From Chlorobiaceae bacterium (GTDB lineage: Bacteria > Bacteroidota > Chlorobiia > Chlorobiales > Chlorobiaceae), in NCBI GenBank assembly GCA_013334965.1, contig JAAXWO010000005.1, positions 1-64,000 of the forward strand: a stretch of 64,000 bases of DNA, written 5' to 3'. A program made the position numbers and the translations under genes. Below are positions 1 to 64,000 of the stretch, piece after piece. The stretch's first letter is position 1. The number at the start of each line of letters is the position of its first letter. The notes beneath the pieces are model-generated. The model was not told the DNA's origin. It made no database searches and saw only the letters and a program-made list of their open reading frames with translations.

Positions 1-3000
1 TCGAGGTGCCGTCGCCACCTGCGCCCGTGATCGAACCGAGGCCCGCCGTGCTCCCGCTCGCCGATACCGTCAACCCGCTCGCTGCGTGGGCGCTGCTGAA
101 GGCCAGCGTGTAGCCGCTCAACGTACCAGCTGCCGTATCCGTCGAGATCAACCCGCTCGGCGTGCCCGCCGTCAGCGTGCTGCCACTCGCCACCACATAC
201 CCGTCAAACGTCTTGTTCGATGCGTCGATCGTACCGCCGACCGTCACTGCCTTGGCCGTGATTGTTCCTGCACTCGAGCCAGTATAATTATTAACACTAT
301 AGCCCGAGATACACCAACCAGCTGAGGTCAAGGGCTTAAGGGTGTAAGATGCGCTCAACGACCGGGTGCCTGCATGAGCACCTCCAAAAGTCGCACTGGC
401 AAGAGTCAGGTCACTCATGACGATTGAATCGTCATCGTTGGCGCCACTTACAGAACCACCACTGAATGTCGCACCCATCGCCGACACAAAACCATCGAAT
501 GTCTTGGTGGCAGTCACGCCTGACACCGTAAGGTTTGAGGCGCTTTTGCGGTAATAGAAGTTACGTGTTCCCGTTTGTTTGGCCGGTGAGGACCCATAGG
601 CAACATTGTAATGCTTGTATCGTGTAGCTCCATCAGCCCCAAACATTTTACTCGACAAGTTCGTCGTATTCGGATTTCCCTGATAGATGCTGAGAGTGCC
701 TGTGCTGCTGGTCGTAATGTTGTTGCTCAGGGTCACATCACCACCGGTGGAAGTACCGGCTGCGACATTAACTCCGGCGGCAAGGGAAATTGAAGAATCG
801 CTGCCGGTCAACGTAATGGTCCGATCAACAGTGAAATTCCCACCGATCTCTGCATTAACGTTTCCTGTCCCACCGATAACGCCGGTATTGGATACCAGAG
901 AACTCAGGCTAACATCGCCAGAACGTTTAAAGAGCAAGGTGGCATTCGAGGTCACCGCTCCTGAACCGAGGGTACCGGTCGCTCCGCCGTTACCGACCTG
1001 CAAGGTGCCGCCGTTGACTGTTGTGGTTCCGGTGTAGGTGTTTGTTCCCGTAAGAATCAGCGATCCCGTACCCAGTTTGGTAAGCGATCCGCCGTTACTG
1101 GTCAGATTGGAAGCGAAAGTAACCGAATAATGGCTTGTTTCTATTGAATATGCCTGGTTCGAACCGGTACTGAATCGGCTGGAAAAATCATAAGTATTTG
1201 ATGGTAAAGATGAATATTGCAGCGTACCACCTCCAAAACTGATCGTACCGCTCGCGCCCAGTGAAGTTGAGCTTGAAATATTCAGCTTGCCGCCATTAAT
1301 CTGCGTCGCTCCGTTATACGCATTATCCATGACACACCAAGTTCCGGTGCCCGATTTTATTAACGAGCCTGAACCCTGGATAGTACTAATCACGATACCA
1401 TTATAACCCTGATTTCCGGCAGCAGTTCCTCCAAGCGTCAAAACATGTCCCGCCAGTGAGATGGTGTTTGCCGCCGTACTGCCTATATTGAAGTAGCCTG
1501 CATTTGCGACAATGCTGCTATCGGAACCAAGTGTAATATTCCCCAAATATTCTGCTCCGGGACCGCCGCTGTTCAACAGCGCACCGCCACCAGATATTCC
1601 AGTGCCATTCAGCGTCAATGGTTCTGCTGTTCGCAGGTTATAGCCATTCAAATCAAGTGCAGCGCCATTGACCACAGTTGTGCCGCCACTTGTAGAGCCC
1701 AGCGCCGAATTCAATCCGGAAAAAGCCGAAGTCCCTAACTTCAACGTGCCGGCATTGATATTTGTTGAACCAGTGTACGTATTTACTGCACCCAGCGTCA
1801 ACGTACCTTCACCCAACTTGGTCAATGTTCCCCCACTACTGGTAAGGGAATTTGCGAACGTAACTGATTGTGCGTTCGTATCGATCGAATAAGCCTGGCT
1901 GGCCGCCGAACTGAAGCGGTTGGAATAGTCAGTGGTGTTGGCACTGCTGTACTGAAGCGTACCGCCTCCGAATGAGATCGTGCCGCTTGAGCCGAGAGCT
2001 CCACCCGAACCCAATGACAGAGTACCAGCATTGAGATTGGATCCACCATCGTATGTATTGGCTCCCGATAGCGTCAACGTACCGGCGCCCAGCTTGGTCA
2101 ATGATCCCCCACTACTGGTAAGGGAATTTGCGAACGTAACTGATTGTGCGTTCGTATCGATCGAATAAGCCTGGCTGGCCGCCGAACTGAAGCGGTTGGA
2201 ATAGTCAGTGGTGTTTGAACTGCTGTACTGAAGCGTACCGCCTCCGAATGAGATCGTGCCGCTTGAGCCGAGAGCTCCACTTGAGGCGAGCGACACCTTA
2301 CCGCCATTAATGCCAGTTCCGCCAGTATAGGTATTGTCGCCCGACAATGTCAGAGTACCACTACCGGATTTAATCAACCCGTATGCACTGTCGAGGTTGG
2401 CCGAAATCGATACATCTGATGTATTGTTAACGATAAAGTTGGCTGAATTCGTTTTCAGATAACCAGTGCCTGGTGTCCCAGTTATCGCACCTGATGTCAG
2501 GGTAAGATCTCCCACTGACTCAGAAAAACCACCAATCGCCAACGTTCCACCATTGATGGTGACGCTGCTGTAATTATACAACTGGCCATTTGCACCAAGC
2601 GCAAGCGTTCCACCGCTTATCGTTGTCCCTCCGCTGTATGAATTGGTTCCAAAAGCATTCGAAAGCGTTAACGTGCCTGGTCCCAGCATCGTCAGACTGC
2701 CAGTACCGGTTATAACCCCTGAAAGTGTCTGGTTTGCGCTGCTGTTGTAAACAAATGAACCTGAATTGGTTATGTCATTAGCATAGTTACCGCTTCCGAG
2801 ACTACCGCTACCACCTATAGTCAACGTGCCTGCGCTTATCGTTGTCAAGCCAGTGTAAGTGTTTGTGGCTGATAAATTCAGAGTACCGGCACCAGATTTG
2901 GTAACACTACGAGAAAAAGCCCCAAAAGTACGATTATTATTCTTTATAACTCCAGCAAAAGTTCCACTGCCACTACCGACATTAAAAATCGTTGTGCCCC

Positions 3001-4720
3001 CACCTTGAATTATGCCTGAGGTACTTCCGTCAATATAACCCCCACTATTCAATACAATATTTAATGTTCTGTCATTTGAACTATTAATGCTACCAAGGCT
3101 TGCATTGATGTGAATATTTCCATCGGCAGTTAACGTTAGTGTCGGTGAATAATAAGATTTTGATTGCGTGATTGCAGAGTTAACCGTTATGTCACCATTA
3201 CCTGAGCCAGTACTTGTCGTTGTAATAGTTACATTAGTCCCATTTTCCAATCTACTTGTAATATTCGAAGCTCTAATTTGTGATGAACTTGATCCTGTTG
3301 TCGGAGACCAAACATCTGGATTAGCACCACTCCATGTGCCATTTGAATTCGTGTTTTGTATAATGACATCAGCTGGGTCAAATAACCAAACTCCTGGTTT
3401 TCCATCGGTTGCTGAAGCTCCACCCTGTGAACCGTCAACATCCATCCAATGTCCCGAAGTCTCAATCCTGCCGCCGTTGCCGCCGTTGGGGCCGCCTTTA
3501 GCTTCGAAAGTTCCGTATGCGCGGGTTACGGAGTCCGGGTTGTTCACGTCGGACCATGCAACAACCGTACCACCGTTGCCGGCGTCGGTTGCATTTGCTT
3601 CCAGGAGCGCCCCCTGCTCAACGATGGTACCGGTTGCCTGGTGAACTGATGAATCCCTGTTCTGCCAGCTTCCGCCAACAAGCACCTTGCCGCCGCCAGT
3701 AGCACCCGATGCGGTCAAGTGGGCGCCGTCGGTTACGAGCACACGAGTTCCTGTAGCTATGACCGTACCACCCTTCGCATCTGTGGACGAAGCATCAAGC
3801 GTGCCTGATACGGTAGTCTGGCCCTCTTCTGCATCGAGAATGATGCGACCACCCTTCTGCAGAAGGGTATTGGCTTCAATAACGCCTGAATTGTTGACCA
3901 CCGAACTGGTCAACGCATCTGCAGCTTTAGCGGTCATGACCACCATGCCGCCGTCAGCCTTGACAAGACCCTGATTTTCTACCAGGGCATCTACAGCACC
4001 CTGATCGACGGTATAACTGATCAGGCCATCGCCAGTGAAGTCAACCGAGAGCTTGTTGCCTGCAGCCAAAACCACACTGCCGCCCTCAGCGGTTATCGTG
4101 CCTTCGTTGATCACTTTCGGTGCGATCATTGCAACCACGCCTTGCTGACTGGTCGTTATCACACCCTGGTTGATCACATCGCCTGCAGAACCGGAGTTGA
4201 CGAACCGGTATTTACCGTCAAGGAAATCACTGTCAAGCATGTCGAGCGATGAGGCGACCAGGCCACCCACATCCACTCGTGCGGTTTTTCCGAAAAGAAT
4301 ACCAGATGGGTTAACCAGCATCACCTTGCCTGTAGCCGAAAGGGAACCCATGATCTGGGAAGGATTCTGGTCGCTTATGCGATTCAGCGCTGAGGATGAG
4401 ACGTCCGGCTGCTCAAAGCGGACTGCCGCATCCTGGCCTATATTGAACGTACTCCAGTTCGCAATCAGCTGTTGGGTAGACTGATTGATCGTCATCTGTG
4501 CGCCGCTTGTGGCAATAGTTGCCGTACCTGAAGTTATCTGCCCGCCAGTCGGCAACGCCCCCGGGTCAAGAGCGAACGCTGGTGATAAGGTCGCGACCAA
4601 CGCACCGAAACTCAGGGCGCCAACCGTAAATATAGGACACCCCTTGGCGGTCGCCTTTTCGGAAACGACAATCCACTTATCCTTTACGGACGACCAGATG
4701 ATGCGAAAAACTTTATTCAT
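1..4720 (-). CDS. Two-partner-secretion adhesin (TpsA, FhaB-like), 3' end outside window
   Basis: Open frame from ATG at 4720 to the left edge (1573 codons, no stop). The N-terminus (MNKVFRIIW...KWIVVSE) is an extended signal peptide (ESPR) of type V secretion. Next comes a TPS/haemagglutination domain with the NPSGILFG motif near residue 137, then a WLFDPADVII motif near residue 443, typical of filamentous adhesins. Residues from about 600 to 1230 are autotransporter-associated beta-strand (PATR) repeats rich in G, S, T and N (GTLTLSGxNTYTGGTxI pattern). From about residue 1400, two KTFDG segments suggest YDG/MBG-type repeats. The family is exported by an outer-membrane TpsB pore and forms a surface beta-helix. 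No TpsB gene is in the window, so it would lie to the left or elsewhere. The Shine-Dalgarno is weak. The + strand open frames here are shadows. Confidence 0.88.
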   Translation of the reverse strand, partial: MNKVFRIIWSSVKDKWIVVSEKATAKGCPIFTVGALSFGALVATLSPAFALDPGALPTGGQITSGTATIATSGAQMTINQSTQQLIANWSTFNIGQDAAVRFEQPDVSSSALNRISDQNPSQIMGSLSATGKVMLVNPSGILFGKTARVDVGGLVASSLDMLDSDFLDGKYRFVNSGSAGDVINQGVITTSQQGVVAMIAPKVINEGTITAEGGSVVLAAGNKLSVDFTGDGLISYTVDQGAVDALVENQGLVKADGGMVVMTAKAADALTSSVVNNSGVIEANTLLQKGGRIILDAEEGQTTVSGTLDASSTDAKGGTVIATGTRVLVTDGAHLTASGATGGGKVLVGGSWQNRDSSVHQATGTIVEQGALLEANATDAGNGGTVVAWSDVNNPDSVTRAYGTFEAKGGPNGGNGGRIETSGHWMDVDGSQGGASATDGKPGVWLFDPADVIIQNTNSNGTWSGANPDVWSPTTGSSSSQIRASNITSRLENGTNVTITTTSTGSGNGDITVNSAITQSKSYYSPTLTLTADGNIHINASLGSINSSNDRTLNIVLNSGGYIDGSTSGIIQGGGTTIFNVGSGSGTFAGVIKNNNRTFGAFSRSVTKSGAGTLNLSATNTYTGLTTISAGTLTIGGSGSLGSGNYANDITNSGSFVYNSSANQTLSGVITGTGSLTMLGPGTLTLSNAFGTNSYSGGTTISGGTLALGANGQLYNYSSVTINGGTLAIGGFSESVGDLTLTSGAITGTPGTGYLKTNSANFIVNNTSDVSISANLDSAYGLIKSGSGTLTLSGDNTYTGGTGINGGKVSLASSGALGSSGTISFGGGTLQYSSSNTTDYSNRFSSAASQAYSIDTNAQSVTFANSLTSSGGSLTKLGAGTLTLSGANTYDGGSNLNAGTLSLGSGGALGSSGTISFGGGTLQYSSANTTDYSNRFSSAASQAYSIDTNAQSVTFANSLTSSGGTLTKLGEGTLTLGAVNTYTGSTNINAGTLKLGTSAFSGLNSALGSTSGGTTVVNGAALDLNGYNLRTAEPLTLNGTGISGGGALLNSGGPGAEYLGNITLGSDSSIVANAGYFNIGSTAANTISLAGHVLTLGGTAAGNQGYNGIVISTIQGSGSLIKSGTGTWCVMDNAYNGATQINGGKLNISSSTSLGASGTISFGGGTLQYSSLPSNTYDFSSRFSTGSNQAYSIETSHYSVTFASNLTSNGGSLTKLGTGSLILTGTNTYTGTTTVNGGTLQVGNGGATGTLGSGAVTSNATLLFKRSGDVSLSSLVSNTGVIGGTGNVNAEIGGNFTVDRTITLTGSDSSISLAAGVNVAAGTSTGGDVTLSNNITTSSTGTLSIYQGNPNTTNLSSKMFGADGATRYKHYNVAYGSSPAKQTGTRNFYYRKSASNLTVSGVTATKTFDGFVSAMGATFSGGSVSGANDDDSIVMSDLTLASATFGGAHAGTRSLSASYTLKPLTSAGWCISGYSVNNYTGSSAGTITAKAVTVGGTIDASNKTFDGYVVASGSTLTAGTPSGLISTDTAAGTLSGYTLAFSSAHAASGLTVSASGSTAGLGSITGAGGDGTS
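1818..2280 (-). repeat. Near-identical direct repeat inside the adhesin (276-nt period)
   Basis: Bases 1818-2004 recur at 2094-2280 with only a handful of mismatches, an offset of exactly 276 nt (92 codons). Each copy encodes the same PATR unit, with a YSNRFSSAASQAYSIDTNAQ stretch. A more diverged copy of the unit lies around 1080-1260. The near-identity compared with the other repeats suggests a recent in-frame duplication or gene conversion. Confidence 0.85.
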
Positions 4721-4893
4721 AACGAGAGGTACAAATATTTAGCGCCTGAAAAAATGGAGGTCAATCAACTCGCCTGAAAATTTCGAGAAAGCTTCAGCAA
4801 CGAACCCACCAGCAGATACGCCATTACATCTAATATTTAAAATTACTTAACATCACTCAACAACCACGCTCAGCATATAGTTTCTGTATACGT

Positions 4894-4902
4894 ATTATAA
4901 CA
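4894..4902 (-). promoter_or_regulatory. Candidate extended -10 promoter of the adhesin gene
   Basis: On the minus strand this reads TGTTATAAT, an extended -10 (TGnTATAAT) about 175 nt upstream of the adhesin ATG. No good -35 was seen at the normal spacing, as is common for extended -10 promoters. Inference from sequence only. Confidence 0.3.
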
Positions 4903-5269
4903 AAATAATGATGTAAAACCCACATTATTCATATAATATATATATGACTCAGGCAAGAATAAACATTTTATAGCGTATCTATAAGTAAAAAAGAACGTTA
5001 CAAACTTAATAAACGAGTTTCTGATTGCAAACGCATGATACAACGCGTATTAATGACGTATTAGTATTCATATGCGACCAAAGTCATATCCAGATAAATT
5101 GCAAAAACAATAAAAGTTGAATATGCATCGCATGAAAACCGGTGCTTTTTCAGTGTTCGCGGCATGCCACTGGATAGTTTATGTCAAATACGGTCTGGGG
5201 ATTGCACGCAGGGAAATGGATTTGACCTGTCAGGGATAATTCGTTGTGATCTTGATCAGCATAAACAGC

Positions 5270-5296
5270 AAAAACCCGGACAATGCCGGGTTTTTT
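5270..5296 (-). terminator. Rho-independent terminator downstream of the RTX gene
   Basis: AAAAACCCGG, loop ACAATG, CCGGGTTTTTT: a stem flanked by A and T runs, so it can work in both directions. It lies about 30 nt past the stop of the minus-strand RTX gene. Confidence 0.8.
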
Positions 5297-5325
5297 AGCG
5301 CTTCAATTCTCTTGTTTCCTGCACT

Positions 5326-6581
5326 TCACCATATCGACCCGACCACAAAGTCTGAACTGTCTATCGTCGGAGTACCTGCAAGAACCACAAAAACGACGGC
5401 AACGGCTCCATCGCCATTTCCATCGGCATCATAAGCAAGTGTATGCGCCCTGGCATTGTAGATGATACGGGTATCAGAGGTCTCCTGGCCCTTTAGTGCG
5501 AATTGAGCCGCCTCGATGGTTCCATCAATGCCAATCCCAACACCTGTACATATGGCTGGATCGAGTTGAATCTGGTCTTCGACATGATTGAAATCAGTAA
5601 TCCTGTCTACATTGGTGACTGAGTCCAGTGGGGTATTGAAAATAAAATCGTCATAACCGGTGCCACCAGTGAGGGTGTCATTGCCCCATCCGCCCGCAAG
5701 AAAATCGTCCCCTGATCCACTATTCAGCTTATCGCTCCCTCCATCGACCTCAAATGAACCCGTTGTAGTAGAGTTCTCGATTGACAAGGCGTCACCAAAA
5801 AGAAAGTCATTACCATCGCCACCCTTGAGGTTATCGTCTCCAAGATGGTAAATCGCGTCTCTGGAAAGGCTTGAGTTCCACCTTAAGAGATAAACGGCAT
5901 CCCCGCATAAAAGGTCGTCCCGATTCCCTCCCTGAAGATCATCGTTACCGAAAAAAAATTCGCCATGATACCCATATCCGAGATCTCCAATGAGTACGTC
6001 ATCCTGGTCACCGCCATGCAATGTATCGTCACCCAGATGATATCTGGCATTGCTGTCCCACTCATTGCCCAATATGCAGGAATCATCGTAGATCTCGTCA
6101 CTACCATCATCGCCATTCAGGGCGTCGCCGCCGAAAAGTAGTCACCCAGGCTTTGGCAGGACTGGTAACGCTCTTCGACAGGCAAATCAGGATGGAAATC
6201 GTACCATCAGGTAATATCGGTATCGATGTCACCAGAGATCAGGTCATCCCCTTCACCTCCGGATATCCTGTCATACCCAAAAGTTATGGATGCTCCTGTA
6301 GCAGCATCAGCATACAAGGTATCGCCAAACAGGAAATCACTGTCAGCGCCACCCTGGATTTTGTCGCCCCCAAGGGTTATGCTCATACCAGGTCGAGCCA
6401 GATATCCTGGGGTGAAATCCGGGGGCCAGTCAGCTTGAAAGATCAACCCATTATCATAGCCGTCGCCTAACAACAAATCGATACCTGAGAACGCTTTAAT
6501 GTTATCAGCACCTGTAGTTCCATAGAGATAGTCAGCACCGTGCGTCCCGCTGATGTTGTTGTAAGCTGGTTTTGCAGGCAT
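5326..6581 (-). pseudogene. RTX (haemolysin-type) calcium-binding protein, interrupted
   Basis: Many glycine/aspartate nonapeptides (GGDQDDVLIGD, GGDGNDFLFGD, GGWGNDTLTGG) form calcium-binding beta-roll repeats of a type I secreted protein. The start at 6581 (MPAKPAYNN) has GGAG 7-8 nt upstream. The frame stops at TGA (6207-6209). Reading through gives sensible sequence until an A4 run at 6134-6137 (T4 on the coding strand), where one missing base shifts the frame. With that base restored the text reads ...LGDYFFGGDALNGDDG and joins the downstream part, which ends at 5326 after a typical C-terminal DxIxDFNHVEDQI module. The two lesions split one protein of about 420 residues. They may be real decay or sequence error. 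No type I secretion genes are nearby. Confidence 0.8.
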
Positions 6582-7500
6582 GAAACGCTCCGTTTGATTA
6601 ACGTAACGGATCAAAACATGGACTTTCGATACTCCAACGAATTTACTCCACCAACACTACGACACCACTGCTTGTCAGTTTACAATGCAACACTGACAAG
6701 CTCCTCACTGAATTTGCCTCAACTGATGAGCAATAAAATTACCATTCCCATGGATGGTGTCAACGGTAGAAAATCTTATTGCTGCCAAAGTCAAGATTGG
6801 AGACGCCTTACACCATCGAATTCAAAATCGTTACGCGGAGCTGCATTGACATCAACAACGTCAATCAGCCTGGGCCAATGCGTCTGAACATGGCAACATT
6901 CGATTAACAGCTGGAATTGCTCAAAAACAAGGTACCTGTTCTATTGAAAGAATCGATTTCAAACCCGATGGCGATTTCGATCTGAACAATTCACATGATA
7001 GGTTGTATCCTTTCTCCTCACTCTCAGGCTTATCAGTGAATTCAGAGGTTAAATGCAACCAGAGAAACTCGTTCGCTTGCTGATTCCGGAGAATACAGAT
7101 AGCCCATCGGGCGTATCCAAGGATCTGCTCAGCTCAAAATGTATCTACTCATTGAAAACTTGCGCTGGTATATCTAAACAAAGGGCTCTTACTGAATGTG
7201 ATAATCAAATAGTTTATTCCTGATATTTTCGCCCAGGAAATACCGAATAGAAAAAAAAAAATCTGACGATATTTGACGAGTAGATACCATCGCAAAGCAA
7301 GCTATAACGTATTTTTGTTATCTCGACATACGCCTTAAACAGGATGTTTTGGATCAGGTGCTTAATTTGTGTAGAAAGTGCATTATATATTACCTGATCA
7401 TAATCTATAAAAGCTTGTAGAGCAACCTTTAAACTGCCTTGATTACGTCTCACCGAACCAATTGGATCCAGAAGAGCCTCAAATTCCGTATTTCAGGACT
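6582..7500. other. Gene-poor region upstream of the RTX pseudogene
   Basis: About 0.9 kb without a convincing gene. Short frames exist on both strands (for example 7214-7453 minus), but none has a recognisable family or a ribosome binding site that I could identify. The composition is more AT-rich than the flanking SbcC region and the segment may hold decayed sequence. The RTX gene's promoter should lie at its left side. Confidence 0.5.
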
Positions 7501-8091
7501 ATGAAAGCTTTTATCAGAATTTTCCTGCTGTTTGTCGTCATCGCAAGCGGACTGAGCGCTACTCTTTATCTCGGGCTCGGTGCGCTGGTATCGCTTCACT
7601 CCTCCAAACCTGAAAAGGCTGATGTTATCGTTATCCTTGGCGGTGATGGTGGGCTCAGGGTCAAAAAAGGGGCCGAACTCTACAACGCCGGGTATGCAGG
7701 CAACATCCTGCTGACAGGAATCGACAGCCGCTATTACCGCCCAACCCACCCGAACTGGCGCGAGCGAAAGCTCATGGCGCTCGGTGTGCCGAAAAAAGCG
7801 ATAAGCGTCGACATCTGGTCTGAAACGACCTGGGAGGAGGCTGAAAACGCCACAGAGACCATGGAAAGAAACGGCTGGAAAAAAGCGATCGTCGTAAGCG
7901 ATCCGCCGCACATGCTCCGCCTGCATCGAACATGGAAAAAGGCTTTTGCTGGTTCTTCGAAACAATTCATCCTGATCCCGACAAAACCGGAGTGGTGGAA
8001 CGCCCTGCTCTGGTGGGAAAACAGCACAAGCTTCAGGTTCGTCGTGAGCGAAATCAAGAAAAACCTCTTCTACTCAATACTTTATTATTGA
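7501..8091 (+). CDS. YdcF/SanA-like DUF218 protein
   Basis: 196 residues from ATG 7501, which has AGGA about 6 nt upstream; an earlier in-frame ATG at 7462 lacks support. One N-terminal membrane helix (about residues 4-28) is followed by a DUF218 domain that starts with DVIVILGGDGG and contains the AELYNAGYAGNILLTG stretch usual for the family, and an SETTWEEA segment. DUF218 proteins such as SanA and YdcF are inner-membrane-anchored, with a Rossmann-like domain; they affect envelope barrier function and cell-wall metabolism, but their biochemical activity is uncertain. It is convergent with sbcC, 37 nt away, with no obvious terminator between them. Confidence 0.82.
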   Translation: MKAFIRIFLLFVVIASGLSATLYLGLGALVSLHSSKPEKADVIVILGGDGGLRVKKGAELYNAGYAGNILLTGIDSRYYRPTHPNWRERKLMALGVPKKAISVDIWSETTWEEAENATETMERNGWKKAIVVSDPPHMLRLHRTWKKAFAGSSKQFILIPTKPEWWNALLWWENSTSFRFVVSEIKKNLFYSILYY

Positions 8092-8128
8092 GTTTCGCCC
8101 CCCGGCCAAACAACCGTCATCAGGCCGG

Positions 8129-11100
8129 TCATGAAAGCCCGGCAACCCCCGGTCCGCTGATGGAGCTGCGGCCCCCGGTAAGGGGAGAGACGTGGATCTG
8201 GGTCGCGATGCGCTCCTTGAGAGCCGGAACATGCGAAATGATACCGATAAGTTTCCCCGTCTGTTGCAGGCCGGAGAGGGTTTCGAGAGCTGTTTCAAGA
8301 GCCTCTTCGTCGAGAGTACCGAAACCTTCGTCGAGAAAGAGGGAGTCGACCCTTACGTTTCGACTCGACATCTGGGAAAGACCGAGAGCGAGGGCAAGGC
8401 TCACGATGAAACTCTCCCCGCCGGACAGGTTCCTGGTCGAACGCACCTCACCCGCCTGCCACTGATCGATCACGCTGAGCTCAAGCGGGTCAACCTGGTC
8501 ACGAACGAGTAGGTAGCGCTCGGTCATGCCCACAAGCTGTCGGTTGGCATGGGCGATCATGATCTCAAATGTGAGCCCCTGGGCAAAGTTGCGGAATTTC
8601 TTGCCGTCGGCTGATCCGATAAGGTCGTGAAGAATATCCCACCGCCGACATTCGGATTTCTGCGCCTCGACGGCCAACGCCTTTTGACGCTGCTCCCCGA
8701 CCGCATGTTCGTTCTCTTCAATCTGGCGGGCAATGGCGCCCATCTCTGCCCTGACGTTTCGAAGCCCCTCCTGGAGCTGTGCGATTCGAACCGCAAGATC
8801 TTCGAGGGACATTTCAGTGAGTCTCCGTTGGCGCTTTTCACCGAGCCTCGACATTCGATCGTTCCGTCTTGAATCGATATCGAGAGATCTCCTGACGAGT
8901 TCAGCGGAGATATTTTCGATCCGTTCCCGTTCCGGTTCCGGAAGGCGTGCTTCGAGAAAGGCCGTTTCATCAGAAAATCCCTTCTGCTGAAGTTCTCCTG
9001 CAAATGCCGCCAGGAGTTGATCGAGTAGCTTCCGCCGTTCATCGATGGCCTTGCGCAACTCCCCTGCCGCCGTATCGACAACGTGAAGCTCCTGGCGAGC
9101 CCAGGCCCTTGCTTCACCGGCTTCCTCGACACCAGCCCGCAATTCATGTACGACGGTTTCAAGACGATCCTCTTCGGCATCTGGGTCTCTGGCTCCAAAA
9201 AGGCTGAGGCGTTCGCCCCTGTCTGCATCAATTCCTTCGGAGAGAGTTGAAAGCACTGTGTGCTTCAACGTCCGATCGCGTCCGATGAGTTCAAGTTGAG
9301 AGTCGAGGTTCTTCAGTGCCGCTCTCCCTGAGAGCAGTGAGCTTTCCAGAGTGCTGCCGCGATCGGCTTCGAGTTGCCAACGGGCCGCCCTGGCAGCAAG
9401 AGCCCCTGCATAGGCATCAGGATCGACAAGCTCCCCATCGACAGCGCCGTAGGGTTCGAGCTTCGCGAGCAACGATCGCCTCCTTGCTTCAAGCTCTCTT
9501 CTGGTCGCTTCCCGCTCCTGTTCGAGACGCTGAAGCTCACCATGGAGTGTCCGGCAACGTTCAACAACCTGTTCAAGACGCCGCTCATCGGCAGTTACGG
9601 AATCCTGAAGTTGTAACAGGGCTGCGGCGTCAACACTCATGCGCTCTTCGGTTGTTTCGAGGCTTTCAATCCTGACGAGGAACTCACCAAGCCTGGCTTC
9701 GGCCTCCTTGAGTTCCAGAAGCACGGCAGGTTCAGCCTCACGGGCATGATCCGGAATTCCTGCAGCCTTGAGCAGTTCGAGACAGCGGCGTCCTGATTGT
9801 TCACGCATATCGACGAGATCGCTCCTCCGTTGCATCATCTGTTCGATCTCTTTGCCGCACTCAGCGATTACGATCTCAAGGTTTTTTAGCGCTCCGGCAT
9901 GCTCATGGAGCGATTGTTTCGCTAGCAGAAGCTGTTGATCGTCACTCTCCGGTAAAGAGCCTGTTGGTTCGCAATAGGGATGGGTGATCGAGCCGCAAAG
10001 AGGACAGGGAGTGCCATCGGTAAGCCGGAGGCGTTCCTCTTCGAGGTCACGAACCCTTGCTGCAAGCCTGCCAAGTTGCTCCTGTGCAGCCGCTTCCCGC
10101 TCGGCCATGGCCAAAAGCTGTCGTACATGAACGAGCTGCGCCTCCGTCCCGGCCCGTTTATCCAGGACAACCCGGATACTCTCGTCGATTCGGGTGATTT
10201 TCGGTAAGAGTTCCTTCCCCGAAGCATAAAGGGCCGCGATCTCCTCAAGCAGACTGATTCGCTCCTTCACCCCTTCGGCAGCCATTCGCAAGGATTTGAG
10301 GGATCTCCCCGCGAGCTGCGATTCATAAGATTCCCTGAGAGCGTCAAGAGCCTTGCGAGCCTCCTCAAGCTTCGATTTCGACACAGCCACTTCCGGTTCA
10401 AGGGCCTCTTTTTCTCGCTGCCGCTCATGAAGTGCCCGATTCGCCTCGAAGACAGCAGCAACTGCGAGCGCCTCCCTTCGGGCTGCAGGACGCAGTTCGT
10501 CAAGGGCATGCTGAATACCTGACAACCCTGTGACAAGGTCGGCATCGACACGATGCTCCTCCTGCCATGTTCGCAGATCGTGCAACGAAGTCGACACGGT
10601 TTCAAGGAGGGCTGCCGTGGAGAGGCGATCGCTTTCGAGCTGCAAGAGACGCTTGTCAAGCTCTTCGAACTCCAGCTTTCTGAGGTCGCGATCAACGATC
10701 TTTTCGGAAATGCGTGAGTCAAGCTGCCTGACCTGTGTAATGATGGGCCTGAGGGCTGCTGCGGCCTCAAGCGCCGATCTGAGATCGCCCTCGACAGCCT
10801 CGAATCGGGCTTCCGCTTCCGAGAGGGTAGCCTGCAACCCGGGCAGAAGCGACTCCCTGGCGAAGAGGTCGTTCAAGTAACGCTGTAGCTCGTCCCGTTG
10901 AATCGACACATGAACATAGCGATGTTCAATGGCTGCTGCATTTCCGGCAAAAACAATCCGGTTCGCATCTGGCCGGAACGCCTCCTTTTCAGCAAGGATA
11001 GCCGAAGCCTCGAGATCGATGCCGGCAAGCTCCTCTTCAAGCCTCGAGATCTCCTGGAGCCAGCGCAGTTCCGCCGAAGCTTTGTCAGCCTGAAGGGACA

Positions 11101-11803
11101 GCTCCTTCTCGTTTTCGAGGCGCTGGATATGATCGAGTTCAAGACGTTTCAGCTCTTCGGCTCCAAGCAGCCGCACGGAGTCGCTTTCGGCCTGAAGCAG
11201 CTCCAGCTTCGAACGCTCGGCCCGCTGACGTTCGTGAACCTTCATGGAGATCGTCGAATAGATCTCCGTACCGGTAATCTGTTCGAGAACGGGAGCCCTG
11301 CGATCCGGCTCCGCCTGCAAAAATGCAGCGAAACCACCCTGGGCGAGAAGCATGGAGCGGGTGAACCGGTCGAAGTCCATGCCGGTTCGCTCCTCGATCG
11401 CCCATAGGGTTTCCTGGACTTTCGCCTGTATGACCAGACCGGTGGAGAGGTCGGAAATTTCGTGTTTCTGCGCCTGAAGGTCCCCTTCCGGGCGCCGCCG
11501 CGAGCGGTGCTGGCTCCAGCGACAGCAGAAAGTGCCAGCTGAGGTCGAGAAGATGACTTCGGCGAAACATTCACCGGTATGACGCGACATCAGTTCGTTG
11601 CCGCTTTTGGTGATTTTGCCCAACCTCGGTGTCTGGCCGTAGAGAGCCAGGCAGATCGCATCGAGGATCGTGCTCTTGCCGGAACCGGTCGGACCGGTAA
11701 TGGCGAAGATCCCGTCCGAAACGTACTCGGGCCTGGTGAAATCGATCGACCACTCGCCCGTGAGGGAGTTGAGGTTTTTGAACTGGAGCCTGAGAATTTT
11801 CAT
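8129..11803 (-). CDS. sbcC: Nuclease SbcCD, ATPase subunit SbcC
   Basis: 1224 residues from ATG 11803, which overlaps the sbcD stop as ATGA. SMC/Rad50-like layout: Walker A GPTGSGKST at residues 37-44, long coiled-coil arms rich in E, L and R, a central zinc hook CPLCG, a second coiled coil, then the ABC signature LSGGES and Walker B LFLDEGFGTLDE near the C-terminus. With SbcD it cuts hairpins and protein-blocked DNA ends, and in other bacteria removes cruciforms left by replication of inverted repeats. The translational coupling with sbcD fits 1:1 assembly. The length is slightly above that of E. coli SbcC (about 1050). Confidence 0.95.
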   Translation of the reverse strand: MKILRLQFKNLNSLTGEWSIDFTRPEYVSDGIFAITGPTGSGKSTILDAICLALYGQTPRLGKITKSGNELMSRHTGECFAEVIFSTSAGTFCCRWSQHRSRRRPEGDLQAQKHEISDLSTGLVIQAKVQETLWAIEERTGMDFDRFTRSMLLAQGGFAAFLQAEPDRRAPVLEQITGTEIYSTISMKVHERQRAERSKLELLQAESDSVRLLGAEELKRLELDHIQRLENEKELSLQADKASAELRWLQEISRLEEELAGIDLEASAILAEKEAFRPDANRIVFAGNAAAIEHRYVHVSIQRDELQRYLNDLFARESLLPGLQATLSEAEARFEAVEGDLRSALEAAAALRPIITQVRQLDSRISEKIVDRDLRKLEFEELDKRLLQLESDRLSTAALLETVSTSLHDLRTWQEEHRVDADLVTGLSGIQHALDELRPAARREALAVAAVFEANRALHERQREKEALEPEVAVSKSKLEEARKALDALRESYESQLAGRSLKSLRMAAEGVKERISLLEEIAALYASGKELLPKITRIDESIRVVLDKRAGTEAQLVHVRQLLAMAEREAAAQEQLGRLAARVRDLEEERLRLTDGTPCPLCGSITHPYCEPTGSLPESDDQQLLLAKQSLHEHAGALKNLEIVIAECGKEIEQMMQRRSDLVDMREQSGRRCLELLKAAGIPDHAREAEPAVLLELKEAEARLGEFLVRIESLETTEERMSVDAAALLQLQDSVTADERRLEQVVERCRTLHGELQRLEQEREATRRELEARRRSLLAKLEPYGAVDGELVDPDAYAGALAARAARWQLEADRGSTLESSLLSGRAALKNLDSQLELIGRDRTLKHTVLSTLSEGIDADRGERLSLFGARDPDAEEDRLETVVHELRAGVEEAGEARAWARQELHVVDTAAGELRKAIDERRKLLDQLLAAFAGELQQKGFSDETAFLEARLPEPERERIENISAELVRRSLDIDSRRNDRMSRLGEKRQRRLTEMSLEDLAVRIAQLQEGLRNVRAEMGAIARQIEENEHAVGEQRQKALAVEAQKSECRRWDILHDLIGSADGKKFRNFAQGLTFEIMIAHANRQLVGMTERYLLVRDQVDPLELSVIDQWQAGEVRSTRNLSGGESFIVSLALALGLSQMSSRNVRVDSLFLDEGFGTLDEEALETALETLSGLQQTGKLIGIISHVPALKERIATQIHVSPLTGGRSSISGPGVAGLS

Positions 11804-13044
11804 CCGGCCTCCCCCGCTTCGCTCATGACATCCTCTTCGTCGATCGAGCGGAGCACCTCGCGGTAGCAATCAATCAGGGTGGGCTGAAGCGACCCGTCAG
11901 TCCCCCGGGCATCGAGGCAACGCATGAATACCGCTTCAGGATCGAGCTGTTCGAGCGTCTCCTCTTCGCTTCTCTGTCCGAGCGCCTCATGAACCGTCCG
12001 CTTGCTCCGGATACGCCTGATTTCAAGGAATGAACCTTCAACTGCCTCTTCGAGCGCCTGCTGTACGGCCGACGCCGGCTCGTCACCCCTGTATTCGATT
12101 TCAAGCCATGCCGAACTTCCTGAAGCCCTGAGGGCAAGAATGGATGCGGTCAGTTCGTCAAGAGTTCCGGCAAAACGTTCGAGCGGCTGGAAACAGGGCA
12201 CAGGAATCTCCGTTATCCGGGGAATCCTGCCATCGAACTCAACCTGAAGAACCAGCTTGCGCTGGCCTGATTCGCCGAACCCCATCGGGATAGGCGAACC
12301 GCTGTATCGACGATGCTCAGCCCCGCCAACCTTCTGCGCGACGTGCAGATGGCCGAGCGCAACATAATCGATGGCTTCGGGAAAAGCCGACGCTCCTATC
12401 CGGGCAAGCGATCCGACATAAATCTCACGGACGCCGTCACCATCGACCGTGGTGCCGCCGGCTGCGAAAAGATGCCCTGTTGCAATGACGGGAATCCCGA
12501 CTCCGATATTTTTCCGATGCTCTTCGGCAATCCTCGTGACCTCTGCATAATGGCGCGCAACGCCCTCGACCAGCTTGCGGTTCTTGTCCTCCATGCTCTC
12601 CCCCGGCTCGACGGTCCGGATATCGCGGTCCCGGAGATATGGCACGGCACAGACTATGGCTTCCGGGTTACCCTGCGTGTCCTTGAGAACCAGCACTTCA
12701 ACCTCCGGCTTGCCGGTCGCTGCGCCGAGGACATGCACGTTGAACGAGAGCAGGAGATCCCTTGGTGCGTCGAGAAAGGTAGGCGAATCATGGTTGCCGC
12801 CCGTCACGACCACATGACGGCACGAAGAGCGGAAAAGCCTTTCAAGGAAACCGTAATAGAGCTTTTGCGTGGAGTTGGCCGGAGTGGTGGTATCGAAAAT
12901 ATCACCCGCCACGATCAGGGCATCGATGCCTTGCGATACAATGAGCCCCGAAAGCCAGTCGAGGAATGCCTCGAACTCCAGGAAACGGCTACGACCATAG
13001 AGGTTGCGGCCAAGATGCCAGTCTGATGTGTGCAGGATTTTCAC
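11800..13044 (-). CDS. sbcD: Nuclease SbcCD, nuclease subunit SbcD
   Basis: About 414 residues from GTG 13044 (VKILHTSDWHLGRN), chosen because family members begin at this strand; the frame stays open upstream to 13164, with residues that look non-homologous. Metallophosphoesterase motifs are in order: DWH at about 8-10, GDIFD, GGNHDS, and GHLH. These bind the two Mn ions of the Mre11-type nuclease. The C-terminal cap is typical of SbcD. It forms an operon with sbcC (4-nt overlap). Confidence 0.93.
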   Translation of the reverse strand: MKILHTSDWHLGRNLYGRSRFLEFEAFLDWLSGLIVSQGIDALIVAGDIFDTTTPANSTQKLYYGFLERLFRSSCRHVVVTGGNHDSPTFLDAPRDLLLSFNVHVLGAATGKPEVEVLVLKDTQGNPEAIVCAVPYLRDRDIRTVEPGESMEDKNRKLVEGVARHYAEVTRIAEEHRKNIGVGIPVIATGHLFAAGGTTVDGDGVREIYVGSLARIGASAFPEAIDYVALGHLHVAQKVGGAEHRRYSGSPIPMGFGESGQRKLVLQVEFDGRIPRITEIPVPCFQPLERFAGTLDELTASILALRASGSSAWLEIEYRGDEPASAVQQALEEAVEGSFLEIRRIRSKRTVHEALGQRSEEETLEQLDPEAVFMRCLDARGTDGSLQPTLIDCYREVLRSIDEEDVMSEAGEAG

Positions 13045-13233
13045 TTCTCGGTGCAGGTTCTCAGGTTCGATGTTCAATAAGGCGACTGTATGCCCTCTTG
13101 AGCCATGATACGTAAAAGATACGACATACGCTATCAGGCGATGAGCAACTGCCGATAACTCCATCTTTGCATTTCTTGATCTTTTCGAGTATTGAAAGAG
13201 ACTTTGTATTGTAAAGTTCTTTGTTTAACCACC

Positions 13234-13249
13234 AAAAAAAGGGGGGGGG
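13234..13249. repeat. A7-G9 homopolymer tract upstream of sbcD
   Basis: Seven A followed by nine G (C9-T7 on the sbcD strand), in the gap between the rmuC stop and the sbcD start. A run of nine G is long for this genome segment. It may be slippage-prone or a base-calling artefact. Confidence 0.8.
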
Positions 13250-13279
13250 TGAGCAGAAGAGATGTTGCATCCAATCGAT

Positions 13280-14491
13280 TCACCTCTCTTCGTATCCCTC
13301 GACGCCTTCTGAATCGGCCATGTCGGCAGGAAGACGTTTCGATACCTTGGCGCCAAGCCTGCGGATATCCTCTGCACGACCGGCCAGGTTGCCTCTTCCT
13401 TCGGTGAGGCGTTTCAATGCGAGATCGAACGACTCCGAAACCCCAGCAAGTTTTTTTCTGGCCTCGACCATCGCATCGGCGACCAGCACAACCTGGTCAT
13501 AAATCTTCCCCGCCCTGTCGGCTATGAGTTCGGCGTTCCTGTTCTCGTTTTCACGACGCCAGATCTGGGCGATCAGCCTCAGGGTGATCATGAGCGTAGC
13601 CGGACCGGTAACGACGACGTTCTTTCCTGCCAGGTCGTAAAAAAGCCCCGGATCGGCCTGCATGGCCGCCTGATAAGCGGGTTCCAGAGGTATGCACATG
13701 ATGACGAAATCGAGCGTGCGGTTTCCCCTGAGCGCCGCATAGTCCCTCTTTTCCAGTTCGGCCACGTGCCGACGGACCGACCTGACGTGCTCCTGCAGGA
13801 CCTCGTTCCGTCCACTCCCCTCCTCCTCGGAACACCATCGTTCGTATGCCGTCAGCGAAACCTTGGCATCGACGACGACCGCCTTGTCCCCAGGCAGGTG
13901 CACCATGAAGTCCGGCCTGACAAGCCGTCCGTCCTCAGTGCGGTCGCTCTCCTGAACGGTGTACTCACGTCCCCTGACGAGCCCGGAGGCTTCGAACATA
14001 CGCTCGACGATGAGTTCACCCCAATCCCCCTGCTTCTTGCTCTCCCCTTTTATGGCACGGGCAAGGTTATTGGCTTCATCGCTCACCCGGCTGTTCAGCT
14101 CCTGAAGCTGGCGAACCTGTTCGAGCAGTCGTGCAGAGAGTTCGGTGTCGTTGCGATGCACCTCGTCGACCCGCTGGCGAAAAGAGTCGAGCTGCATCCT
14201 GAACGGTTCAAGAAGGCTGTCGAGCCGCTGGCGGTTCTGCTCAGAGAGCGAAGAACCGCGCTCTTCGACTATACGGTTGGCAAGGTTCTCGAACGCTGCC
14301 TGCAGGCGGGCCTCATTCGACTTAAGGACTTCGGACGCGGCGGCTCCGGCCTCGCGCTCATGGTCGAGCGCAGCCTGCAGGCGGGCGTTGTCGATCGCCA
14401 GGCGTTGGGCCTCACGCTGGCTGCGCAGGAGCAGGTATCCGAGGATAACGACAAGCGCAACCGGCAAAAGCGTAATGAGGGTCTCGGGCAT
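13280..14491 (-). CDS. rmuC: DNA recombination protein RmuC
   Basis: 403 residues from the ATG at 14491 (MPETLITLLPV); an upstream ATG at 14539 adds a non-conserved leader. One N-terminal membrane helix (about residues 5-22), a coiled coil to about residue 150, then the RmuC domain: the PDFMVHLPGDKAVVVDAKVS segment is the restriction-endonuclease-like core, followed by FVIMCIPLEPAY. E. coli rmuC mutants show more inversions at short inverted repeats, and a nuclease role is predicted. It sits between umuDC and sbcCD on the same strand. Confidence 0.92.
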   Translation of the reverse strand: MPETLITLLPVALVVILGYLLLRSQREAQRLAIDNARLQAALDHEREAGAAASEVLKSNEARLQAAFENLANRIVEERGSSLSEQNRQRLDSLLEPFRMQLDSFRQRVDEVHRNDTELSARLLEQVRQLQELNSRVSDEANNLARAIKGESKKQGDWGELIVERMFEASGLVRGREYTVQESDRTEDGRLVRPDFMVHLPGDKAVVVDAKVSLTAYERWCSEEEGSGRNEVLQEHVRSVRRHVAELEKRDYAALRGNRTLDFVIMCIPLEPAYQAAMQADPGLFYDLAGKNVVVTGPATLMITLRLIAQIWRRENENRNAELIADRAGKIYDQVVLVADAMVEARKKLAGVSESFDLALKRLTEGRGNLAGRAEDIRRLGAKVSKRLPADMADSEGVEGYEER

Positions 14492-14572
14492 GGCGAAAGG
14501 AGTTATGATTGTTCCTTGAAAGTACTCCGGAACATGCAACCGTACAAGGGGTTACCGATATGGCGCCATCGC

Positions 14573-15841
14573 TCAGGGACGAATGTTGATAATGTCGTCC
14601 CAACAGGTCGTGTAGTGTGGCGAAAGCCTTTCCTGACGCTGCTTCCAGCCGTTCGATGCGTCGGAGGCGACGCGCAGGGTCCCCTGGCCGTACCGCGAGT
14701 TGACCGCATCAAGCGCCTGCATAAGCCTGCTCGATGCCTCACGCCCCTCCTCCCGCACAAAGAGAGTAGGAGCCGGCAGGGAGCCTGCCAGCGGAACGAG
14801 GCCGTCCAGGGTCACTCCTGCTTTCTTGTAGCGGAATCCAGGCTTGAAGATATCGTTGAGAATGACTTCAGCAGCCCTGACGATTGCGAGCGTGTCCTGT
14901 GTCGGAACCGGGAGCGCAACGGTCCGGGTACCCCAATAACGGTGATCGCGCTCTTCGAAAGGACTGGTGCAGGCAAAAACCGTAACCATTCCGGCAACCT
15001 CCCCTTCACCGCGAAGCTTCAGGGCGCACTTCGTCGCAAAATTCACCACCGCCTGTTCAAGCCCTCCCTGTTCCGTGATGGCGGATCCGAACGAGCGCGA
15101 TGTGCAGATGCTCTGCTTTGCCGGCCTTACCAGTTCAAGAGGCAGGCATGAGCGTCCGTTCAATTCGGCCTGAAGCCTCGCCCCGGTGATGTGCAGGTGC
15201 CTGCGCACCCATGATTCTGAGGCATCTGCCAGGTCGAGGGCCGTCATGACGCCGTTCCGGTTCAGGAACTCAGTATGCCTGCGACCGATACCCCAGACAT
15301 GCTCAACGGCCATGCCAGCCATCGCAGCACGGGCCTCCGACTCGTCATTGAGTATGCACACTCCCTCGAAAACGGGATCTTTCTTGGCCATGCGGTTGGC
15401 CAGTTTGGCAAGGGTCTTGGTCGGGGCGATACCGATGCTGACAGGAATTCCTGTGCCGCGACGTACAGCTCGCCTGATGGTCCGGGCATGCGCTTCAAGA
15501 CCGATCAGGCCGAAGCCGCCCAGGTCGAGAAACGCCTCGTCGATCGAATAGACCTCCATTCCTGGAGCCAGACCACCGAGCGTGTTCATCACCCTCGACG
15601 ACATGTCGCCGTACAGGGGAAAGTTGGCTGAATATATCGCGACACGATGCTTGAAGAGAATCTCACGGAACTTGAACGCCGGGCCGCCCATGGGCAGGCC
15701 AAGGGCTTTTGCCTCGTTGGAGCGGGCGATAAAGCAGCCGTCGTTGTTGGAGAGCACAACCACCGGGCGCTCGTTCAGGGCTGGGTTGAACACCCTCTCG
15801 CACGAAACGTAGAAGTTGTTGCAATCGACAAGTGCATACAT
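14573..15841 (-). CDS. umuC: DNA polymerase V catalytic subunit UmuC
   Basis: 422 residues from ATG 15841 ([18 protein letters not shown]). Y-family polymerase: metal-binding Asp6, the conserved SNNDGC and IARSNEAK segments, and the catalytic SIDEAFLDL motif with Asp101-Glu102. A helix-hairpin-helix thumb ([10 protein letters not shown]) follows, then a little-finger domain. Together with processed UmuD it copies damaged DNA. The start lies 17 nt after the umuD stop, so the two are cotranscribed. Confidence 0.95.
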
Positions 15842-15858
15842 ATCTTCAGCCCTTCGGG

Positions 15859-16311
15859 TCACCTTGCCTTGTGGATCACATAGGTGACGATGCCCCAGAC
15901 AAGAAAATCGCTCTCTTCGCTGATGCGAATGGGTTTGAACTCCTCGTTGGCCGGCATGAGATAGAGCCCGTCGTCACCGTTCGAAATGCGTTTGACGGTG
16001 AACTCTCCGTCCACGAAGCAGACCGCGATATCGCCGTCTTTCGGTTCGAGCGACTTGTCGATCACCAGGATGTCGCCCTCTTCTATGCCGGCATCGATCA
16101 TGGAGGTTCCCTTCACGCGGCCATAGAAGGTGGCGTTCGGGTGACGGACCAGGGCCTTGTTCAGGTCGAGCTTCAACTCAAGGTGATCCTCTGCCGGAGA
16201 TGGAAAACCCGCCGATATGGATGTCGAGGCCATCGGCAACTCAAGCTCAAGCGAAAGGTCCGCCGCATAAAAATCCAGGCGGGGCGTATTGCAGATCCGG
16301 GTCAGTCTCAT
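15859..16311 (-). CDS. umuD: UmuD, self-cleaving polymerase V subunit / peptidase S24
   Basis: 150 residues from ATG 16311; in-frame starts at 16329 (ATG) and 16341 (GTG) are also possible. The cleavage site Ala34-Gly35 lies in [12 protein letters not shown]. Catalytic Ser70 (GTSMID) and Lys107 (FTVKRI) form the LexA-type Ser/Lys dyad. RecA filaments trigger self-cleavage to UmuD', which pairs with UmuC. No LexA box that I could recognise with certainty was seen upstream. Confidence 0.93.
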
Positions 16312-16514
16312 GGTTCTTCGGACGTTCATTGAAAACCGCACATAACATCAAACCAAGGTATAAAAAATTGCCATAACAACATCCCCCGTACCGCCCTCAA
16401 TTGCCTCTCGATGCGAGAGCGCAGTCAGATGCCGCAACCCCCGCCACCGCAGGCAAACGGCAGGTATTGCAACGCGACCCGGCATTTCGTATGATGATAC
16501 AAAAGGATACTGCC

Positions 16515-17204
16515 ATGTGTGGACGTTTCGGATTCTTCGAGCTGAGCCATTTCATCGAGCAGCTCCGTCAGCTCGCCCTACCGTTTGAGGAGGCTCCGGG
16601 CTTCAGTTACCGGCAGAGCTGGAACATCGTACCGGAAAGCCCGGTGGTTGCACTTCTCGGCGATCATGGCCACTACACCCTCGGGATCGCCCGCTGGGGT
16701 CTGATACCCCAATGGGCAAGCGCCATGCCGAAGGTCAGGCCGATCAACGCCCGCTCAGACAGCCTTGCCGCAAAGCCCTTTTTCCGCCACATGCTGAACC
16801 GTCACCACTGCATTGTCCCGGCCAGCGGATTCTATGAATGGAAAAATATAACCGATGCGCCAAAAGAGCCCTGGTTCATACACCGGAAGGATGGCCGCCC
16901 AATGGCCTTCGCAGGTCTTTGGGACCAATGGCAGCAGCCTGGTTCGACGTCTCCCCCCATGGTTTCATGTACGATCATTACGACCGATGCCAATCGCGAG
17001 ATGAAACCTGTACACAGCCGAATGCCGGTCATCCTCGAAGAGAATGAGTGGAAACAGTGGCTGGAATCCGGAAACCCCCATGCCCTCGATCTGCTCGACC
17101 CTGCGAACAATGGCTCGCTTGACCTTCATCCGGTATCGACGAAGGTCAACAACCCTCGCAACAACGACGCAAACTGTATCCGGCAAACAGGGGAATCTGG
17201 CTGA
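16515..17204 (+). CDS. Abasic-site processing protein, SRAP family (YedK/HMCES)
   Basis: 229 residues from ATG 16515 with AAGGA upstream. The start is fixed by the catalytic Cys2 in MCGRF, which forms the thiazolidine link with abasic sites in single-stranded DNA once Met1 is removed. Other active-site residues are present: Asn78 (INARSD), Glu108 (GFYEW) and His167 (PVHSRMP). SRAP genes are linked to SOS genes in many bacteria, and this one is divergent from umuDC across a gap of about 200 nt. The frame extends upstream to 16401, but without homology. Confidence 0.93.
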   Translation: MCGRFGFFELSHFIEQLRQLALPFEEAPGFSYRQSWNIVPESPVVALLGDHGHYTLGIARWGLIPQWASAMPKVRPINARSDSLAAKPFFRHMLNRHHCIVPASGFYEWKNITDAPKEPWFIHRKDGRPMAFAGLWDQWQQPGSTSPPMVSCTIITTDANREMKPVHSRMPVILEENEWKQWLESGNPHALDLLDPANNGSLDLHPVSTKVNNPRNNDANCIRQTGESG

Positions 17205-17270
17205 TAAAGAGCAAAATATCGTGTTTGGCGAACCCTATTGAAAAGAGTAAATTTTGCCGATAATTGTGAC

Positions 17271-17299
17271 TTGCATAATTTTTATGGATTCGCTATATA
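17271..17299 (+). promoter_or_regulatory. Candidate promoter for the cytochrome c gene
   Basis: TTGCAT, 17-nt spacer, TATATA: a sigma-70-like pair about 85 nt upstream of the cytochrome start, in a short AT-rich gap. Confidence 0.4.
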
Positions 17300-17383
17300 A
17301 CCGTATAATCATACAGCGATACCCATAATTCAGAGCAATACGAAATCGCAAAGTCCGCCTTATCCCAAATGAGTCAACGTAAG

Positions 17384-17803
17384 ATGAAGCATTCAGCCAG
17401 GCTGGCGCTTTTCAGCCTCTTGTTCCTCGGAGCCTGTGGTCAGAAACAGACTGAAACAACGGTTGAACAGGCCCCGCCTCAGGCACACCAGGAGGCAGCG
17501 GAACGCGAAAACAACGGTACACCTGACTTGGACCTGAGCGATCCCAGGATTGCCGCCGGAGAAGAGACTTATGAAGCCAATTGTGCAGGCTGTCATGACA
17601 GCGGCACTGCTGGAGCGCCGAAACCCGGCAGGAAAGAGGACTGGAAAGATCGTATGGGTCTGGGTGTCGAACTCCTGACGAAAAAATCGATTGAAGGATA
17701 CGACGGCAAGACCGGTTCAATGCCTGCCAAGGGCGGAAACGCTGAGCTCACCGACGATGAGGTCTCCAACGCTGTTAAATACATGGTTTTCAGGTCCAGA
17801 TAA
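17384..17803 (+). CDS. Lipoprotein cytochrome c (class I, c5/c555-like)
   Basis: 139 residues from ATG 17384; an in-frame ATG at 17369 is possible, and neither has a clear Shine-Dalgarno. The signal peptide ends in a lipobox (FLGAC, Cys18), so the protein is probably anchored by lipid on the periplasmic face. A charged linker of about 40 residues leads to one haem-binding site, CAGCH (Cys67, Cys70, His71), with Met113 (GSMPAKGG) as the likely sixth ligand. The size and C-terminal helix match small cytochromes c5/c555, which carry electrons to photosynthetic reaction centres or oxidases. The specific partner here is unknown. Confidence 0.85.
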   Translation: MKHSARLALFSLLFLGACGQKQTETTVEQAPPQAHQEAAERENNGTPDLDLSDPRIAAGEETYEANCAGCHDSGTAGAPKPGRKEDWKDRMGLGVELLTKKSIEGYDGKTGSMPAKGGNAELTDDEVSNAVKYMVFRSR

Positions 17804-17843
17804 TCTCACGATCTTCTGGGTTTACCTCCCCGGCATTGCACAG

Positions 17844-17868
17844 GTTGCTGACACCCGTTGTCAGCAAC
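17844..17868. terminator. Hairpin between convergent cytochrome and DUF1003 genes
   Basis: Perfect 9-bp stem GTTGCTGAC/GTCAGCAAC with a 7-nt loop, 40 nt after the cytochrome stop. There is no strong T run, so it is a possible but not typical terminator. Confidence 0.45.
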
Positions 17869-17890
17869 TGTTCCCCCTTCTATACCCTTC

Positions 17891-18475
17891 CTATTCAGTT
17901 TGACCGGTAGTTCCGGACACGCAGGAAGATGATTCGCCATCCCCAAGGATGCGGCCATGAATTTCCGTGGTAAGCTCCTGAATTCGTTGGCTCATCTGAC
18001 GGGTAAGTTCTGTCAACCGCGTATTCTGTTCAAGCAGTTCCACCATCTGTTCAGTATGATGGGCGGCCAGTGCCAACCGCTCGTCGCTCGCCCTGGCAAG
18101 CGCTTCCCGATGCCGCGCATCGGCATCTGCGTGGGCTTTGTCACGATCCGCCTGCCGGGTCTGGGCAAGCAGGATCAATGGGGCAGCATATGCCGCCTGC
18201 AGGCTGAATGCCAGATTCAACAGGATGAATGGATAGACGTCGAATCTGGTCAGGCCGGTCACATTCAATCCGATCCAGACCAGGACGATAACCGTCTGCG
18301 TTATCAGAAACACCGGAGTTCCGAAAAATCGGGCGAAGCTTTCGGCCTTCTGCGCGAACCAGTCATTGCCGAAAACCGATGCCAGGTGACGGTGCTGTTC
18401 ATGAAACCGAAAATAGTTCTTATCCGGCTGCCCTGTTACCGGTTGAACGGTATCTGATGTTGTTTTCGTTTTCAT
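17891..18475 (-). CDS. DUF1003 membrane protein
   Basis: 194 residues. Two membrane helices (about residues 52-72 and 80-102) with the DUF1003 hallmark FILLNLAFSLQAAYAAPLIL and then the AQTRQADRD stretch. A charged, probably coiled-coil C-terminal tail follows (about 105-180). Function unknown; the family is widespread in bacteria. It is convergent with the cytochrome gene. Confidence 0.85.
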   Translation of the reverse strand: MKTKTTSDTVQPVTGQPDKNYFRFHEQHRHLASVFGNDWFAQKAESFARFFGTPVFLITQTVIVLVWIGLNVTGLTRFDVYPFILLNLAFSLQAAYAAPLILLAQTRQADRDKAHADADARHREALARASDERLALAAHHTEQMVELLEQNTRLTELTRQMSQRIQELTTEIHGRILGDGESSSCVSGTTGQTE

Positions 18476-18512
18476 TGGTCGTCTTCCCTGTCAGAATGAC
18501 AAAAATTAACCG

Positions 18513-19340
18513 TCATAACGCACGATGGATCAACGCCGGGCCATGCTGGACCGTCCGGGCATAATGAACCGCCGGTTGTCCGAAAATCATGGCATATCCT
18601 AACAGATGGTCGTCCGGAATTCCGAGATAATGGCGCGTCTCCGGTAACAGTTCATCGATGGCCCACTTTGCAAGACCGTTCCACAGCGTTCCGACGCCAC
18701 ATGACTGGGCGAACAACTCAAAATAGGAGAGTGCGATCATGCAATCCTCCTTAGGAGAGGCGACGCTCTTCGGCGCAGAGGCGATCAGCAGGTGAGGCGC
18801 ATCCCGAAAAATGAGGTCGACCTTGTGCCTGTCCCATATCTGGATAAATCTCGTGAAGTATTCAGCTCCCACGGGAAGCGTCCCCTCCTTGTACATCCGC
18901 ACAAGGCCGACCATCACTTCATCCCTAAGCTGCGCCACTTTCGCCTGGTCATCCAGAACGGTGAACCGGACCTGACGGGAGTTCACGCCCGTTGGCGCGT
19001 GCCAGGCGACATCCAGAAGCCGTTGCAACAGCTCCGGCTCAAGGTTTTCAGGCTTGAAACGCCTCACTGACCGACGCCCCTTGATCAGGATTTCGAGTTT
19101 GTCCGCTTCTGGATATGCGCCCTGCAGCAGGCGGCTGTCCGCAGCCTTGAACCCGAGTATGGAAATCGCCCCGGTCGGGCAGATGGCCAGGCAATGTTCA
19201 CATCGCAAGCAGGCTGGCTCTTTTTCTGGTGCGATATCAGGGTACCCTTCATCGCCGATCGCAATAATCCTTGACGGACAGTCTGTCGCGCAATCGCCGC
19301 ATCTGGTGCAGCTCGCCCTGTTCACTATAAAATCAATCAT
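18513..19340 (-). CDS. Ferredoxin-nitroreductase fusion protein
   Basis: 275 residues. The N-terminal 60 residues carry two [4Fe-4S] motifs: CTRCGDCATDCP near residue 11 and CLRCEHCLAICP near residue 44. From about residue 85 a nitroreductase domain begins (GRRSVRRFKPE), with HAPTGVNSRQ as the FMN-binding stretch. Such fusions are found mainly in anaerobes, where the ferredoxin part can pass electrons to the flavin. Substrate unknown. It appears to be a single-gene unit. Confidence 0.88.
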   Translation of the reverse strand: MIDFIVNRASCTRCGDCATDCPSRIIAIGDEGYPDIAPEKEPACLRCEHCLAICPTGAISILGFKAADSRLLQGAYPEADKLEILIKGRRSVRRFKPENLEPELLQRLLDVAWHAPTGVNSRQVRFTVLDDQAKVAQLRDEVMVGLVRMYKEGTLPVGAEYFTRFIQIWDRHKVDLIFRDAPHLLIASAPKSVASPKEDCMIALSYFELFAQSCGVGTLWNGLAKWAIDELLPETRHYLGIPDDHLLGYAMIFGQPAVHYARTVQHGPALIHRAL

Positions 19341-19642
19341 ATACGATCATTGAGCGTTGACAGGACTGCCCGGTCATCGGGCAACCCGGAGCCATTTCGA
19401 TCCCTGGAAAGGGTCTGGACGGCGGATGCACTACCTTAACCTGTTTGTTATTTTATGATTACTTTCCCCTACTTCCAAGCCGGAGGTCATTGTTCCGATC
19501 CTTTTTTGAACCGGATCAGCGAAGACTCCATGCCGCATTAACGCAACAACCAGCGAACAGGATAGGCACAGAAATGCATATGATAAAACGATATGCGATT
19601 TTTTGGGAAACAATTTCTTTTTCTTACCTTTAGCTTCCGTTT
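19341..19642. other. Intergenic region upstream of tRNA-Cys
   Basis: No credible gene. It holds the leader of the nitroreductase gene on the left and the tRNA promoter on the right. Nothing further was recognised. Confidence 0.5.
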
Positions 19643-19716
19643 GGCGAAGTGGCCGAGTGGCTAGGCAGAGGTCTGCAAAACCTCGTACAGCGGTTCGAAT
19701 CCGCTCTTCGCCTCCA
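19643..19716 (+). tRNA. tRNA-Cys (anticodon GCA)
   Basis: Cloverleaf drawn by hand: acceptor stem GGCGAAG/CTTCGCC, anticodon stem GAGGT/ACCTC with loop CTGCAAA (anticodon GCA), T stem AGCGG/CCGCT with loop TTCGAAT, discriminator T and encoded CCA. The U73 discriminator is the main identity element of tRNA-Cys. Confidence 0.95.
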
Positions 19717-19721
19717 CCAAA

Positions 19722-19754
19722 CGAAAAAAGCCTGCATCAAGCAGGCTTTTTTCG
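19722..19754. terminator. Strong bidirectional terminator after tRNA-Cys
   Basis: CGAAAAAAGCCTGC, loop ATCAA, GCAGGCTTTTTTCG: a perfect 14-bp stem with A and T runs. It ends the tRNA on the plus strand and the aminotransferase gene (stop at 19779) on the minus strand. Confidence 0.92.
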
Positions 19755-19778
19755 TTCCGGTACTTTTATTCCCGACGA

Positions 19779-20936
19779 TTATCCAATCTTTTCAGCACCG
19801 CTGATGATGGCAGCCACGAGCTTGTCGATAGTGGCATCGTCCATCAGCACCGGGATGTTCAGGCAGATGCTGCTCTGAAGAAGCTCGCCGGTTTTCGGCC
19901 AGAGTTCTTCGAGGTTGACGTCGCGGTAACGGTCGTATGCCTTGAGCAGGTGGCCCCAGATGGAAGCATAGTGCCAGTCGATGGCTTCCGGCAGGATCTT
20001 TGTGCCGAACCCGCTCTCCATGAGATGCGCCTCGAACTGCAGGGCAGTCTGGCGGTCACGCAACTTGAAGATGAGCGTATCGCCCTGTGCTCCATCCTCG
20101 TCAGCGAACGGCCTCATCATGAGGTTGTCGAGGTGGCTGATGCGATCCTTGATCCTGTATTTGTTCTCTCTGGCCTTTGAAAGGATGTAGTCGATCTTGG
20201 CGAGCTGTGCGATGCCGATAGCGGCAGTTACTTCGCTCAGGCGATAATTGAGGCCTTTGGCACGCCTCGGGTCCTTGCCCCGGGGAAGCCCCGGCACATG
20301 CATGTGGCCGTGGTCGGAGAATTCCGCCACACGGTCATAGATATCCTTGTCATCGGTGACAATGATACCACCCTCACCGACATGCAGGGTCTTTCCGGCG
20401 TCGAAAGAGAACGAAGCGACCTTTCCGATGGTTCCGAGCTTTCGTCCCTTATATGTTGCACCGAGCGCCTGTGCAGCATCCTCGATGAGCATGATGCCGT
20501 GGCGATCGCAGATATCCGCAATCTCGTCCATCTTCGGCGGAGCCCACATGGGAATGGCTACGATGGCTTTCGTTTTCGGAGTGATGGCCTTTTCCACCTC
20601 TTTGGGATCGAGATGGTAGGTTTCGTCAATCTCAACAGGCACAGGTACGGCGCCAAGTGCAGCTGCGGCTTCGACAGGCGCGATAAATGTCCATGCGGTC
20701 GTAATCACCTCATCGCCCGGACCGACGCCTGCACCGGCAAGCGCGCAGTGGATGGCTGCAGTGCCGGAGGAAACTGCGTGCGCATATTTGACGCCCATAT
20801 AAGAGGCGAACTTCTCTTCAAACTCCCTCGCCTTGTAATTGCCCGGGGCATATCTGTACAGGGTGGTTTTTTCCCTGCTGAACAGCTCCTGGATCTGGGC
20901 CAGCTCTTCGCGGCCTATAAGTTCAGCTCCTGCCAT
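19779..20936 (-). CDS. DegT/DnrJ/EryC1 aminotransferase, KdnA-like
   Basis: 385 residues with AGGAGAA upstream of the ATG. PLP-dependent sugar aminotransferase fold: SSGTAA phosphate-binding loop near residue 56, Asp153 (IEDAAQ) for the pyridine nitrogen, and Lys182 in FDAGKTLHVGEGG as the likely Schiff-base lysine. The family adds amino groups to keto-sugars. With the neighbouring iron-type dehydrogenase and CMP-sugar synthetase, the best-fitting role is the KdnA step of 8-amino-3,8-dideoxy-Kdo synthesis, as in Shewanella. That assignment is inference from gene company, not from a database search. Confidence 0.8.
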   Translation of the reverse strand: MAGAELIGREELAQIQELFSREKTTLYRYAPGNYKAREFEEKFASYMGVKYAHAVSSGTAAIHCALAGAGVGPGDEVITTAWTFIAPVEAAAALGAVPVPVEIDETYHLDPKEVEKAITPKTKAIVAIPMWAPPKMDEIADICDRHGIMLIEDAAQALGATYKGRKLGTIGKVASFSFDAGKTLHVGEGGIIVTDDKDIYDRVAEFSDHGHMHVPGLPRGKDPRRAKGLNYRLSEVTAAIGIAQLAKIDYILSKARENKYRIKDRISHLDNLMMRPFADEDGAQGDTLIFKLRDRQTALQFEAHLMESGFGTKILPEAIDWHYASIWGHLLKAYDRYRDVNLEELWPKTGELLQSSICLNIPVLMDDATIDKLVAAIISGAEKIG

Positions 20937-21017
20937 GGTATAAAGTTCTCCTTGTTTATTATTCCATTATCTGGTTCTCTTTTCCATTCCGTCCATAACG
21001 TCCATTCAGCTCCCGAG

Positions 21018-22148
21018 TCACGTCAACGCATTGATGACGATCCTGGCTGACTCTTCAGTGAATTCAACTGGATTCCCTGCGAACGAACCGGACAATGCCA
21101 TGGAGGCTGCGCGGGCCAGTTCATCCATATTGCCTTTTCCATAGCCGTAAGGGGCGAGGTTGGGAATTTCGAGCTGACGATACAGCGCATCCATCTGATC
21201 GAGAAGTTCTGCGGTCGATTCCCGGGCTGAAAGATCACTCCGCATCGGATTGAGCAACGCGTACTTGTCGTAACCGTTGTCAAAATTGTAGCGCATCACC
21301 TCCTTGAGGAAAATAGCGCCAGCCAGTCCATGCGGCACCTTCTGCTTGACGCCGAGATAGTATGCGAAACCGTTGGTAGGACCGTCACCCGAGTTCATGA
21401 GCGCCGTGGTCCCGCAAACGCTGCCGATTGCCAGGTCGAGACGGGACTCTGCCCGATCGAGCTGCCCCTGCTGCAATGCGTAAAAGGTTCGCTGGAAACC
21501 TTCTATCGAAAAAATGCGGCTTATCGGCGTATGCTTGACGGAACCGAAACTGTCGACGCAATGCACGAGGCTGTCCATGGCCGAAGCGATCACGCTTTCC
21601 ATTGGAGCGCTCATTGAAAGATTAGGGTCGATGACAGATTTCTTCGGAAAGTTTTTCCGGCTGTTGATGCCAAGTTTGCGGCCTTCGGCCTCATCGATGA
21701 AAACGGCATTGAAACTGACCTCGGCACCGCTACCGAGCAGGGAGGGTACGGTAATGAGCGGTACAGGATCGCTGACATCCTTTGGAAAACCCTTGAGGGA
21801 GAGAGCCGGAACATTGTTGGTCATCAGCAGGGCGACGCCCTTGCCAAGATCGATGGTGCTCCCGCCTCCGATAGCCACCAGGCCGTCCGGCGATTCACGA
21901 CGGAAAAATTCAGCGACGTTTTCAAGGTGTGCGTAGGTCGGTTCCCCCTTGAACTCATTGCAGTAAATGACGCTGTTGGCATACCCTGCATTGATGTTGC
22001 GCAACACGTCCTGGAAATAAAAGCTCCCGGTGAGGCTCGCGTCATAGATGATCCCCGGTTTCTTGACGCCGAGCGACTGCAAGTGCTCATGCACCGAGAG
22101 GGCTTCGTTGACCCCGATGCACAGGTCGGTAGACAGGAAGAAGTTCAT
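21018..22148 (-). CDS. Iron-containing alcohol dehydrogenase, KdnB-like
   Basis: 376 residues from ATG 22148 (MNFFLSTDLC); the frame runs upstream to 22205 without homology. Group III Fe-ADH features: GGGSTIDLGKG dinucleotide loop at residues 94-104, metal ligands Asp192 and His196, and His273 (VPHGLAGA). By my alignment to FucO the fourth ligand position (14 before His273) is Asn259 instead of His. KdnB of Shewanella, also of this family, oxidises the C8 hydroxyl of Kdo to the aldehyde. This gene lies directly upstream of the aminotransferase (81-nt gap), as expected for a paired oxidise-then-aminate step. Other sugar or alcohol substrates remain possible. Confidence 0.78.
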   Translation of the reverse strand: MNFFLSTDLCIGVNEALSVHEHLQSLGVKKPGIIYDASLTGSFYFQDVLRNINAGYANSVIYCNEFKGEPTYAHLENVAEFFRRESPDGLVAIGGGSTIDLGKGVALLMTNNVPALSLKGFPKDVSDPVPLITVPSLLGSGAEVSFNAVFIDEAEGRKLGINSRKNFPKKSVIDPNLSMSAPMESVIASAMDSLVHCVDSFGSVKHTPISRIFSIEGFQRTFYALQQGQLDRAESRLDLAIGSVCGTTALMNSGDGPTNGFAYYLGVKQKVPHGLAGAIFLKEVMRYNFDNGYDKYALLNPMRSDLSARESTAELLDQMDALYRQLEIPNLAPYGYGKGNMDELARAASMALSGSFAGNPVEFTEESARIVINALT

Positions 22149-22205
22149 GTTATGATTGTTGTCTTTGGTTAACGTTCGATCAGCCAAAAGATGCCGGCCG
22201 ACCAT

Positions 22206-22709
22206 CTTCAGGTATCGTAAAACTTATTTATTAAATAGCTTTTGGCTTGATAGAGCATTCCGGTGAGAGAGGGCTGAGATTTCGGTCATGCAACAGGAAA
22301 AACAAAGCCCCGGAAATACAAGCCAGGGCTCTCATCTCGTGATTTAATATAGGCGTCTTGGCTTGCAAAAAAAAGCCTCTGAAGCCGACAGCGAAGGCGA
22401 TGTGTTCGATTGATGCGGAATCGGCACTCCCCTCTCCCGTTATTTTGATCTCACCATGAGCCGTGTTGCGACATCGGACGTGACCGCTGATCCTGAAGCT
22501 GCTGCGTGAGACCAATAAAGAGCTGCCTGATCCTCTATCCTTAGAGACATAAATGAAACTGCGCAACGACGGGCCCAGGTGGTCCGTCAACCCTCCAAAA
22601 CAAAAACCCCGGTAAGTTCCAGGGCTTTTTGCATTTAAACAAGTCTTGTCAGCTATGCTTGCTACTGCGTCAAGGGGATCAAGCCGATCCTTGCAGTGCG
22701 TTCACTTCT
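22206..22709. other. Intergenic region with two similar terminator hairpins
   Basis: No confident protein. A minus-strand frame at 22231-22590 is not recognisable. Two hairpins with the same core (GCCCTGG...CCGGGG then T-rich on the minus strand) lie at about 22311-22337 and 22598-22624. A small untranslated RNA between them on the minus strand is possible. Confidence 0.4.
22593..22631 (-). terminator. Terminator downstream of the small membrane protein gene
   Basis: On the minus strand: AAAAAGCCCTGG, loop AACTTA, CCGGGGTTTTTG. Stem with one mismatch and a T run, about 80 nt after the stop of the gene ending at 22710. Confidence 0.6.
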
Positions 22710-22925
22710 TCACTTTGCGAGGCGACGCGATACCTGCTTCTTTTTTTTATGCGAAACAAACGCGGCAAGAGCAGCGAAACATGACAGAACGCCCACACCG
22801 TACCATATGGCGTACGATGTTAACAAGTATCCCGTCTCGTCTGCCAGAGCTACTGCACCAACACCGAACACCGTACTCAGGAACAGGGCGAAAAAAACAA
22901 GAATGATCTTTGTTGAGTCAATCAT
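22710..22925 (-). CDS. Small two-helix membrane protein, unknown
   Basis: 71 residues. Two hydrophobic helices (about 7-27 and 37-58) with a short loop (ADETGYLLTSY), then a basic tail KKKK. No family recognised. Support for a real gene: the membrane topology with a positive-inside C-terminus, a downstream terminator on the same strand, and its place within a minus-strand envelope block. Against: no visible Shine-Dalgarno. Confidence 0.5.
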   Translation of the reverse strand: MIDSTKIILVFFALFLSTVFGVGAVALADETGYLLTSYAIWYGVGVLSCFAALAAFVSHKKKKQVSRRLAK

Positions 22926-23279
22926 ATCTGAAAAACAGGGGGTTCATTTACAGACTCTTAAAGAAGAGAAACTACTTTGATACAACATCACCAATATACA
23001 CATTCCCATACACAAAACGCCTAATAAATTTAACATAAACGCATATACAACATACGTTTATCGCCTCACCGCGAATACATATGCGACATATCTTTCCGGA
23101 GAGAACGCAACGGTGACGTGTTCATGAGTCCGACACCCCGGGGGATGTCCTGTGTACAAAGCAACATGCTTCCAGAAATATTTTCTCAACGACGAAGACT
23201 GAAAAACAAGCCATGCACATAATGAAACATGGAGCGGAATCCCCAGGCGGATACCCGCCACTGATCCCGCATCATCCAG
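22926..23279. other. Intergenic region
   Basis: About 350 nt between the cytidylyltransferase stop and the small membrane gene. AT-rich on the left side (22975-23060). A minus-strand frame at 23058-23261 has no recognisable family. No riboswitch was confirmed. Confidence 0.45.
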
Positions 23280-23975
23280 TCAATCGTTTCCGGCCAACCC
23301 TTTTTTTCTCATATAATATTCAACGAGATCGATCTCCTCAATGGTGTCGATCTCCCATGTCTGCCAGAACTCCATGGGATAGGCTGACAGCTTCTCACCT
23401 ATTCGATTGTTGAACTTACGGAGCACCTCGGGAGTAAACATGTAGATCGATCCGTTTTCGATGTACTGTGAGGGACGATCCTGTCGCATCCCGCGGTTAC
23501 GGTAATCGAAATTCACGCTAGCCCACGCCCCGTTCCGCTGCTCCCATATGGTCAGGTCATCTGCCCTGGTGACCGAAATCAGCGAATCCGCGCCCTCGCT
23601 CCTGAAAAGCTCGATGGCGCGATCGATGTCGCCCTGTTTACGCAGGGGCGAAGTCGCCTGCAGAAAAACGACCGTTTCAGGTTCTACGCCGTACTTCCGG
23701 CTGATAACCTCAAGCGCGTGCGATATGGCTGACTCCGAGGTCGCCTTGTCGCCGCTGATCTCCCCTGGCCTGTCGATGACCTCTGCCCCATACGTAAGGG
23801 CTACCCCGGCAATGTCCGGATCATCCGTAGTCACGAAGACCCGATCGACATGAATGGCAGCAAGGGCCTGTTTTACGCTCCATGCAAGCAGCGGCAAGCC
23901 TGACAGCGGATAGATATTCTTGTTCTTCAAGCCTTTGGATCCGCCCCGGGCAGGAATGATGGCTACCGTCCGCAT
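23280..23975 (-). CDS. CMP-sugar cytidylyltransferase (acylneuraminate/Kdo type)
   Basis: 231 residues; GAGG lies about 10 nt upstream of the ATG. Opens with the CTP-binding signature [15 protein letters not shown], then TTDDPDIAG, and [10 protein letters not shown], which is typical of NeuA-type synthetases; GSIYMF is also present. It would activate a 3-deoxy-ulosonic acid as the CMP-sugar for transfer into LPS or another glycan. Together with the aminotransferase and dehydrogenase genes downstream, the substrate may be an amino-Kdo rather than sialic acid; no sialic or legionaminic acid synthase (NeuB) gene is in the window. Confidence 0.85.
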
Positions 23976-24028
23976 TCAGGTTTTCCTCTGTTTCAGTGTT
24001 AAGGGTTGCTCTATGCCATTGCCTCTGC

Positions 24029-24985
24029 TCACCCGTCGATCACCTGTCGGCAGACATCGGCGATCTTCCGTGCTGCCGATTTGTTCTGCAGCGGGGTAAG
24101 CGCCTTGAGGTGATCCGGTTCAAGCCCGCAATAAACAGGCTTGTTCAAAGCAGATCCGACAAAGATCGTCGAGGAGAACTGTGCGATCATCATCCGGGAA
24201 TTGGCGATCATCTCTTCGGTCTTCCCTTCGGAAAAAACCAGGCTGCCCGGCGCATAAAGGTTTATCTCACGGGTCGCCCGCTCTACATTTTCGTTCGGAT
24301 GCAGCTTGAACAGGAGTTGGCGGCCGTTTGCCATCTCAAGATACTTTTCGATGTTCTTCCGGCGATTTTCGTAGATGAATGTCTCCCTGTTGTCTGAAGT
24401 GCAGACCAGGACGTAATCGCTATGCTCGAAATCGTTGACAAGGTAGCGTTCACAGTTGTCGAAGTTTGGAATGCTGGTCACCTCTATCTTGGAAGGGTTT
24501 ACCCCCTTGCGGACGAAAAGTTCACGGTATCCGTCGCTGGCAACGCAGAACTTCTCATAGGTGTCGGACAAACCGGTGGTCGATGTGCCGGCAATCCATC
24601 TCGGCACCCATCGGAAGTTTCTTGCCAGATGGAACAGGATGGTTTCCGGTTCGGTCATCCCCTCCTGTACGAGGACAATTTTACGCCGTTTGATGTGCCT
24701 TGGCACTATAAGGTCGGTGCAGGTCACCACCAGGTCGTATGGATGCGTTGCGCCTCCGATGTCGATCTGGAGGTTGTTCGTGACTAGGTAGTCGATGGAG
24801 CGGCCCGCCCGCTTCTTGCCCATGATGGTAAACTCGAGCATGCCGAGCTCACTCGCCTTTCCGAGCAGACCGTCACTGAAGAAGGGGGTGAACCATTGAT
24901 CATAGTCGCCGAGATGCTCCGAGATCTGGTGCATCTGGGTGGTCTGATTCATCGAGCCACAGACAAAAAGTATTTTCTTCTTCAT
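24029..24985 (-). CDS. GT-B-like transferase of surface polysaccharide type
   Basis: 318 residues. Begins KKILFVCGSMNQTTQMHQIS, a Rossmann start; the second half has LLFKLHPNENV followed by a SRMMIAQFSSTIFVGSALNKP segment, as seen in CDP-glycerol glycerophosphotransferases and capsule-type transferases. Its ATG overlaps the stop of the upstream membrane protein gene (ATGA at 24982-24985), and 53 nt separate it from the CMP-sugar synthetase, so all three are likely one operon. It is a candidate for transferring the CMP-activated sugar. No exact family is assigned. Confidence 0.6.
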   Translation of the reverse strand: MKKKILFVCGSMNQTTQMHQISEHLGDYDQWFTPFFSDGLLGKASELGMLEFTIMGKKRAGRSIDYLVTNNLQIDIGGATHPYDLVVTCTDLIVPRHIKRRKIVLVQEGMTEPETILFHLARNFRWVPRWIAGTSTTGLSDTYEKFCVASDGYRELFVRKGVNPSKIEVTSIPNFDNCERYLVNDFEHSDYVLVCTSDNRETFIYENRRKNIEKYLEMANGRQLLFKLHPNENVERATREINLYAPGSLVFSEGKTEEMIANSRMMIAQFSSTIFVGSALNKPVYCGLEPDHLKALTPLQNKSAARKIADVCRQVIDG

Positions 24986-26046
24986 GCGCCCTCTTCTGTA
25001 ACTTGTTGCGCATCCTGGAGATGAATTCCCTCCATGAACATCACTCCGTAACCTATGGAGTACCAGACAACCTCTTTAAGGCGACGCAACAGGACAAATG
25101 CCCCACCATAGACGAGGTAATCGGGCATGCCGATGGCATGGAAAAAAGCGAGATATCCAAGGTCCTGGATGCCCAGGCCGGATGGGATAAAAAAGAATAT
25201 CGCCCTGAGCATGACGAGCGCCGTATCAAATGCGAGTACCTGAAAAAAGGTGACCTTGAGACCCAAAAGAGACAAGATAAGGTAGCTTTCGAAGGCAAGC
25301 ATCAACCATGCTGCTATGTAGATGGCAATCACAGGCAGAAGGCTGAAAAAACCATCTGATTTCACCCTATGGAGCTTACGGTCGGTTTCGATAAATCCGT
25401 CCTGTTTGCTGAGGAGCCACTCCCTGACCCTTGTAAAAGGCACTTTCATCAGGAGTCGATGCAAATTCTGTACCGAGTTGCCGTTGGTCATCAGCAGCAG
25501 CAGAAGAAGAAAAACAAGCATGATCGTAGCCCCCGCCAGAACCATGATGATTCCGAGACCGCCGAACCCGATAACCTTGACCGAAGCCTCCTGAAGCATA
25601 ACGAAGCCGGCTGCGGCGCCGAGAAGCGTGTATATCCCCTGGGTCATGCCAAGGAGAAGCTTGCGGACAGCCGCACTGGCAAATCCGTCAGGAATCGGTA
25701 TACCGAGGAACCTGCGACAAAGCAAAGGCCTGAGAGGCTCGCCAACAGCGACACCTGCAGGTAAAGTCATTGAGACCGTCTCGGAAACGACCTGAATCTT
25801 GAAAAGCCTGAAAAAGGAGACCTGTTTCGGACCGGACGGAAAAAGCCTGCGCCACGCCTCGGTTTCAAGCAAATGAAGAAACAGGTAGGGCAAGGGGATC
25901 AACAGCGAAGACACACCTATCGATCCGATAAGCCTGGCCGAACTTTGAAGGTCCACCTTGCTGAACAGGTAACCGATGAGAATGAAACCGACCAGAAGGC
26001 CGACATATCCCGGCCACTTCTTCGCGGCTTTTTTTTCTGTCTGCAT
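24982..26046 (-). CDS. YbhN/MprF-type flippase-like membrane protein
   Basis: 354 residues with about eight membrane helices and no catalytic domain. Belongs to the lysylphosphatidylglycerol-synthase transmembrane family (YbhN, AglD, HpnL relatives): LPAGVAVGEPLRPLL in the middle, and the conserved PSGLGIQDLGYLAFF near residue 305. Members are thought to move lipids or lipid-linked sugars across the inner membrane. It is the first gene of the minus-strand envelope operon, which suggests movement of a glycolipid made by the downstream genes (inference). Confidence 0.78.
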   Translation of the reverse strand: MQTEKKAAKKWPGYVGLLVGFILIGYLFSKVDLQSSARLIGSIGVSSLLIPLPYLFLHLLETEAWRRLFPSGPKQVSFFRLFKIQVVSETVSMTLPAGVAVGEPLRPLLCRRFLGIPIPDGFASAAVRKLLLGMTQGIYTLLGAAAGFVMLQEASVKVIGFGGLGIIMVLAGATIMLVFLLLLLLMTNGNSVQNLHRLLMKVPFTRVREWLLSKQDGFIETDRKLHRVKSDGFFSLLPVIAIYIAAWLMLAFESYLILSLLGLKVTFFQVLAFDTALVMLRAIFFFIPSGLGIQDLGYLAFFHAIGMPDYLVYGGAFVLLRRLKEVVWYSIGYGVMFMEGIHLQDAQQVTEEGA

Positions 26047-26590
26047 GTTTCGATTGGAAATGAAATACTCCTGTACGCCGAAACCGTCTCACGGATCTCT
26101 CAACAAGCCGCATGGGATGGTCGGAACCATTGGAAAAAATAAAAAAAGCCCCTGAACCTCATCCAGTTGCCGGCAGCCATTGAAGCTGCGCCCCCCGTTC
26201 ATCACGGAGGAAAAGAACATTAATATACCAAATAAAGGACGACCCTGAAAACGACATGTGACGCATCATCGCTGTATATCACAAATCCAGTTGAAGGGCG
26301 CTATTCAGGAGCTCCTCCAGGATACCATACCTTAGCCGTTCGCTGGACTTCAGTGATATTGGGCTCCTTTCAGGTCAAGATAATTCTCGATAAATACACC
26401 TTCTTATCCAACTTCTTCTAAAATATGTTGGATAAGAGGGTCTTGATTGTTAAATATTACATTGCGGTGGCTTGATATCAGGAAGATACTGATCTTCCGC
26501 TTTTTCAGGCAGCCCCTTCGAATTCCGATGTAAACATCCTGTCCCGATTTTCAATCTCATCATCAGCATCCCGAAACAAACACTTCGTTT
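26047..26590. other. Divergent intergenic region with inverted repeat
   Basis: About 540 nt between divergent operons, which must hold promoters for both. A perfect 10-bp inverted repeat (CTTATCCAAC/GTTGGATAAG) lies at 26403-26436. No gene or known riboswitch was recognised. Confidence 0.5.
26403..26436. repeat. Perfect inverted repeat upstream of acyl-CoA synthetase gene
   Basis: CTTATCCAAC (26403-26412) and GTTGGATAAG (26427-26436), 14-nt spacer. It is about 155 nt upstream of the start. Could be an operator or an RNA hairpin; there is no T run after it. Confidence 0.7.
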
Positions 26591-28420
26591 ATGGGACTCA
26601 TCAATCCTGATTTTCAGACTTTGCCGGAACTGTTCACTTCGGTGTTCACCCATTTCAGGGGGCAGAGCGACAAGTTCCCTATCTCACGAAAAATAAACGG
26701 ATCCTACAAGTCGATAAGCTACGACTCGCTTGAAGAGGACTACCGGAACCTTGCCGCTTACCTTAAGCACGAAGGCATCGAGCCGGGCGACAGGGTGGCG
26801 ATCCTCTCCGAAAATCGTCCCGGATGGTACCTCTCCGATATGGCGATACTCTCCGTCGGCGCCATCAATGTTCCCCTTTACCCTTCCCTGCCCCCAAACC
26901 AGATCGAATACATCCTGAACAACTGCAGCGCCAAGGGAATCGTCGTTTCCAACATGCTGCAGCTCGGTAAAATATTGTCCATCTGGCAGAACCTTCCGGA
27001 TCTGAACCTTGTGATCGTCATGAACAAGCTCGAAGAGCCGATGGAGGATGTCATTGATCTGAACCAGGCAAAAGATGAGGGAAAAAAGGACCTCCATGAG
27101 AAGCCATGGTTGCTGGAAGGCATCAAGATCGAACCGGATGATATTGCGACCATCATCTACACTTCGGGAACGACCGGACTGCCCAAAGGCGTGATGCTGA
27201 CCCACAAGAACATCTGTGAAAACGTCAAGTCCTGCTCCACGGTCATCCGTATCGACGAAACCGACAGCTGCCTCTCCTTCCTGCCCCTTTCGCACGCTTA
27301 CGAACGCACCGGAGGCTACTACCTCATGTTCTCCTGCGGCGCCCAGATCTACCTTGCCGAAAGCGTTGAAACCATCTCGCTCAACATCTCCGAATCGAGG
27401 CCTACGATCATCTTCACCGTTCCAAGGCTTTTCGACCGCATGAAGACAAGCATCCTCAAGGCTGCTACAAGCGAAGGCGGCATGAAACAGAAGATCTTCT
27501 TCTGGGCAATAAGAACGGGAGAAAAGTACTTCAAGCAGCTCAACGAAGGAAAGGTGTCATCCGTTGTGAGCATGCAGTATGGATTGGCAGACAAACTGGT
27601 GTACCACAAAATCAACAAGAAGTTCGGCGGCAGGCTACGCTATTTCGTTTCGGGAGGAGCCGCTCTGCCGCAGAAAACCGGGGAGTTCTTCCAGGCGCTC
27701 GGCATCACGATCCTCGAAGGGTTCGGCCTTACCGAAACATCACCCGTCACGCATATCAACAGGCCCGACAAGGTCAAATTCGGCACGGTTGGACCGCCGG
27801 TCAAAAACGTGGAGATCCAGATCGCTGAAGACGGCGAAATCATGCTCAAGGGCCCCAACATCATGAAGGGGTACTGGAAAGATGAAGCTGCATCTGCGGA
27901 AGTCCTGAAAAACGGATGGTTCTACACTGGCGACATCGGCGAGATCGATGCCGACGGATACCTGAAGATCACCGACCGGAAAAAGCATATCATCGTGACC
28001 TCCGGCGGCAAGAACATCGCTCCCCTGCCCATCGAAAACCTGATCCTCGACAGCCCGTTCGTGGACCAGGTCATGATCGTCGGAGAGAAAAAGCCGTTCC
28101 TGATCGCACTTATCGTGCCTGACTACCAGAAGCTGAAAGAGTTCGCCGCCGAGCACAAGATCACGGCTACGACCAACCGTCAGCTCATCGACAACAAGGA
28201 GATCGTCCAGATTTTCGAGAAGCTCCTGAGAAACCTTTCCAGACAGCTCGCGACGCACGAGAAAGTCCGGAAGTTCCTGCTGGTCGAAGAAGCGTTCACG
28301 TTGGAAAACGGGCTGATGACCCCAACCCTCAAGCTCAAGCGAAAGGAGATCATCAAGAAGTTCACCCCGGAGATCGACAATCTCTACAATGCGCTCAATA
28401 TGGTCTACAACACGGAGTGA
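26591..28420 (+). CDS. Long-chain acyl-CoA synthetase (AMP-forming)
   Basis: 609 residues. AMP-binding motif [13 protein letters not shown] near residue 187, [18 protein letters not shown], and [16 protein letters not shown] near residue 462. The size and layout match FadD15/FAA1-type ligases, which join CoA to fatty acids for lipid synthesis or recycling. No Shine-Dalgarno is visible, but the start fits the family length. It ends before a strong hairpin at 28525-28560. Confidence 0.92.
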
Positions 28421-28524
28421 CCCGGGCACGCCAGCATTTCGTCGCCAAATCCCTGGAGCTTTCCGATGCGATCTCCTTGCGGCAGGCTTCCCGGACATGA
28501 AGAAGAATTTTGATATTCCCGGTA

Positions 28525-28568
28525 ATAACGCCTTTATTCAGCAGAATGAAGGCGTTATTCGTTTTTTT
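28525..28568. terminator. Terminator between acyl-CoA synthetase and mutY-like gene
   Basis: Perfect 11-bp stem AATAACGCCTT/AAGGCGTTATT with a 14-nt loop, then CGTTTTTTT on the plus strand. It overlaps the last codons of the minus-strand glycosylase gene. Confidence 0.85.
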
Positions 28569-29415
28569 CGACCAGTCTGTCAGTCAACCCCTTGCCAGAA
28601 ACGGCATCACCGGCTATCCTGAGCAATCCCGCGTCACCATACTCTTCGACCAACCCCTCCCTGACGAGGGCATCAACGATCGTCCCGATCCCGTATCGAC
28701 AATCCGCGTGTCGCTCTTCAAGGCCTTGTCTCGAAAGCTCACCTGCGGCCAGAAGTTCACGAAGCAGCTCGCCCCGATACCACCGACGGGACCCTTTAAA
28801 ACGAGACTGCCTTGTCAGCGGGGCAATGCCTGTTTTCCGGCTGGTCAGCTCAAGCGCCCCAAAATCCATGAGCGCGTTGTGCCAGTCGCGGCTACGGCCT
28901 TTTGGCAGGATATCCCCTGCCACCTGGAGCATCCCTGCCGGAGTGATGGACTCAGGAAGCCGGAGTTCGTGGATCAGCACTCGCCGAATATTGGTATCGA
29001 CCGTAGCCATATCGAAATTATCGGCGAAAATCGGGATAGACCGGCTCGAATAGGGCCCAAGGCCGGGAAGCCTTATGAGTATGGATGGATCTGACGGCAC
29101 CCGTCCGCCGTACTCTTCCACGATAATGGCTGCAGCCCTGTGGAGTCGCTGTCCACGTGCATTGTAGCCCAGCCCGCTCCAGAGCTGGAGCACATCCCTG
29201 AGCGATGCGGCAGCGAGGGCAGACACATCCGGAAACCGTTCCATCCATGCTGTAAAACGAGGCACGACCCTGTCGGCCTGTGTCTGCTGCAACATGATTT
29301 CACTCACCATTACGGCATACCGGTCACGTGTCAGGCGCCAGGGGAAAACCCGGCCCTTGTGTCGGTAAAACTCGAAAATCTTCTCCCTGAAAGCTTCAAC
29401 TGAAACGCTGTTCAT
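28555..29415 (-). CDS. MutY-like adenine glycosylase lacking the iron-sulfur motif
   Basis: 286 residues. HhH-GPD glycosylase: SEIMLQQTQ carries the catalytic Glu, LPGLGPYSS is the helix-hairpin-helix, and VDTNIRRVL carries the catalytic Asp. After [15 protein letters not shown] the four cysteines of the usual MutY [4Fe-4S] cluster are absent, and the C-terminal NUDIX-like 8-oxoG recognition domain is also missing, replaced by about 80 residues with a winged-helix look. It probably removes adenine opposite 8-oxoG or a related mispair, but the changed architecture makes the exact substrate uncertain. It lies 30 nt after an MBL hydrolase gene. Confidence 0.85.
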
Positions 29416-29445
29416 GGATACATGGCTCGTTGGTGACTGTTCGAT

Positions 29446-30264
29446 TCAGAATTCAGGCGCCGGTCCCGGCACGAACCCTGCAGGACGCTCCAGAACCGTT
29501 GCGGCATGCCTGAAGGGATCGTGGCCGAAGAAGAGCATCCAGCCGTTCCGGCACGCCTCTTCGAGAATGGCAGCCTTCTCTTCAATAACCGTCCGAGGAT
29601 CGATGTCGTTGCCGGTAACCCTCGAAATCGGGTAATGAGCGGTCGTAGGAATGAGGTCGGCTCCGTGCAGAAGCGTCGTATGACCGTCGCTCACGCGAAC
29701 GAGCTGCTGGCCCCGGGTATGGCCGTTGCTGATGATAACGTCAATGCCTGGAAATATTTCCCGCGTGCCTGATACCGTATGGAACAGCGAAAGTTGGCGG
29801 AACTCATCGATCAGGGTTTCGTTGTAGCTGATGCGTTCCTTCTCATCGGGACGGCAGGCGGTCCGGAAGTTCTCTTCCTGCACGATGACCTGTGCGTAGG
29901 GAAACACCGGCACCAGATGGTCGCCGCCACAGGTGAAAGCTCCTCCGACATGATCGCTGTGGAGATGGGTAAGCACAAGGTCGGTGATATCTCCAGGCTG
30001 GAGACCCAGCTTGTCAAGCTCCTCATCCAGCATGTATGGAGATGTCGCATTTGCGGCCCAGCGACTTGTCCAGCAGAGTTCGCCAACGCCAGTGTCGACC
30101 AGAATCCGGCGACCGTTTCCTGTGATCAGCAGCAGCCTGGTTGCGAGACGGATCTTTGGAAGAGGTCGGGCAGGATCATGGGTACGACCCGGTAAAGGAC
30201 CACCTTCGAACAAGAATTCCTGGACTTTAAGGGAATGAAGCTGATAATCACCTATCGTGAGCAT
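29446..30264 (-). CDS. Metallo-beta-lactamase-fold hydrolase
   Basis: 272 residues. ILVDTGVGE near residue 55 and the zinc motif HLHSDHVGG near residue 100; later ligands are likely NGHTRGQ, HGADLI and the C-terminal FFGHDPF. Resembles the quorum-quenching lactonase/AttM group and general MBL hydrolases; the substrate cannot be told from sequence. It probably forms a unit with the mutY-like gene downstream. Confidence 0.82.
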   Translation of the reverse strand: MLTIGDYQLHSLKVQEFLFEGGPLPGRTHDPARPLPKIRLATRLLLITGNGRRILVDTGVGELCWTSRWAANATSPYMLDEELDKLGLQPGDITDLVLTHLHSDHVGGAFTCGGDHLVPVFPYAQVIVQEENFRTACRPDEKERISYNETLIDEFRQLSLFHTVSGTREIFPGIDVIISNGHTRGQQLVRVSDGHTTLLHGADLIPTTAHYPISRVTGNDIDPRTVIEEKAAILEEACRNGWMLFFGHDPFRHAATVLERPAGFVPGPAPEF

Positions 30265-30364
30265 CGTGGAACAAAATAACGGTAAGATTGAATTGAAACG
30301 AACGCACCGATCTGATACTCAGCTTGACGCGGCTCTTTTTGGGGGGCAGATGGTCTACCCAGCC

Positions 30365-30395
30365 ATACAGCCCTGCATTGAAAACAGGGCTGTAT
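30365..30395 (-). terminator. Hairpin downstream of rplS
   Basis: Perfect 11-bp stem ATACAGCCCTG/CAGGGCTGTAT with a 9-nt loop, about 40 nt past the rplS stop. There is no T run, so termination is likely but not certain. Confidence 0.55.
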
Positions 30396-30432
30396 CTGGA
30401 TAATTCAGAAGCGGGTTCCGGAATGAGAAGCC

Positions 30433-30798
30433 TTACGACTGAGCCGAAGCGATTTTGCGCTCCTTGACTTTCAGCGCGGCTTTGCCTGTACGTTTGCGCA
30501 GGTAGAACAACTTTGCCCTTCTTGCCTTACCGTTCCTGACGATCGTGATGCTCTCAACGTTCGGCGAGTTGACCGGAATGATCCTCTCTACACCAACGCC
30601 ATGAGAGATCTTGCGCACGGTGATGGTCTTGTTTGCACCAGCACCCCTGTCGCTGATCACGACGCCTTCGAAAGCCTGGAGTCGCTCTTTTTCACCTTCG
30701 ATAACCTTCAGCTGTATCCTGACGGTATCGCCGGGGCGAACTTCGGGAATATCGGTCCTGCTCTGGGTTGCTTCCACCAATTGAATTAACTGATCCAT
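30433..30798 (-). CDS. rplS: 50S ribosomal protein L19
   Basis: 121 residues, usual length 115-120. Has [27 protein letters not shown] and [13 protein letters not shown], the core of the L19 family. L19 sits at the interface of the 30S and 50S subunits. Last gene of the ffh-rpsP-rimM-trmD-rplS operon. Confidence 0.97.
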
Positions 30799-30833
30799 GA
30801 TGACACTGTTATCTTTATGTTGTCTTTATCTTC

Positions 30834-31520
30834 TTACTGTTCGTCGTCTTCAAGCAAGTCCGGCCGACGCTGAAGAGTACGTTCACGCGCATTCTCCTGC
30901 CGCCAGAGCTCGATTTTTTCATGATGGCCTGAAAGAAGCACATCGGGCACACCCATACCCCTGAATTCCGCAGGGCGGGTATACCATGAACAATCCAGCA
31001 TGCCGGTCTGGAACGAATCGGTCAATGCTGATTCGCCGTCTCCGATCACACCCGGAATAAGCCTTACGATCGCATCACTCAACATGAGCGCCGGTATTTC
31101 GCCTCCGGAAAGCACCACATCGCCCACAGAGAGCTCCATGGTGACCAGAGTCTGGCGTATCCTTTCGTCCATGGCCTTGTAGTGGCCACACAGCACGATC
31201 AGATTTCCCTTTCTCGAAAGCCTGTTGGCCCTCTTCTGGTCGAACGCTTTACCGTCAGGAGTCATGAAGATGACCTCATCATAAGCCCTTTCGGCCTGCA
31301 ATTTCTCGATGCACTCAAAAACCGGTTCAGGACGGATAACCATTCCCGCACCACCACCGAAAGGCGCATCATCAACCTGATGGTACTTGCCCAATCCATA
31401 ATCGTGCAGGTTGTGCACGTGGATCTCTGCGAGGCCTTTTTTCCTCGCTATGCCAAGCAATCCCTTTTCAAGAGGCGACGCAAAAAAATCCGGAATGACG
31501 GAAATTATATCTATCCGCAT
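30834..31520 (-). CDS. trmD: tRNA (guanine37-N1)-methyltransferase
   Basis: 228 residues from ATG 31520 ([13 protein letters not shown]); an in-frame ATG three codons upstream is less likely. SPOUT fold with the SAM-binding knot: [12 protein letters not shown] and [15 protein letters not shown]. It methylates G37 next to the anticodon, preventing frameshifting. It lies between rimM and rplS as in most bacteria. Confidence 0.97.
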
Positions 31521-31571
31521 GGTTTCCACACATGAGACATTGCGATCAAACTTGTCAAGAACACTTTATGG

Positions 31572-32075
31572 CTACAGAAATTCCGAAAACCTCCGCAGCA
31601 CGATGATCCCCTTTTTGAGATCGATTTCAGCGACAAAATCTGCCACTGCGGGAACTAGCACCTTCCGGCTGCCAGTATCGACTTCGTATACGTCATGTGC
31701 CGGCATCTCCAGCACATCCCTGAGTACCCCAATCTTGCCGCCCTCCTCGTCAAGCACCTCAAGACCGATAAGGTCATGGAGATATGCCCTGTCGTCAGGC
31801 ATTGGCTCAAGGGCATCTCCGGTCACGTAAAGCCGGTACCCTGCAACGGCCTCGGCCTCCTCACGGGAACCGATACCCTCCAAAACTATCCAGGCGAACC
31901 CCTGATTCAGCTTTGCTGACAGCACTTTGCGCAGCACAACCTGATCCGGGGTTTTGCCGATGTAATACTCCTTCCTTTTCAGGAAACTTTCCGGAAAATC
32001 GGTAACCGGCTGAACCTTGAGTTCGCCTTTCAAGCCTTTGGGCTTCAAAATATTGCCCGTCAGAAAAAGGTCCAC
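31572..32075 (-). CDS. rimM: 16S rRNA processing protein RimM
   Basis: 167 residues. N-terminal RimM barrel ([15 protein letters not shown]) and C-terminal PRC barrel ([17 protein letters not shown], then [15 protein letters not shown]). It binds S19 and helps mature the 30S head domain. Part of the translation operon, 32 nt after rpsP. Confidence 0.95.
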
Positions 32076-32107
32076 CCTGTTAAGCTGTCAACATTTTCCG
32101 GCCCTGA

Positions 32108-32521
32108 TCAGGCCTCGGCGGAACCTGCTGCGGCTGCAGCTTCAGCTGCCTTCTTGGTCTGGCGGCGGCGGAGCTTTACCGAAAGGCGTTTCTGGCGTCT
32201 TTCAGCCTCTTTCTGCTGCCACTGCTCCATCTGTGCTGCGATTTCAGTCTCGCTTATGCCACGGCGCTTCATGTTCATTTCATGGAGGAGGCCGGTGCCA
32301 CGGATAAGGCTGTGGACGGTTGCTGTCGGCTGAGCGCCGACGTTCAGCCAATATGCTACGCGATCCCTTTCAATGGTTACGGCATGCGGCTTAGCGGTCG
32401 GGTTGTAATGTCCGATCACTTCCAGGAATTTGCCATCCCTCGGTGCACGGCCATCGGCTGCAACGATCTGGTAGAACGGCATTTTTTTCCTTCCAGCCCT
32501 TTTCAATCTGATCTTAACCAA
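32108..32521 (-). CDS. rpsP: 30S ribosomal protein S16
   Basis: 137 residues: the usual S16 core ([34 protein letters not shown]) of about 85 residues plus a C-terminal extension of roughly 50 residues, rich in E, K, R and then alanine. Such tails occur in Bacteroidetes/Chlorobi. It binds 16S rRNA early in 30S assembly. Confidence 0.97.
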
Positions 32522-32559
32522 AGCGTAATGAGTTTAATTTATTAAGAGACATTTATCAT

Positions 32560-33909
32560 TTATCTTTTCAGAAACTTGTCGAGTGAGAGGTTCTGTGATG
32601 TGACCCTGCGACCCGACTGGGTCAGCCTGCTCACCGAACGCATCATCTTCTTCATCTCGGTAAACTGCTTGAGCAGCATGTTGACCTCCTGAACCCTCGT
32701 GCCGCTTCCTCGGGCGATCCTCTGGCGGCGGCTGCCGTTGATGATCTCCGGGGTCTTGCGCTCCTGGCTGGTCATTGAGGAGATCATGGCCTCGATTGGT
32801 TTGAAATCGAGGTTATCGAGATCCTGCTTCTGAACCATCTTGTTCAAGCCCGGCACCATCTGGATGAGGCCCTGAATCGACCCCATTTTCTTGAGCTGCT
32901 GAAGCTGGTCGAAAAAGTCGTTGAGGTCGAACTCATTCTTCATGAGCCTCGACTGCATCTCCATCGTCTTCTCAATATCGAGGGTCTCCTGGGCCTTCTC
33001 GACGAAACTGACGATATCACCCATACCGAGAATCCTCTGGGCCATACGATCAGGATAGAACAGATCGAGATCGTCGACCTTCTCGCCCACGCTCATGAAC
33101 TTGATCGGCTTTTCGACCACCTGCCTGATCGACAGGGCCGCACCGCCGCGGGAATCACCGTCCAGCTTGGTCAGAACGACACCGTCGAAATCGAGCCTGT
33201 CATTGAAAGCCTTTGCCGTATTGACAGCTTCCTGGCCCATCATGGAGTCAACGACGAAGAGAAGCTCATCGGGCTTCAGCGCATTTTTGAGCGCTTCGGC
33301 CTCGGCCATCATCATCTCGTCGATCTGGAGACGTCCTGCCGTATCGATGATCACGACATCCTTTGCACCTGCCCTGGCAGCTTCAAGACCGCCGAGCGCA
33401 GTTTTCATGGCGTCCTGCCCATCAAGCGAAAATACGGGAACATCAACCTGCTCACCAAGGGTCTTGAGCTGATCCACAGCCGCAGGGCGGTAGACGTCAG
33501 CAGCCACAAGAATCGGGTTCTTTCCGTTTTTCTTGAGTCTTTTGGCCAGCTTGGCGCAGAAGGTGGTCTTACCAGAGCCCTGCAGACCGGCCACCATGAT
33601 AATGGCGGGACTCTTTTTGGGCGGGAGGTTCAGCGGACGGTTCTCACCGCCCATGATTTCAGTCAGTTCGTCGTTGACGATCTTGACGATCATCTGGGCC
33701 GGCGAAACGCTTTTGATGACGGACTCACCAAGGGATTTCTCCCTGATGTCCTCGACCAGCTTCTTGGCAACCTTGTAGTTGACGTCAGCGCCGAGCAACG
33801 CACGCTTGATATCGCGCATGGCGATACCAATGTTGATCTCGTTGATCGTGGCCTGACCGGCGAGCTTCCTGAAAGTCAGCTCAAGTTTATCGCTGAGATT
33901 GTCGAACAT
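32560..33909 (-). CDS. ffh: Signal recognition particle protein Ffh (SRP54)
   Basis: 449 residues. N domain, then the GTPase domain with [14 protein letters not shown] near residue 107, DTAGRLQID, and [13 protein letters not shown]; a methionine-rich M domain follows ([24 protein letters not shown]), with the RNA-binding [12 protein letters not shown] near residue 393. With 4.5S RNA it delivers nascent membrane proteins to FtsY. First gene of the operon; no SRP RNA gene was seen in the window. Confidence 0.97.
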
Positions 33910-34047
33910 GTTGAACCTGTCACAAAAATTCTAAAAATGGATGACGTTAAATATAACATTTTTCTTGTAAAATAAAACCATCAGGCATCAGCTTCTACAG
34001 AGCATTTTTCTGTTATATATTGAGCCAATATATCAATTTCAGAGACT

Positions 34048-35031
34048 ATGTCACCAGAAGCCATCGAACAGCTTTTCCAGAAGTTCCGAAAGCAGAAGAT
34101 CGCCGTCGTCGGCGATGTCATGCTCGATAAATACATATTCGGCCACGTATCACGGATATCCCCCGAATACCCGGTGCCTGTGGTCGACGTGACCCACGAG
34201 AGCAACCGGCTGGGAGGCGCTGCGAACGTAGCGTTGAACACCCACGCCCTGGGCGCTGAAACGCTTCTGTTCGGCGTAACCGGGAATGACTCCGGGCGTG
34301 ACTCCCTTGAGTCCCTCATGAGGGAACATGGGCTTGAGTCGGGCATGCTTGTGACGGACTCCTCCCGCCCGACGACCTGCAAAACGAGAATCCTCTCACA
34401 AAACCACCATATCACGAGGGTGGACTATGAAAGCAGGGAGCCGCTGGATGCAACCACCGAAGCAAAGCTTCTCGCCATGTTCAGTGAGGTTGCCGGAACG
34501 CTGGATGCCGTCGTGTTCGAAGATTACAACAAAGGGGTGCTTACGGAATCGCTGATCGCATCGATAACAGGCATCTGCCGGAAACTCGGCATTCCTGTAC
34601 TCGTCGATCCGAAACTGAAGGGATTTTTCACCTATGGCGGCTGCACGATATTTAAACCGAACCTTTCAGAACTCGCGGCTTCGCTCGGCATCGTCCTGCG
34701 CAACAACGACCGGGAGGTCGAAGAGGCCTGCCTGAAGCTCAGGGAAAAGCTTGAAACCGACAGCATCGTCGTGACGAGGAGCGAAAAAGGGATAACCGTC
34801 TACAACGGCTCATTCACGCACATACCGGCCACCTCCCTTGACGTGGCTGACGTTTCAGGCGCAGGAGACACGGTCATCGGAATAATCGCCCTCGGCATTG
34901 CGGCCGGCCTGGACCTGGTGACCAGCACGAAAATCGCGAACCTTGCCGCCGGCACGGTCTGCCAGGAGGTGGGCGCCGTACCGGTAAGGCCTGAAAAACT
35001 TTTCAGTGCGTGCCTGGCTCATCTTCAATGA
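34048..35031 (+). CDS. hldA: D-glycero-beta-D-manno-heptose-7-phosphate kinase
   Basis: 327 residues. PfkB-type kinase: [15 protein letters not shown] at the N-terminus, [18 protein letters not shown], and the catalytic [12 protein letters not shown] near residue 273. It matches the N-terminal half of HldE; the nucleotidyltransferase half is absent, so it is a monofunctional HldA. Product feeds ADP-heptose synthesis for the LPS inner core. The stop overlaps, tail to tail by 29 nt, the convergent START-domain gene. Confidence 0.9.
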
Positions 35032-35641
35032 TGTGAAGGTGGTTATCGACCACCGACGGCCACGGAGGATTGTATGAGGGGTCCTGCACCAGGCTCCTCA
35101 TCTTCAGCAGCGAATAGAAAGGAACTTCAAAAAGTGCCGCATTGCTGAGCGTAGGCGGTATATCCCTCCCCGGGTTCAGATGCATAACAAAGGTTACGTG
35201 AACCCGCCCCCCCGCTAATGGCATCAACACCCATACACCGTAGGTTTCCCGGACTCGGTGCAGATCTGGCCTCGAAGGCATGAAATCGGGCACACCGCTC
35301 ATCGTCACGGCAATAGCCCCCTCTTCAGATGCATGGAGACTGGTTCGCACAATAAGCTCCCTCCTGGGTATTGGCCATGGAGTATTGATCACCTGGCGAA
35401 GGACATACTCAAGTTCCTCATTCTTGTGCAGCACATCCATTTCAGCGAGCTGATGCACCCAGCGGCCATAGCTCCCGAAATCATGAAACAGGCTGATCAG
35501 TTTCCTGAGCGGCACTTCAAACTCGGTCTCGGCCTTGAAGCCAAGCACCTGAGAGCCCTTGATCTTCGAAGAGTAGACCCTGATTGCCTTGTGATCAACG
35601 CGAAATTCCCAGTTGCCCTCCAGGGCCGTTGCGACATCCAT
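35003..35641 (-). CDS. START-domain lipid-binding-type protein (copy A)
   Basis: 212 residues from ATG 35641 ([11 protein letters not shown]); the open frame continues upstream to 35848, but that part overlaps the neighbouring START gene in another frame. Features of the START/SRPBCC fold: [49 protein letters not shown], and a C-terminal helix ([11 protein letters not shown]). START domains bind a lipid in a deep cavity; they are common in animals and plants, less so in bacteria. No signal peptide, so it is probably cytoplasmic. Ligand unknown. Confidence 0.78.
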
Positions 35642-35688
35642 TTGTACAGCGGTTATAAAGTAATAAGATGAATGAAGTGACCTGCTGG

Positions 35689-36345
35689 CTATTCGGCAAT
35701 AAAGTCCCGATAGTTCCTTACAATGTCCGTCGTCGAGCTCCGGAATGGGGCATCGACCGGCGTACGGTATTTTTCGCGTTTTACCATATCCCGAAGATTG
35801 CACAAGGTATGATAAGGCGTATCGATAACCGCTATGTTGGCCAGCCATGAGGGAATCTCACCGCCCGGCTCGATATGAAGCCTGAAAACAACACGGCACT
35901 CATTTTCCGAGAGCGGAAGGATGTTCCATGCGCCCTCAAGTTGACGCACCCTCACATTGCGGTCGTTTTCGGGAATAAAATCAGGAAGACATTCAAGCTT
36001 GATGAAGGCTTCGGAAGTCTCCGGATCAATATAGGCCGTGGAACGCGTAATGATCTCTCGATCCGAAACCGGCCAGGGTGCCGAAACAAGCTGGTAAACC
36101 ACCCTGCCGTCATTTTCGGTAAGCTCCTGCAGCACGCGCATCTCCTTGGTCTTCCATACCCACTCCGTAGCGGACTCGATATCGTAAAGAAGGCTGAGTA
36201 CCGAATGCTGTGGGGCATCGATGGTCGCCACCGCCACAAACGACAGAAAATCCGACGAAGGCACCGGACAGGTGAAAATCTTCAACCAGTCGTTGCTGAA
36301 CCTGATCGAGCAGGTCGTGCTGTTAATTTTTTCGAGCAAAGACAT
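35689..36345 (-). CDS. START-domain lipid-binding-type protein (copy B)
   Basis: 218 residues. Same layout as the downstream copy: [52 protein letters not shown] and a C-terminal helix [11 protein letters not shown]. The two are clearly paralogues, although the sequences have drifted apart. They lie head to tail, 47 nt apart, on the minus strand downstream of the CtpA-type protease gene and probably form one transcript with it. Ligand unknown. Confidence 0.78.
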
Positions 36346-36406
36346 AACATATGATGATTATATGGATAAATGCAAGCCGTACCGCCTCCCTTCAGGAAAA
36401 CAGGTA

Positions 36407-38041
36407 TCATGAAGCCTGCTTTTCAATGAAATGCCTTGCGACCTTCATGACAGGATCGCCATCAATCAACACCCTGACCTGCTCTTCAGTTCCGAAAAGA
36501 TGCCTGCCTATCCTCGCCCTCAGGGTGCGCTGGATAAACGTGCGGTCCTGGCTGAACTCGGTAGCGCTGAACACTATCTTTTTTGCCGCACACCCTCTCT
36601 TGACGAGGGCCTCAAGATTTTCAGGGCCCTTGTATTCGTTAAGATATGCCTGGGAGGAAGAGCGGTATTTCTGAACCGGACTCGACGGATCATCGATCAA
36701 CTTGAGCGCGATATCCTCGAAAACCCCTTTTGCGTAAAGCTCCTGGTATAGATTCGTATAGGGCTTGCCGAAAACCCAGTAATCCGGCAGGATGCCTCCA
36801 GCCCTTGCAAGCACGGTTTTCAGGCTGTCTCCAGGCTCGCTACCGGAGATACGTCCGGTGCTGTAGACTGAAATATCCGGACCTTCCCTGTACAGGAGTC
36901 CTCCATACTTTTTCATGAAGTTGTCGGGAAGGGTCCTGGTGAACATCTCCCTGTAATAACGCTCACGACCGTGGGCTCCTTCATCGTAACCTCTCTGTAT
37001 CTGGCGGCCGGATGGGGTATAGTATCTCGAAACCGTAAGCCTGAGAGCTGAACCGTCTGAAAACGGGAACTGCCTCTGGACGAGACCTTTGCCGAACGTC
37101 AGTTCGCCGACCAGCAGGCCGCGGCGGTTGTCCTGCAGGGCTCCGGCAAGAATCTCGGCTGCCGAAGCGCTTCCCCGGTCCACCAGCAGGCACAAGGCAC
37201 CCTTTTCGAACAGGCCGCCGCCCTTGGCGACATATTTCATCTCGTCCGCACCGCCATGACGGCTTTTCGTATAAACAATCAAGTTCCTGTCCGGAAGGAG
37301 TTCGTCGGCCACTTCGACAGCCTGCTCAAGAAAACCTCCGGGATTGCCCCTGACATCAATGACAAGACGCGCCATCCCCTGCGCCCGCAACTTTTGGAGC
37401 GCGCTGCGAAACTCGGCAGCGGTGGTCGCAACAAACTGGCTTATCCTGATATACCCTGTCCGGGAATCGACAAGAAACGCGGCATCGATGCTCGATGTCG
37501 AAATCTTTCCTCTGGTAACCTGGAAATCGATCATCCTGCGGGCAACCGGTCGGTATACCTTCAGACTGACCTGCGACCCCCGTGCGCCTCTCAACTTCTT
37601 GAGCACCGATCCGGGTGTAATTCCGACAGCATTCATGGAGTCGATTGCAACAATCCGGTCTCCGGGTATGATGCCCGCTGCTTCGCTCGGCCCTCCCGCC
37701 AGGGGAGTGACCACCAGCAGAGTATCATGGACTACATCAAACTCAATGCCGATGCCATCGAAGTTCCCTTCGAACTGGGCGTTGGTATACGCTGCCTTGT
37801 CAGGCTCCAGATACAGGGAGTGAGGATCAAGGGACTCCGCCATACCACGGATGCCTGCACCCGAAAGGCTGTCGTCGTTTACAGGATCAACATAAACCGA
37901 TTTGATCAACCGGTATGCGTCGCTCACTTTCGTCTGCCGTCCCGCCGTGTCGCTCCCGCCGCCCCCCTTGATCCTCAGCCCTATAAAGATGCCGAAAACC
38001 AGGACGATTATCATGAGAACGGCACTGAAAATACGGGACAT
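36407..38041 (-). CDS. C-terminal processing protease, S41 family (CtpA/Prc-like)
   Basis: 544 residues. N-terminal membrane anchor (about residues 5-24), a PDZ domain (about 95-170, with GIGIEF and GIIPGDRIVAID), and an S41 protease domain with VIDVRGNPGG, the catalytic Ser in DRGSASAAEI, and the catalytic Lys in FGKGLVQ. A C-terminal extension of about 150 residues follows. It acts in the periplasm on C-terminal tails of exported proteins. It lies upstream of the tandem START genes on the same strand. Confidence 0.92.
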   Translation of the reverse strand: MSRIFSAVLMIIVLVFGIFIGLRIKGGGGSDTAGRQTKVSDAYRLIKSVYVDPVNDDSLSGAGIRGMAESLDPHSLYLEPDKAAYTNAQFEGNFDGIGIEFDVVHDTLLVVTPLAGGPSEAAGIIPGDRIVAIDSMNAVGITPGSVLKKLRGARGSQVSLKVYRPVARRMIDFQVTRGKISTSSIDAAFLVDSRTGYIRISQFVATTAAEFRSALQKLRAQGMARLVIDVRGNPGGFLEQAVEVADELLPDRNLIVYTKSRHGGADEMKYVAKGGGLFEKGALCLLVDRGSASAAEILAGALQDNRRGLLVGELTFGKGLVQRQFPFSDGSALRLTVSRYYTPSGRQIQRGYDEGAHGRERYYREMFTRTLPDNFMKKYGGLLYREGPDISVYSTGRISGSEPGDSLKTVLARAGGILPDYWVFGKPYTNLYQELYAKGVFEDIALKLIDDPSSPVQKYRSSSQAYLNEYKGPENLEALVKRGCAAKKIVFSATEFSQDRTFIQRTLRARIGRHLFGTEEQVRVLIDGDPVMKVARHFIEKQAS

Positions 38042-39008
38042 GTGAACAGTCTTTAGATAGATATGGAAAGGAAACGGCCCGCCTCAAGCCAAACCTTTTA
38101 GAGCGCCTGTCAGGCAACGAAAACCGATCGGCAACTGGATGCCGTCAAACCGAAACCCGAAGTAGCGGAAAGAGAGAAATAATGGGATCCCGCCTAAGGC
38201 CCTGGCAGACGAAATCCAGAAAGGCCGCAGCGTTGACACACCCTTTAGTTTACCGAAGAGAAGAGTAATTCGCAAAAAAACATTCTAACAGACAGCCGCC
38301 TGGCAAGGAGCATCGCGGCACGGGCCGTTTTCAAGCCCGAATACGAGGCAATAAAACAAGACACCTTATAAGAGTTTTAATCACCATAAACAACTCACAT
38401 AAAAAATGTTTTACCATTTTTATAACCCAATATAACAGCCACAAACCTGCCTATAACTCAAACATATAGCACAGTTACAACACATTTATAAATAAAAAAA
38501 TTTAGCCATAAAAAAGAACTATCAAAACATCATTAATAGAATTTTTTAATCCTATTAATAAAATTTTAATCACAATTATTAAACCAAACTAATTAATAAA
38601 TTTTATTTCAACTAAATAATTATAATAATTTTTATTTCAACATGTTAGCATTATTTACTTAAAGTTTAATATAATTAATTTTTGCAAGTTCTAAACTTCT
38701 ATAATGACGCATAATTAGACACATTCATAACTGAATGATTAATTCATATTAACTTGTTAAACAAGACGATTAATTAATTTTTATCTATTTTTAATGAATA
38801 ATCAATGAAGAATTAACAAGAGCTCTTATAAAGCTGTAAGATTTTTTATAATCACAACTTAATAAATGATCACACCGAATGTTTGATGCAATCAAGAATT
38901 GGTCGTCGCCATTAATATGATTGTTATTCAGAGACATTCACCTCCTCTCCATGTTCATGAAGTGGAGGTGAGATGAATTCTTTTGGAGGGGAGGTATGAG
39001 TGTGCGGC
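38042..39008. other. Long AT-rich non-coding region
   Basis: About 970 nt with no credible gene. Bases 38360-38880 are extremely AT-rich, with many TAATTAATT-type stretches, against GC-rich neighbours. Contains the upstream region of the ctpA-like gene and, at 38938-38971, an 8-bp inverted repeat (TCACCTCC/GGAGGTGA). No DnaA-box cluster was recognised, and no dnaA gene is near. Confidence 0.6.
38938..38971. repeat. Inverted repeat downstream of ridA
   Basis: TCACCTCC (38938-38945) and GGAGGTGA (38964-38971) with an 18-nt spacer; GGAGG recurs just downstream at 38985 and 38990. It may be part of the ridA 3' end. No T run. Confidence 0.5.
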
Positions 39009-39482
39009 TCAGGAAAGGGGACAGAACGCAATCAGTTCGACTTCGACGCTTGCATTCAGGGGGAGAGAAGCAACACCGACAGCGCTTCTTACATGCCGCC
39101 CCGCTTCACCGAAAATTTCACCGATAAGGGCTGATGCGCCATTTGCCACGATATGCTGGTTGGTAAAGCCCTGGGCGCTTGAAACATAGACAGTGAGCTT
39201 CACTATGCGTCCGACAGCGTCAAGCGATCCCGCCTCAGACCTGATAGCTGCAACAGCATTGAGCGCGGCGGTCCTTGCAGCTTGCGCGACCTCATCCTGA
39301 CGATCTTCACTCACACTTCCCTTCCCTGAAGGTTCCAGAAGTTTTCCTTCGACCAGCGGCAGTTGACCTGAGGTATAAATAAGTTCCCCGATACGAATAG
39401 CAGGCTGATAAAGGCCTGCCGGGGCAGAAACAGGGGGAAGCACGATTCCTGACTGCACCAACGACTCCTCGATAGATGTCAT
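39009..39482 (-). CDS. RidA/YjgF-family reactive intermediate deaminase
   Basis: 157 residues from ATG 39482 (MTSIEESLVQSG); an ATG eight codons upstream is less likely. Core motifs GELIYTSGQLPL, NAVAAIRSEAG, KLTVYVSS and GRHVRSAVGVASLPL match the longer, Rid4-like branch of the family. RidA removes reactive enamine/imine products of PLP enzymes. It is divergent from the thiamine operon. Confidence 0.88.
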   Translation of the reverse strand: MTSIEESLVQSGIVLPPVSAPAGLYQPAIRIGELIYTSGQLPLVEGKLLEPSGKGSVSEDRQDEVAQAARTAALNAVAAIRSEAGSLDAVGRIVKLTVYVSSAQGFTNQHIVANGASALIGEIFGEAGRHVRSAVGVASLPLNASVEVELIAFCPLS

Positions 39483-39601
39483 AATTAGTCTGGTTGATAT
39501 TGACAAAACATGACTTCAGCCTGATTTCAGCAGCTTTAAACAACAGGCTTCAGATTGTGATTACATTTGAAAAATAGTTATCGTGCGGGAAATTGAAACG
39601 T

Positions 39602-40240
39602 ATGGCAAAAAAATACCGGCAGCTCCCCAGAATGATGGTCGTCAGCAGCGGCGGCGAACATCTTCTGCACAATGGACTGGCTCTCCTGCAGGCTGACGCC
39701 ATGGCCCTGTCCGGGCCAGTGATCTATCAGCTTCGCGAAAAAGGGCTGGAAGCGGGAGCCCTGTATGCGCTCTGCAGGCAGATCGCTCCGATAATCAAGT
39801 CATCAGGGTCCCTGTTCATGGTCAACGAGCGATTCGACATCGCACTTGCATCCGGGGCACAAGGAGTTCACCTTCCCGAGTCGTCATGCCCGGTCGACAG
39901 CATCAGAAAGGCCGCTCCTGGCCTTATTACCGGACAAAGCGTGCATGGTCCGGCATCGGCCCTGACCTCTGAAAAGGCGGGCATCGATTACCTGCTCTTC
40001 GGGCCTGTGTTTTCCACACCGTCCAAGGAGCCTTTCGGTCCGCCCCAGGGTCTTGAGGCGCTCCGTGAGGTTTGCAGGAGCGTTTCCATTCCAGTATTCG
40101 CCGTCGGCGGAATAACACCGGACAGGGCTTGTGCCTGTATCGAAAACGGAGCCTACGGCGTCGCAGCCCTTGGATCGTTCCTCGACGCCGGAACCCTGCC
40201 AGAAACGGTCAACAGGTTTCGATCCTTTATCCCGTCATGA
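39602..40240 (+). CDS. TenI/ThiE-like protein (probable thiazole tautomerase)
   Basis: 212 residues from ATG 39602; the frame can open at TTG 39593. TIM barrel of the ThiE family, but the details are TenI-like: [15 protein letters not shown] in place of the ThiE HLGQxD motif, GQSVHGP, and [14 protein letters not shown] followed by [12 protein letters not shown]. TenI aromatises the thiazole made by ThiG and is not itself a phosphate synthase. First gene of a three-gene thiamine unit; its stop overlaps the next start (ATGA). No TPP riboswitch was seen upstream. Confidence 0.75.
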
Positions 40241-40851
40241 ACCTTCCTCGTCGATTTCTCTGCGTCATCACCGATGAACGCGCCTGCCCTGTCGAACTCG
40301 CGACAATGGCACTCGACGGAGGCGCCCGCATGGTCCAATTACGCAGGAAAACAGCTTCGGGACGCGAGCTTTATGAGTGGGCTGTCAGAATCCAGGAACT
40401 CTGCCGCCAGCGTGAAGCGATGTTCATCGTCAACGACCGCTTAGACATCGCCCTTGCCATGCATGCCGATGGAGTGCACCTCGGCCAGCAGGATCTGCCC
40501 GCAAAGATAGCCAGGGCTCTGCTCGGCCCCGAGGCCATCATCGGCGTATCGGTTTCCACCCCCGCCGAGGCCGAAAATGCCGGGCGTGACGGTGCGAACT
40601 ACATAGGTGTGGGCCACATCTTCCCGACCTTTTCGAAAGACAAGCCGTCTCCGCCCCTCGGCATGGCCTCGATCAATCCGATCGGCAAGGCTGCCGGCCT
40701 TCCCGTGATAGCCATCGGAGGCATCGAAACGGGGAATATCCGGGAGGTAATGAAGGCCGGAGCATCCGGAATTGCGGTCATCTCGGCCGTTTGCGGGGCC
40801 GATCACCCCGCAGCAGCCGCCAGGGAACTGGTTAATAAAATCTGGCAATGA
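40237..40851 (+). CDS. thiE: Thiamine-phosphate synthase
   Basis: 204 residues from ATG 40237, overlapping the previous stop. Full ThiE motifs: [57 protein letters not shown] and VIAIGGIE. It joins the pyrimidine pyrophosphate and thiazole phosphate halves of thiamine. The frame extends upstream to 40072 only as a shadow of the TenI-like gene. Confidence 0.93.
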
Positions 40852-41690
40852 ACATGCATCATGAGTTTACCACCGTCCTGACCATCGCCGGTTCTGACGG
40901 CAGCGGAGGTGCCGGTATCCAGGCCGACCTGAAGGCTTTCGCCGCCTGCGGGTGTTACGGATTGAGCGTCATAACGGCCGTTACGGCCCAGAACACGATG
41001 GGAGTCAGGGATTATCTTGCGATTCCGGCATCGTTCATCCGCACTCAGTTCGAGACGATTGCCGACGACATCCGTATCGATGCAGTCAAGATCGGAATGC
41101 TCGGTTCAACGGATTCGGCACAAACGGTCACAGGGCTTCTTGGAGGGCTCAGGGGAGTTCCGGTCGTCCTCGACACCGTTATGCGCTCATCGAGCGGGAA
41201 AAGCCTGTTTCCGGAAGAAAACCGGGCTTCGATGTCGCGACTGTTTCCGCTTGCGACGCTGATTACCCCGAACCTGCCGGAAGCGGCCTGGCTTACAGGT
41301 CGTGAAACCCATCCTTCAGGAGATGGGGAGATCGAAGAGATGGCGTTGGCGCTGCATCGACAGGGAGCATCCTCGGTCCTGGTTAAAGGTGGGCATGGGG
41401 AGGGGAGTGAATGCAGGGACTGCCTGTTGCATGAAGGAGAGTTCCACTGGTTTTCCAACCGTAAAATCGTCACGCGAAACACTCACGGCACTGGATGCAC
41501 CCTCTCGTCGACTATTGCTTCTGAGCTGGCAAAGGGAACGGGAATGGTCGATGCGGTCGGAAACGCGATCGTTTATACGAGATCAGCCCTGGAGGCAGGA
41601 GCCTCATGGCGCCTTGGACACGGCAACGGTCCGTTGCAGCACTTTCCTCAATCGTGTTTCACAAGGCGGGGCGATCGGCCGATGGAATAA
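40848..41690 (+). CDS. thiD: Hydroxymethylpyrimidine/phosphomethylpyrimidine kinase
   Basis: 280 residues, ATG overlapping the thiE stop by 4 nt. Ribokinase-like fold: [20 protein letters not shown] at the N-terminus, [20 protein letters not shown] and [11 protein letters not shown] with the catalytic Cys/Gly region. It makes the pyrimidine pyrophosphate used by ThiE. The 3' end runs 43 nt into the convergent UDP-glucose dehydrogenase gene. Confidence 0.93.
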
Positions 41691-42991
41691 TAGTTGAACC
41701 CGAGCTGCTCCATCACTTCCGGGTTGTAGATGTTCCTGCCGTCGAAAATTACCGGCTGCCTGAGGGATTTCCTGATATGGTCGAAATCCGGACTGCGGAA
41801 CACCATCCATTCGGTCATGACAGCCAGGGCATCGGCGCCATTCACAGCCGATTCAGGGTGTTCGACAAAGACAAGGTCCTCCCTGTCCCCATAAATCCGC
41901 TTTGCCTCCTTCATGGCCACCGGGTCATAAGCCCTTATGGTCGCCCCGTCCTTCCAGAGCTCTTCCATGACCCGTCGGCTTGGCGCCTCACGCATATCGT
42001 CGGTGTTCGGCTTGAACGAAAGGCCCCAGAGTGCGATGACCCGCCCTTTGAGGTCGCCGTCAAAATGCTCCCTGATCATTGAAACGAGTCGAAGCTTCTG
42101 GTCGTGGTTGACAGCTTCGACGGCCTGCAGGATGCGTGAATCGTAACCGTACTTCCGCGCGGTACGTTCGAGAGCCTGGACATCCTTGGGAAAACAGGAG
42201 CCGCCGTAGCCTACACCCGGATAGATGAAGGCGAACCCGATTCGAGAATCAGAGCCGATGCCTCTGCGCACGGCCTCGACGTCAGCCCCTACACGCTCGG
42301 AGATATTCGCAATCTCGTTCATGAAGCTGATCTTTGTGGCCAGCATGGCGTTGGCCGCATACTTGGTCAGCTCGGCAGAACGGATGTCCATGGCGATAAA
42401 ACGCTCATGGCTTCGGTTGAATGGGGCGTAGAGGTTTCGCAGGAGCTCCTTGGTCCTCGGATTGTCCACACCGACCACAATACGTTCCGGCTTCATGAAA
42501 TCGTCGACGGCATCTCCCTCCTTGAGGAATTCGGGGTTGGATACAACATCGAAATCGATCTCCTTCCCCCTTTCGGCAAGCACCGTATGAATCGTTTCGC
42601 GCACCAGGTCTGCAGTGCCGACGGGAACGGTTGACTTGTTGATGACGATGCGGTAATCCTCCATGTGGCGTCCGATGCTCTCGGCAACGCTCACCACATG
42701 ACGGAGATCGGCAGAACCGTCCTCGTCCGGAGGAGTTCCGACGGCGATGAACTGGTAGATGCCGAAAGCGACCCCTTCATGGATGCTTGTGGTAAATTTC
42801 AGCCGCCCTTCCCGGAGATTCTCTACGACGATATCCTCCAGTCCTGGCTCATAAATCGGTATCACGCCCTCTTTGAGGCGGGCGATCTTCTCCTCGTCGA
42901 TATCAACGCAAAGCACTTCGTTGCCTACCTCAGCAAAACACGCCCCAGTAACAAGTCCTACATAACCGGATCCGAATATCGTAATCTTCAT
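41648..42991 (-). CDS. ugd: UDP-glucose 6-dehydrogenase
   Basis: 447 residues. N-terminal Rossmann motif [20 protein letters not shown], catalytic Cys in [16 protein letters not shown] near residue 262, and the C-terminal UDP-binding domain ([17 protein letters not shown]). It oxidises UDP-glucose to UDP-glucuronate for surface polysaccharides or lipids. It overlaps thiD tail to tail. Confidence 0.94.
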
Positions 42992-43062
42992 GCACTCTGT
43001 ATTTGAAATTCCAAGGCTGCGACAGGCGAAACTCTTAAATACACAACAATAAAAATGAATTG

Positions 43063-43108
43063 AAAACCGCCAGTTCCCGGCGGGCGCCTATGCACTCGTA
43101 AGAGTGCA
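43063..43108 (-). terminator. Terminator region after the lipoprotein gene
   Basis: Two hairpins on the minus strand: TGCACTC/GAGTGCA (43091-43108) and CCGCC/GGCGG (43067-43083), the second followed by TTTTC. They end the nrnA-pepA-esterase-lipoprotein transcript. Confidence 0.55.
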
Positions 43109-43117
43109 GGGAATCAA

Positions 43118-43963
43118 TCAGTCAAAAACAATAATCAGACAACGCGACTTTCTCCAGAACTCTCCCTCATCCTTGATAAGAAGCAGCGCAGAGGTCTTTC
43201 CGCCCACAAGATCGTACGACGCCCTGGTATGGGGAGTCAGGATATGGACATTCCTGACCGGTTTGTCCAGAAAGAGATCCCTTGTTTCGGAAATGTCGAT
43301 CTGCTTGAAGGTTTTGGTATCAAAATCGTTGGCAAGCACGGGAGCACTCCGGAAAAGTCGGCTGAATGTGCCCTGAGGAGCCAGGATTCCCTTGGCGGCG
43401 AGCTGATCGGCGGTGCCCGTGATGTAATAGGCCGTGGACATCTGGTCTTCCTGATCGCTGATGACCTCGTCCATGACATCTACTGTGGACATGAGCTTCG
43501 ATATCTGCGAGTTGAGCTTGGATATCTCCCCTTTCATCGCGTTGACCTCACGCCCTTTCGATTCGATGTCACCCTTCAGGTCAACGGTCATGCGGTCAAG
43601 CGCCTCGACGCGGTATTTGGAGTCACGATTCTCTTTTTCCAGCCTGCTGACCAGGTTTTTGCTTGCAGAGAGCGTTGAATCGATGAACCGGATATTGCTG
43701 TAGATCTCCCTGCCGATCTGTTCGGATGTCTGCTGCTTGCGACCTTCGACATCTGAAGAGAGGCGGACGACCACAGCCTCTTTCTGCCGGATCCGGCCAA
43801 GATTCTTCTGCACCTGTACCAGGATCGCCATCATCGATTCAAGATGCTGCTGCTCCTCCTTCTTCTGCTCCTCCTGGGTGCACGAAGACAATCCGGCCCC
43901 CATCGCGGCGACCAGTATGAGGACGACAACTCGCCGCCAGGGCTTCAAAGCCATTCTATCCAT
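43118..43963 (-). CDS. Coiled-coil lipoprotein, unknown function
   Basis: 281 residues from ATG 43963, or ATG 43954 four codons in. Signal peptide with lipobox (GAGLSSC, Cys near residue 28), a highly charged start (EEQKKEEQQ), and a long coiled coil from about residue 35 to 165 with heptads of L, I and V. The last 110 residues are a globular part with [14 protein letters not shown] and NVHILTPHT. Likely an envelope protein anchored by lipid. No family recognised with confidence. Its start overlaps the end of the esterase gene by 19 nt. Confidence 0.75.
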
Positions 43964-44649
43964 TGTTCAACTCCCTCTTTGGTTCCGTACCACCGTGTAT
44001 GTGGCGCGGGCAGATGCTCGCATTCGGGTATAGTAACATTTTCGGCTCCTTCAAGAAAACAGCTTATTGCAGGAACCACTCCATCGCCGTCAAGGTTTCC
44101 GTCATCGGTAACGCTTCGGTAAAACATGCTGCACAGGCGTTCTGTCACGTTGCCGTTCATCGACCCGCGATACCGGTCGCTGACGACCGATACGACATGG
44201 TACTTCCGGAAAAATTCAGGCTCCAGATGGCTGAAGATATAATCCGTCTTGATTTTTGCGAAATGTTCATGGGTATGAAACGGTGTGCCGAGAGTCACAA
44301 GCCGTCCGACCATGCTGTTCACGGTATAGAGATCGCCCTGAAAAGGCTTTTGGAGCAGGTAAACCATTGCGACCGTACCGCCGCCGCTATGGGCGACAAT
44401 AGTGACCGGTTCGCCGGGGAAACGGGCGGCCATCTGCCTGACCGTGCGGTCCAGAGCGGCCATAACCCTGTTTGTCGAACGTTCCGGAGAGGGTGGAAAT
44501 CCTATCCAGTCGACCAGGTTCACTGGCGCGATGGCGATTTTCTCCTTCGGTATCCAAGCCGACAGGGCATCCCTCATCACATCGTAGAGGGAGTCCCAGA
44601 AAAGCACCCCGGGAACGATCACTACCGGGTTCTGTCTGACATCTGCCAT
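43945..44649 (-). CDS. Alpha/beta-hydrolase, lipase/esterase-like
   Basis: 234 residues. [14 protein letters not shown] gives the oxyanion strand, IVAHSGGGT carries the nucleophile Ser, and later DGDGVVP and ECEHLPAPH supply a plausible acid and His. Resembles PGAP1/LipB-type lipases. No signal peptide. It lies between pepA and the coiled-coil lipoprotein and overlaps the latter by 19 nt. Substrate unknown. Confidence 0.75.
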
Positions 44650-44687
44650 AGCGAACGACTCTTGTGTAATTCCTTGATTGAAAATCA

Positions 44688-44714
44688 GGAGGGCTGGCCT
44701 ACGGCCGGCACTCC
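44688..44714 (-). repeat. Stem-loop between pepA and esterase genes
   Basis: GGAGGGCTGGCC/GGCCGGCACTCC with a 3-nt loop and two mismatches; no clear T run. It could limit read-through from pepA into the esterase gene. Confidence 0.5.
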
Positions 44715-44726
44715 TTCAGGCAACCC

Positions 44727-46244
44727 TTATGCCCACCCTTTCAGCAGGTCGACCAGGAGGCGAACCCCGAAGCCAGTCCCGCCCGGTGTTTTTCCCCCGC
44801 CTTTTGCAAGAAAGGCCGGACCGGCTATATCGACATGAGCCCAGCTCTTGTGCCCGTCGATGAATTTTTCGAGAAATTTGGCGGCCGTGATTGCCCCGCC
44901 CCAACGCCCGCCAGTATTGCTGAGATCGGCGACATCGGACTTGATCAGCTCATCGTACTCGTTCCAGAGAGGCATCCGCCATACCTTTTCACCCGAAGAC
45001 TGACCGGCCCGATATAGATCGTCAGCCAGGTCGTCATCGTTGCTGAACAGTCCGGCGGCAGCATACCCGAGAGCGACGACACAGGCTCCGGTAAGTGTGG
45101 CCAGATCTATGATGACATCCGGATCGTACTCCCTTTTGGCATAGGTCAACGCATCGGCAAGGATCAGGCGCCCTTCGGCATCAGTGTTGCCGACGTCGAC
45201 CGTGATCCCCGACATGGTGGTGATGATGTCTCCCGGCTTCATCGCCGAACCGCCGGGCATATTGTCGGTGGCAGGTATTATGCCGATCACCCTTATCGGA
45301 AGGCCGAGCAGGGCGGCAGCCTCTACGGTGCCGATGACGCAGGCGGCGCCGGACATGTCGGATTTCATCTCGTCCATACCCTGTGCTGGCTTGATCGAGA
45401 TGCCTCCGGAATCGAAGGTAACGCCCTTGCCCACAAGGGCAACCGTCTTTTTCGACTTGCCTTTCGGCTGATAATCGAGTATGGTGAAGGTAGGAGGCTC
45501 CTTGCTGCCCTGGTTGACAGCCAGGAGACCGCCCATTCCGAGTTCAGTGATCTTCTTCCTGTCGAAAACCTTCACGTCGAACCCCCCTTTACGTCCCGCT
45601 TCCCTGGCGGCCTCGGCAAGGTCTTCGGCGGAGAGATGGTTGCATGGAAGATTGACCAGGTCCCTGCTCATGTTCTGGGAAATTCCGACAATGGCGCCGG
45701 AAGCGACCCCCTTTTCGATCGAGGAGTAGTGTTCTCCGCAACCGGCAAGGAAAAATTCATTGACCGTTGTCGGCGTTCCCGCCTCTTTTTTCTTCTCTTT
45801 GTCGAGCTTGCCGCTTTTCAGGCGGTGAAAGCGATAGGCGCCATGGAGAAGCCCCTCGCCCAGCAGGCCGGCCAGATATTCAGGATTCCGCCGCAGATGC
45901 TTCGACCACTCCCCGATCTTCGAGCAATCGATCGCCACGACGCCGAGATGCATGTCTGACGCCTTGTGTGCAATGGCGTTGGCTGCCTTGCGGTAATCGT
46001 CATTTGTCGTGGCGTCACCAAGACCGAGCAGGGCTATCCTCGACGCACCCTTGCCCGAGGAGGTACGATACAGCACCAGGATATCTCCGGCAGACCCATT
46101 AAAATCGCCGGATGCGCCTTTATCGATTCCAAGGCCCTGCAGAACGCCGGGCAACTCTTTTTTCAACTCTTTGGCAGTCAACGGCAGGGCAAGAATGTCA
46201 GCCTTGACCGACATGCCCTCTTTTGCTGTTACGGTGATCTTCAT
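44727..46244 (-). CDS. pepA: Leucyl aminopeptidase (M17)
   Basis: 505 residues. Signature NTDAEGRLILADAL near residue 355, VTFDSGGISIKPA with metal ligands, and VGKGVTFDSGG. The N-terminal domain is of the macro-like type seen in PepA. It removes N-terminal residues, mainly Leu, using two divalent ions. Some PepA proteins also bind DNA; that is not testable here. It lies 28 nt after the DHH phosphoesterase gene. Confidence 0.94.
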   Translation of the reverse strand: MKITVTAKEGMSVKADILALPLTAKELKKELPGVLQGLGIDKGASGDFNGSAGDILVLYRTSSGKGASRIALLGLGDATTNDDYRKAANAIAHKASDMHLGVVAIDCSKIGEWSKHLRRNPEYLAGLLGEGLLHGAYRFHRLKSGKLDKEKKKEAGTPTTVNEFFLAGCGEHYSSIEKGVASGAIVGISQNMSRDLVNLPCNHLSAEDLAEAAREAGRKGGFDVKVFDRKKITELGMGGLLAVNQGSKEPPTFTILDYQPKGKSKKTVALVGKGVTFDSGGISIKPAQGMDEMKSDMSGAACVIGTVEAAALLGLPIRVIGIIPATDNMPGGSAMKPGDIITTMSGITVDVGNTDAEGRLILADALTYAKREYDPDVIIDLATLTGACVVALGYAAAGLFSNDDDLADDLYRAGQSSGEKVWRMPLWNEYDELIKSDVADLSNTGGRWGGAITAAKFLEKFIDGHKSWAHVDIAGPAFLAKGGGKTPGGTGFGVRLLVDLLKGWA

Positions 46245-46271
46245 GCTTTAACGAAAATGATTGATAATGGA

Positions 46272-47333
46272 TTATTCGTTGATCTCTTCATGAGCAAACT
46301 TCCGGACATCCTCCAGAATCACCATCTGAGCTTTTTCGGCCGACATCTTCAACAGCGCCCCGGCGGCGTTCATATGCCCGCCTCCGCCGTAATGGGCTGC
46401 GAGTCGGTTGACGAAAATCCTGCCACGGGACCTGAAGCTGACCTTGGATCGGCCGTCCTGCATCTCGACGATCAGTACGGCGACTTTCACTGTCGGCACG
46501 CTGAGCAGGTAGCGAATGATGAGGTCGGTATCGAAAAGCTTGCTTTCGGTTTGCGTGAGCATCTCCTGGCTGATGTACAGCCAGGAGACCAGGCCGTTTT
46601 CAATGATCCTGATGCTGGACAGCGACAATCCGAGGAGTTTGAGCGCCTGTGGTGTCAACGAGTTGTAGATTCGGTCGTAAACCAGCTCGGGATTTGCGCC
46701 CTTTTCGACCAGAAGCCCGGCAATCCTGTATACGTAAGGAGTTGTCTTGGGAAACCTGAACGACCCGGTATCGGTCATGATGGCTGCGTAAAGGGCAGAC
46801 GCCGATTCGGGAGTGAACAGCGCTGTACCTGTCTGCGCTTCCATCGTCGTGATCAGGTCGCAGACCAGCTCCCCTGTCGAAGAGGCATAGGTTTCGCAGA
46901 TCGTGAGATCGGTGAAGTCCTCCGGCTCAAGGTGATGATCGATGCAGACGATCCTGAGTCTGCTCATTTCCCTTGCGAATTCAACATGCGGCCAGATCTT
47001 GCCGATGCGGTCATGGAGATTGGCGTCGAGCACGATAAGCAGGTCCGCCAGGAAAACCTCCTGCATATTCTCTTCGTCTCGGTCCCGAAAAACCTTTATG
47101 TCGAAAATATCCCTCAGGAAAACGTAGTTCGGAGGTACTTCGGTGGGATTGAAAATCGTCACCTCCTTGCCGAGCGACTTGAGCGCGATGGCGAGAGCGA
47201 TTTCACTTCCAAGACCGTCACCATCGGAATTCTCGTGAGTTGTAAGAATGATGTGCCTTGCCTCAAGCATCTCATCAATGACCGGCTTCCATTCACTTGA
47301 AGTCAGTGTCCGGCCATGTTCAGGTATAATCAT
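46272..47333 (-). CDS. DHH-family phosphoesterase, NrnA-like
   Basis: 353 residues. HENSDGDGLGSE near residue 33 is the first metal motif, IVCIDHHLEP the DHH motif, and GGGGHMNAAG near residue 317 belongs to the DHHA1 domain. NrnA proteins degrade 2-5 nt RNA and remove 3'-phosphate from pAp. First gene of the pepA operon. Confidence 0.88.
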   Translation of the reverse strand: MIIPEHGRTLTSSEWKPVIDEMLEARHIILTTHENSDGDGLGSEIALAIALKSLGKEVTIFNPTEVPPNYVFLRDIFDIKVFRDRDEENMQEVFLADLLIVLDANLHDRIGKIWPHVEFAREMSRLRIVCIDHHLEPEDFTDLTICETYASSTGELVCDLITTMEAQTGTALFTPESASALYAAIMTDTGSFRFPKTTPYVYRIAGLLVEKGANPELVYDRIYNSLTPQALKLLGLSLSSIRIIENGLVSWLYISQEMLTQTESKLFDTDLIIRYLLSVPTVKVAVLIVEMQDGRSKVSFRSRGRIFVNRLAAHYGGGGHMNAAGALLKMSAEKAQMVILEDVRKFAHEEINE

Positions 47334-47456
47334 CAGGTCAGGTAATGGTTGTCAAAATAAAACGATGGTATCGGAATCAAACAACAGAAGCCCACGGACA
47401 GACCTGTAAATAAAAAAAATCAGACCGGGCCCGTAACCGATCGCCGGAATACCATG

Positions 47457-47798
47457 TCAGGCCATCTGCAATCCGGTCATATCTTCACAGAACATGTCGA
47501 AATGCCGGCGATGCCGGTCAAATGCATCGCGCCCCTTATCGGTAACCCTGTAATTGGTCAGGGGCTTACGGCTTTCGAAGCTTTTCATGCACTCGACATA
47601 ACCCGCAGCTTCGAGCTTCCTCAGATGAATGCTCAGGTTGCCGTCGGTAGCCCTGATATTGTCGCGAAGTTCAACAAAAGAGGCCTCTCGCACGCTCAGC
47701 AGGTACGCGAGAGCTGCGAAGCGAATCCTCGCATGGATTACCTTGTCGAGTAACTGATGATTGTAATCCTTTTTCTCTTTGGATGGTTCCGTGTGCAT
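47457..47798 (-). CDS. Winged-helix transcriptional regulator (HTH_34/MarR-like)
   Basis: 113 residues. VIHARIRFAALAYLLSVREAS opens the DNA-binding domain, IRATDGNLSIHLRKLEAAGY is the recognition region, and SFESRKPLTNYRVTDKGRDAF the wing. No ligand-binding domain. It is divergent from rlmN; the target is unknown, and control of its own gap is plausible. Confidence 0.82.
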   Translation of the reverse strand: MHTEPSKEKKDYNHQLLDKVIHARIRFAALAYLLSVREASFVELRDNIRATDGNLSIHLRKLEAAGYVECMKSFESRKPLTNYRVTDKGRDAFDRHRRHFDMFCEDMTGLQMA

Positions 47799-47943
47799 TA
47801 TATTCTCGCAATGATTTCTTCGTGTGTTACGGGAATTATTCGTGTTATAAAGTACTTTTTTTATCGATCAACGGCAAGGATGGCGCAGTTTTGTGCGAGT
47901 CGTACGAAAACGAACCATCAGTCAATGCCCCGGAGAAACCTTA

Positions 47944-49056
47944 ATGACGTCAACTGACCATCAAGAAGCTGCCTTACTGCCGAATATAAAGGAGCTTAAC
48001 CGCAAACAGCTCGCCGACCTCATGGCTGATCTCGGAGAACCGAAGTTCCGGGCGGGCCAGCTTCACCGCTGGCTTTACGGCATGCAGGCGCAGGATTTCG
48101 AATCCATGAGCTCCTTCAGCCTGGGGTTGCGCAGCAAGCTCGCGTCGGTCTGGGCGATCCGCTCGGCCACGGTGGTCCGGGCTGACAGCGAAATGCCCGT
48201 ATCCGCCGACGGCAACCCGTCGACCACCGCCAAACTCCTTATCAAGCTCCCTGACGGGGAGCTGGTGGAAAGCGTCCTGATCCCGTCCGAAGAGCGGATG
48301 ACCGCATGTATTTCACCACAGGCAGGCTGTCCCCTCCAATGCTCCTTCTGCGCCACGGGACACATGGGATTCAGGAGAAACCTGTTCGCCTTCGAAATGA
48401 CCGATCAGGTCTATGCGCTCAATGAAGAGGCCCAGAACAGGTATGGCCGCGGACTGACCAACATCGTCTTCATGGGCATGGGCGAACCCCTGCTGAACAT
48501 GGACAACGTCATCGAAGCCATCGGCACGATGACAGAGCAGAACTACCGGTTCTGCATCGGCGCAAAAAGGATCTCGATCTCTACCGTCGGCCTGATACCG
48601 GGAATAGTGAGGATCGCGGAATCGGGCCTCAGGACCAAACTCGCCATATCGATCCACAGCGCGGACCAGCAGAAAAGGGAGAAGCTCATGCCGGTCGCCC
48701 GGCAATACCCCCTCGACGAACTCGGCCGTGCAATCGCGTTCTATAATGAAAAAACCGGTCAGCCAGTCACGCTGGTGTACATGCTTCTTGCAGGAATCAA
48801 CGACACTGCGGACGATGCCCGTAAACTGGCTCGCTTTGCAAAGAGAGTGTTCTGTAAAATTAATTTGATTGATTATAATCCAATCGTTAATTTCAAGTTC
48901 AAGCCTGCTTACAGCGACACAAGAAACGCGTTCGTAAGCCAGTTGCTGGATGCCGGTTTGCACGTCACCGTCCGAAAAAGTCAGGGCGCGGCTATCAATG
49001 CGGCATGCGGACAATTGGCTACCCTGTCCGGAAATGACGGATCAAAACCGCAGTAA
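47944..49056 (+). CDS. rlmN: Dual-specificity RNA methyltransferase RlmN
   Basis: 370 residues from ATG 47944, GGAG about 10 nt upstream; the frame is open from 47893. Radical SAM motif CPLQCSFCATG near residue 131, FMGMGEPLLN, and the C-terminal acceptor Cys in INAACGQL. It methylates C2 of A2503 in 23S rRNA and A37 in some tRNAs. Confidence 0.95.
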   Translation: MTSTDHQEAALLPNIKELNRKQLADLMADLGEPKFRAGQLHRWLYGMQAQDFESMSSFSLGLRSKLASVWAIRSATVVRADSEMPVSADGNPSTTAKLLIKLPDGELVESVLIPSEERMTACISPQAGCPLQCSFCATGHMGFRRNLFAFEMTDQVYALNEEAQNRYGRGLTNIVFMGMGEPLLNMDNVIEAIGTMTEQNYRFCIGAKRISISTVGLIPGIVRIAESGLRTKLAISIHSADQQKREKLMPVARQYPLDELGRAIAFYNEKTGQPVTLVYMLLAGINDTADDARKLARFAKRVFCKINLIDYNPIVNFKFKPAYSDTRNAFVSQLLDAGLHVTVRKSQGAAINAACGQLATLSGNDGSKPQ

Positions 49057-49078
49057 TTACTAACCGGCCCAGCTCATC

Positions 49079-50516
<1,438 letters not shown>

Positions 50517-50538
50517 AGCCAACGCCAGGAATAATCAT

Positions 50539-50573
50539 CGAAAAAAGTCAGTGCTCCACACTGGCTTTTTTCG
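50539..50573 (+). terminator. Rho-independent terminator after adk
   Basis: CGAAAAAAGTCAGTG, loop CTCCA, CACTGGCTTTTTTCG: a 15-bp stem with one G-T pair and a T6 run. Confidence 0.92.
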
Positions 50574-50717
50574 GTTCAGGGAATCGCAAGGATTGAATCT
50601 CACTCAATTTCTTCAGGTGCAACAGGGTAAAGCCTGGCCACACATGAGGATCTCTTTTACGACAGGTCGGGACTAACGATGCAATCGAATGGGGCTACAA
50701 ATTTATAGGGCGGCCTT

Positions 50718-53153
50718 ATGAATGCGCTGGTTTTCATAGACAGGATCTACCGGGACGAACCGTTCTGCATTTCAGTGCCGGATAGTCTCGAAAATGAGCT
50801 CCAGCCCGGCTGCCAGGTACTGGTCAGCCTCGACCGGCACAGGGCGTCGGCATTCATCGGATATGTTGCCTCGCTGCAGCAGGATGAGCCTGAACAGGAG
50901 ACCGGCGGCGAGCTCCTCGACCTACTCAACAACGGCATACCGGTGCTGACTCCGCAGCTCCTGAAACTTACGGGATGGCTTTCGGACTACTACCTTTCGA
51001 GACCGATCGACGGCATCACCACCGCCCTGCCGTCACCGCTCAGGACCATCGTTGACGATGTGGTCGAACTCTCCGAGTTTCGACTCGAAAGCACCGAATC
51101 AAAAGTCAAGAGCACGGGCCTGCGCAGGAAAATCCTGAAGGAACTGGCTGTCGAAAAAAAATTGACGGTTCGCCAGCTGCGTAAACGACTTGGAAGACGC
51201 GAACTTTACAAAACGCTGGCCGAACTCGAGCGTGGAGGACTTGTCAGGCTCAGGAAAACCTTTGTCGAGACCAGGCCGAAAAAAGCCGTCGCCTGGCGGC
51301 TCAGCCCGGCCCTGCCCGATAATCCCGACCTGCTCCTGCTCCGGTCGCCCCGGAAAAAGGAGGCCTTCGCGCTGCTCGCGTCATCCCCTCAACAGCTGTT
51401 CGTCGCCGGACAGGAAGGGGTGTCGAGAGAGGTGTTTAACGGCCTGGCAGCACTCGGTCTGGCGGAAAAAACCGAAGTAGAGGTATCATACACATCCACC
51501 CGCCTCCGTTTCGAGGAGCCCCTGAAAAAGATCACAAGCCTGAGCAGGGACCAGAAGATCGCGCTTGACGGATTGACGGAGGCTTCGCGCAGGGACGAAT
51601 TCAGTACCTTTCTGCTTCATGGCGTGACAGGCAGCGGCAAAACCCTGGTCTATATCGAACTGCTCCGGGAAGTGCTCGCGATGGGCAAAACGGCCATCGT
51701 GCTTGTTCCTGAAATCGCCCTCACTCCCCAGACTGCCGCACGCTTCAGGCACTATTTCCATGACGACATCCAGATCATGCACAGCGCGATGAGCAACCAT
51801 GAAAAGTACGATGCCTGGCAACGGCTGCGTCAAGGAAAGGCCCGCATCGCCCTCGGAGCACGATCGACCATTTTTGCGCCGCTTGAAAACGTCGGGGCAA
51901 TCATCGTCGATGAAGAGCATGACGCGGCATACAAGCAGGACAGGATGCCTAGATACCATGCCCGCGACACCGCCGTGATGCGGGCAAAATTCGAAAATGC
52001 AGTATGCGTGCTCGGTTCGGCAACACCTTCGTTCGAATCATACAGCAACGCCCTGGCCGGCAAATATACCCTGCTCGAACTCCCCGGGAGGATCGACAGC
52101 GCCACCCTGCCTCCGATAGGCCTGATCTGGATGCCAGGAAGCCAACGGGTGACCCCCTCGATATCCGGGGCGCTTTATGACGCCATCCGCAAACGGCTCG
52201 AACGAAACGAACAGGTCATTCTTCTGCAGAACCGCCGGGGATTCGCCGGGAGCGTGCTCTGCATGGATTGCGGCCACACGCCCCAATGCGGGTTCTGCAA
52301 CATTCCCCTGGTCTACCACGACTCCGACCAGACCCTCCGCTGCCACTACTGCGGCCATGTCGCTCCGCATCTGTTCAAATGCACGTCGTGCTCATCGGAA
52401 AACCTCTTCTATAAAAACAGCGGCACCGAACGCATTGAGGAGGAGCTCAACAAGCTGTTCCCCGACGAGAAGATCCTCAGGATGGATATCGACACGACAT
52501 CGACGAAGGATTCCCACGTCTCGATGCTGGCATCTTTCAGGGACAAGCAGTCGCGCATTCTGCTGGGCACCCAGATGGTGGCCAAGGGGCTTGACTTTCC
52601 CGACGTGACGCTCGTCGGTGTGCTGATGGCCGATATCGGGCTGAACATTCCTGATTTCAGGGCTGCCGAGCGCATCTATGCCCTCATGATGCAGGTCGCG
52701 GGACGCGCCGGACGCTCTACTACTCCCGGAGAGGTCTTCATTCAGGTTTACAACCGCGATAACGAGCTCTTCAGCCATATCCTCCAGGGAAACTACCGCC
52801 GCTTCTTCGATGCGGAGATGACGACCCGGGAAGAGCTCGGTTATCCGCCGTTCTCGAGGCTCATAAAGTTTGAATGCTCCGCGCCCTCCGAAGCTACCGC
52901 TGAAGCCGGCGCATCGGCGTTTCTTGAACGCCTCAAGCCCCATATACCTGAAGGCAAAGGCTCGATCCTCGGCCCGGCTCCGGCCGGCATCATGAAAATG
53001 AAGGGTCGATATCGCTATCAGATCATCCTCAAGCTTTTCGGCATCAAACTGTCCGCGGCCCTGCTCAAAGAGCTACAGCAGGCTGTAATGGCTGATTTTC
53101 GTCGTCAGAATCTCTCGATCTTTGCTGATGTAGATCCGCAGCACCTTCTCTAA
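50718..53153 (+). CDS. priA: Primosomal protein N' (replication restart helicase PriA)
   Basis: 811 residues. Helicase Walker A GVTGSGKTLVYIE near residue 306, DEEH box (VDEEHDAAYKQ), and paired zinc-binding motifs CMDCGHTPQCGFCN and CHYCG...CTSC near residues 515-560. It reloads the replisome at stalled forks. No Shine-Dalgarno problem: AGGGCGGCC lies upstream. Confidence 0.95.
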   Translation: MNALVFIDRIYRDEPFCISVPDSLENELQPGCQVLVSLDRHRASAFIGYVASLQQDEPEQETGGELLDLLNNGIPVLTPQLLKLTGWLSDYYLSRPIDGITTALPSPLRTIVDDVVELSEFRLESTESKVKSTGLRRKILKELAVEKKLTVRQLRKRLGRRELYKTLAELERGGLVRLRKTFVETRPKKAVAWRLSPALPDNPDLLLLRSPRKKEAFALLASSPQQLFVAGQEGVSREVFNGLAALGLAEKTEVEVSYTSTRLRFEEPLKKITSLSRDQKIALDGLTEASRRDEFSTFLLHGVTGSGKTLVYIELLREVLAMGKTAIVLVPEIALTPQTAARFRHYFHDDIQIMHSAMSNHEKYDAWQRLRQGKARIALGARSTIFAPLENVGAIIVDEEHDAAYKQDRMPRYHARDTAVMRAKFENAVCVLGSATPSFESYSNALAGKYTLLELPGRIDSATLPPIGLIWMPGSQRVTPSISGALYDAIRKRLERNEQVILLQNRRGFAGSVLCMDCGHTPQCGFCNIPLVYHDSDQTLRCHYCGHVAPHLFKCTSCSSENLFYKNSGTERIEEELNKLFPDEKILRMDIDTTSTKDSHVSMLASFRDKQSRILLGTQMVAKGLDFPDVTLVGVLMADIGLNIPDFRAAERIYALMMQVAGRAGRSTTPGEVFIQVYNRDNELFSHILQGNYRRFFDAEMTTREELGYPPFSRLIKFECSAPSEATAEAGASAFLERLKPHIPEGKGSILGPAPAGIMKMKGRYRYQIILKLFGIKLSAALLKELQQAVMADFRRQNLSIFADVDPQHLL

Positions 53154-53214
53154 ACATTTTTTTTATTGTAACTTCAGGAATGACTTTCTGAAATCAATCA
53201 ATGAAGTTATCTAC

Positions 53215-53751
53215 ATGACCGATTTTCAATGGAACAGCGGCTACCTGCGCGATCACAAGCTTAAAGCGACAGGTGTTACAATTGTGCTCATCCTCAGGTA
53301 TCTCTATACCGCGCTCTTCATTTACGGCGTGGTCCACAAGCTCAACAAGGGCTGGATGTGGACCGGCATCATGGCTGAACACTTCACCAAACGGCTTCAC
53401 GAACTGCAGGCTTCGACCGAGCCTGCCGGTTCAATGCTGGCAAATATCTCCATGTTCCAGGCCTCTTACCTTGAGCATTTCGCCATTCCGCTCGCCATGC
53501 CGATCGCATGGATCGTCACCATCGGCGAACTCATCATCGGCGTCGCTCTTCTCCTCGGGATCACGACCCGCATAAACGCAGCTTTCGGCCTCTTCCTGCT
53601 GCTCAATTTCTCCGCAGGCGGTTACTACAACCTGACGATCCCGCCCCTGGTGACCATGTCGTTGCTCTTCATGATATTCCCGACAGGCCACTGGCTCGGC
53701 CTGGACAGGAACCTTCACCTGAAATACCCGGATTCCCCATGGTTCAAATGA
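53215..53751 (+). CDS. DoxX-like membrane protein
   Basis: 178 residues. Four membrane helices: about 22-40, 90-112, 118-135 and 140-156. The pattern ALFIYGVVHKLNKGW, IGELIIGVALLLGITTRINAAFG is the DoxX/terminal quinol-oxidase-subunit family. In thermophilic archaea DoxD/DoxA are part of a thiosulfate:quinone oxidoreductase, but most bacterial DoxX proteins have no known role. Stop overlaps the TPR gene start (ATGA). Confidence 0.82.
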   Translation: MTDFQWNSGYLRDHKLKATGVTIVLILRYLYTALFIYGVVHKLNKGWMWTGIMAEHFTKRLHELQASTEPAGSMLANISMFQASYLEHFAIPLAMPIAWIVTIGELIIGVALLLGITTRINAAFGLFLLLNFSAGGYYNLTIPPLVTMSLLFMIFPTGHWLGLDRNLHLKYPDSPWFK

Positions 53752-54599
53752 AGGCATCACCGGAATGCCGGTTGATTAAAGGCCTGTCAAGGCAATTTAC
53801 GCTTCTGCTCCTTGCTTCGCTTTCGCTTCTGTCCCTGACCGAAAAAGGCAGAAGCGCCGTTCCTTCAGGCAAACCCACGGTACTAACAACGGCCGATAAC
53901 GCATTCATGGCCCTCGATTACGCTGCAGCCGACTCGCTCTACAAGTTCACGCTCCAGACAACCCCTGAAAGCGCCGACGTATACTGGAAACTCGCCCGCC
54001 TGAACATCAGCATCGCCGAATCGATTCCCCCGTCGGAAACGGCTAAACGAATGCCGTTCTACACGAAAGCCGTCGAGTACGCCCAGAAATCGGTTTCGAT
54101 CGACAGCACCAACGCCAGCGGCCACACCTGGCTTGCTGCCGCCATGGCAGTCAAATCGGACAAGATCGGGGCGAAAGAAAAAGTGAGACGGGCGGCAGAG
54201 ATCAAGCGGGAGCTCGACAAAGCGCTTGCCCTGAACCCGAATGACGATGTGGCATGGTCGATTCTCGGCTCATACCATCACCAGATTTCGAACATCGGCT
54301 GGTTCAGTCGCCTTGTAGGCACCGCATTCATAGGAGGTATGCCTGAAGGAAACCGCAAGGCTGCGGAGCACGCCTTCAGGAAAGCCATCAGCCTCAACCC
54401 GAGAGCTATCAGGCACTATCATGAACTGGCGATGCTTTACCTGGACGAGGGCCGCAAGGAAGAGGCGTTGCAGATCCTCCATACCGCCGCAAAAAAACCG
54501 GTGCTCATGAAGAGCGACATCCGGCGACTCGAAGAGATCAGGGCGTTGATCCGGAAGCTCTCCGCTGAAAGCTCCGCGCCGAATGAGGACGGGCCCTGA
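53748..54599 (+). CDS. Exported TPR-repeat protein
   Basis: 283 residues from ATG 53748, overlapping the previous stop; an ATG three codons upstream is also possible. Signal peptide (about residues 14-38, FTLLLLASLSLLSL). Three or more tetratricopeptide repeats, with ALALNPNDDVAWSILGSY and KAISLNPRAIRHYHELAMLYL. Probably a periplasmic scaffold. Cotranscribed with the DoxX-like gene; function unknown. Confidence 0.8.
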   Translation: MKASPECRLIKGLSRQFTLLLLASLSLLSLTEKGRSAVPSGKPTVLTTADNAFMALDYAAADSLYKFTLQTTPESADVYWKLARLNISIAESIPPSETAKRMPFYTKAVEYAQKSVSIDSTNASGHTWLAAAMAVKSDKIGAKEKVRRAAEIKRELDKALALNPNDDVAWSILGSYHHQISNIGWFSRLVGTAFIGGMPEGNRKAAEHAFRKAISLNPRAIRHYHELAMLYLDEGRKEEALQILHTAAKKPVLMKSDIRRLEEIRALIRKLSAESSAPNEDGP

Positions 54600-54604
54600 C
54601 CTTT

Positions 54605-55060
54605 TTATGAAACCGGCCTGGTGGCGAGATAGCTGAGCAACCCCCTGACCCCGAGGTGGTAGCTTTCAGCTCCGAAACCGCTTATCACCCCGAGACAGAC
54701 TTCCGAAATCACCGATTTGCGACGAAACTCCTCCCGTGCATAGATGTTGGAAAGGTGTACCTCGACGACAGGAACCTTCACCGCGCTGATTGCGTCACGC
54801 AAGGCGATGGAATAGTGCGTAAGGGCTCCTGCGTTGAGAACGACACCGGACCATCCGCCATGATCCTCGATTTCGAAAAGCTTCAACAGCAGATCGCCCT
54901 CGTCCTCGGACTGGAAAAAACCGAACCCTATATCAGGGAACGCCTCAACGAGTCCCTTGTTGATGTCTTCAAGTGTGCTGCGACCGTATATTTCCGGTTC
55001 CCGCTTCCCGAGACGTGAAAGATTGGGACCGTTCATGACCAGAATAGTGGTGGTGCTCAT
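54605..55060 (-). CDS. aroQ: 3-dehydroquinate dehydratase, type II
   Basis: 151 residues. NGPNLSRLGKREPEIYG at the N-terminus carries the catalytic Tyr and Arg, NAGALTHYSIALRDAI the catalytic His region, and EVHLSNIYAREEFRRKS the lid. Third step of the shikimate pathway. Last gene of the rpoN-hslVU series, 17 nt after hslU. Confidence 0.95.
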   Translation of the reverse strand: MSTTTILVMNGPNLSRLGKREPEIYGRSTLEDINKGLVEAFPDIGFGFFQSEDEGDLLLKLFEIEDHGGWSGVVLNAGALTHYSIALRDAISAVKVPVVEVHLSNIYAREEFRRKSVISEVCLGVISGFGAESYHLGVRGLLSYLATRPVS

Positions 55061-55077
55061 GGATGTTCCTGTTTCAC

Positions 55078-56580
55078 TTAAAGGATATACTGGCTGAGAT
55101 CCCTGTCGGCTGCCACATGACCCAGCTTTTCCCTGACCTTGTCGGCGTCTATGACGATCCGCACGTCGGTGATCGTTTCCGGGATACCGAACATGAGCTC
55201 TTCAAGCAGGTTGGTCAGAATGGTGTGCAGGCGACGTGCGCCGATGTTTTCGACGCTTTCGTTCACCTTTGCAGCCGTTCTCGCTATTTCGTGAATCGCC
55301 TCGTCGGTAAACTCCAGTTCGACCCCCTCGGTCCTCAGCAACGCGTTGTACTGCTTGATCAGGGCGTTCCTCGGCTGGGTAAGGATCAGGTAGAAATCCT
55401 CTTCTGTAAGGCTTTTCAACTCTACCCTGATGGGAAAACGGCCCTGGAGTTCCGGTATGAGATCCGAAGGCCGAGCCACATGGAAGGCGCCGGAAGCTAT
55501 GAAGAGCACATGGTCGGTCCTGACCATCCCGTATTTGGTAGCCACGTTGGAACCTTCGACGATCGGAAGAAGGTCCCGCTGTACCCCTTCACGGCTCACA
55601 TCAGGCCCTTTTCCGCCCGACCCCGTGGATGGAGCCGCTATCTTGTCGATTTCGTCGATAAAGACTATACCGGAATCCTCGACCTTCCTCAGGGCCTCCT
55701 TGACCACAGCGTCCATGTCGATGAGCTTCTGGACCTCCTCCTGCTCCAGGAGTTTCCTTGCCTCGGCTATCGTCAGGCGGCGCTTCTTCCTTTTTTTCGG
55801 CATGCCGCTCATAAGGTCCTGCATGATGCCTCCCAGCTCCTCCATCTGGCCCATGGGACCGAAAATCTGCATCATGCCGCCCTGACCTTCGCTGCTGATC
55901 TCGATTTCGATCTGGCGGTCTTCCATCCGTCCGCTACGAAGCCTTTCGAGCATCTTCTGCCTGCTCTTCCTGTTGAGTTCGCGCTCGACGCTCTTCTGCT
56001 CCCCTTCAGGTTCTGTACCGGGGCCCGAAATCGTCATGACGTCCCCATCATCGGACTCATCGATTTCGTCGCCTCCGGCCGATGCCACCGGCGGCAGCAG
56101 GATATCGAGCAATCGCTCTTCCACCATAAGGGCCGCCTTTTCCCTGACCTCTTCTGATTTTTCGGTCCGAACCATGGCCACAGCCTGCTCCGCAAGGTCG
56201 CGGATCATCGATTCGACGTCCCGTCCCACATAGCCGACCTCGGTGAACTTCGAAGCCTCGACTTTCACGAAGGGCGCCCTTGCGAGCTTGGCCAGCCTGC
56301 GGGCGATCTCGGTCTTGCCGACGCCGGTAGGCCCGATCATGATGATGTTGTTGGGCATGATCTCGTCCCTGAGTTCATCATTGACGCTCTGGCGACGAAG
56401 CCTGTTGCGCAGGGCTATGGCGACCGACTTTTTGGCCTCCTTCTGCCCGATGATGTATTTGTCGAGCTGTTCCACGATCTGTCCCGGTGTGAGATGCTCC
56501 TTGTCGATGAGGCTTACACCCGGATGGTGGCGTTCTACGGATAACCTGATCTCTTCGCTATTATTTTCCATGGTGGTCAT
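55078..56580 (-). CDS. hslU: ATP-dependent protease ATPase subunit HslU
   Basis: 500 residues. Walker [15 protein letters not shown] near residue 78, a long variable I domain (about 125-250), Walker [11 protein letters not shown], and the C-terminal SQYIL tail that inserts into HslV. It unfolds substrates and feeds them to HslV. 53 nt after hslV. Confidence 0.96.
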
Positions 56581-56633
56581 TCAGTATTTGCTTGAGAGTT
56601 TCACACGGGGCCATTCATCCCCGAAGCTTTCCC

Positions 56634-57179
56634 TCAGAGAGTTTCAACAACGATATGGTCGTTGGTGTAAATGCAGATGTCAGCCGCGATCCTGAGGCTT
56701 TCCGTGACGATTTCGGAGGCAGAAAGCGAAGTGTGCTTCATGAGCGACCTTGCTGCAGCCAGGGCATACATGCTCCCGCTGCCGATCGCCACGATCCCGT
56801 CTTCAGGTTCGATGACGTCGCCCGTGCCGGAAATGATCAGGGCCTTGTCCGGGCTGACGATAGCCAGCATCGCCTCAAGCCGGCGCAGGTACTTGTCTGT
56901 GCGCCAATCCCTGGCGAGCTCAACGGCAGCCCTTTCCAGCCTTCCGCTATACGCTTCAAGCTTCTCTTCAAACCGGTCGAGCAGGGTGACCGCATCTGCC
57001 GTCGCACCGGCAAAACCAGCGATGAGACGACCCTGATAGAGACGACGGATCTTGCGTGTCGAGTGCTTCAGCACTGTGTTGCCGAGAGTCATCTGGCCGT
57101 CGCTTCCGAGAGCGGCCTTGCCGTCCCTGATCACGCCAATGACCGTCGTAGAACGTATCTGCGGCTTTTCGTGGCCCAT
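56634..57179 (-). CDS. hslV: ATP-dependent protease peptidase subunit HslV
   Basis: 181 residues. Proteasome-like fold; the N-terminal propeptide is about 10 residues and Thr11 (RSTTVIGV) is the likely nucleophile after processing. Motifs [22 protein letters not shown] and [16 protein letters not shown]. Forms two hexamer rings with HslU. Confidence 0.96.
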
Positions 57180-57191
57180 GGTGGTAATTGA

Positions 57192-58649
57192 TTAACCTAT
57201 TTTTTTTCTTAGCCTTGCAACTGGAATTTGCATTTGTTCCCGATATTTTGCAACCGTCCTGCGCGCAATCCTGACCCCCTTTTCACTGAGCAGTTCAGCC
57301 AGTCTGTCGTCGCTGAGCGGCTCCGATGGCGCTTCCGCCTCGATGAGTTCCCTCAGCTGCTGCTTGATGATCCTCGACGAAAGCTCCTCGCCCTCGTCAG
57401 TGGAGAGTGAGCCGCTGAAAAAGTACTTGAGCTCGAAAACACCGTATCGAGTCTGGACATACTTGCCGTTGACCGCACGGCTGATGGTGGAAATATCCAA
57501 ACCCGTACGATCGGCGACCGTTTTCATGATCAGGGGGTGAAGATAGCGCGGCCCGTCTATGAAAAACTGCCCCTGGGTTTCGAGCAACGCCTCCATCACT
57601 TTCATGAGCGTCTGGCGCCTGATCTGCAGGGCGGTTGCGAAATCGTTGGCCCGCTGCAGTTTCTGGCGCATGAACTGCCTGTCCCCTTTCGGAAGCTTCC
57701 TGCTTGCCAACGCATCCCTGTAGCTGTCGGAAACCCTTACCGAGAGGCTGCTCCGATCGTTGAGCACTGCCGTCAGTGCGCCGTTTTCGTAAGTTACCAC
57801 GAAATCCGGGGAGATGTAATGCCCTCCTTCATCAACGAAAATACCGGGATGGGGGTCGAGCGAAGTGATCACCTCGACGGCCTTTTCAAGCTGCATCCTG
57901 TCCACACTCAGCCTTTTCAGGAGCTTGTCGAAGCGCTTGTTCAGTAAATCGTCAAAAGCCTCATGAAGAATCCTGCGGGCGATTTGAACCGATGCCTCAT
58001 CATGCTCTTTTTCATTGACGGAGAGCTGAACCAGCAGTCGTTCACAGAGATTTCCGACAGCAATTCCGGGAGGCTCGAGATACCATATCTTCTTCTGTAT
58101 GGCCCGCACCTCCGCTTCGTCGACCTGTATACCAACCTGTTCGAGGCCCTCGATGATGACCCCGGCATCTTCGGTCAGGTAACCGTCGCTGTCAAGGTTT
58201 CCGAGGATTTCGGCTGCAATGAGCACCTCCCGCCTGTCGATACCCTCCTGAAGAGAGAGCTCGCGAAGCAGCTGCTCATGAAACGACTCATGGTGAACCG
58301 CCTGGAAAAAACGCTCCTCGGCTCCTCCGGATGAGCTGAAACGCTGACGGACTCCAGCATCCTCACCCTTGTAGGGAATGTCGGTACGCTCCTTCATCGC
58401 ATAGCGGTCAGGACGAGCCGCCGAATCGAACATGTCAGGGGTATCGCCGGAGACGGATGGTTTTTCAGCATTGAACAGCCCCTCTCCCGACAGGCGCTCC
58501 TCGACGAGTTCCAGCATCGGATTCTCCTGGACCTCTTCATAGATCCTCTGTTCGAGCTGTCCGAGGGGAAGTTGCAGCAACTGGCTGGTAATGACCTGCT
58601 GCGCTGAAAGCTGGGCGGTCTGTCTCTGCTGTAGCCTGATCTCTGCCAT
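57192..58649 (-). CDS. rpoN: RNA polymerase sigma-54 factor
   Basis: 485 residues from ATG 58649 (MAEIRLQQRQTAQLS); the frame is open to 58697. Region I is Q-rich (QQVITSQLLQLPLGQLEQRI), a core-binding region follows, and the RpoN box ARRTVAKYREQMQI lies near the C-terminus. It recognises -24/-12 promoters and needs an enhancer-binding ATPase; none is in this window. Green sulfur bacteria use it for nitrogen genes (general knowledge). Confidence 0.95.
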   Translation of the reverse strand: MAEIRLQQRQTAQLSAQQVITSQLLQLPLGQLEQRIYEEVQENPMLELVEERLSGEGLFNAEKPSVSGDTPDMFDSAARPDRYAMKERTDIPYKGEDAGVRQRFSSSGGAEERFFQAVHHESFHEQLLRELSLQEGIDRREVLIAAEILGNLDSDGYLTEDAGVIIEGLEQVGIQVDEAEVRAIQKKIWYLEPPGIAVGNLCERLLVQLSVNEKEHDEASVQIARRILHEAFDDLLNKRFDKLLKRLSVDRMQLEKAVEVITSLDPHPGIFVDEGGHYISPDFVVTYENGALTAVLNDRSSLSVRVSDSYRDALASRKLPKGDRQFMRQKLQRANDFATALQIRRQTLMKVMEALLETQGQFFIDGPRYLHPLIMKTVADRTGLDISTISRAVNGKYVQTRYGVFELKYFFSGSLSTDEGEELSSRIIKQQLRELIEAEAPSEPLSDDRLAELLSEKGVRIARRTVAKYREQMQIPVARLRKKIG

Positions 58650-58654
58650 GATCT

Positions 58655-59194
58655 TCAGGTCGGTGAATCGGCGAATTCCTTCAGGCTGCGATACCAATCC
58701 TCACCATAACGCCTGACGAGGGAGGCTCCGACGAAATCGATAAGCCTGACATTCTCTTCCATACCTTTTCTTCGGGCTTCACGGCACATCGCATGCTGTT
58801 CATAGACAAGATAATCCAAACCGAACTTTTTTCTGACCCTGATGGGAAAGAGGCTGCATGAAAGCGGTTTGCCTGCTTCGACAGAGCAAAGCGCAACCCC
58901 CTCTTCATGAATGACGAACACGCACTCCCGTCCCTCGACAGTCCGGGTGTAGAGGCTTCCCTGGTAGATCTCGGTGCACCCGTGCCTCCGGATGTAGCGC
59001 AGGTTCCTTTCGGAAAGCTTCTCCCTCACCTCCTCAACCGCAGACTGGAGGAATGCCTCTTCATGCTGATCTATCGGGGCGCCAAGTTCACCCTCGACGC
59101 AACAGGCCCCGCGGCAAAGTTCCAGCGGACAGCAGAATCTTGCGTCGACAAGCTCACGCTCGACGAGGACTTCGCCTATGGATATGATCGACAT
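58655..59194 (-). CDS. DUF3109 cysteine-rich protein
   Basis: 179 residues from ATG 59194; the frame extends to 59224. CCPLELCRGACCVEGELGAP near residue 21 and later CSLFPIR plus an AMCREAR region: a conserved set of cysteines in the manner of zinc/iron-cluster-binding YkgJ-like proteins. Function unknown; family found mostly in Bacteroidetes/Chlorobi. Its stop is 5 nt before rpoN, so it heads the rpoN-hslVU-aroQ series. Confidence 0.78.
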   Translation of the reverse strand: MSIISIGEVLVERELVDARFCCPLELCRGACCVEGELGAPIDQHEEAFLQSAVEEVREKLSERNLRYIRRHGCTEIYQGSLYTRTVEGRECVFVIHEEGVALCSVEAGKPLSCSLFPIRVRKKFGLDYLVYEQHAMCREARRKGMEENVRLIDFVGASLVRRYGEDWYRSLKEFADSPT

Positions 59195-59371
59195 CTTCAG
59201 GAATGGTTTTGCAGGATTCGACAAGGCAGGCCGCTTGCCCTGAGGGAGATGAAGGAGGATGAAAGGAAGAAAATCTGCCTGCTGTTTTCACGCATCTTCG
59301 TTATCTTTCGTTTTTTGCGGCCGGCACGAACAGCCCGGCTCACCATCGACAGCACAATACGGTACAACTTC

Positions 59372-60259
59372 ATGGTTCTCATAGACGGCAAAAAGGTAGC
59401 ATCGGATCTTCAGCAGGAACTGAAAGCAAGCGTCGAACAACACCACTCCGCGACAGGAAAGGTCCCCGGACTCGCAATCATCATCGTCGGACAGGACCCC
59501 TCTTCACTGGTTTATGTACGCAATAAAGCAAAAAGTTGCAAAGAGATCGGCATGAATTCGACGCTCATCGAGATGGGCGCCGACTCATCGCAACAGGAGG
59601 TGCTGGATAAGGTCGCTGAACTGAACGCCGATCCGGACGTACACGGCATCCTCGTGCAGCAGCCCCTCCCCCGACATATCGACGAACCGACCGTCACCTT
59701 TGCAATCGACCCAAAAAAGGATGTCGACGGCTTCCACCCGGTAAACATGGGCAACCTCGTACTCGGCCACTTCGACCAGTGCCATATCTGCTGTACCCCT
59801 TACGGCATCCTTGAGCTGCTCTCACGTTACGATATCGAAACGCAGGGCAAACACTGCGTCGTCGTCGGCAGGAGCAACATCGTCGGCAAACCGATGGCCA
59901 ACCTGATGCTGCAGAAACAGGAAGCGACCAACTGCACCGTAACGATCTGCCACTCGGCATCGAAGGACATTGCCGCCCTCACGCGTCAGGCAGACATCCT
60001 CATCGTGGCCGTCGGAAAGGCGCGCTTCATCACGGCAGGGATGGTGAAGCCCGGCGTAGTGGTCATCGACGTAGGCGTCAACCGAATCGAAGACCCTTCG
60101 ACAAAAAGCGGGTTCCGGCTCGTCGGAGACGTCGATTTCGACCAGGTCGCCCCGATTGCTTCGGCAATCACTCCTGTCCCCGGAGGCGTGGGGCCCATGA
60201 CCGTCGCCATGCTGCTGAAAAACACCCTCCAGTCGTTCCTCCGTAACAACGGGCTCTGA
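59372..60259 (+). CDS. folD: Methylenetetrahydrofolate dehydrogenase/cyclohydrolase
   Basis: 295 residues from ATG 59372 (MVLIDGKKVASDL); the upstream frame to 58907 is a shadow of DUF3109. Catalytic Tyr-Lys in YVRNKAKSC, GILVQQPLP, and NAD(P) loop VVGRSNIVGKPM near residue 165. Interconverts one-carbon folates. Followed by radA after 2 nt. Confidence 0.95.
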   Translation: MVLIDGKKVASDLQQELKASVEQHHSATGKVPGLAIIIVGQDPSSLVYVRNKAKSCKEIGMNSTLIEMGADSSQQEVLDKVAELNADPDVHGILVQQPLPRHIDEPTVTFAIDPKKDVDGFHPVNMGNLVLGHFDQCHICCTPYGILELLSRYDIETQGKHCVVVGRSNIVGKPMANLMLQKQEATNCTVTICHSASKDIAALTRQADILIVAVGKARFITAGMVKPGVVVIDVGVNRIEDPSTKSGFRLVGDVDFDQVAPIASAITPVPGGVGPMTVAMLLKNTLQSFLRNNGL

Positions 60260-60261
60260 CC

Positions 60262-61632
60262 ATGGCCAAAACTGCTGTTCGATACGTCTGCTCCTCGTGC
60301 GGGGCGGTCTCTCTTAAATACCAGGGGCGCTGCTTCGAATGCCAGAGCTGGGGTACGCTCGTCGAAACGCATGAGGAGCGTGAGGAATCCAAGCTGCGGA
60401 AAAAACGTCCCTCGGGTGCGCCTCCCTCGGTCCAGAACCTCGACGAGGCATCTTCGGCAGAGTTCCATCGCATCCTGACAGGCATTGGCGAACTCGACCG
60501 GGTTCTCGGCGGCGGGCTCATGGAGGCGTCGGCCATACTCGTCGGCGGAGAACCCGGAATCGGGAAATCGACGCTGATGATCCAGCTTGCGCCACGTCTG
60601 GGAGGCAGAAAGGTGCTCTATATCGCCGGCGAAGAGTCTCCGAACCAGATACGCGAGCGCGCCAGGCGACTATGCATCAAGGCACCGAACCTACGGCTCG
60701 TATCGGAAGTGGCCCTGGAACGGATCCTCGACGCAATCGGACACGAACAGCCCGAAATGGTGATCGTCGATTCGATCCAGACCGTCTACTCTACCGATTA
60801 CCAGAGCTCAGCCGGCACCATAACCCAGATAAGGGAGTGCGCCGCATCCCTCATCCGCGCCGCCAAGGAGCAGAATTTCATCCTCGTGATCATCGGCCAT
60901 ATCACCAAGGAGGGAGCGCTTGCAGGCCCGAAGGCACTCGAACACATGGTGGACACCGTACTGCAGTTCGAAGGCGAAGGATACCAGAGATACCGCATCA
61001 TCAGGTCGGTCAAGAACCGGTTCGGGCCGACCAACGAAATCGGCGTGTTCCGCATGGATGAAAGCGGTCTGGAAGAGGTGTCGAACCCTTCCGAATTCTT
61101 CATCTCGGACCGGACGCTCGACGTGCCGGGCACGGCCGTCCTGGCTGGAATCGAAGGGTCGAGGGCCCTGCTCGTGGAGGTCCAGGCGCTGGTTTCGAAG
61201 ACCGGCTATGCCATGCCGCAGCGCATCAGCACAGGGTTCGACCTCAAGCGAATCGCCATCATCCTCGCCGTGCTCGAAAAACGGCTTCAGTTCCAGACCG
61301 CCGGACAGGACGTTTTCGTAAAGATAGCGGGAGGCCTCAAGCTGATCGAACCTGCGGCTGACCTCGCTGTGGCCGCCGCCATCGCCTCAGGGCTCCTGAA
61401 CAGCCCGTGCAGCCAGTCTGCTGCCTGTTGCGGAGAGATTGGGCTCTCCGGCGAACTGAGGGCCATCAGCGACGGTGAACGAAGGATACGTGAGGCCGTC
61501 CATCTCGGTTTCAAATCGATCGTCATGCCGGAATCCAACACCCGAGAGCTGAAACCTTCCGTAAAGAAGCTCCCCATAAGGATATTCGGTTGCAAAACCC
61601 TGCATGAAGCCCTTGAAGCGATGGAGCTGTAA
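60262..61632 (+). CDS. radA: DNA repair protein RadA (Sms)
   Basis: 456 residues. N-terminal zinc finger with Cys10, Cys13, Cys24 and Cys27, Walker A GGEPGIGKSTLM near residue 94, the RadA motif KNRFGPTNEIG, and a Lon-like C-terminal domain. It drives branch migration during recombination. Packed with folD. Confidence 0.96.
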   Translation: MAKTAVRYVCSSCGAVSLKYQGRCFECQSWGTLVETHEEREESKLRKKRPSGAPPSVQNLDEASSAEFHRILTGIGELDRVLGGGLMEASAILVGGEPGIGKSTLMIQLAPRLGGRKVLYIAGEESPNQIRERARRLCIKAPNLRLVSEVALERILDAIGHEQPEMVIVDSIQTVYSTDYQSSAGTITQIRECAASLIRAAKEQNFILVIIGHITKEGALAGPKALEHMVDTVLQFEGEGYQRYRIIRSVKNRFGPTNEIGVFRMDESGLEEVSNPSEFFISDRTLDVPGTAVLAGIEGSRALLVEVQALVSKTGYAMPQRISTGFDLKRIAIILAVLEKRLQFQTAGQDVFVKIAGGLKLIEPAADLAVAAAIASGLLNSPCSQSAACCGEIGLSGELRAISDGERRIREAVHLGFKSIVMPESNTRELKPSVKKLPIRIFGCKTLHEALEAMEL

Positions 61633-61739
61633 CGTCCCTGATATTCCTTGATATTCCTTTTTTGCGAAATATCTTACATTAGTCCTGACAGGTGTGTGTA
61701 TGGAATCCCGCAACCGATGTGCATAACAGGAATATTACC

Positions 61740-62084
61740 ATGCTCAGATTGATTGTACTCTGGCTCATCAATGCCACGGCCGTCTACGTCACGGCCAATA
61801 TGCTTCCGGGCATTTCGATCAGGAGCTTCACTGCGGCTCTCCTCGTAGCGCTGGTGCTCGGCCTGATCAATACCCTCCTCAAGCCGATTTTCATCTTCTT
61901 TTCATTTCCGTTCCTGATCGTGACGCTCGGCCTGTTCATGCTGGTGATCAATGCGCTCATGCTGCAGCTCGCGGCCATGATCGTCGGCGGCGGTTTTGCC
62001 GTCGAAAGCTTCTGGTGGGCCATGATCGGCTCGATCTGCATCAGCCTGGTCGCCTGGCTTCTCAGCGCCGTCCTGAACGTTTGA
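61740..62084 (+). CDS. Phage-holin-superfamily-IV-type small membrane protein
   Basis: 114 residues from ATG 61740 with ACAGGA upstream. Four predicted helices; GLINTLLKPIFIFFSFP near residue 40 is the family hallmark (DUF360 / YvlD). The name comes from homology to mycobacteriophage proteins; most bacterial members are ordinary membrane proteins of unknown role, not prophage parts. No phage genes are nearby. Confidence 0.82.
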   Translation: MLRLIVLWLINATAVYVTANMLPGISIRSFTAALLVALVLGLINTLLKPIFIFFSFPFLIVTLGLFMLVINALMLQLAAMIVGGGFAVESFWWAMIGSICISLVAWLLSAVLNV

Positions 62085-62111
62085 CAATCCATTAACAGCA
62101 ACCGACCTATC

Positions 62112-63068
62112 ATGCAGGGAGAAGCACAGGCGATCGTCCTCCTCAAAGCGAACAAGCTCAAACTCCAGTCCGTTCGTTACCTTGCCGACAATCCACGGGA
62201 CGTACTTGTGAGGACAATAGCCAGCACCATCACGCCGGGTATCGACCGGCTTCTGCTGACGAACAAACCGGTCTCGAACAAGGTTCTCGCCTACCCTGTC
62301 ATGACGGGCAGCGAGACCATCGGCCAGGTGCTCAAAACAGGCTCAGGAGTAACAGGCCTTAGAGAGGGCGATTTCGTCTATGCGTTCAAAGGGGACCGCT
62401 GGGTCGGCATAGACCCCTATTACGGGTGCCATGCCGAATTGGTGCCGACATCCATGGAGAACCTGCTCCCGCTGGGGCGCGAACCCATTCACCGGGATCT
62501 CCTCACGGGGCTCGTCGCCTACGTGATCAGCGCGATGGAAAAAATCCGGCTTGACCCGTCGATGCGGGTGCTTATCCTCGGGCTCGGGTCTGTCGGGCTC
62601 ATGGTGTCGGAGTATCTTTTCCATAGAGGTGTCCGCCTCGTAGACGCCCTGGAGAACTTCCCGCTCCGCGGCGAACTTTCTCATGCAGAGAACATCGCCA
62701 TAGACATGGCCGACTTTACGCCGGACTTCAACGACCGCTACGACCTGGTGATCGAAGCCACCGGGCGGATCCTGATGGTCGAAAAAGCCATCCGCCTGAT
62801 GAAACCCCAGGCAAAAGTCCTGCTGATGGGCAGTTACGACATCCTGGGCTACGACTACAGGCTGATCCAGCACAAGGAACCTGTTATCATCTGCTCGAGC
62901 ATCACCACCATGCAAAACCTTGAAGCAGCCAAGGAGCTGCTCGACCGTGAGGTGCTGAATACCGAAAAATTCTTCACGAACGTCTATCCGGTAAACCAGT
63001 ACGAGCTTGCCTACCGGATCGCCCTCGACAGCAAAGAGGCCGTCAAGACGGTTATCAGCTGGATATAA
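62112..63068 (+). CDS. bchC: Bacteriochlorophyllide a dehydrogenase BchC
   Basis: 318 residues. Alcohol-dehydrogenase-like fold without the usual zinc cysteines: VMTGSETIGQVLKTGSGVTGLREGDFVYA, then GCHAELVPTS, the nucleotide loop LILGLGSVGLMVSEYLF near residue 158, and DLVIEATGR. BchC oxidises the 3-hydroxyethyl group of bacteriochlorophyllide a to the acetyl group, late in BChl a synthesis. Supports a phototrophic host. No other bch gene is in the window. Confidence 0.82.
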   Translation: MQGEAQAIVLLKANKLKLQSVRYLADNPRDVLVRTIASTITPGIDRLLLTNKPVSNKVLAYPVMTGSETIGQVLKTGSGVTGLREGDFVYAFKGDRWVGIDPYYGCHAELVPTSMENLLPLGREPIHRDLLTGLVAYVISAMEKIRLDPSMRVLILGLGSVGLMVSEYLFHRGVRLVDALENFPLRGELSHAENIAIDMADFTPDFNDRYDLVIEATGRILMVEKAIRLMKPQAKVLLMGSYDILGYDYRLIQHKEPVIICSSITTMQNLEAAKELLDREVLNTEKFFTNVYPVNQYELAYRIALDSKEAVKTVISWI

Positions 63069-63085
63069 TCCGGGAACAGCTCTCC

Positions 63086-64000
63086 ATGGCAACAGCAGTA
63101 AGGCTATCCGGCATCACGAAACGTTTCGGAACCCTCAAGGCGAACGACGACGTCAGCCTCTCGATCCGGGCTGGTTCGATCCATGGCCTGGTCGGAGAGA
63201 ACGGCGCCGGAAAAAGCACCCTGTCGAATATCATTTACGGACTCATACGTCCGGACTCGGGAGCCATCGAGATCGATGGCAAAGCGGTTGGCTTCACCTC
63301 AACGCGACAGGCCATAGAAGCCGGAATCGGCATGGTTCATCAGCACTTCATGCTGGTACCGACGCTTACTGTCGCCGAAAACATTATCCTCGGCAGGGAA
63401 AAAAGCAGCTTCCGCCTGCCGATGAAACGCCTCGAACAGGAGATACGGGAACTCGGGCATCGTCACGGCCTTGAAGTCGATCCCTGCGCTCCGGTCTCCA
63501 GCCTGTCGGTGGGAGAGCAGCAGCGCGTCGAAATCCTCAAGCTGCTCTATCGCCAGGCGAGAATACTCATCCTCGACGAACCGACCGCGGTGCTCACCCC
63601 TTCCGAAACCGAGCGGCTGTTCGTCACGTTGCGATCGCTTGCCGCCGAAGGACGCACCATTCTGCTCATAACCCACAAGCTGGACGAAGTGCTCGCCGTT
63701 TCGGACGATGTGAGCGTCATGCGCAAGGGAGCGCTCGTCGGCACGATACCGACCTCGTCGGCCACAAAAGAGGTGCTGGCAAGAATGATGGTCGGACGAA
63801 ACGTGCTGCTGACCACTGAAAATCCATCCCAGGCCGCAGGCTCCCCCGCACTCCGTATTGACCGGCTGGGCTACGTCGCCCGTGATGGCGCCAAAAAGCT
63901 TCAGGACCTGAACCTGACGGTGCACTCAGGTGAAATTTACGGCATGGCAGGCGTCGAAGGCAACGGGCAGGCAGAACTGCTCTCACTCCTTTGGGGCACC
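63086..64000 (+). CDS. Sugar/nucleoside-type ABC transporter ATPase, 3' end outside window
   Basis: 305 codons from ATG 63086 to the right edge, 17 nt after bchC. First ATPase half: Walker A GENGAGKST near residue 38, Q-loop MVHQHFMLVPT, signature SSLSVGEQQRVEI and Walker B ILILDEPTAVLTP. A second half begins near residue 265 (LTVHSGEIYGMAGVEGNGQAE). Tandem-ATPase proteins of this type (RbsA, YufO, NupA) power import of sugars or nucleosides; permease and binding-protein genes should follow to the right. Confidence 0.9.
   Translation, partial: MATAVRLSGITKRFGTLKANDDVSLSIRAGSIHGLVGENGAGKSTLSNIIYGLIRPDSGAIEIDGKAVGFTSTRQAIEAGIGMVHQHFMLVPTLTVAENIILGREKSSFRLPMKRLEQEIRELGHRHGLEVDPCAPVSSLSVGEQQRVEILKLLYRQARILILDEPTAVLTPSETERLFVTLRSLAAEGRTILLITHKLDEVLAVSDDVSVMRKGALVGTIPTSSATKEVLARMMVGRNVLLTTENPSQAAGSPALRIDRLGYVARDGAKKLQDLNLTVHSGEIYGMAGVEGNGQAELLSLLWGT

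Follow-up and report, generated by a model that had tools for sequence, protein, structure and literature searches.

A conserved operon of Chlorobiaceae proposed to finish and attach a NeuB-derived amino-ulosonic acid

The Chlorobiaceae carry a conserved five-gene operon that we believe finishes and attaches an amino-ulosonic acid derived from a NeuB-type synthase, a reading to which we give a probability of roughly 0.6. The operon was found in the window, by which we mean the whole 64,000-nucleotide stretch of DNA that was analysed. The best reading of its distribution is that the module installing the amino group of the NeuB-derived acid was replaced in place in this family by non-orthologous genes, apparently in one step. 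If so, an amino-ulosonic acid pathway, separate from that of LPS Kdo, would be universal in a whole family of well-studied phototrophs and would have been overlooked, and the KdnA family would reach beyond Kdo. The locus would also provide a clean case of an in-place swap of an amino-installing module for unrelated enzymes, a GT-B transferase family outside all Pfam and NCBIfam models, and candidate genes for the uncharacterised amino-glycolipid of 1991.

Layout and conservation of the operon

The gene group picked out by an earlier sequence-only reading is real, with five open reading frames that all lie on the minus strand. They encode a polytopic membrane protein with an LPG-synthase TM region, HpnL-like (24982-26046; PF03706), a transferase of predicted GT-B fold for which Pfam and NCBIfam hold no family (24029-24985), a NeuA/PseF-type CMP-ulosonate cytidylyltransferase (23280-23975; PF02348), an iron-type (group III) alcohol dehydrogenase (21018-22148; PF00465/PF25137), and a KdnA-like PLP aminotransferase of the DegT/DnrJ/EryC1 family (19779-20936; PF01041). 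The dehydrogenase frame may begin at 22205; the start used in homologues corresponds to 22148. The same order is kept in about 30 other Chlorobiaceae loci, across which the operon proteins are 52-95% identical, so the grouping is not a product of chance.

A 1.13-kb insert (22149-23279) interrupts the operon in the window, lying between the cytidylyltransferase and dehydrogenase genes, where the gap in most relatives is about 50 bp. The insert holds a 71-aa putative membrane ORF (22713-22925, minus strand), and no homologue of the insert was found in the loci fetched. A mobile element was considered and set aside, since the insert is present in a single copy within the genome and neither repeats nor inverted ends were found.

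Divergent from the operon, on the plus strand, lies a gene for a long-chain acyl-CoA ligase (26591-28420; PF00501). Its position beside the membrane-protein and transferase genes is kept in Chlorobiaceae and at loci L105, L109 and L110, several families in all. The ligase is a possible link to lipid, and its place in the pathway is conjectural. The membrane protein itself matches PF03706 (E 2e-27) and reaches 91.6 bits with the HpnL model, below the cut-off of 195.65; its gene adjoins that of the transferase both in Chlorobiaceae and in other families of the order. We propose that it acts as a flippase or acceptor-handling protein. Thymidylate kinase, NamZ and MFS genes beside the transferase in family f3 were dismissed as unrelated neighbours.

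The AlphaFold model of the transferase has a pLDDT of 89.9, and its Foldseek matches are GT-B proteins: TagF, a CMP-bound capsule polymerase, polysialyltransferase and UDP-GlcNAc 2-epimerases. Among these matches, 3l7l, 8a0c and 5wc6 score E values of 1e-8 to 1e-10 and TM scores of 0.5-0.6. The modelled fold is thus that of the CMP/CDP-dependent transferases TagF and polysialyltransferase, and we propose that the enzyme is a CMP-ulosonate transferase.

Affinities of the three sugar-modifying enzymes

Among characterised DegT enzymes the aminotransferase is nearest to KdnA. Its best PDB match is KdnA 5k8b (E 9e-78, the next best match being 2e-49), it has the KdnA-type signature (H211, H213, R219, G220, H322, W327 and H329) together with the PLP-lysine motif, and in an alignment 18 residues are common to it and the KdnA-type rows and missing from the outgroup. 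In the tree it forms, with its homologue from locus L097, a sister clade of KdnA (97/91). It falls outside the clade of KdnB-partnered KdnA proteins that includes 5k8b (86/99), a placement that calls for caution because of long branches. The kinship with KdnA suggested from sequence alone therefore survives as a KdnA-like enzyme with the signature residues, a sister and not a member of the KdnA clade proper. This sister relationship and the shared signature make an amino-ulosonic acid the likely product. A Desulfobacteraceae match (L037) was rejected as a relative, being an ordinary perosamine-type DegT enzyme without the trio, and a plasmid collection yielded no match to the dehydrogenase or to KdnA at strict limits.

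The other two members of the presumed KdnA/KdnB/KdsB trio fared less well. The dehydrogenase had been suggested as a possible KdnB, yet it is 21% identical to KdnB and 35% identical to the iron-type dehydrogenase of L097, and it lies outside the KdnB clade (FeADH3/cd08184) with 100/100 support. The His that serves as third metal ligand is replaced by Tyr, as it is in KdnB. The cytidylyltransferase, whose counterpart in that trio would be KdsB, proved to be of NeuA/PseF type. Its best NCBIfam model is TIGR03584 (PseF) at 110 bits, under the equivalog cut-off of 205.7; the KdsB model gives it 32.6 bits (cut-off 155.2), whereas the true KdsB encoded separately in the genome scores 196.6. Its best PDB matches are CMP-Neu5Ac synthetases (6ifd, 5.5e-38), as against 1.7e-6 for KdsB. 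Three proteins of the genome match PF02348, and only that of the operon is NeuA-type, the others being KdsB and an IspD-like protein.

These affinities bear directly on the strongest alternative, in which the dehydrogenase and the KdnA-like enzyme would oxidise and aminate Kdo at C8, and the transferase would add Kdo8N, activated as CMP-Kdo8N, to the LPS core. To our knowledge Kdo is the only characterised substrate family of KdnA, and the genome makes Kdo through separate canonical genes (KdsA, KdsC, KdsB and WaaA). With Kdo present in the cell and the nearest characterised aminotransferase acting on it, Kdo could still be the substrate. Against this stand a dehydrogenase that is not KdnB and a NeuA-type cytidylyltransferase in a genome that has a true KdsB; a canonical Kdo8N operon as first described is rejected, because both enzymes fail to group with their Kdn/Kds counterparts. 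True KdnA-KdsB-KdnB or KdnA-KdnB loci (L095, L096 and L098) also look different, and the transferase keeps company with NeuB, even in families that lack this KdnA (see below). Taken together, we regard the Kdo route as unlikely.

A NeuB-type synthase and an older module at the same locus

The case for a ready-made acid such as Kdo had leaned on the absence of NeuB. That absence is true of the window only, and the premise fails genome-wide, where a search finds NeuB on contig C13 (best model NeuB_NnaB, 247 bits against a strict NCBIfam cut-off of 400). The gene adjoins one for a HAD protein resembling KDN-9-P phosphatase, which scores 144.9 bits with that model (cut-off 180) versus 129.8 with KdsC and has 3e81 as its best PDB match. 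The KdsC on contig C15 scores the other way round (110.7 for KdsC and 67.0 for KDN-9-P phosphatase). NeuB is not a substitute for a missing KdsA, since canonical KdsA and KdsC are present. Two observations had been named as ones that would speak against an amino-Kdo cluster, namely enzymes outside the Kdn clades and a NeuB/NeuC-type pathway elsewhere. At least half of each has been found, with the dehydrogenase outside the KdnB clade, a NeuA-type cytidylyltransferase, and NeuB plus a phosphatase on another contig. That said, the location of the NeuB and HAD genes outside the operon in Chlorobiaceae, and scores for both that fall below strict NCBIfam cut-offs, count against a NeuB-derived sugar.

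Profiling of 247 genomes of the phylum found the transferase in 96 of them, 55 Chlorobiaceae and 41 others. Every one of the 96 has the ortholog of this NeuB, and only two genomes of the 247 carry that ortholog without the transferase. In the other families a single operon brings together the transferase, a cytidylyltransferase, a transketolase, a class-III aminotransferase, an SDR, a HAD protein, NeuB and an FA-hydroxylase. Of the 41 carriers outside Chlorobiaceae, 40 have the class-III aminotransferase and none has a clustered KdnA; of the 55 within the family, none has the class-III aminotransferase and 53 have a clustered KdnA. The remaining two, both Chlorobaculum genomes, were discounted as true KdnA lackers, their contigs ending within the operon. 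The SDR was sought at E 1e-30 in eight Chlorobiaceae; seven of these, the window's genome included, had none, and one had a 47% homologue. The transketolase of the older module is split, and it is missing from some operons of the older type (L090 and L093).

The older module thus has the transferase, HAD protein and NeuB in common with Chlorobiaceae, and in sister families the membrane protein and the locus as well; at L105 and L110 it occupies the syntenic site beside the acyl-CoA ligase, membrane-protein and transferase genes. It differs in having another cytidylyltransferase, the class-III aminotransferase and the SDR where Chlorobiaceae have NeuA, the KdnA-like enzyme and the iron-type dehydrogenase. 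Since the replacement would be a single event in one family, the mutual exclusion does not represent many independent cases.

Proposed pathway and known systems

We infer the following route, with its sugar, acceptor and flippase step, from what was observed: which genes are present and to which families they belong, the order they keep, how they co-occur or exclude one another, and where they fall in the trees. NeuB would condense a phosphorylated aldose with PEP, and the neighbouring HAD phosphatase would remove the phosphate, so that mannose-6-phosphate would lead to KDN. The dehydrogenase would turn the CH2OH end of this 3-deoxy-ulosonic acid into an aldehyde, which the KdnA-like enzyme would convert to CH2NH2, so that KDN would become 9-amino-9-deoxy-KDN. 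The NeuA-like enzyme would then form the CMP-sugar, the GT-B enzyme would pass the sugar on to an acceptor in the envelope, which may be a lipid, and the PF03706 protein would assist translocation. The product is possibly 9-amino-9-deoxy-KDN, and in any event we suggest an acid aminated at its terminus. In Chlorobiaceae the NeuA-FeADH-KdnA trio would have displaced a cytidylyltransferase-transketolase-class-III-aminotransferase(-SDR) set at the same locus, a set that in sister families would work with the same NeuB, phosphatase and transferase.

NeuB might instead act on ManNAc or ManNAc-6-P, the operon then producing a 9-amino or other modification of Neu5Ac. The best NeuB model (NeuB_NnaB) and a single UDP-GlcNAc 2-epimerase homologue fit such a sialic acid. 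That homologue, however, is WecB-like and of the non-hydrolysing type (WecB 166.8 bits, NeuC 47.9), the hydrolysing NeuC was not found in the genome, a supply of free ManNAc is accordingly hypothetical, and the HAD partner indicates a phosphorylated product, all of which makes an N-acetylated sugar improbable. It is more doubtful still that the KdnA-like enzyme and dehydrogenase act upstream and supply NeuB with an amino-aldose, as the older module's transketolase might also do: step order cannot be read from gene content alone and a split transketolase is typical of aldose supply, but KdnA homology indicates an ulosonic acid substrate and some older operons have no transketolase.

We know of no natural occurrence of 9-amino-9-deoxy-KDN and of no genes for the aminoglycosphingolipid of Chlorobiaceae. 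Neuraminic acid, which would be an isomer of 9-amino-9-deoxy-KDN, has reportedly been found in that lipid. Literature searches returned nothing relevant on nonulosonic acids in Chlorobi, on a transketolase/aminotransferase nonulosonate route, or on neuraminic acid in Chlorobium. The lipid, reported in Chlorobium limicola by Jensen et al. (1991, doi 10.1007/BF00262993, as cited in PMC11762602), is perhaps a product of these genes. A fuller and decidedly tentative version of the NeuB-derived pathway would have green sulfur bacteria make 9-amino-9-deoxy-KDN, a terminal-amino nonulosonic acid, and link it to a lipid of the membrane, perhaps the aminoglycosphingolipid just named. In this version two unrelated modules, class-III aminotransferase plus SDR and KdnA-like enzyme plus dehydrogenase, would have arisen to carry out the same amination, and one would have taken over the site of the other.

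The closest relatives found for the operon's aminotransferase and dehydrogenase belong to a NeuA-KdnA-FeADH set in a legionaminic-type cluster (L097, genome G131), which itself brings together genes for NeuB (full-length, 345 aa), NeuC, LegC, a PtmE-like protein and a methyltransferase. Leg, if made there, is a 9-methyl sugar, so the KdnA and dehydrogenase of that cluster may act on something else. The grouping of the two Chlorobiaceae enzymes with L097 involves long branches.

The KDN pathway of Bacteroides thetaiotaomicron consists of a KDN-9-P synthase, a KDN-9-P phosphatase and a CMP-KDN synthetase. The genome studied here likewise has a NeuB-type synthase beside a KDN-9-P-phosphatase-like HAD gene and a NeuA-type CMP synthetase, but with HAD and NeuB scores under the equivalog cut-offs, additional enzymes for oxidation and amination, and a CMP synthetase far from NeuB.

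KdnA, KdnB and KdsB make up the Kdo8N pathway of Shewanella (Gattis et al. 2013, doi 10.1074/jbc.M113.453324, as cited in PMC5125639). Both systems pair a KdnA-type aminotransferase with a group III alcohol dehydrogenase and a CMP-ulosonate cytidylyltransferase, and the KdnA signature residues and the Tyr-for-His change at the third metal ligand are common to the two. The Chlorobiaceae operon differs in the clade of its dehydrogenase and in having a NeuA-type instead of a KdsB-type cytidylyltransferase, and it adds a dedicated GT-B transferase, a membrane protein and a linkage to NeuB and its HAD partner.

Layout and conservation of the operon

The window is part of contig C9, in a 2.48 Mb genome whose relatives are Chlorobiaceae, Chlorobaculum being the nearest. 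The minus-strand cluster of five genes proposed in the sequence-only reading was borne out by open reading frames and Pfam families between 26046 and 19779. The run begins with a PF03706 membrane protein (24982-26046), followed by a putative transferase without any Pfam or NCBIfam family (24029-24985), a PF02348 cytidylyltransferase (23280-23975), a PF00465 iron-type alcohol dehydrogenase (21018-22148) and, last, a PF01041 aminotransferase (19779-20936). Gene-neighbourhood comparison found the same order and tight spacing in about 30 other Chlorobiaceae loci; the operon is real and conserved. A 1.13 kb insert between cytidylyltransferase and dehydrogenase (22149-23279) is unique to this genome and single-copy there. 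No repeats were found within it, and none of the fetched loci carries a homologue of its 71-aa putative membrane ORF (22713-22925, minus strand). The membrane protein-transferase pair has a conserved neighbour, a divergent long-chain acyl-CoA ligase (26591-28420 in the window), both in Chlorobiaceae and elsewhere in the order (loci L105, L109 and L110, from other families), hinting at a lipid-linked product.

An AlphaFold model of the transferase, built from 24 homologues (pLDDT 89.9), matches GT-B proteins including TagF, a CMP-bound capsule polymerase and a polysialyltransferase. The predicted fold fits a CMP- or CDP-activated donor, though UDP-GlcNAc epimerases match the model equally well, so that transferase activity is a presumption.

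Relationship to the Kdo8N enzymes

The operon had been likened to the trio KdnA/KdnB/KdsB, and only the aminotransferase upholds that likeness, in part. Among solved structures it comes closest to Shewanella KdnA (5k8b, E 9e-78; perosamine synthase is second at 2e-49), and it retains a KdnA-type residue set absent from the other DegT enzymes compared. In a maximum-likelihood tree, however, it falls outside the clade of 5k8b and KdnB-partnered proteins and groups, on long branches (97/91), with a protein of L097, a locus on contig C1 of another genome (G131). Both share an altered loop before the WH motif (GTK-x-L/I-P-E/D-A vs FYWY-like), which may reflect another substrate. The dehydrogenase is not KdnB: it is 21% identical to KdnB and 35% to the L097 dehydrogenase, and phylogeny excludes it from the KdnB clade with full support. 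Where FucO-type enzymes have His as the third metal ligand, it and KdnB have Tyr in common. Nor is the cytidylyltransferase KdsB: its match to CMP-Neu5Ac synthetases (5.5e-38) is much stronger than that to KdsB (1.7e-6). Of the genome's PF02348 matches, which otherwise consist of KdsB and an IspD-like protein, it alone is NeuA-type.

The nearest relatives found for the aminotransferase and dehydrogenase both belong to L097. That cluster (3172-12887) is of legionaminic type, with LegC, NeuC, NeuB and PtmE-like genes, and also carries NeuA, KdnA-like, methyltransferase and Fe-ADH genes. Elsewhere in the phylum, L096 and L098 combine KdnA with a KdsB-like gene and a KdnB-like dehydrogenase, as expected of genuine KdnA loci, and in L095 KdnA adjoins KdnB. 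Ten genomes of the phylum (L116, L118-L124, L126, L127) have KdnA-type aminotransferases with no KdnB, Fe-ADH or KdsB detectable nearby.

Linkage to NeuB and probable replacement of a module

The canonical Kdo genes lie apart from the operon, with KdsA and KdsC on contig C15, KdsB on C12 and WaaA on C20. The earlier preference for Kdo assumed that NeuB was absent, but a 289-aa NeuB adjoins a HAD phosphatase on C13; with these two genes and a NeuA-type cytidylyltransferase in the operon, that argument fails. The phosphatase scores higher as KDN-9-phosphate phosphatase than as KdsC, and the C15 KdsC shows the reverse. The best solved match of the HAD phosphatase is 3e81, the KDN-9-P phosphatase of B. 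thetaiotaomicron, although the deposited chain bears the name acylneuraminate cytidylyltransferase. The sole UDP-GlcNAc 2-epimerase homologue in the genome is WecB-like.

Among 247 genomes drawn across the phylum, 96 have the transferase, and all 96 have an ortholog of the C13 NeuB. Two carry NeuB without the transferase, and in one of them (G219) NeuB is near a contig end. At nine fetched non-Chlorobiaceae loci the transferase shares one operon with a distinct cytidylyltransferase, a class-III aminotransferase (GSA-aminomutase-like), an SDR, NeuB and an FA-hydroxylase-like protein, usually along with a split transketolase and HAD. L087 (8437-16583) and similar loci, in about 40 genomes, have the order GT-cytidylyltransferase-split transketolase-class-III aminotransferase-SDR-HAD-NeuB-FA hydroxylase. 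In both genomes of one family (f2), an endonuclease/exonuclease/phosphatase-family protein is added to the NeuB-HAD-SDR group (L085 11134-12006, L101 10383-11255).

The class-III aminotransferase is present in 40 of 41 non-Chlorobiaceae transferase carriers and in 0 of 55 Chlorobiaceae, and a clustered KdnA-like gene in 53 of 55 Chlorobiaceae (the remaining two contigs stop inside the operon) and 0 of 41 other carriers. The SDR was not found at E 1e-30 in seven of eight Chlorobiaceae tested, this genome included; the eighth has a 47% homologue. Within the order, two genomes of a sister family (L105, L110) have the older module of membrane protein, GT, cytidylyltransferase, transketolase and aminotransferase next to the same acyl-CoA ligase as is found beside the Chlorobiaceae operon. 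These opposite distributions are the pattern that non-orthologous displacement in place would leave; resting on one event in one family, they amount to strong genomic context rather than replicated evolution.

Proposed pathway and product

A free 3-deoxy-ulosonic acid would come from NeuB and the HAD phosphatase; with mannose-6-phosphate as the aldose it would be KDN. Its terminal alcohol would be oxidised by the iron-type dehydrogenase and the oxidised terminus aminated by the KdnA-like enzyme. The NeuA-like enzyme would then activate the aminated acid, and the GT, assisted by the membrane protein, would transfer the sugar. Terminal aldehydes are typical substrates of class-III aminotransferases, so the two modules could lead to an identical terminal amine. 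The acceptor may be a lipid, as lipid genes in the vicinity suggest: the acyl-CoA ligase here and, in other families, the FA-hydroxylase next to NeuB.

According to a passage in PMC11762602, an aminoglycosphingolipid from Chlorobium limicola was described in 1991 (Jensen et al.). Its tie to the operon is a lead, not evidence. The 1991 study reportedly found neuraminic acid in the lipid, and 9-amino-9-deoxy-KDN and neuraminic acid have equal mass. The open-access literature, outside which most subscription papers fall, yielded nothing on nonulosonic acids in Chlorobi; nor did open-access sources on a transketolase/class-III aminotransferase route to nonulosonic acids or on the product of an L087-type operon.

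The proposal of an amino-ulosonic acid is likely right in kind, but Kdo is a less likely substrate than a NeuB product. Kdo8N itself is a hallmark of Shewanella (PMC6357163).
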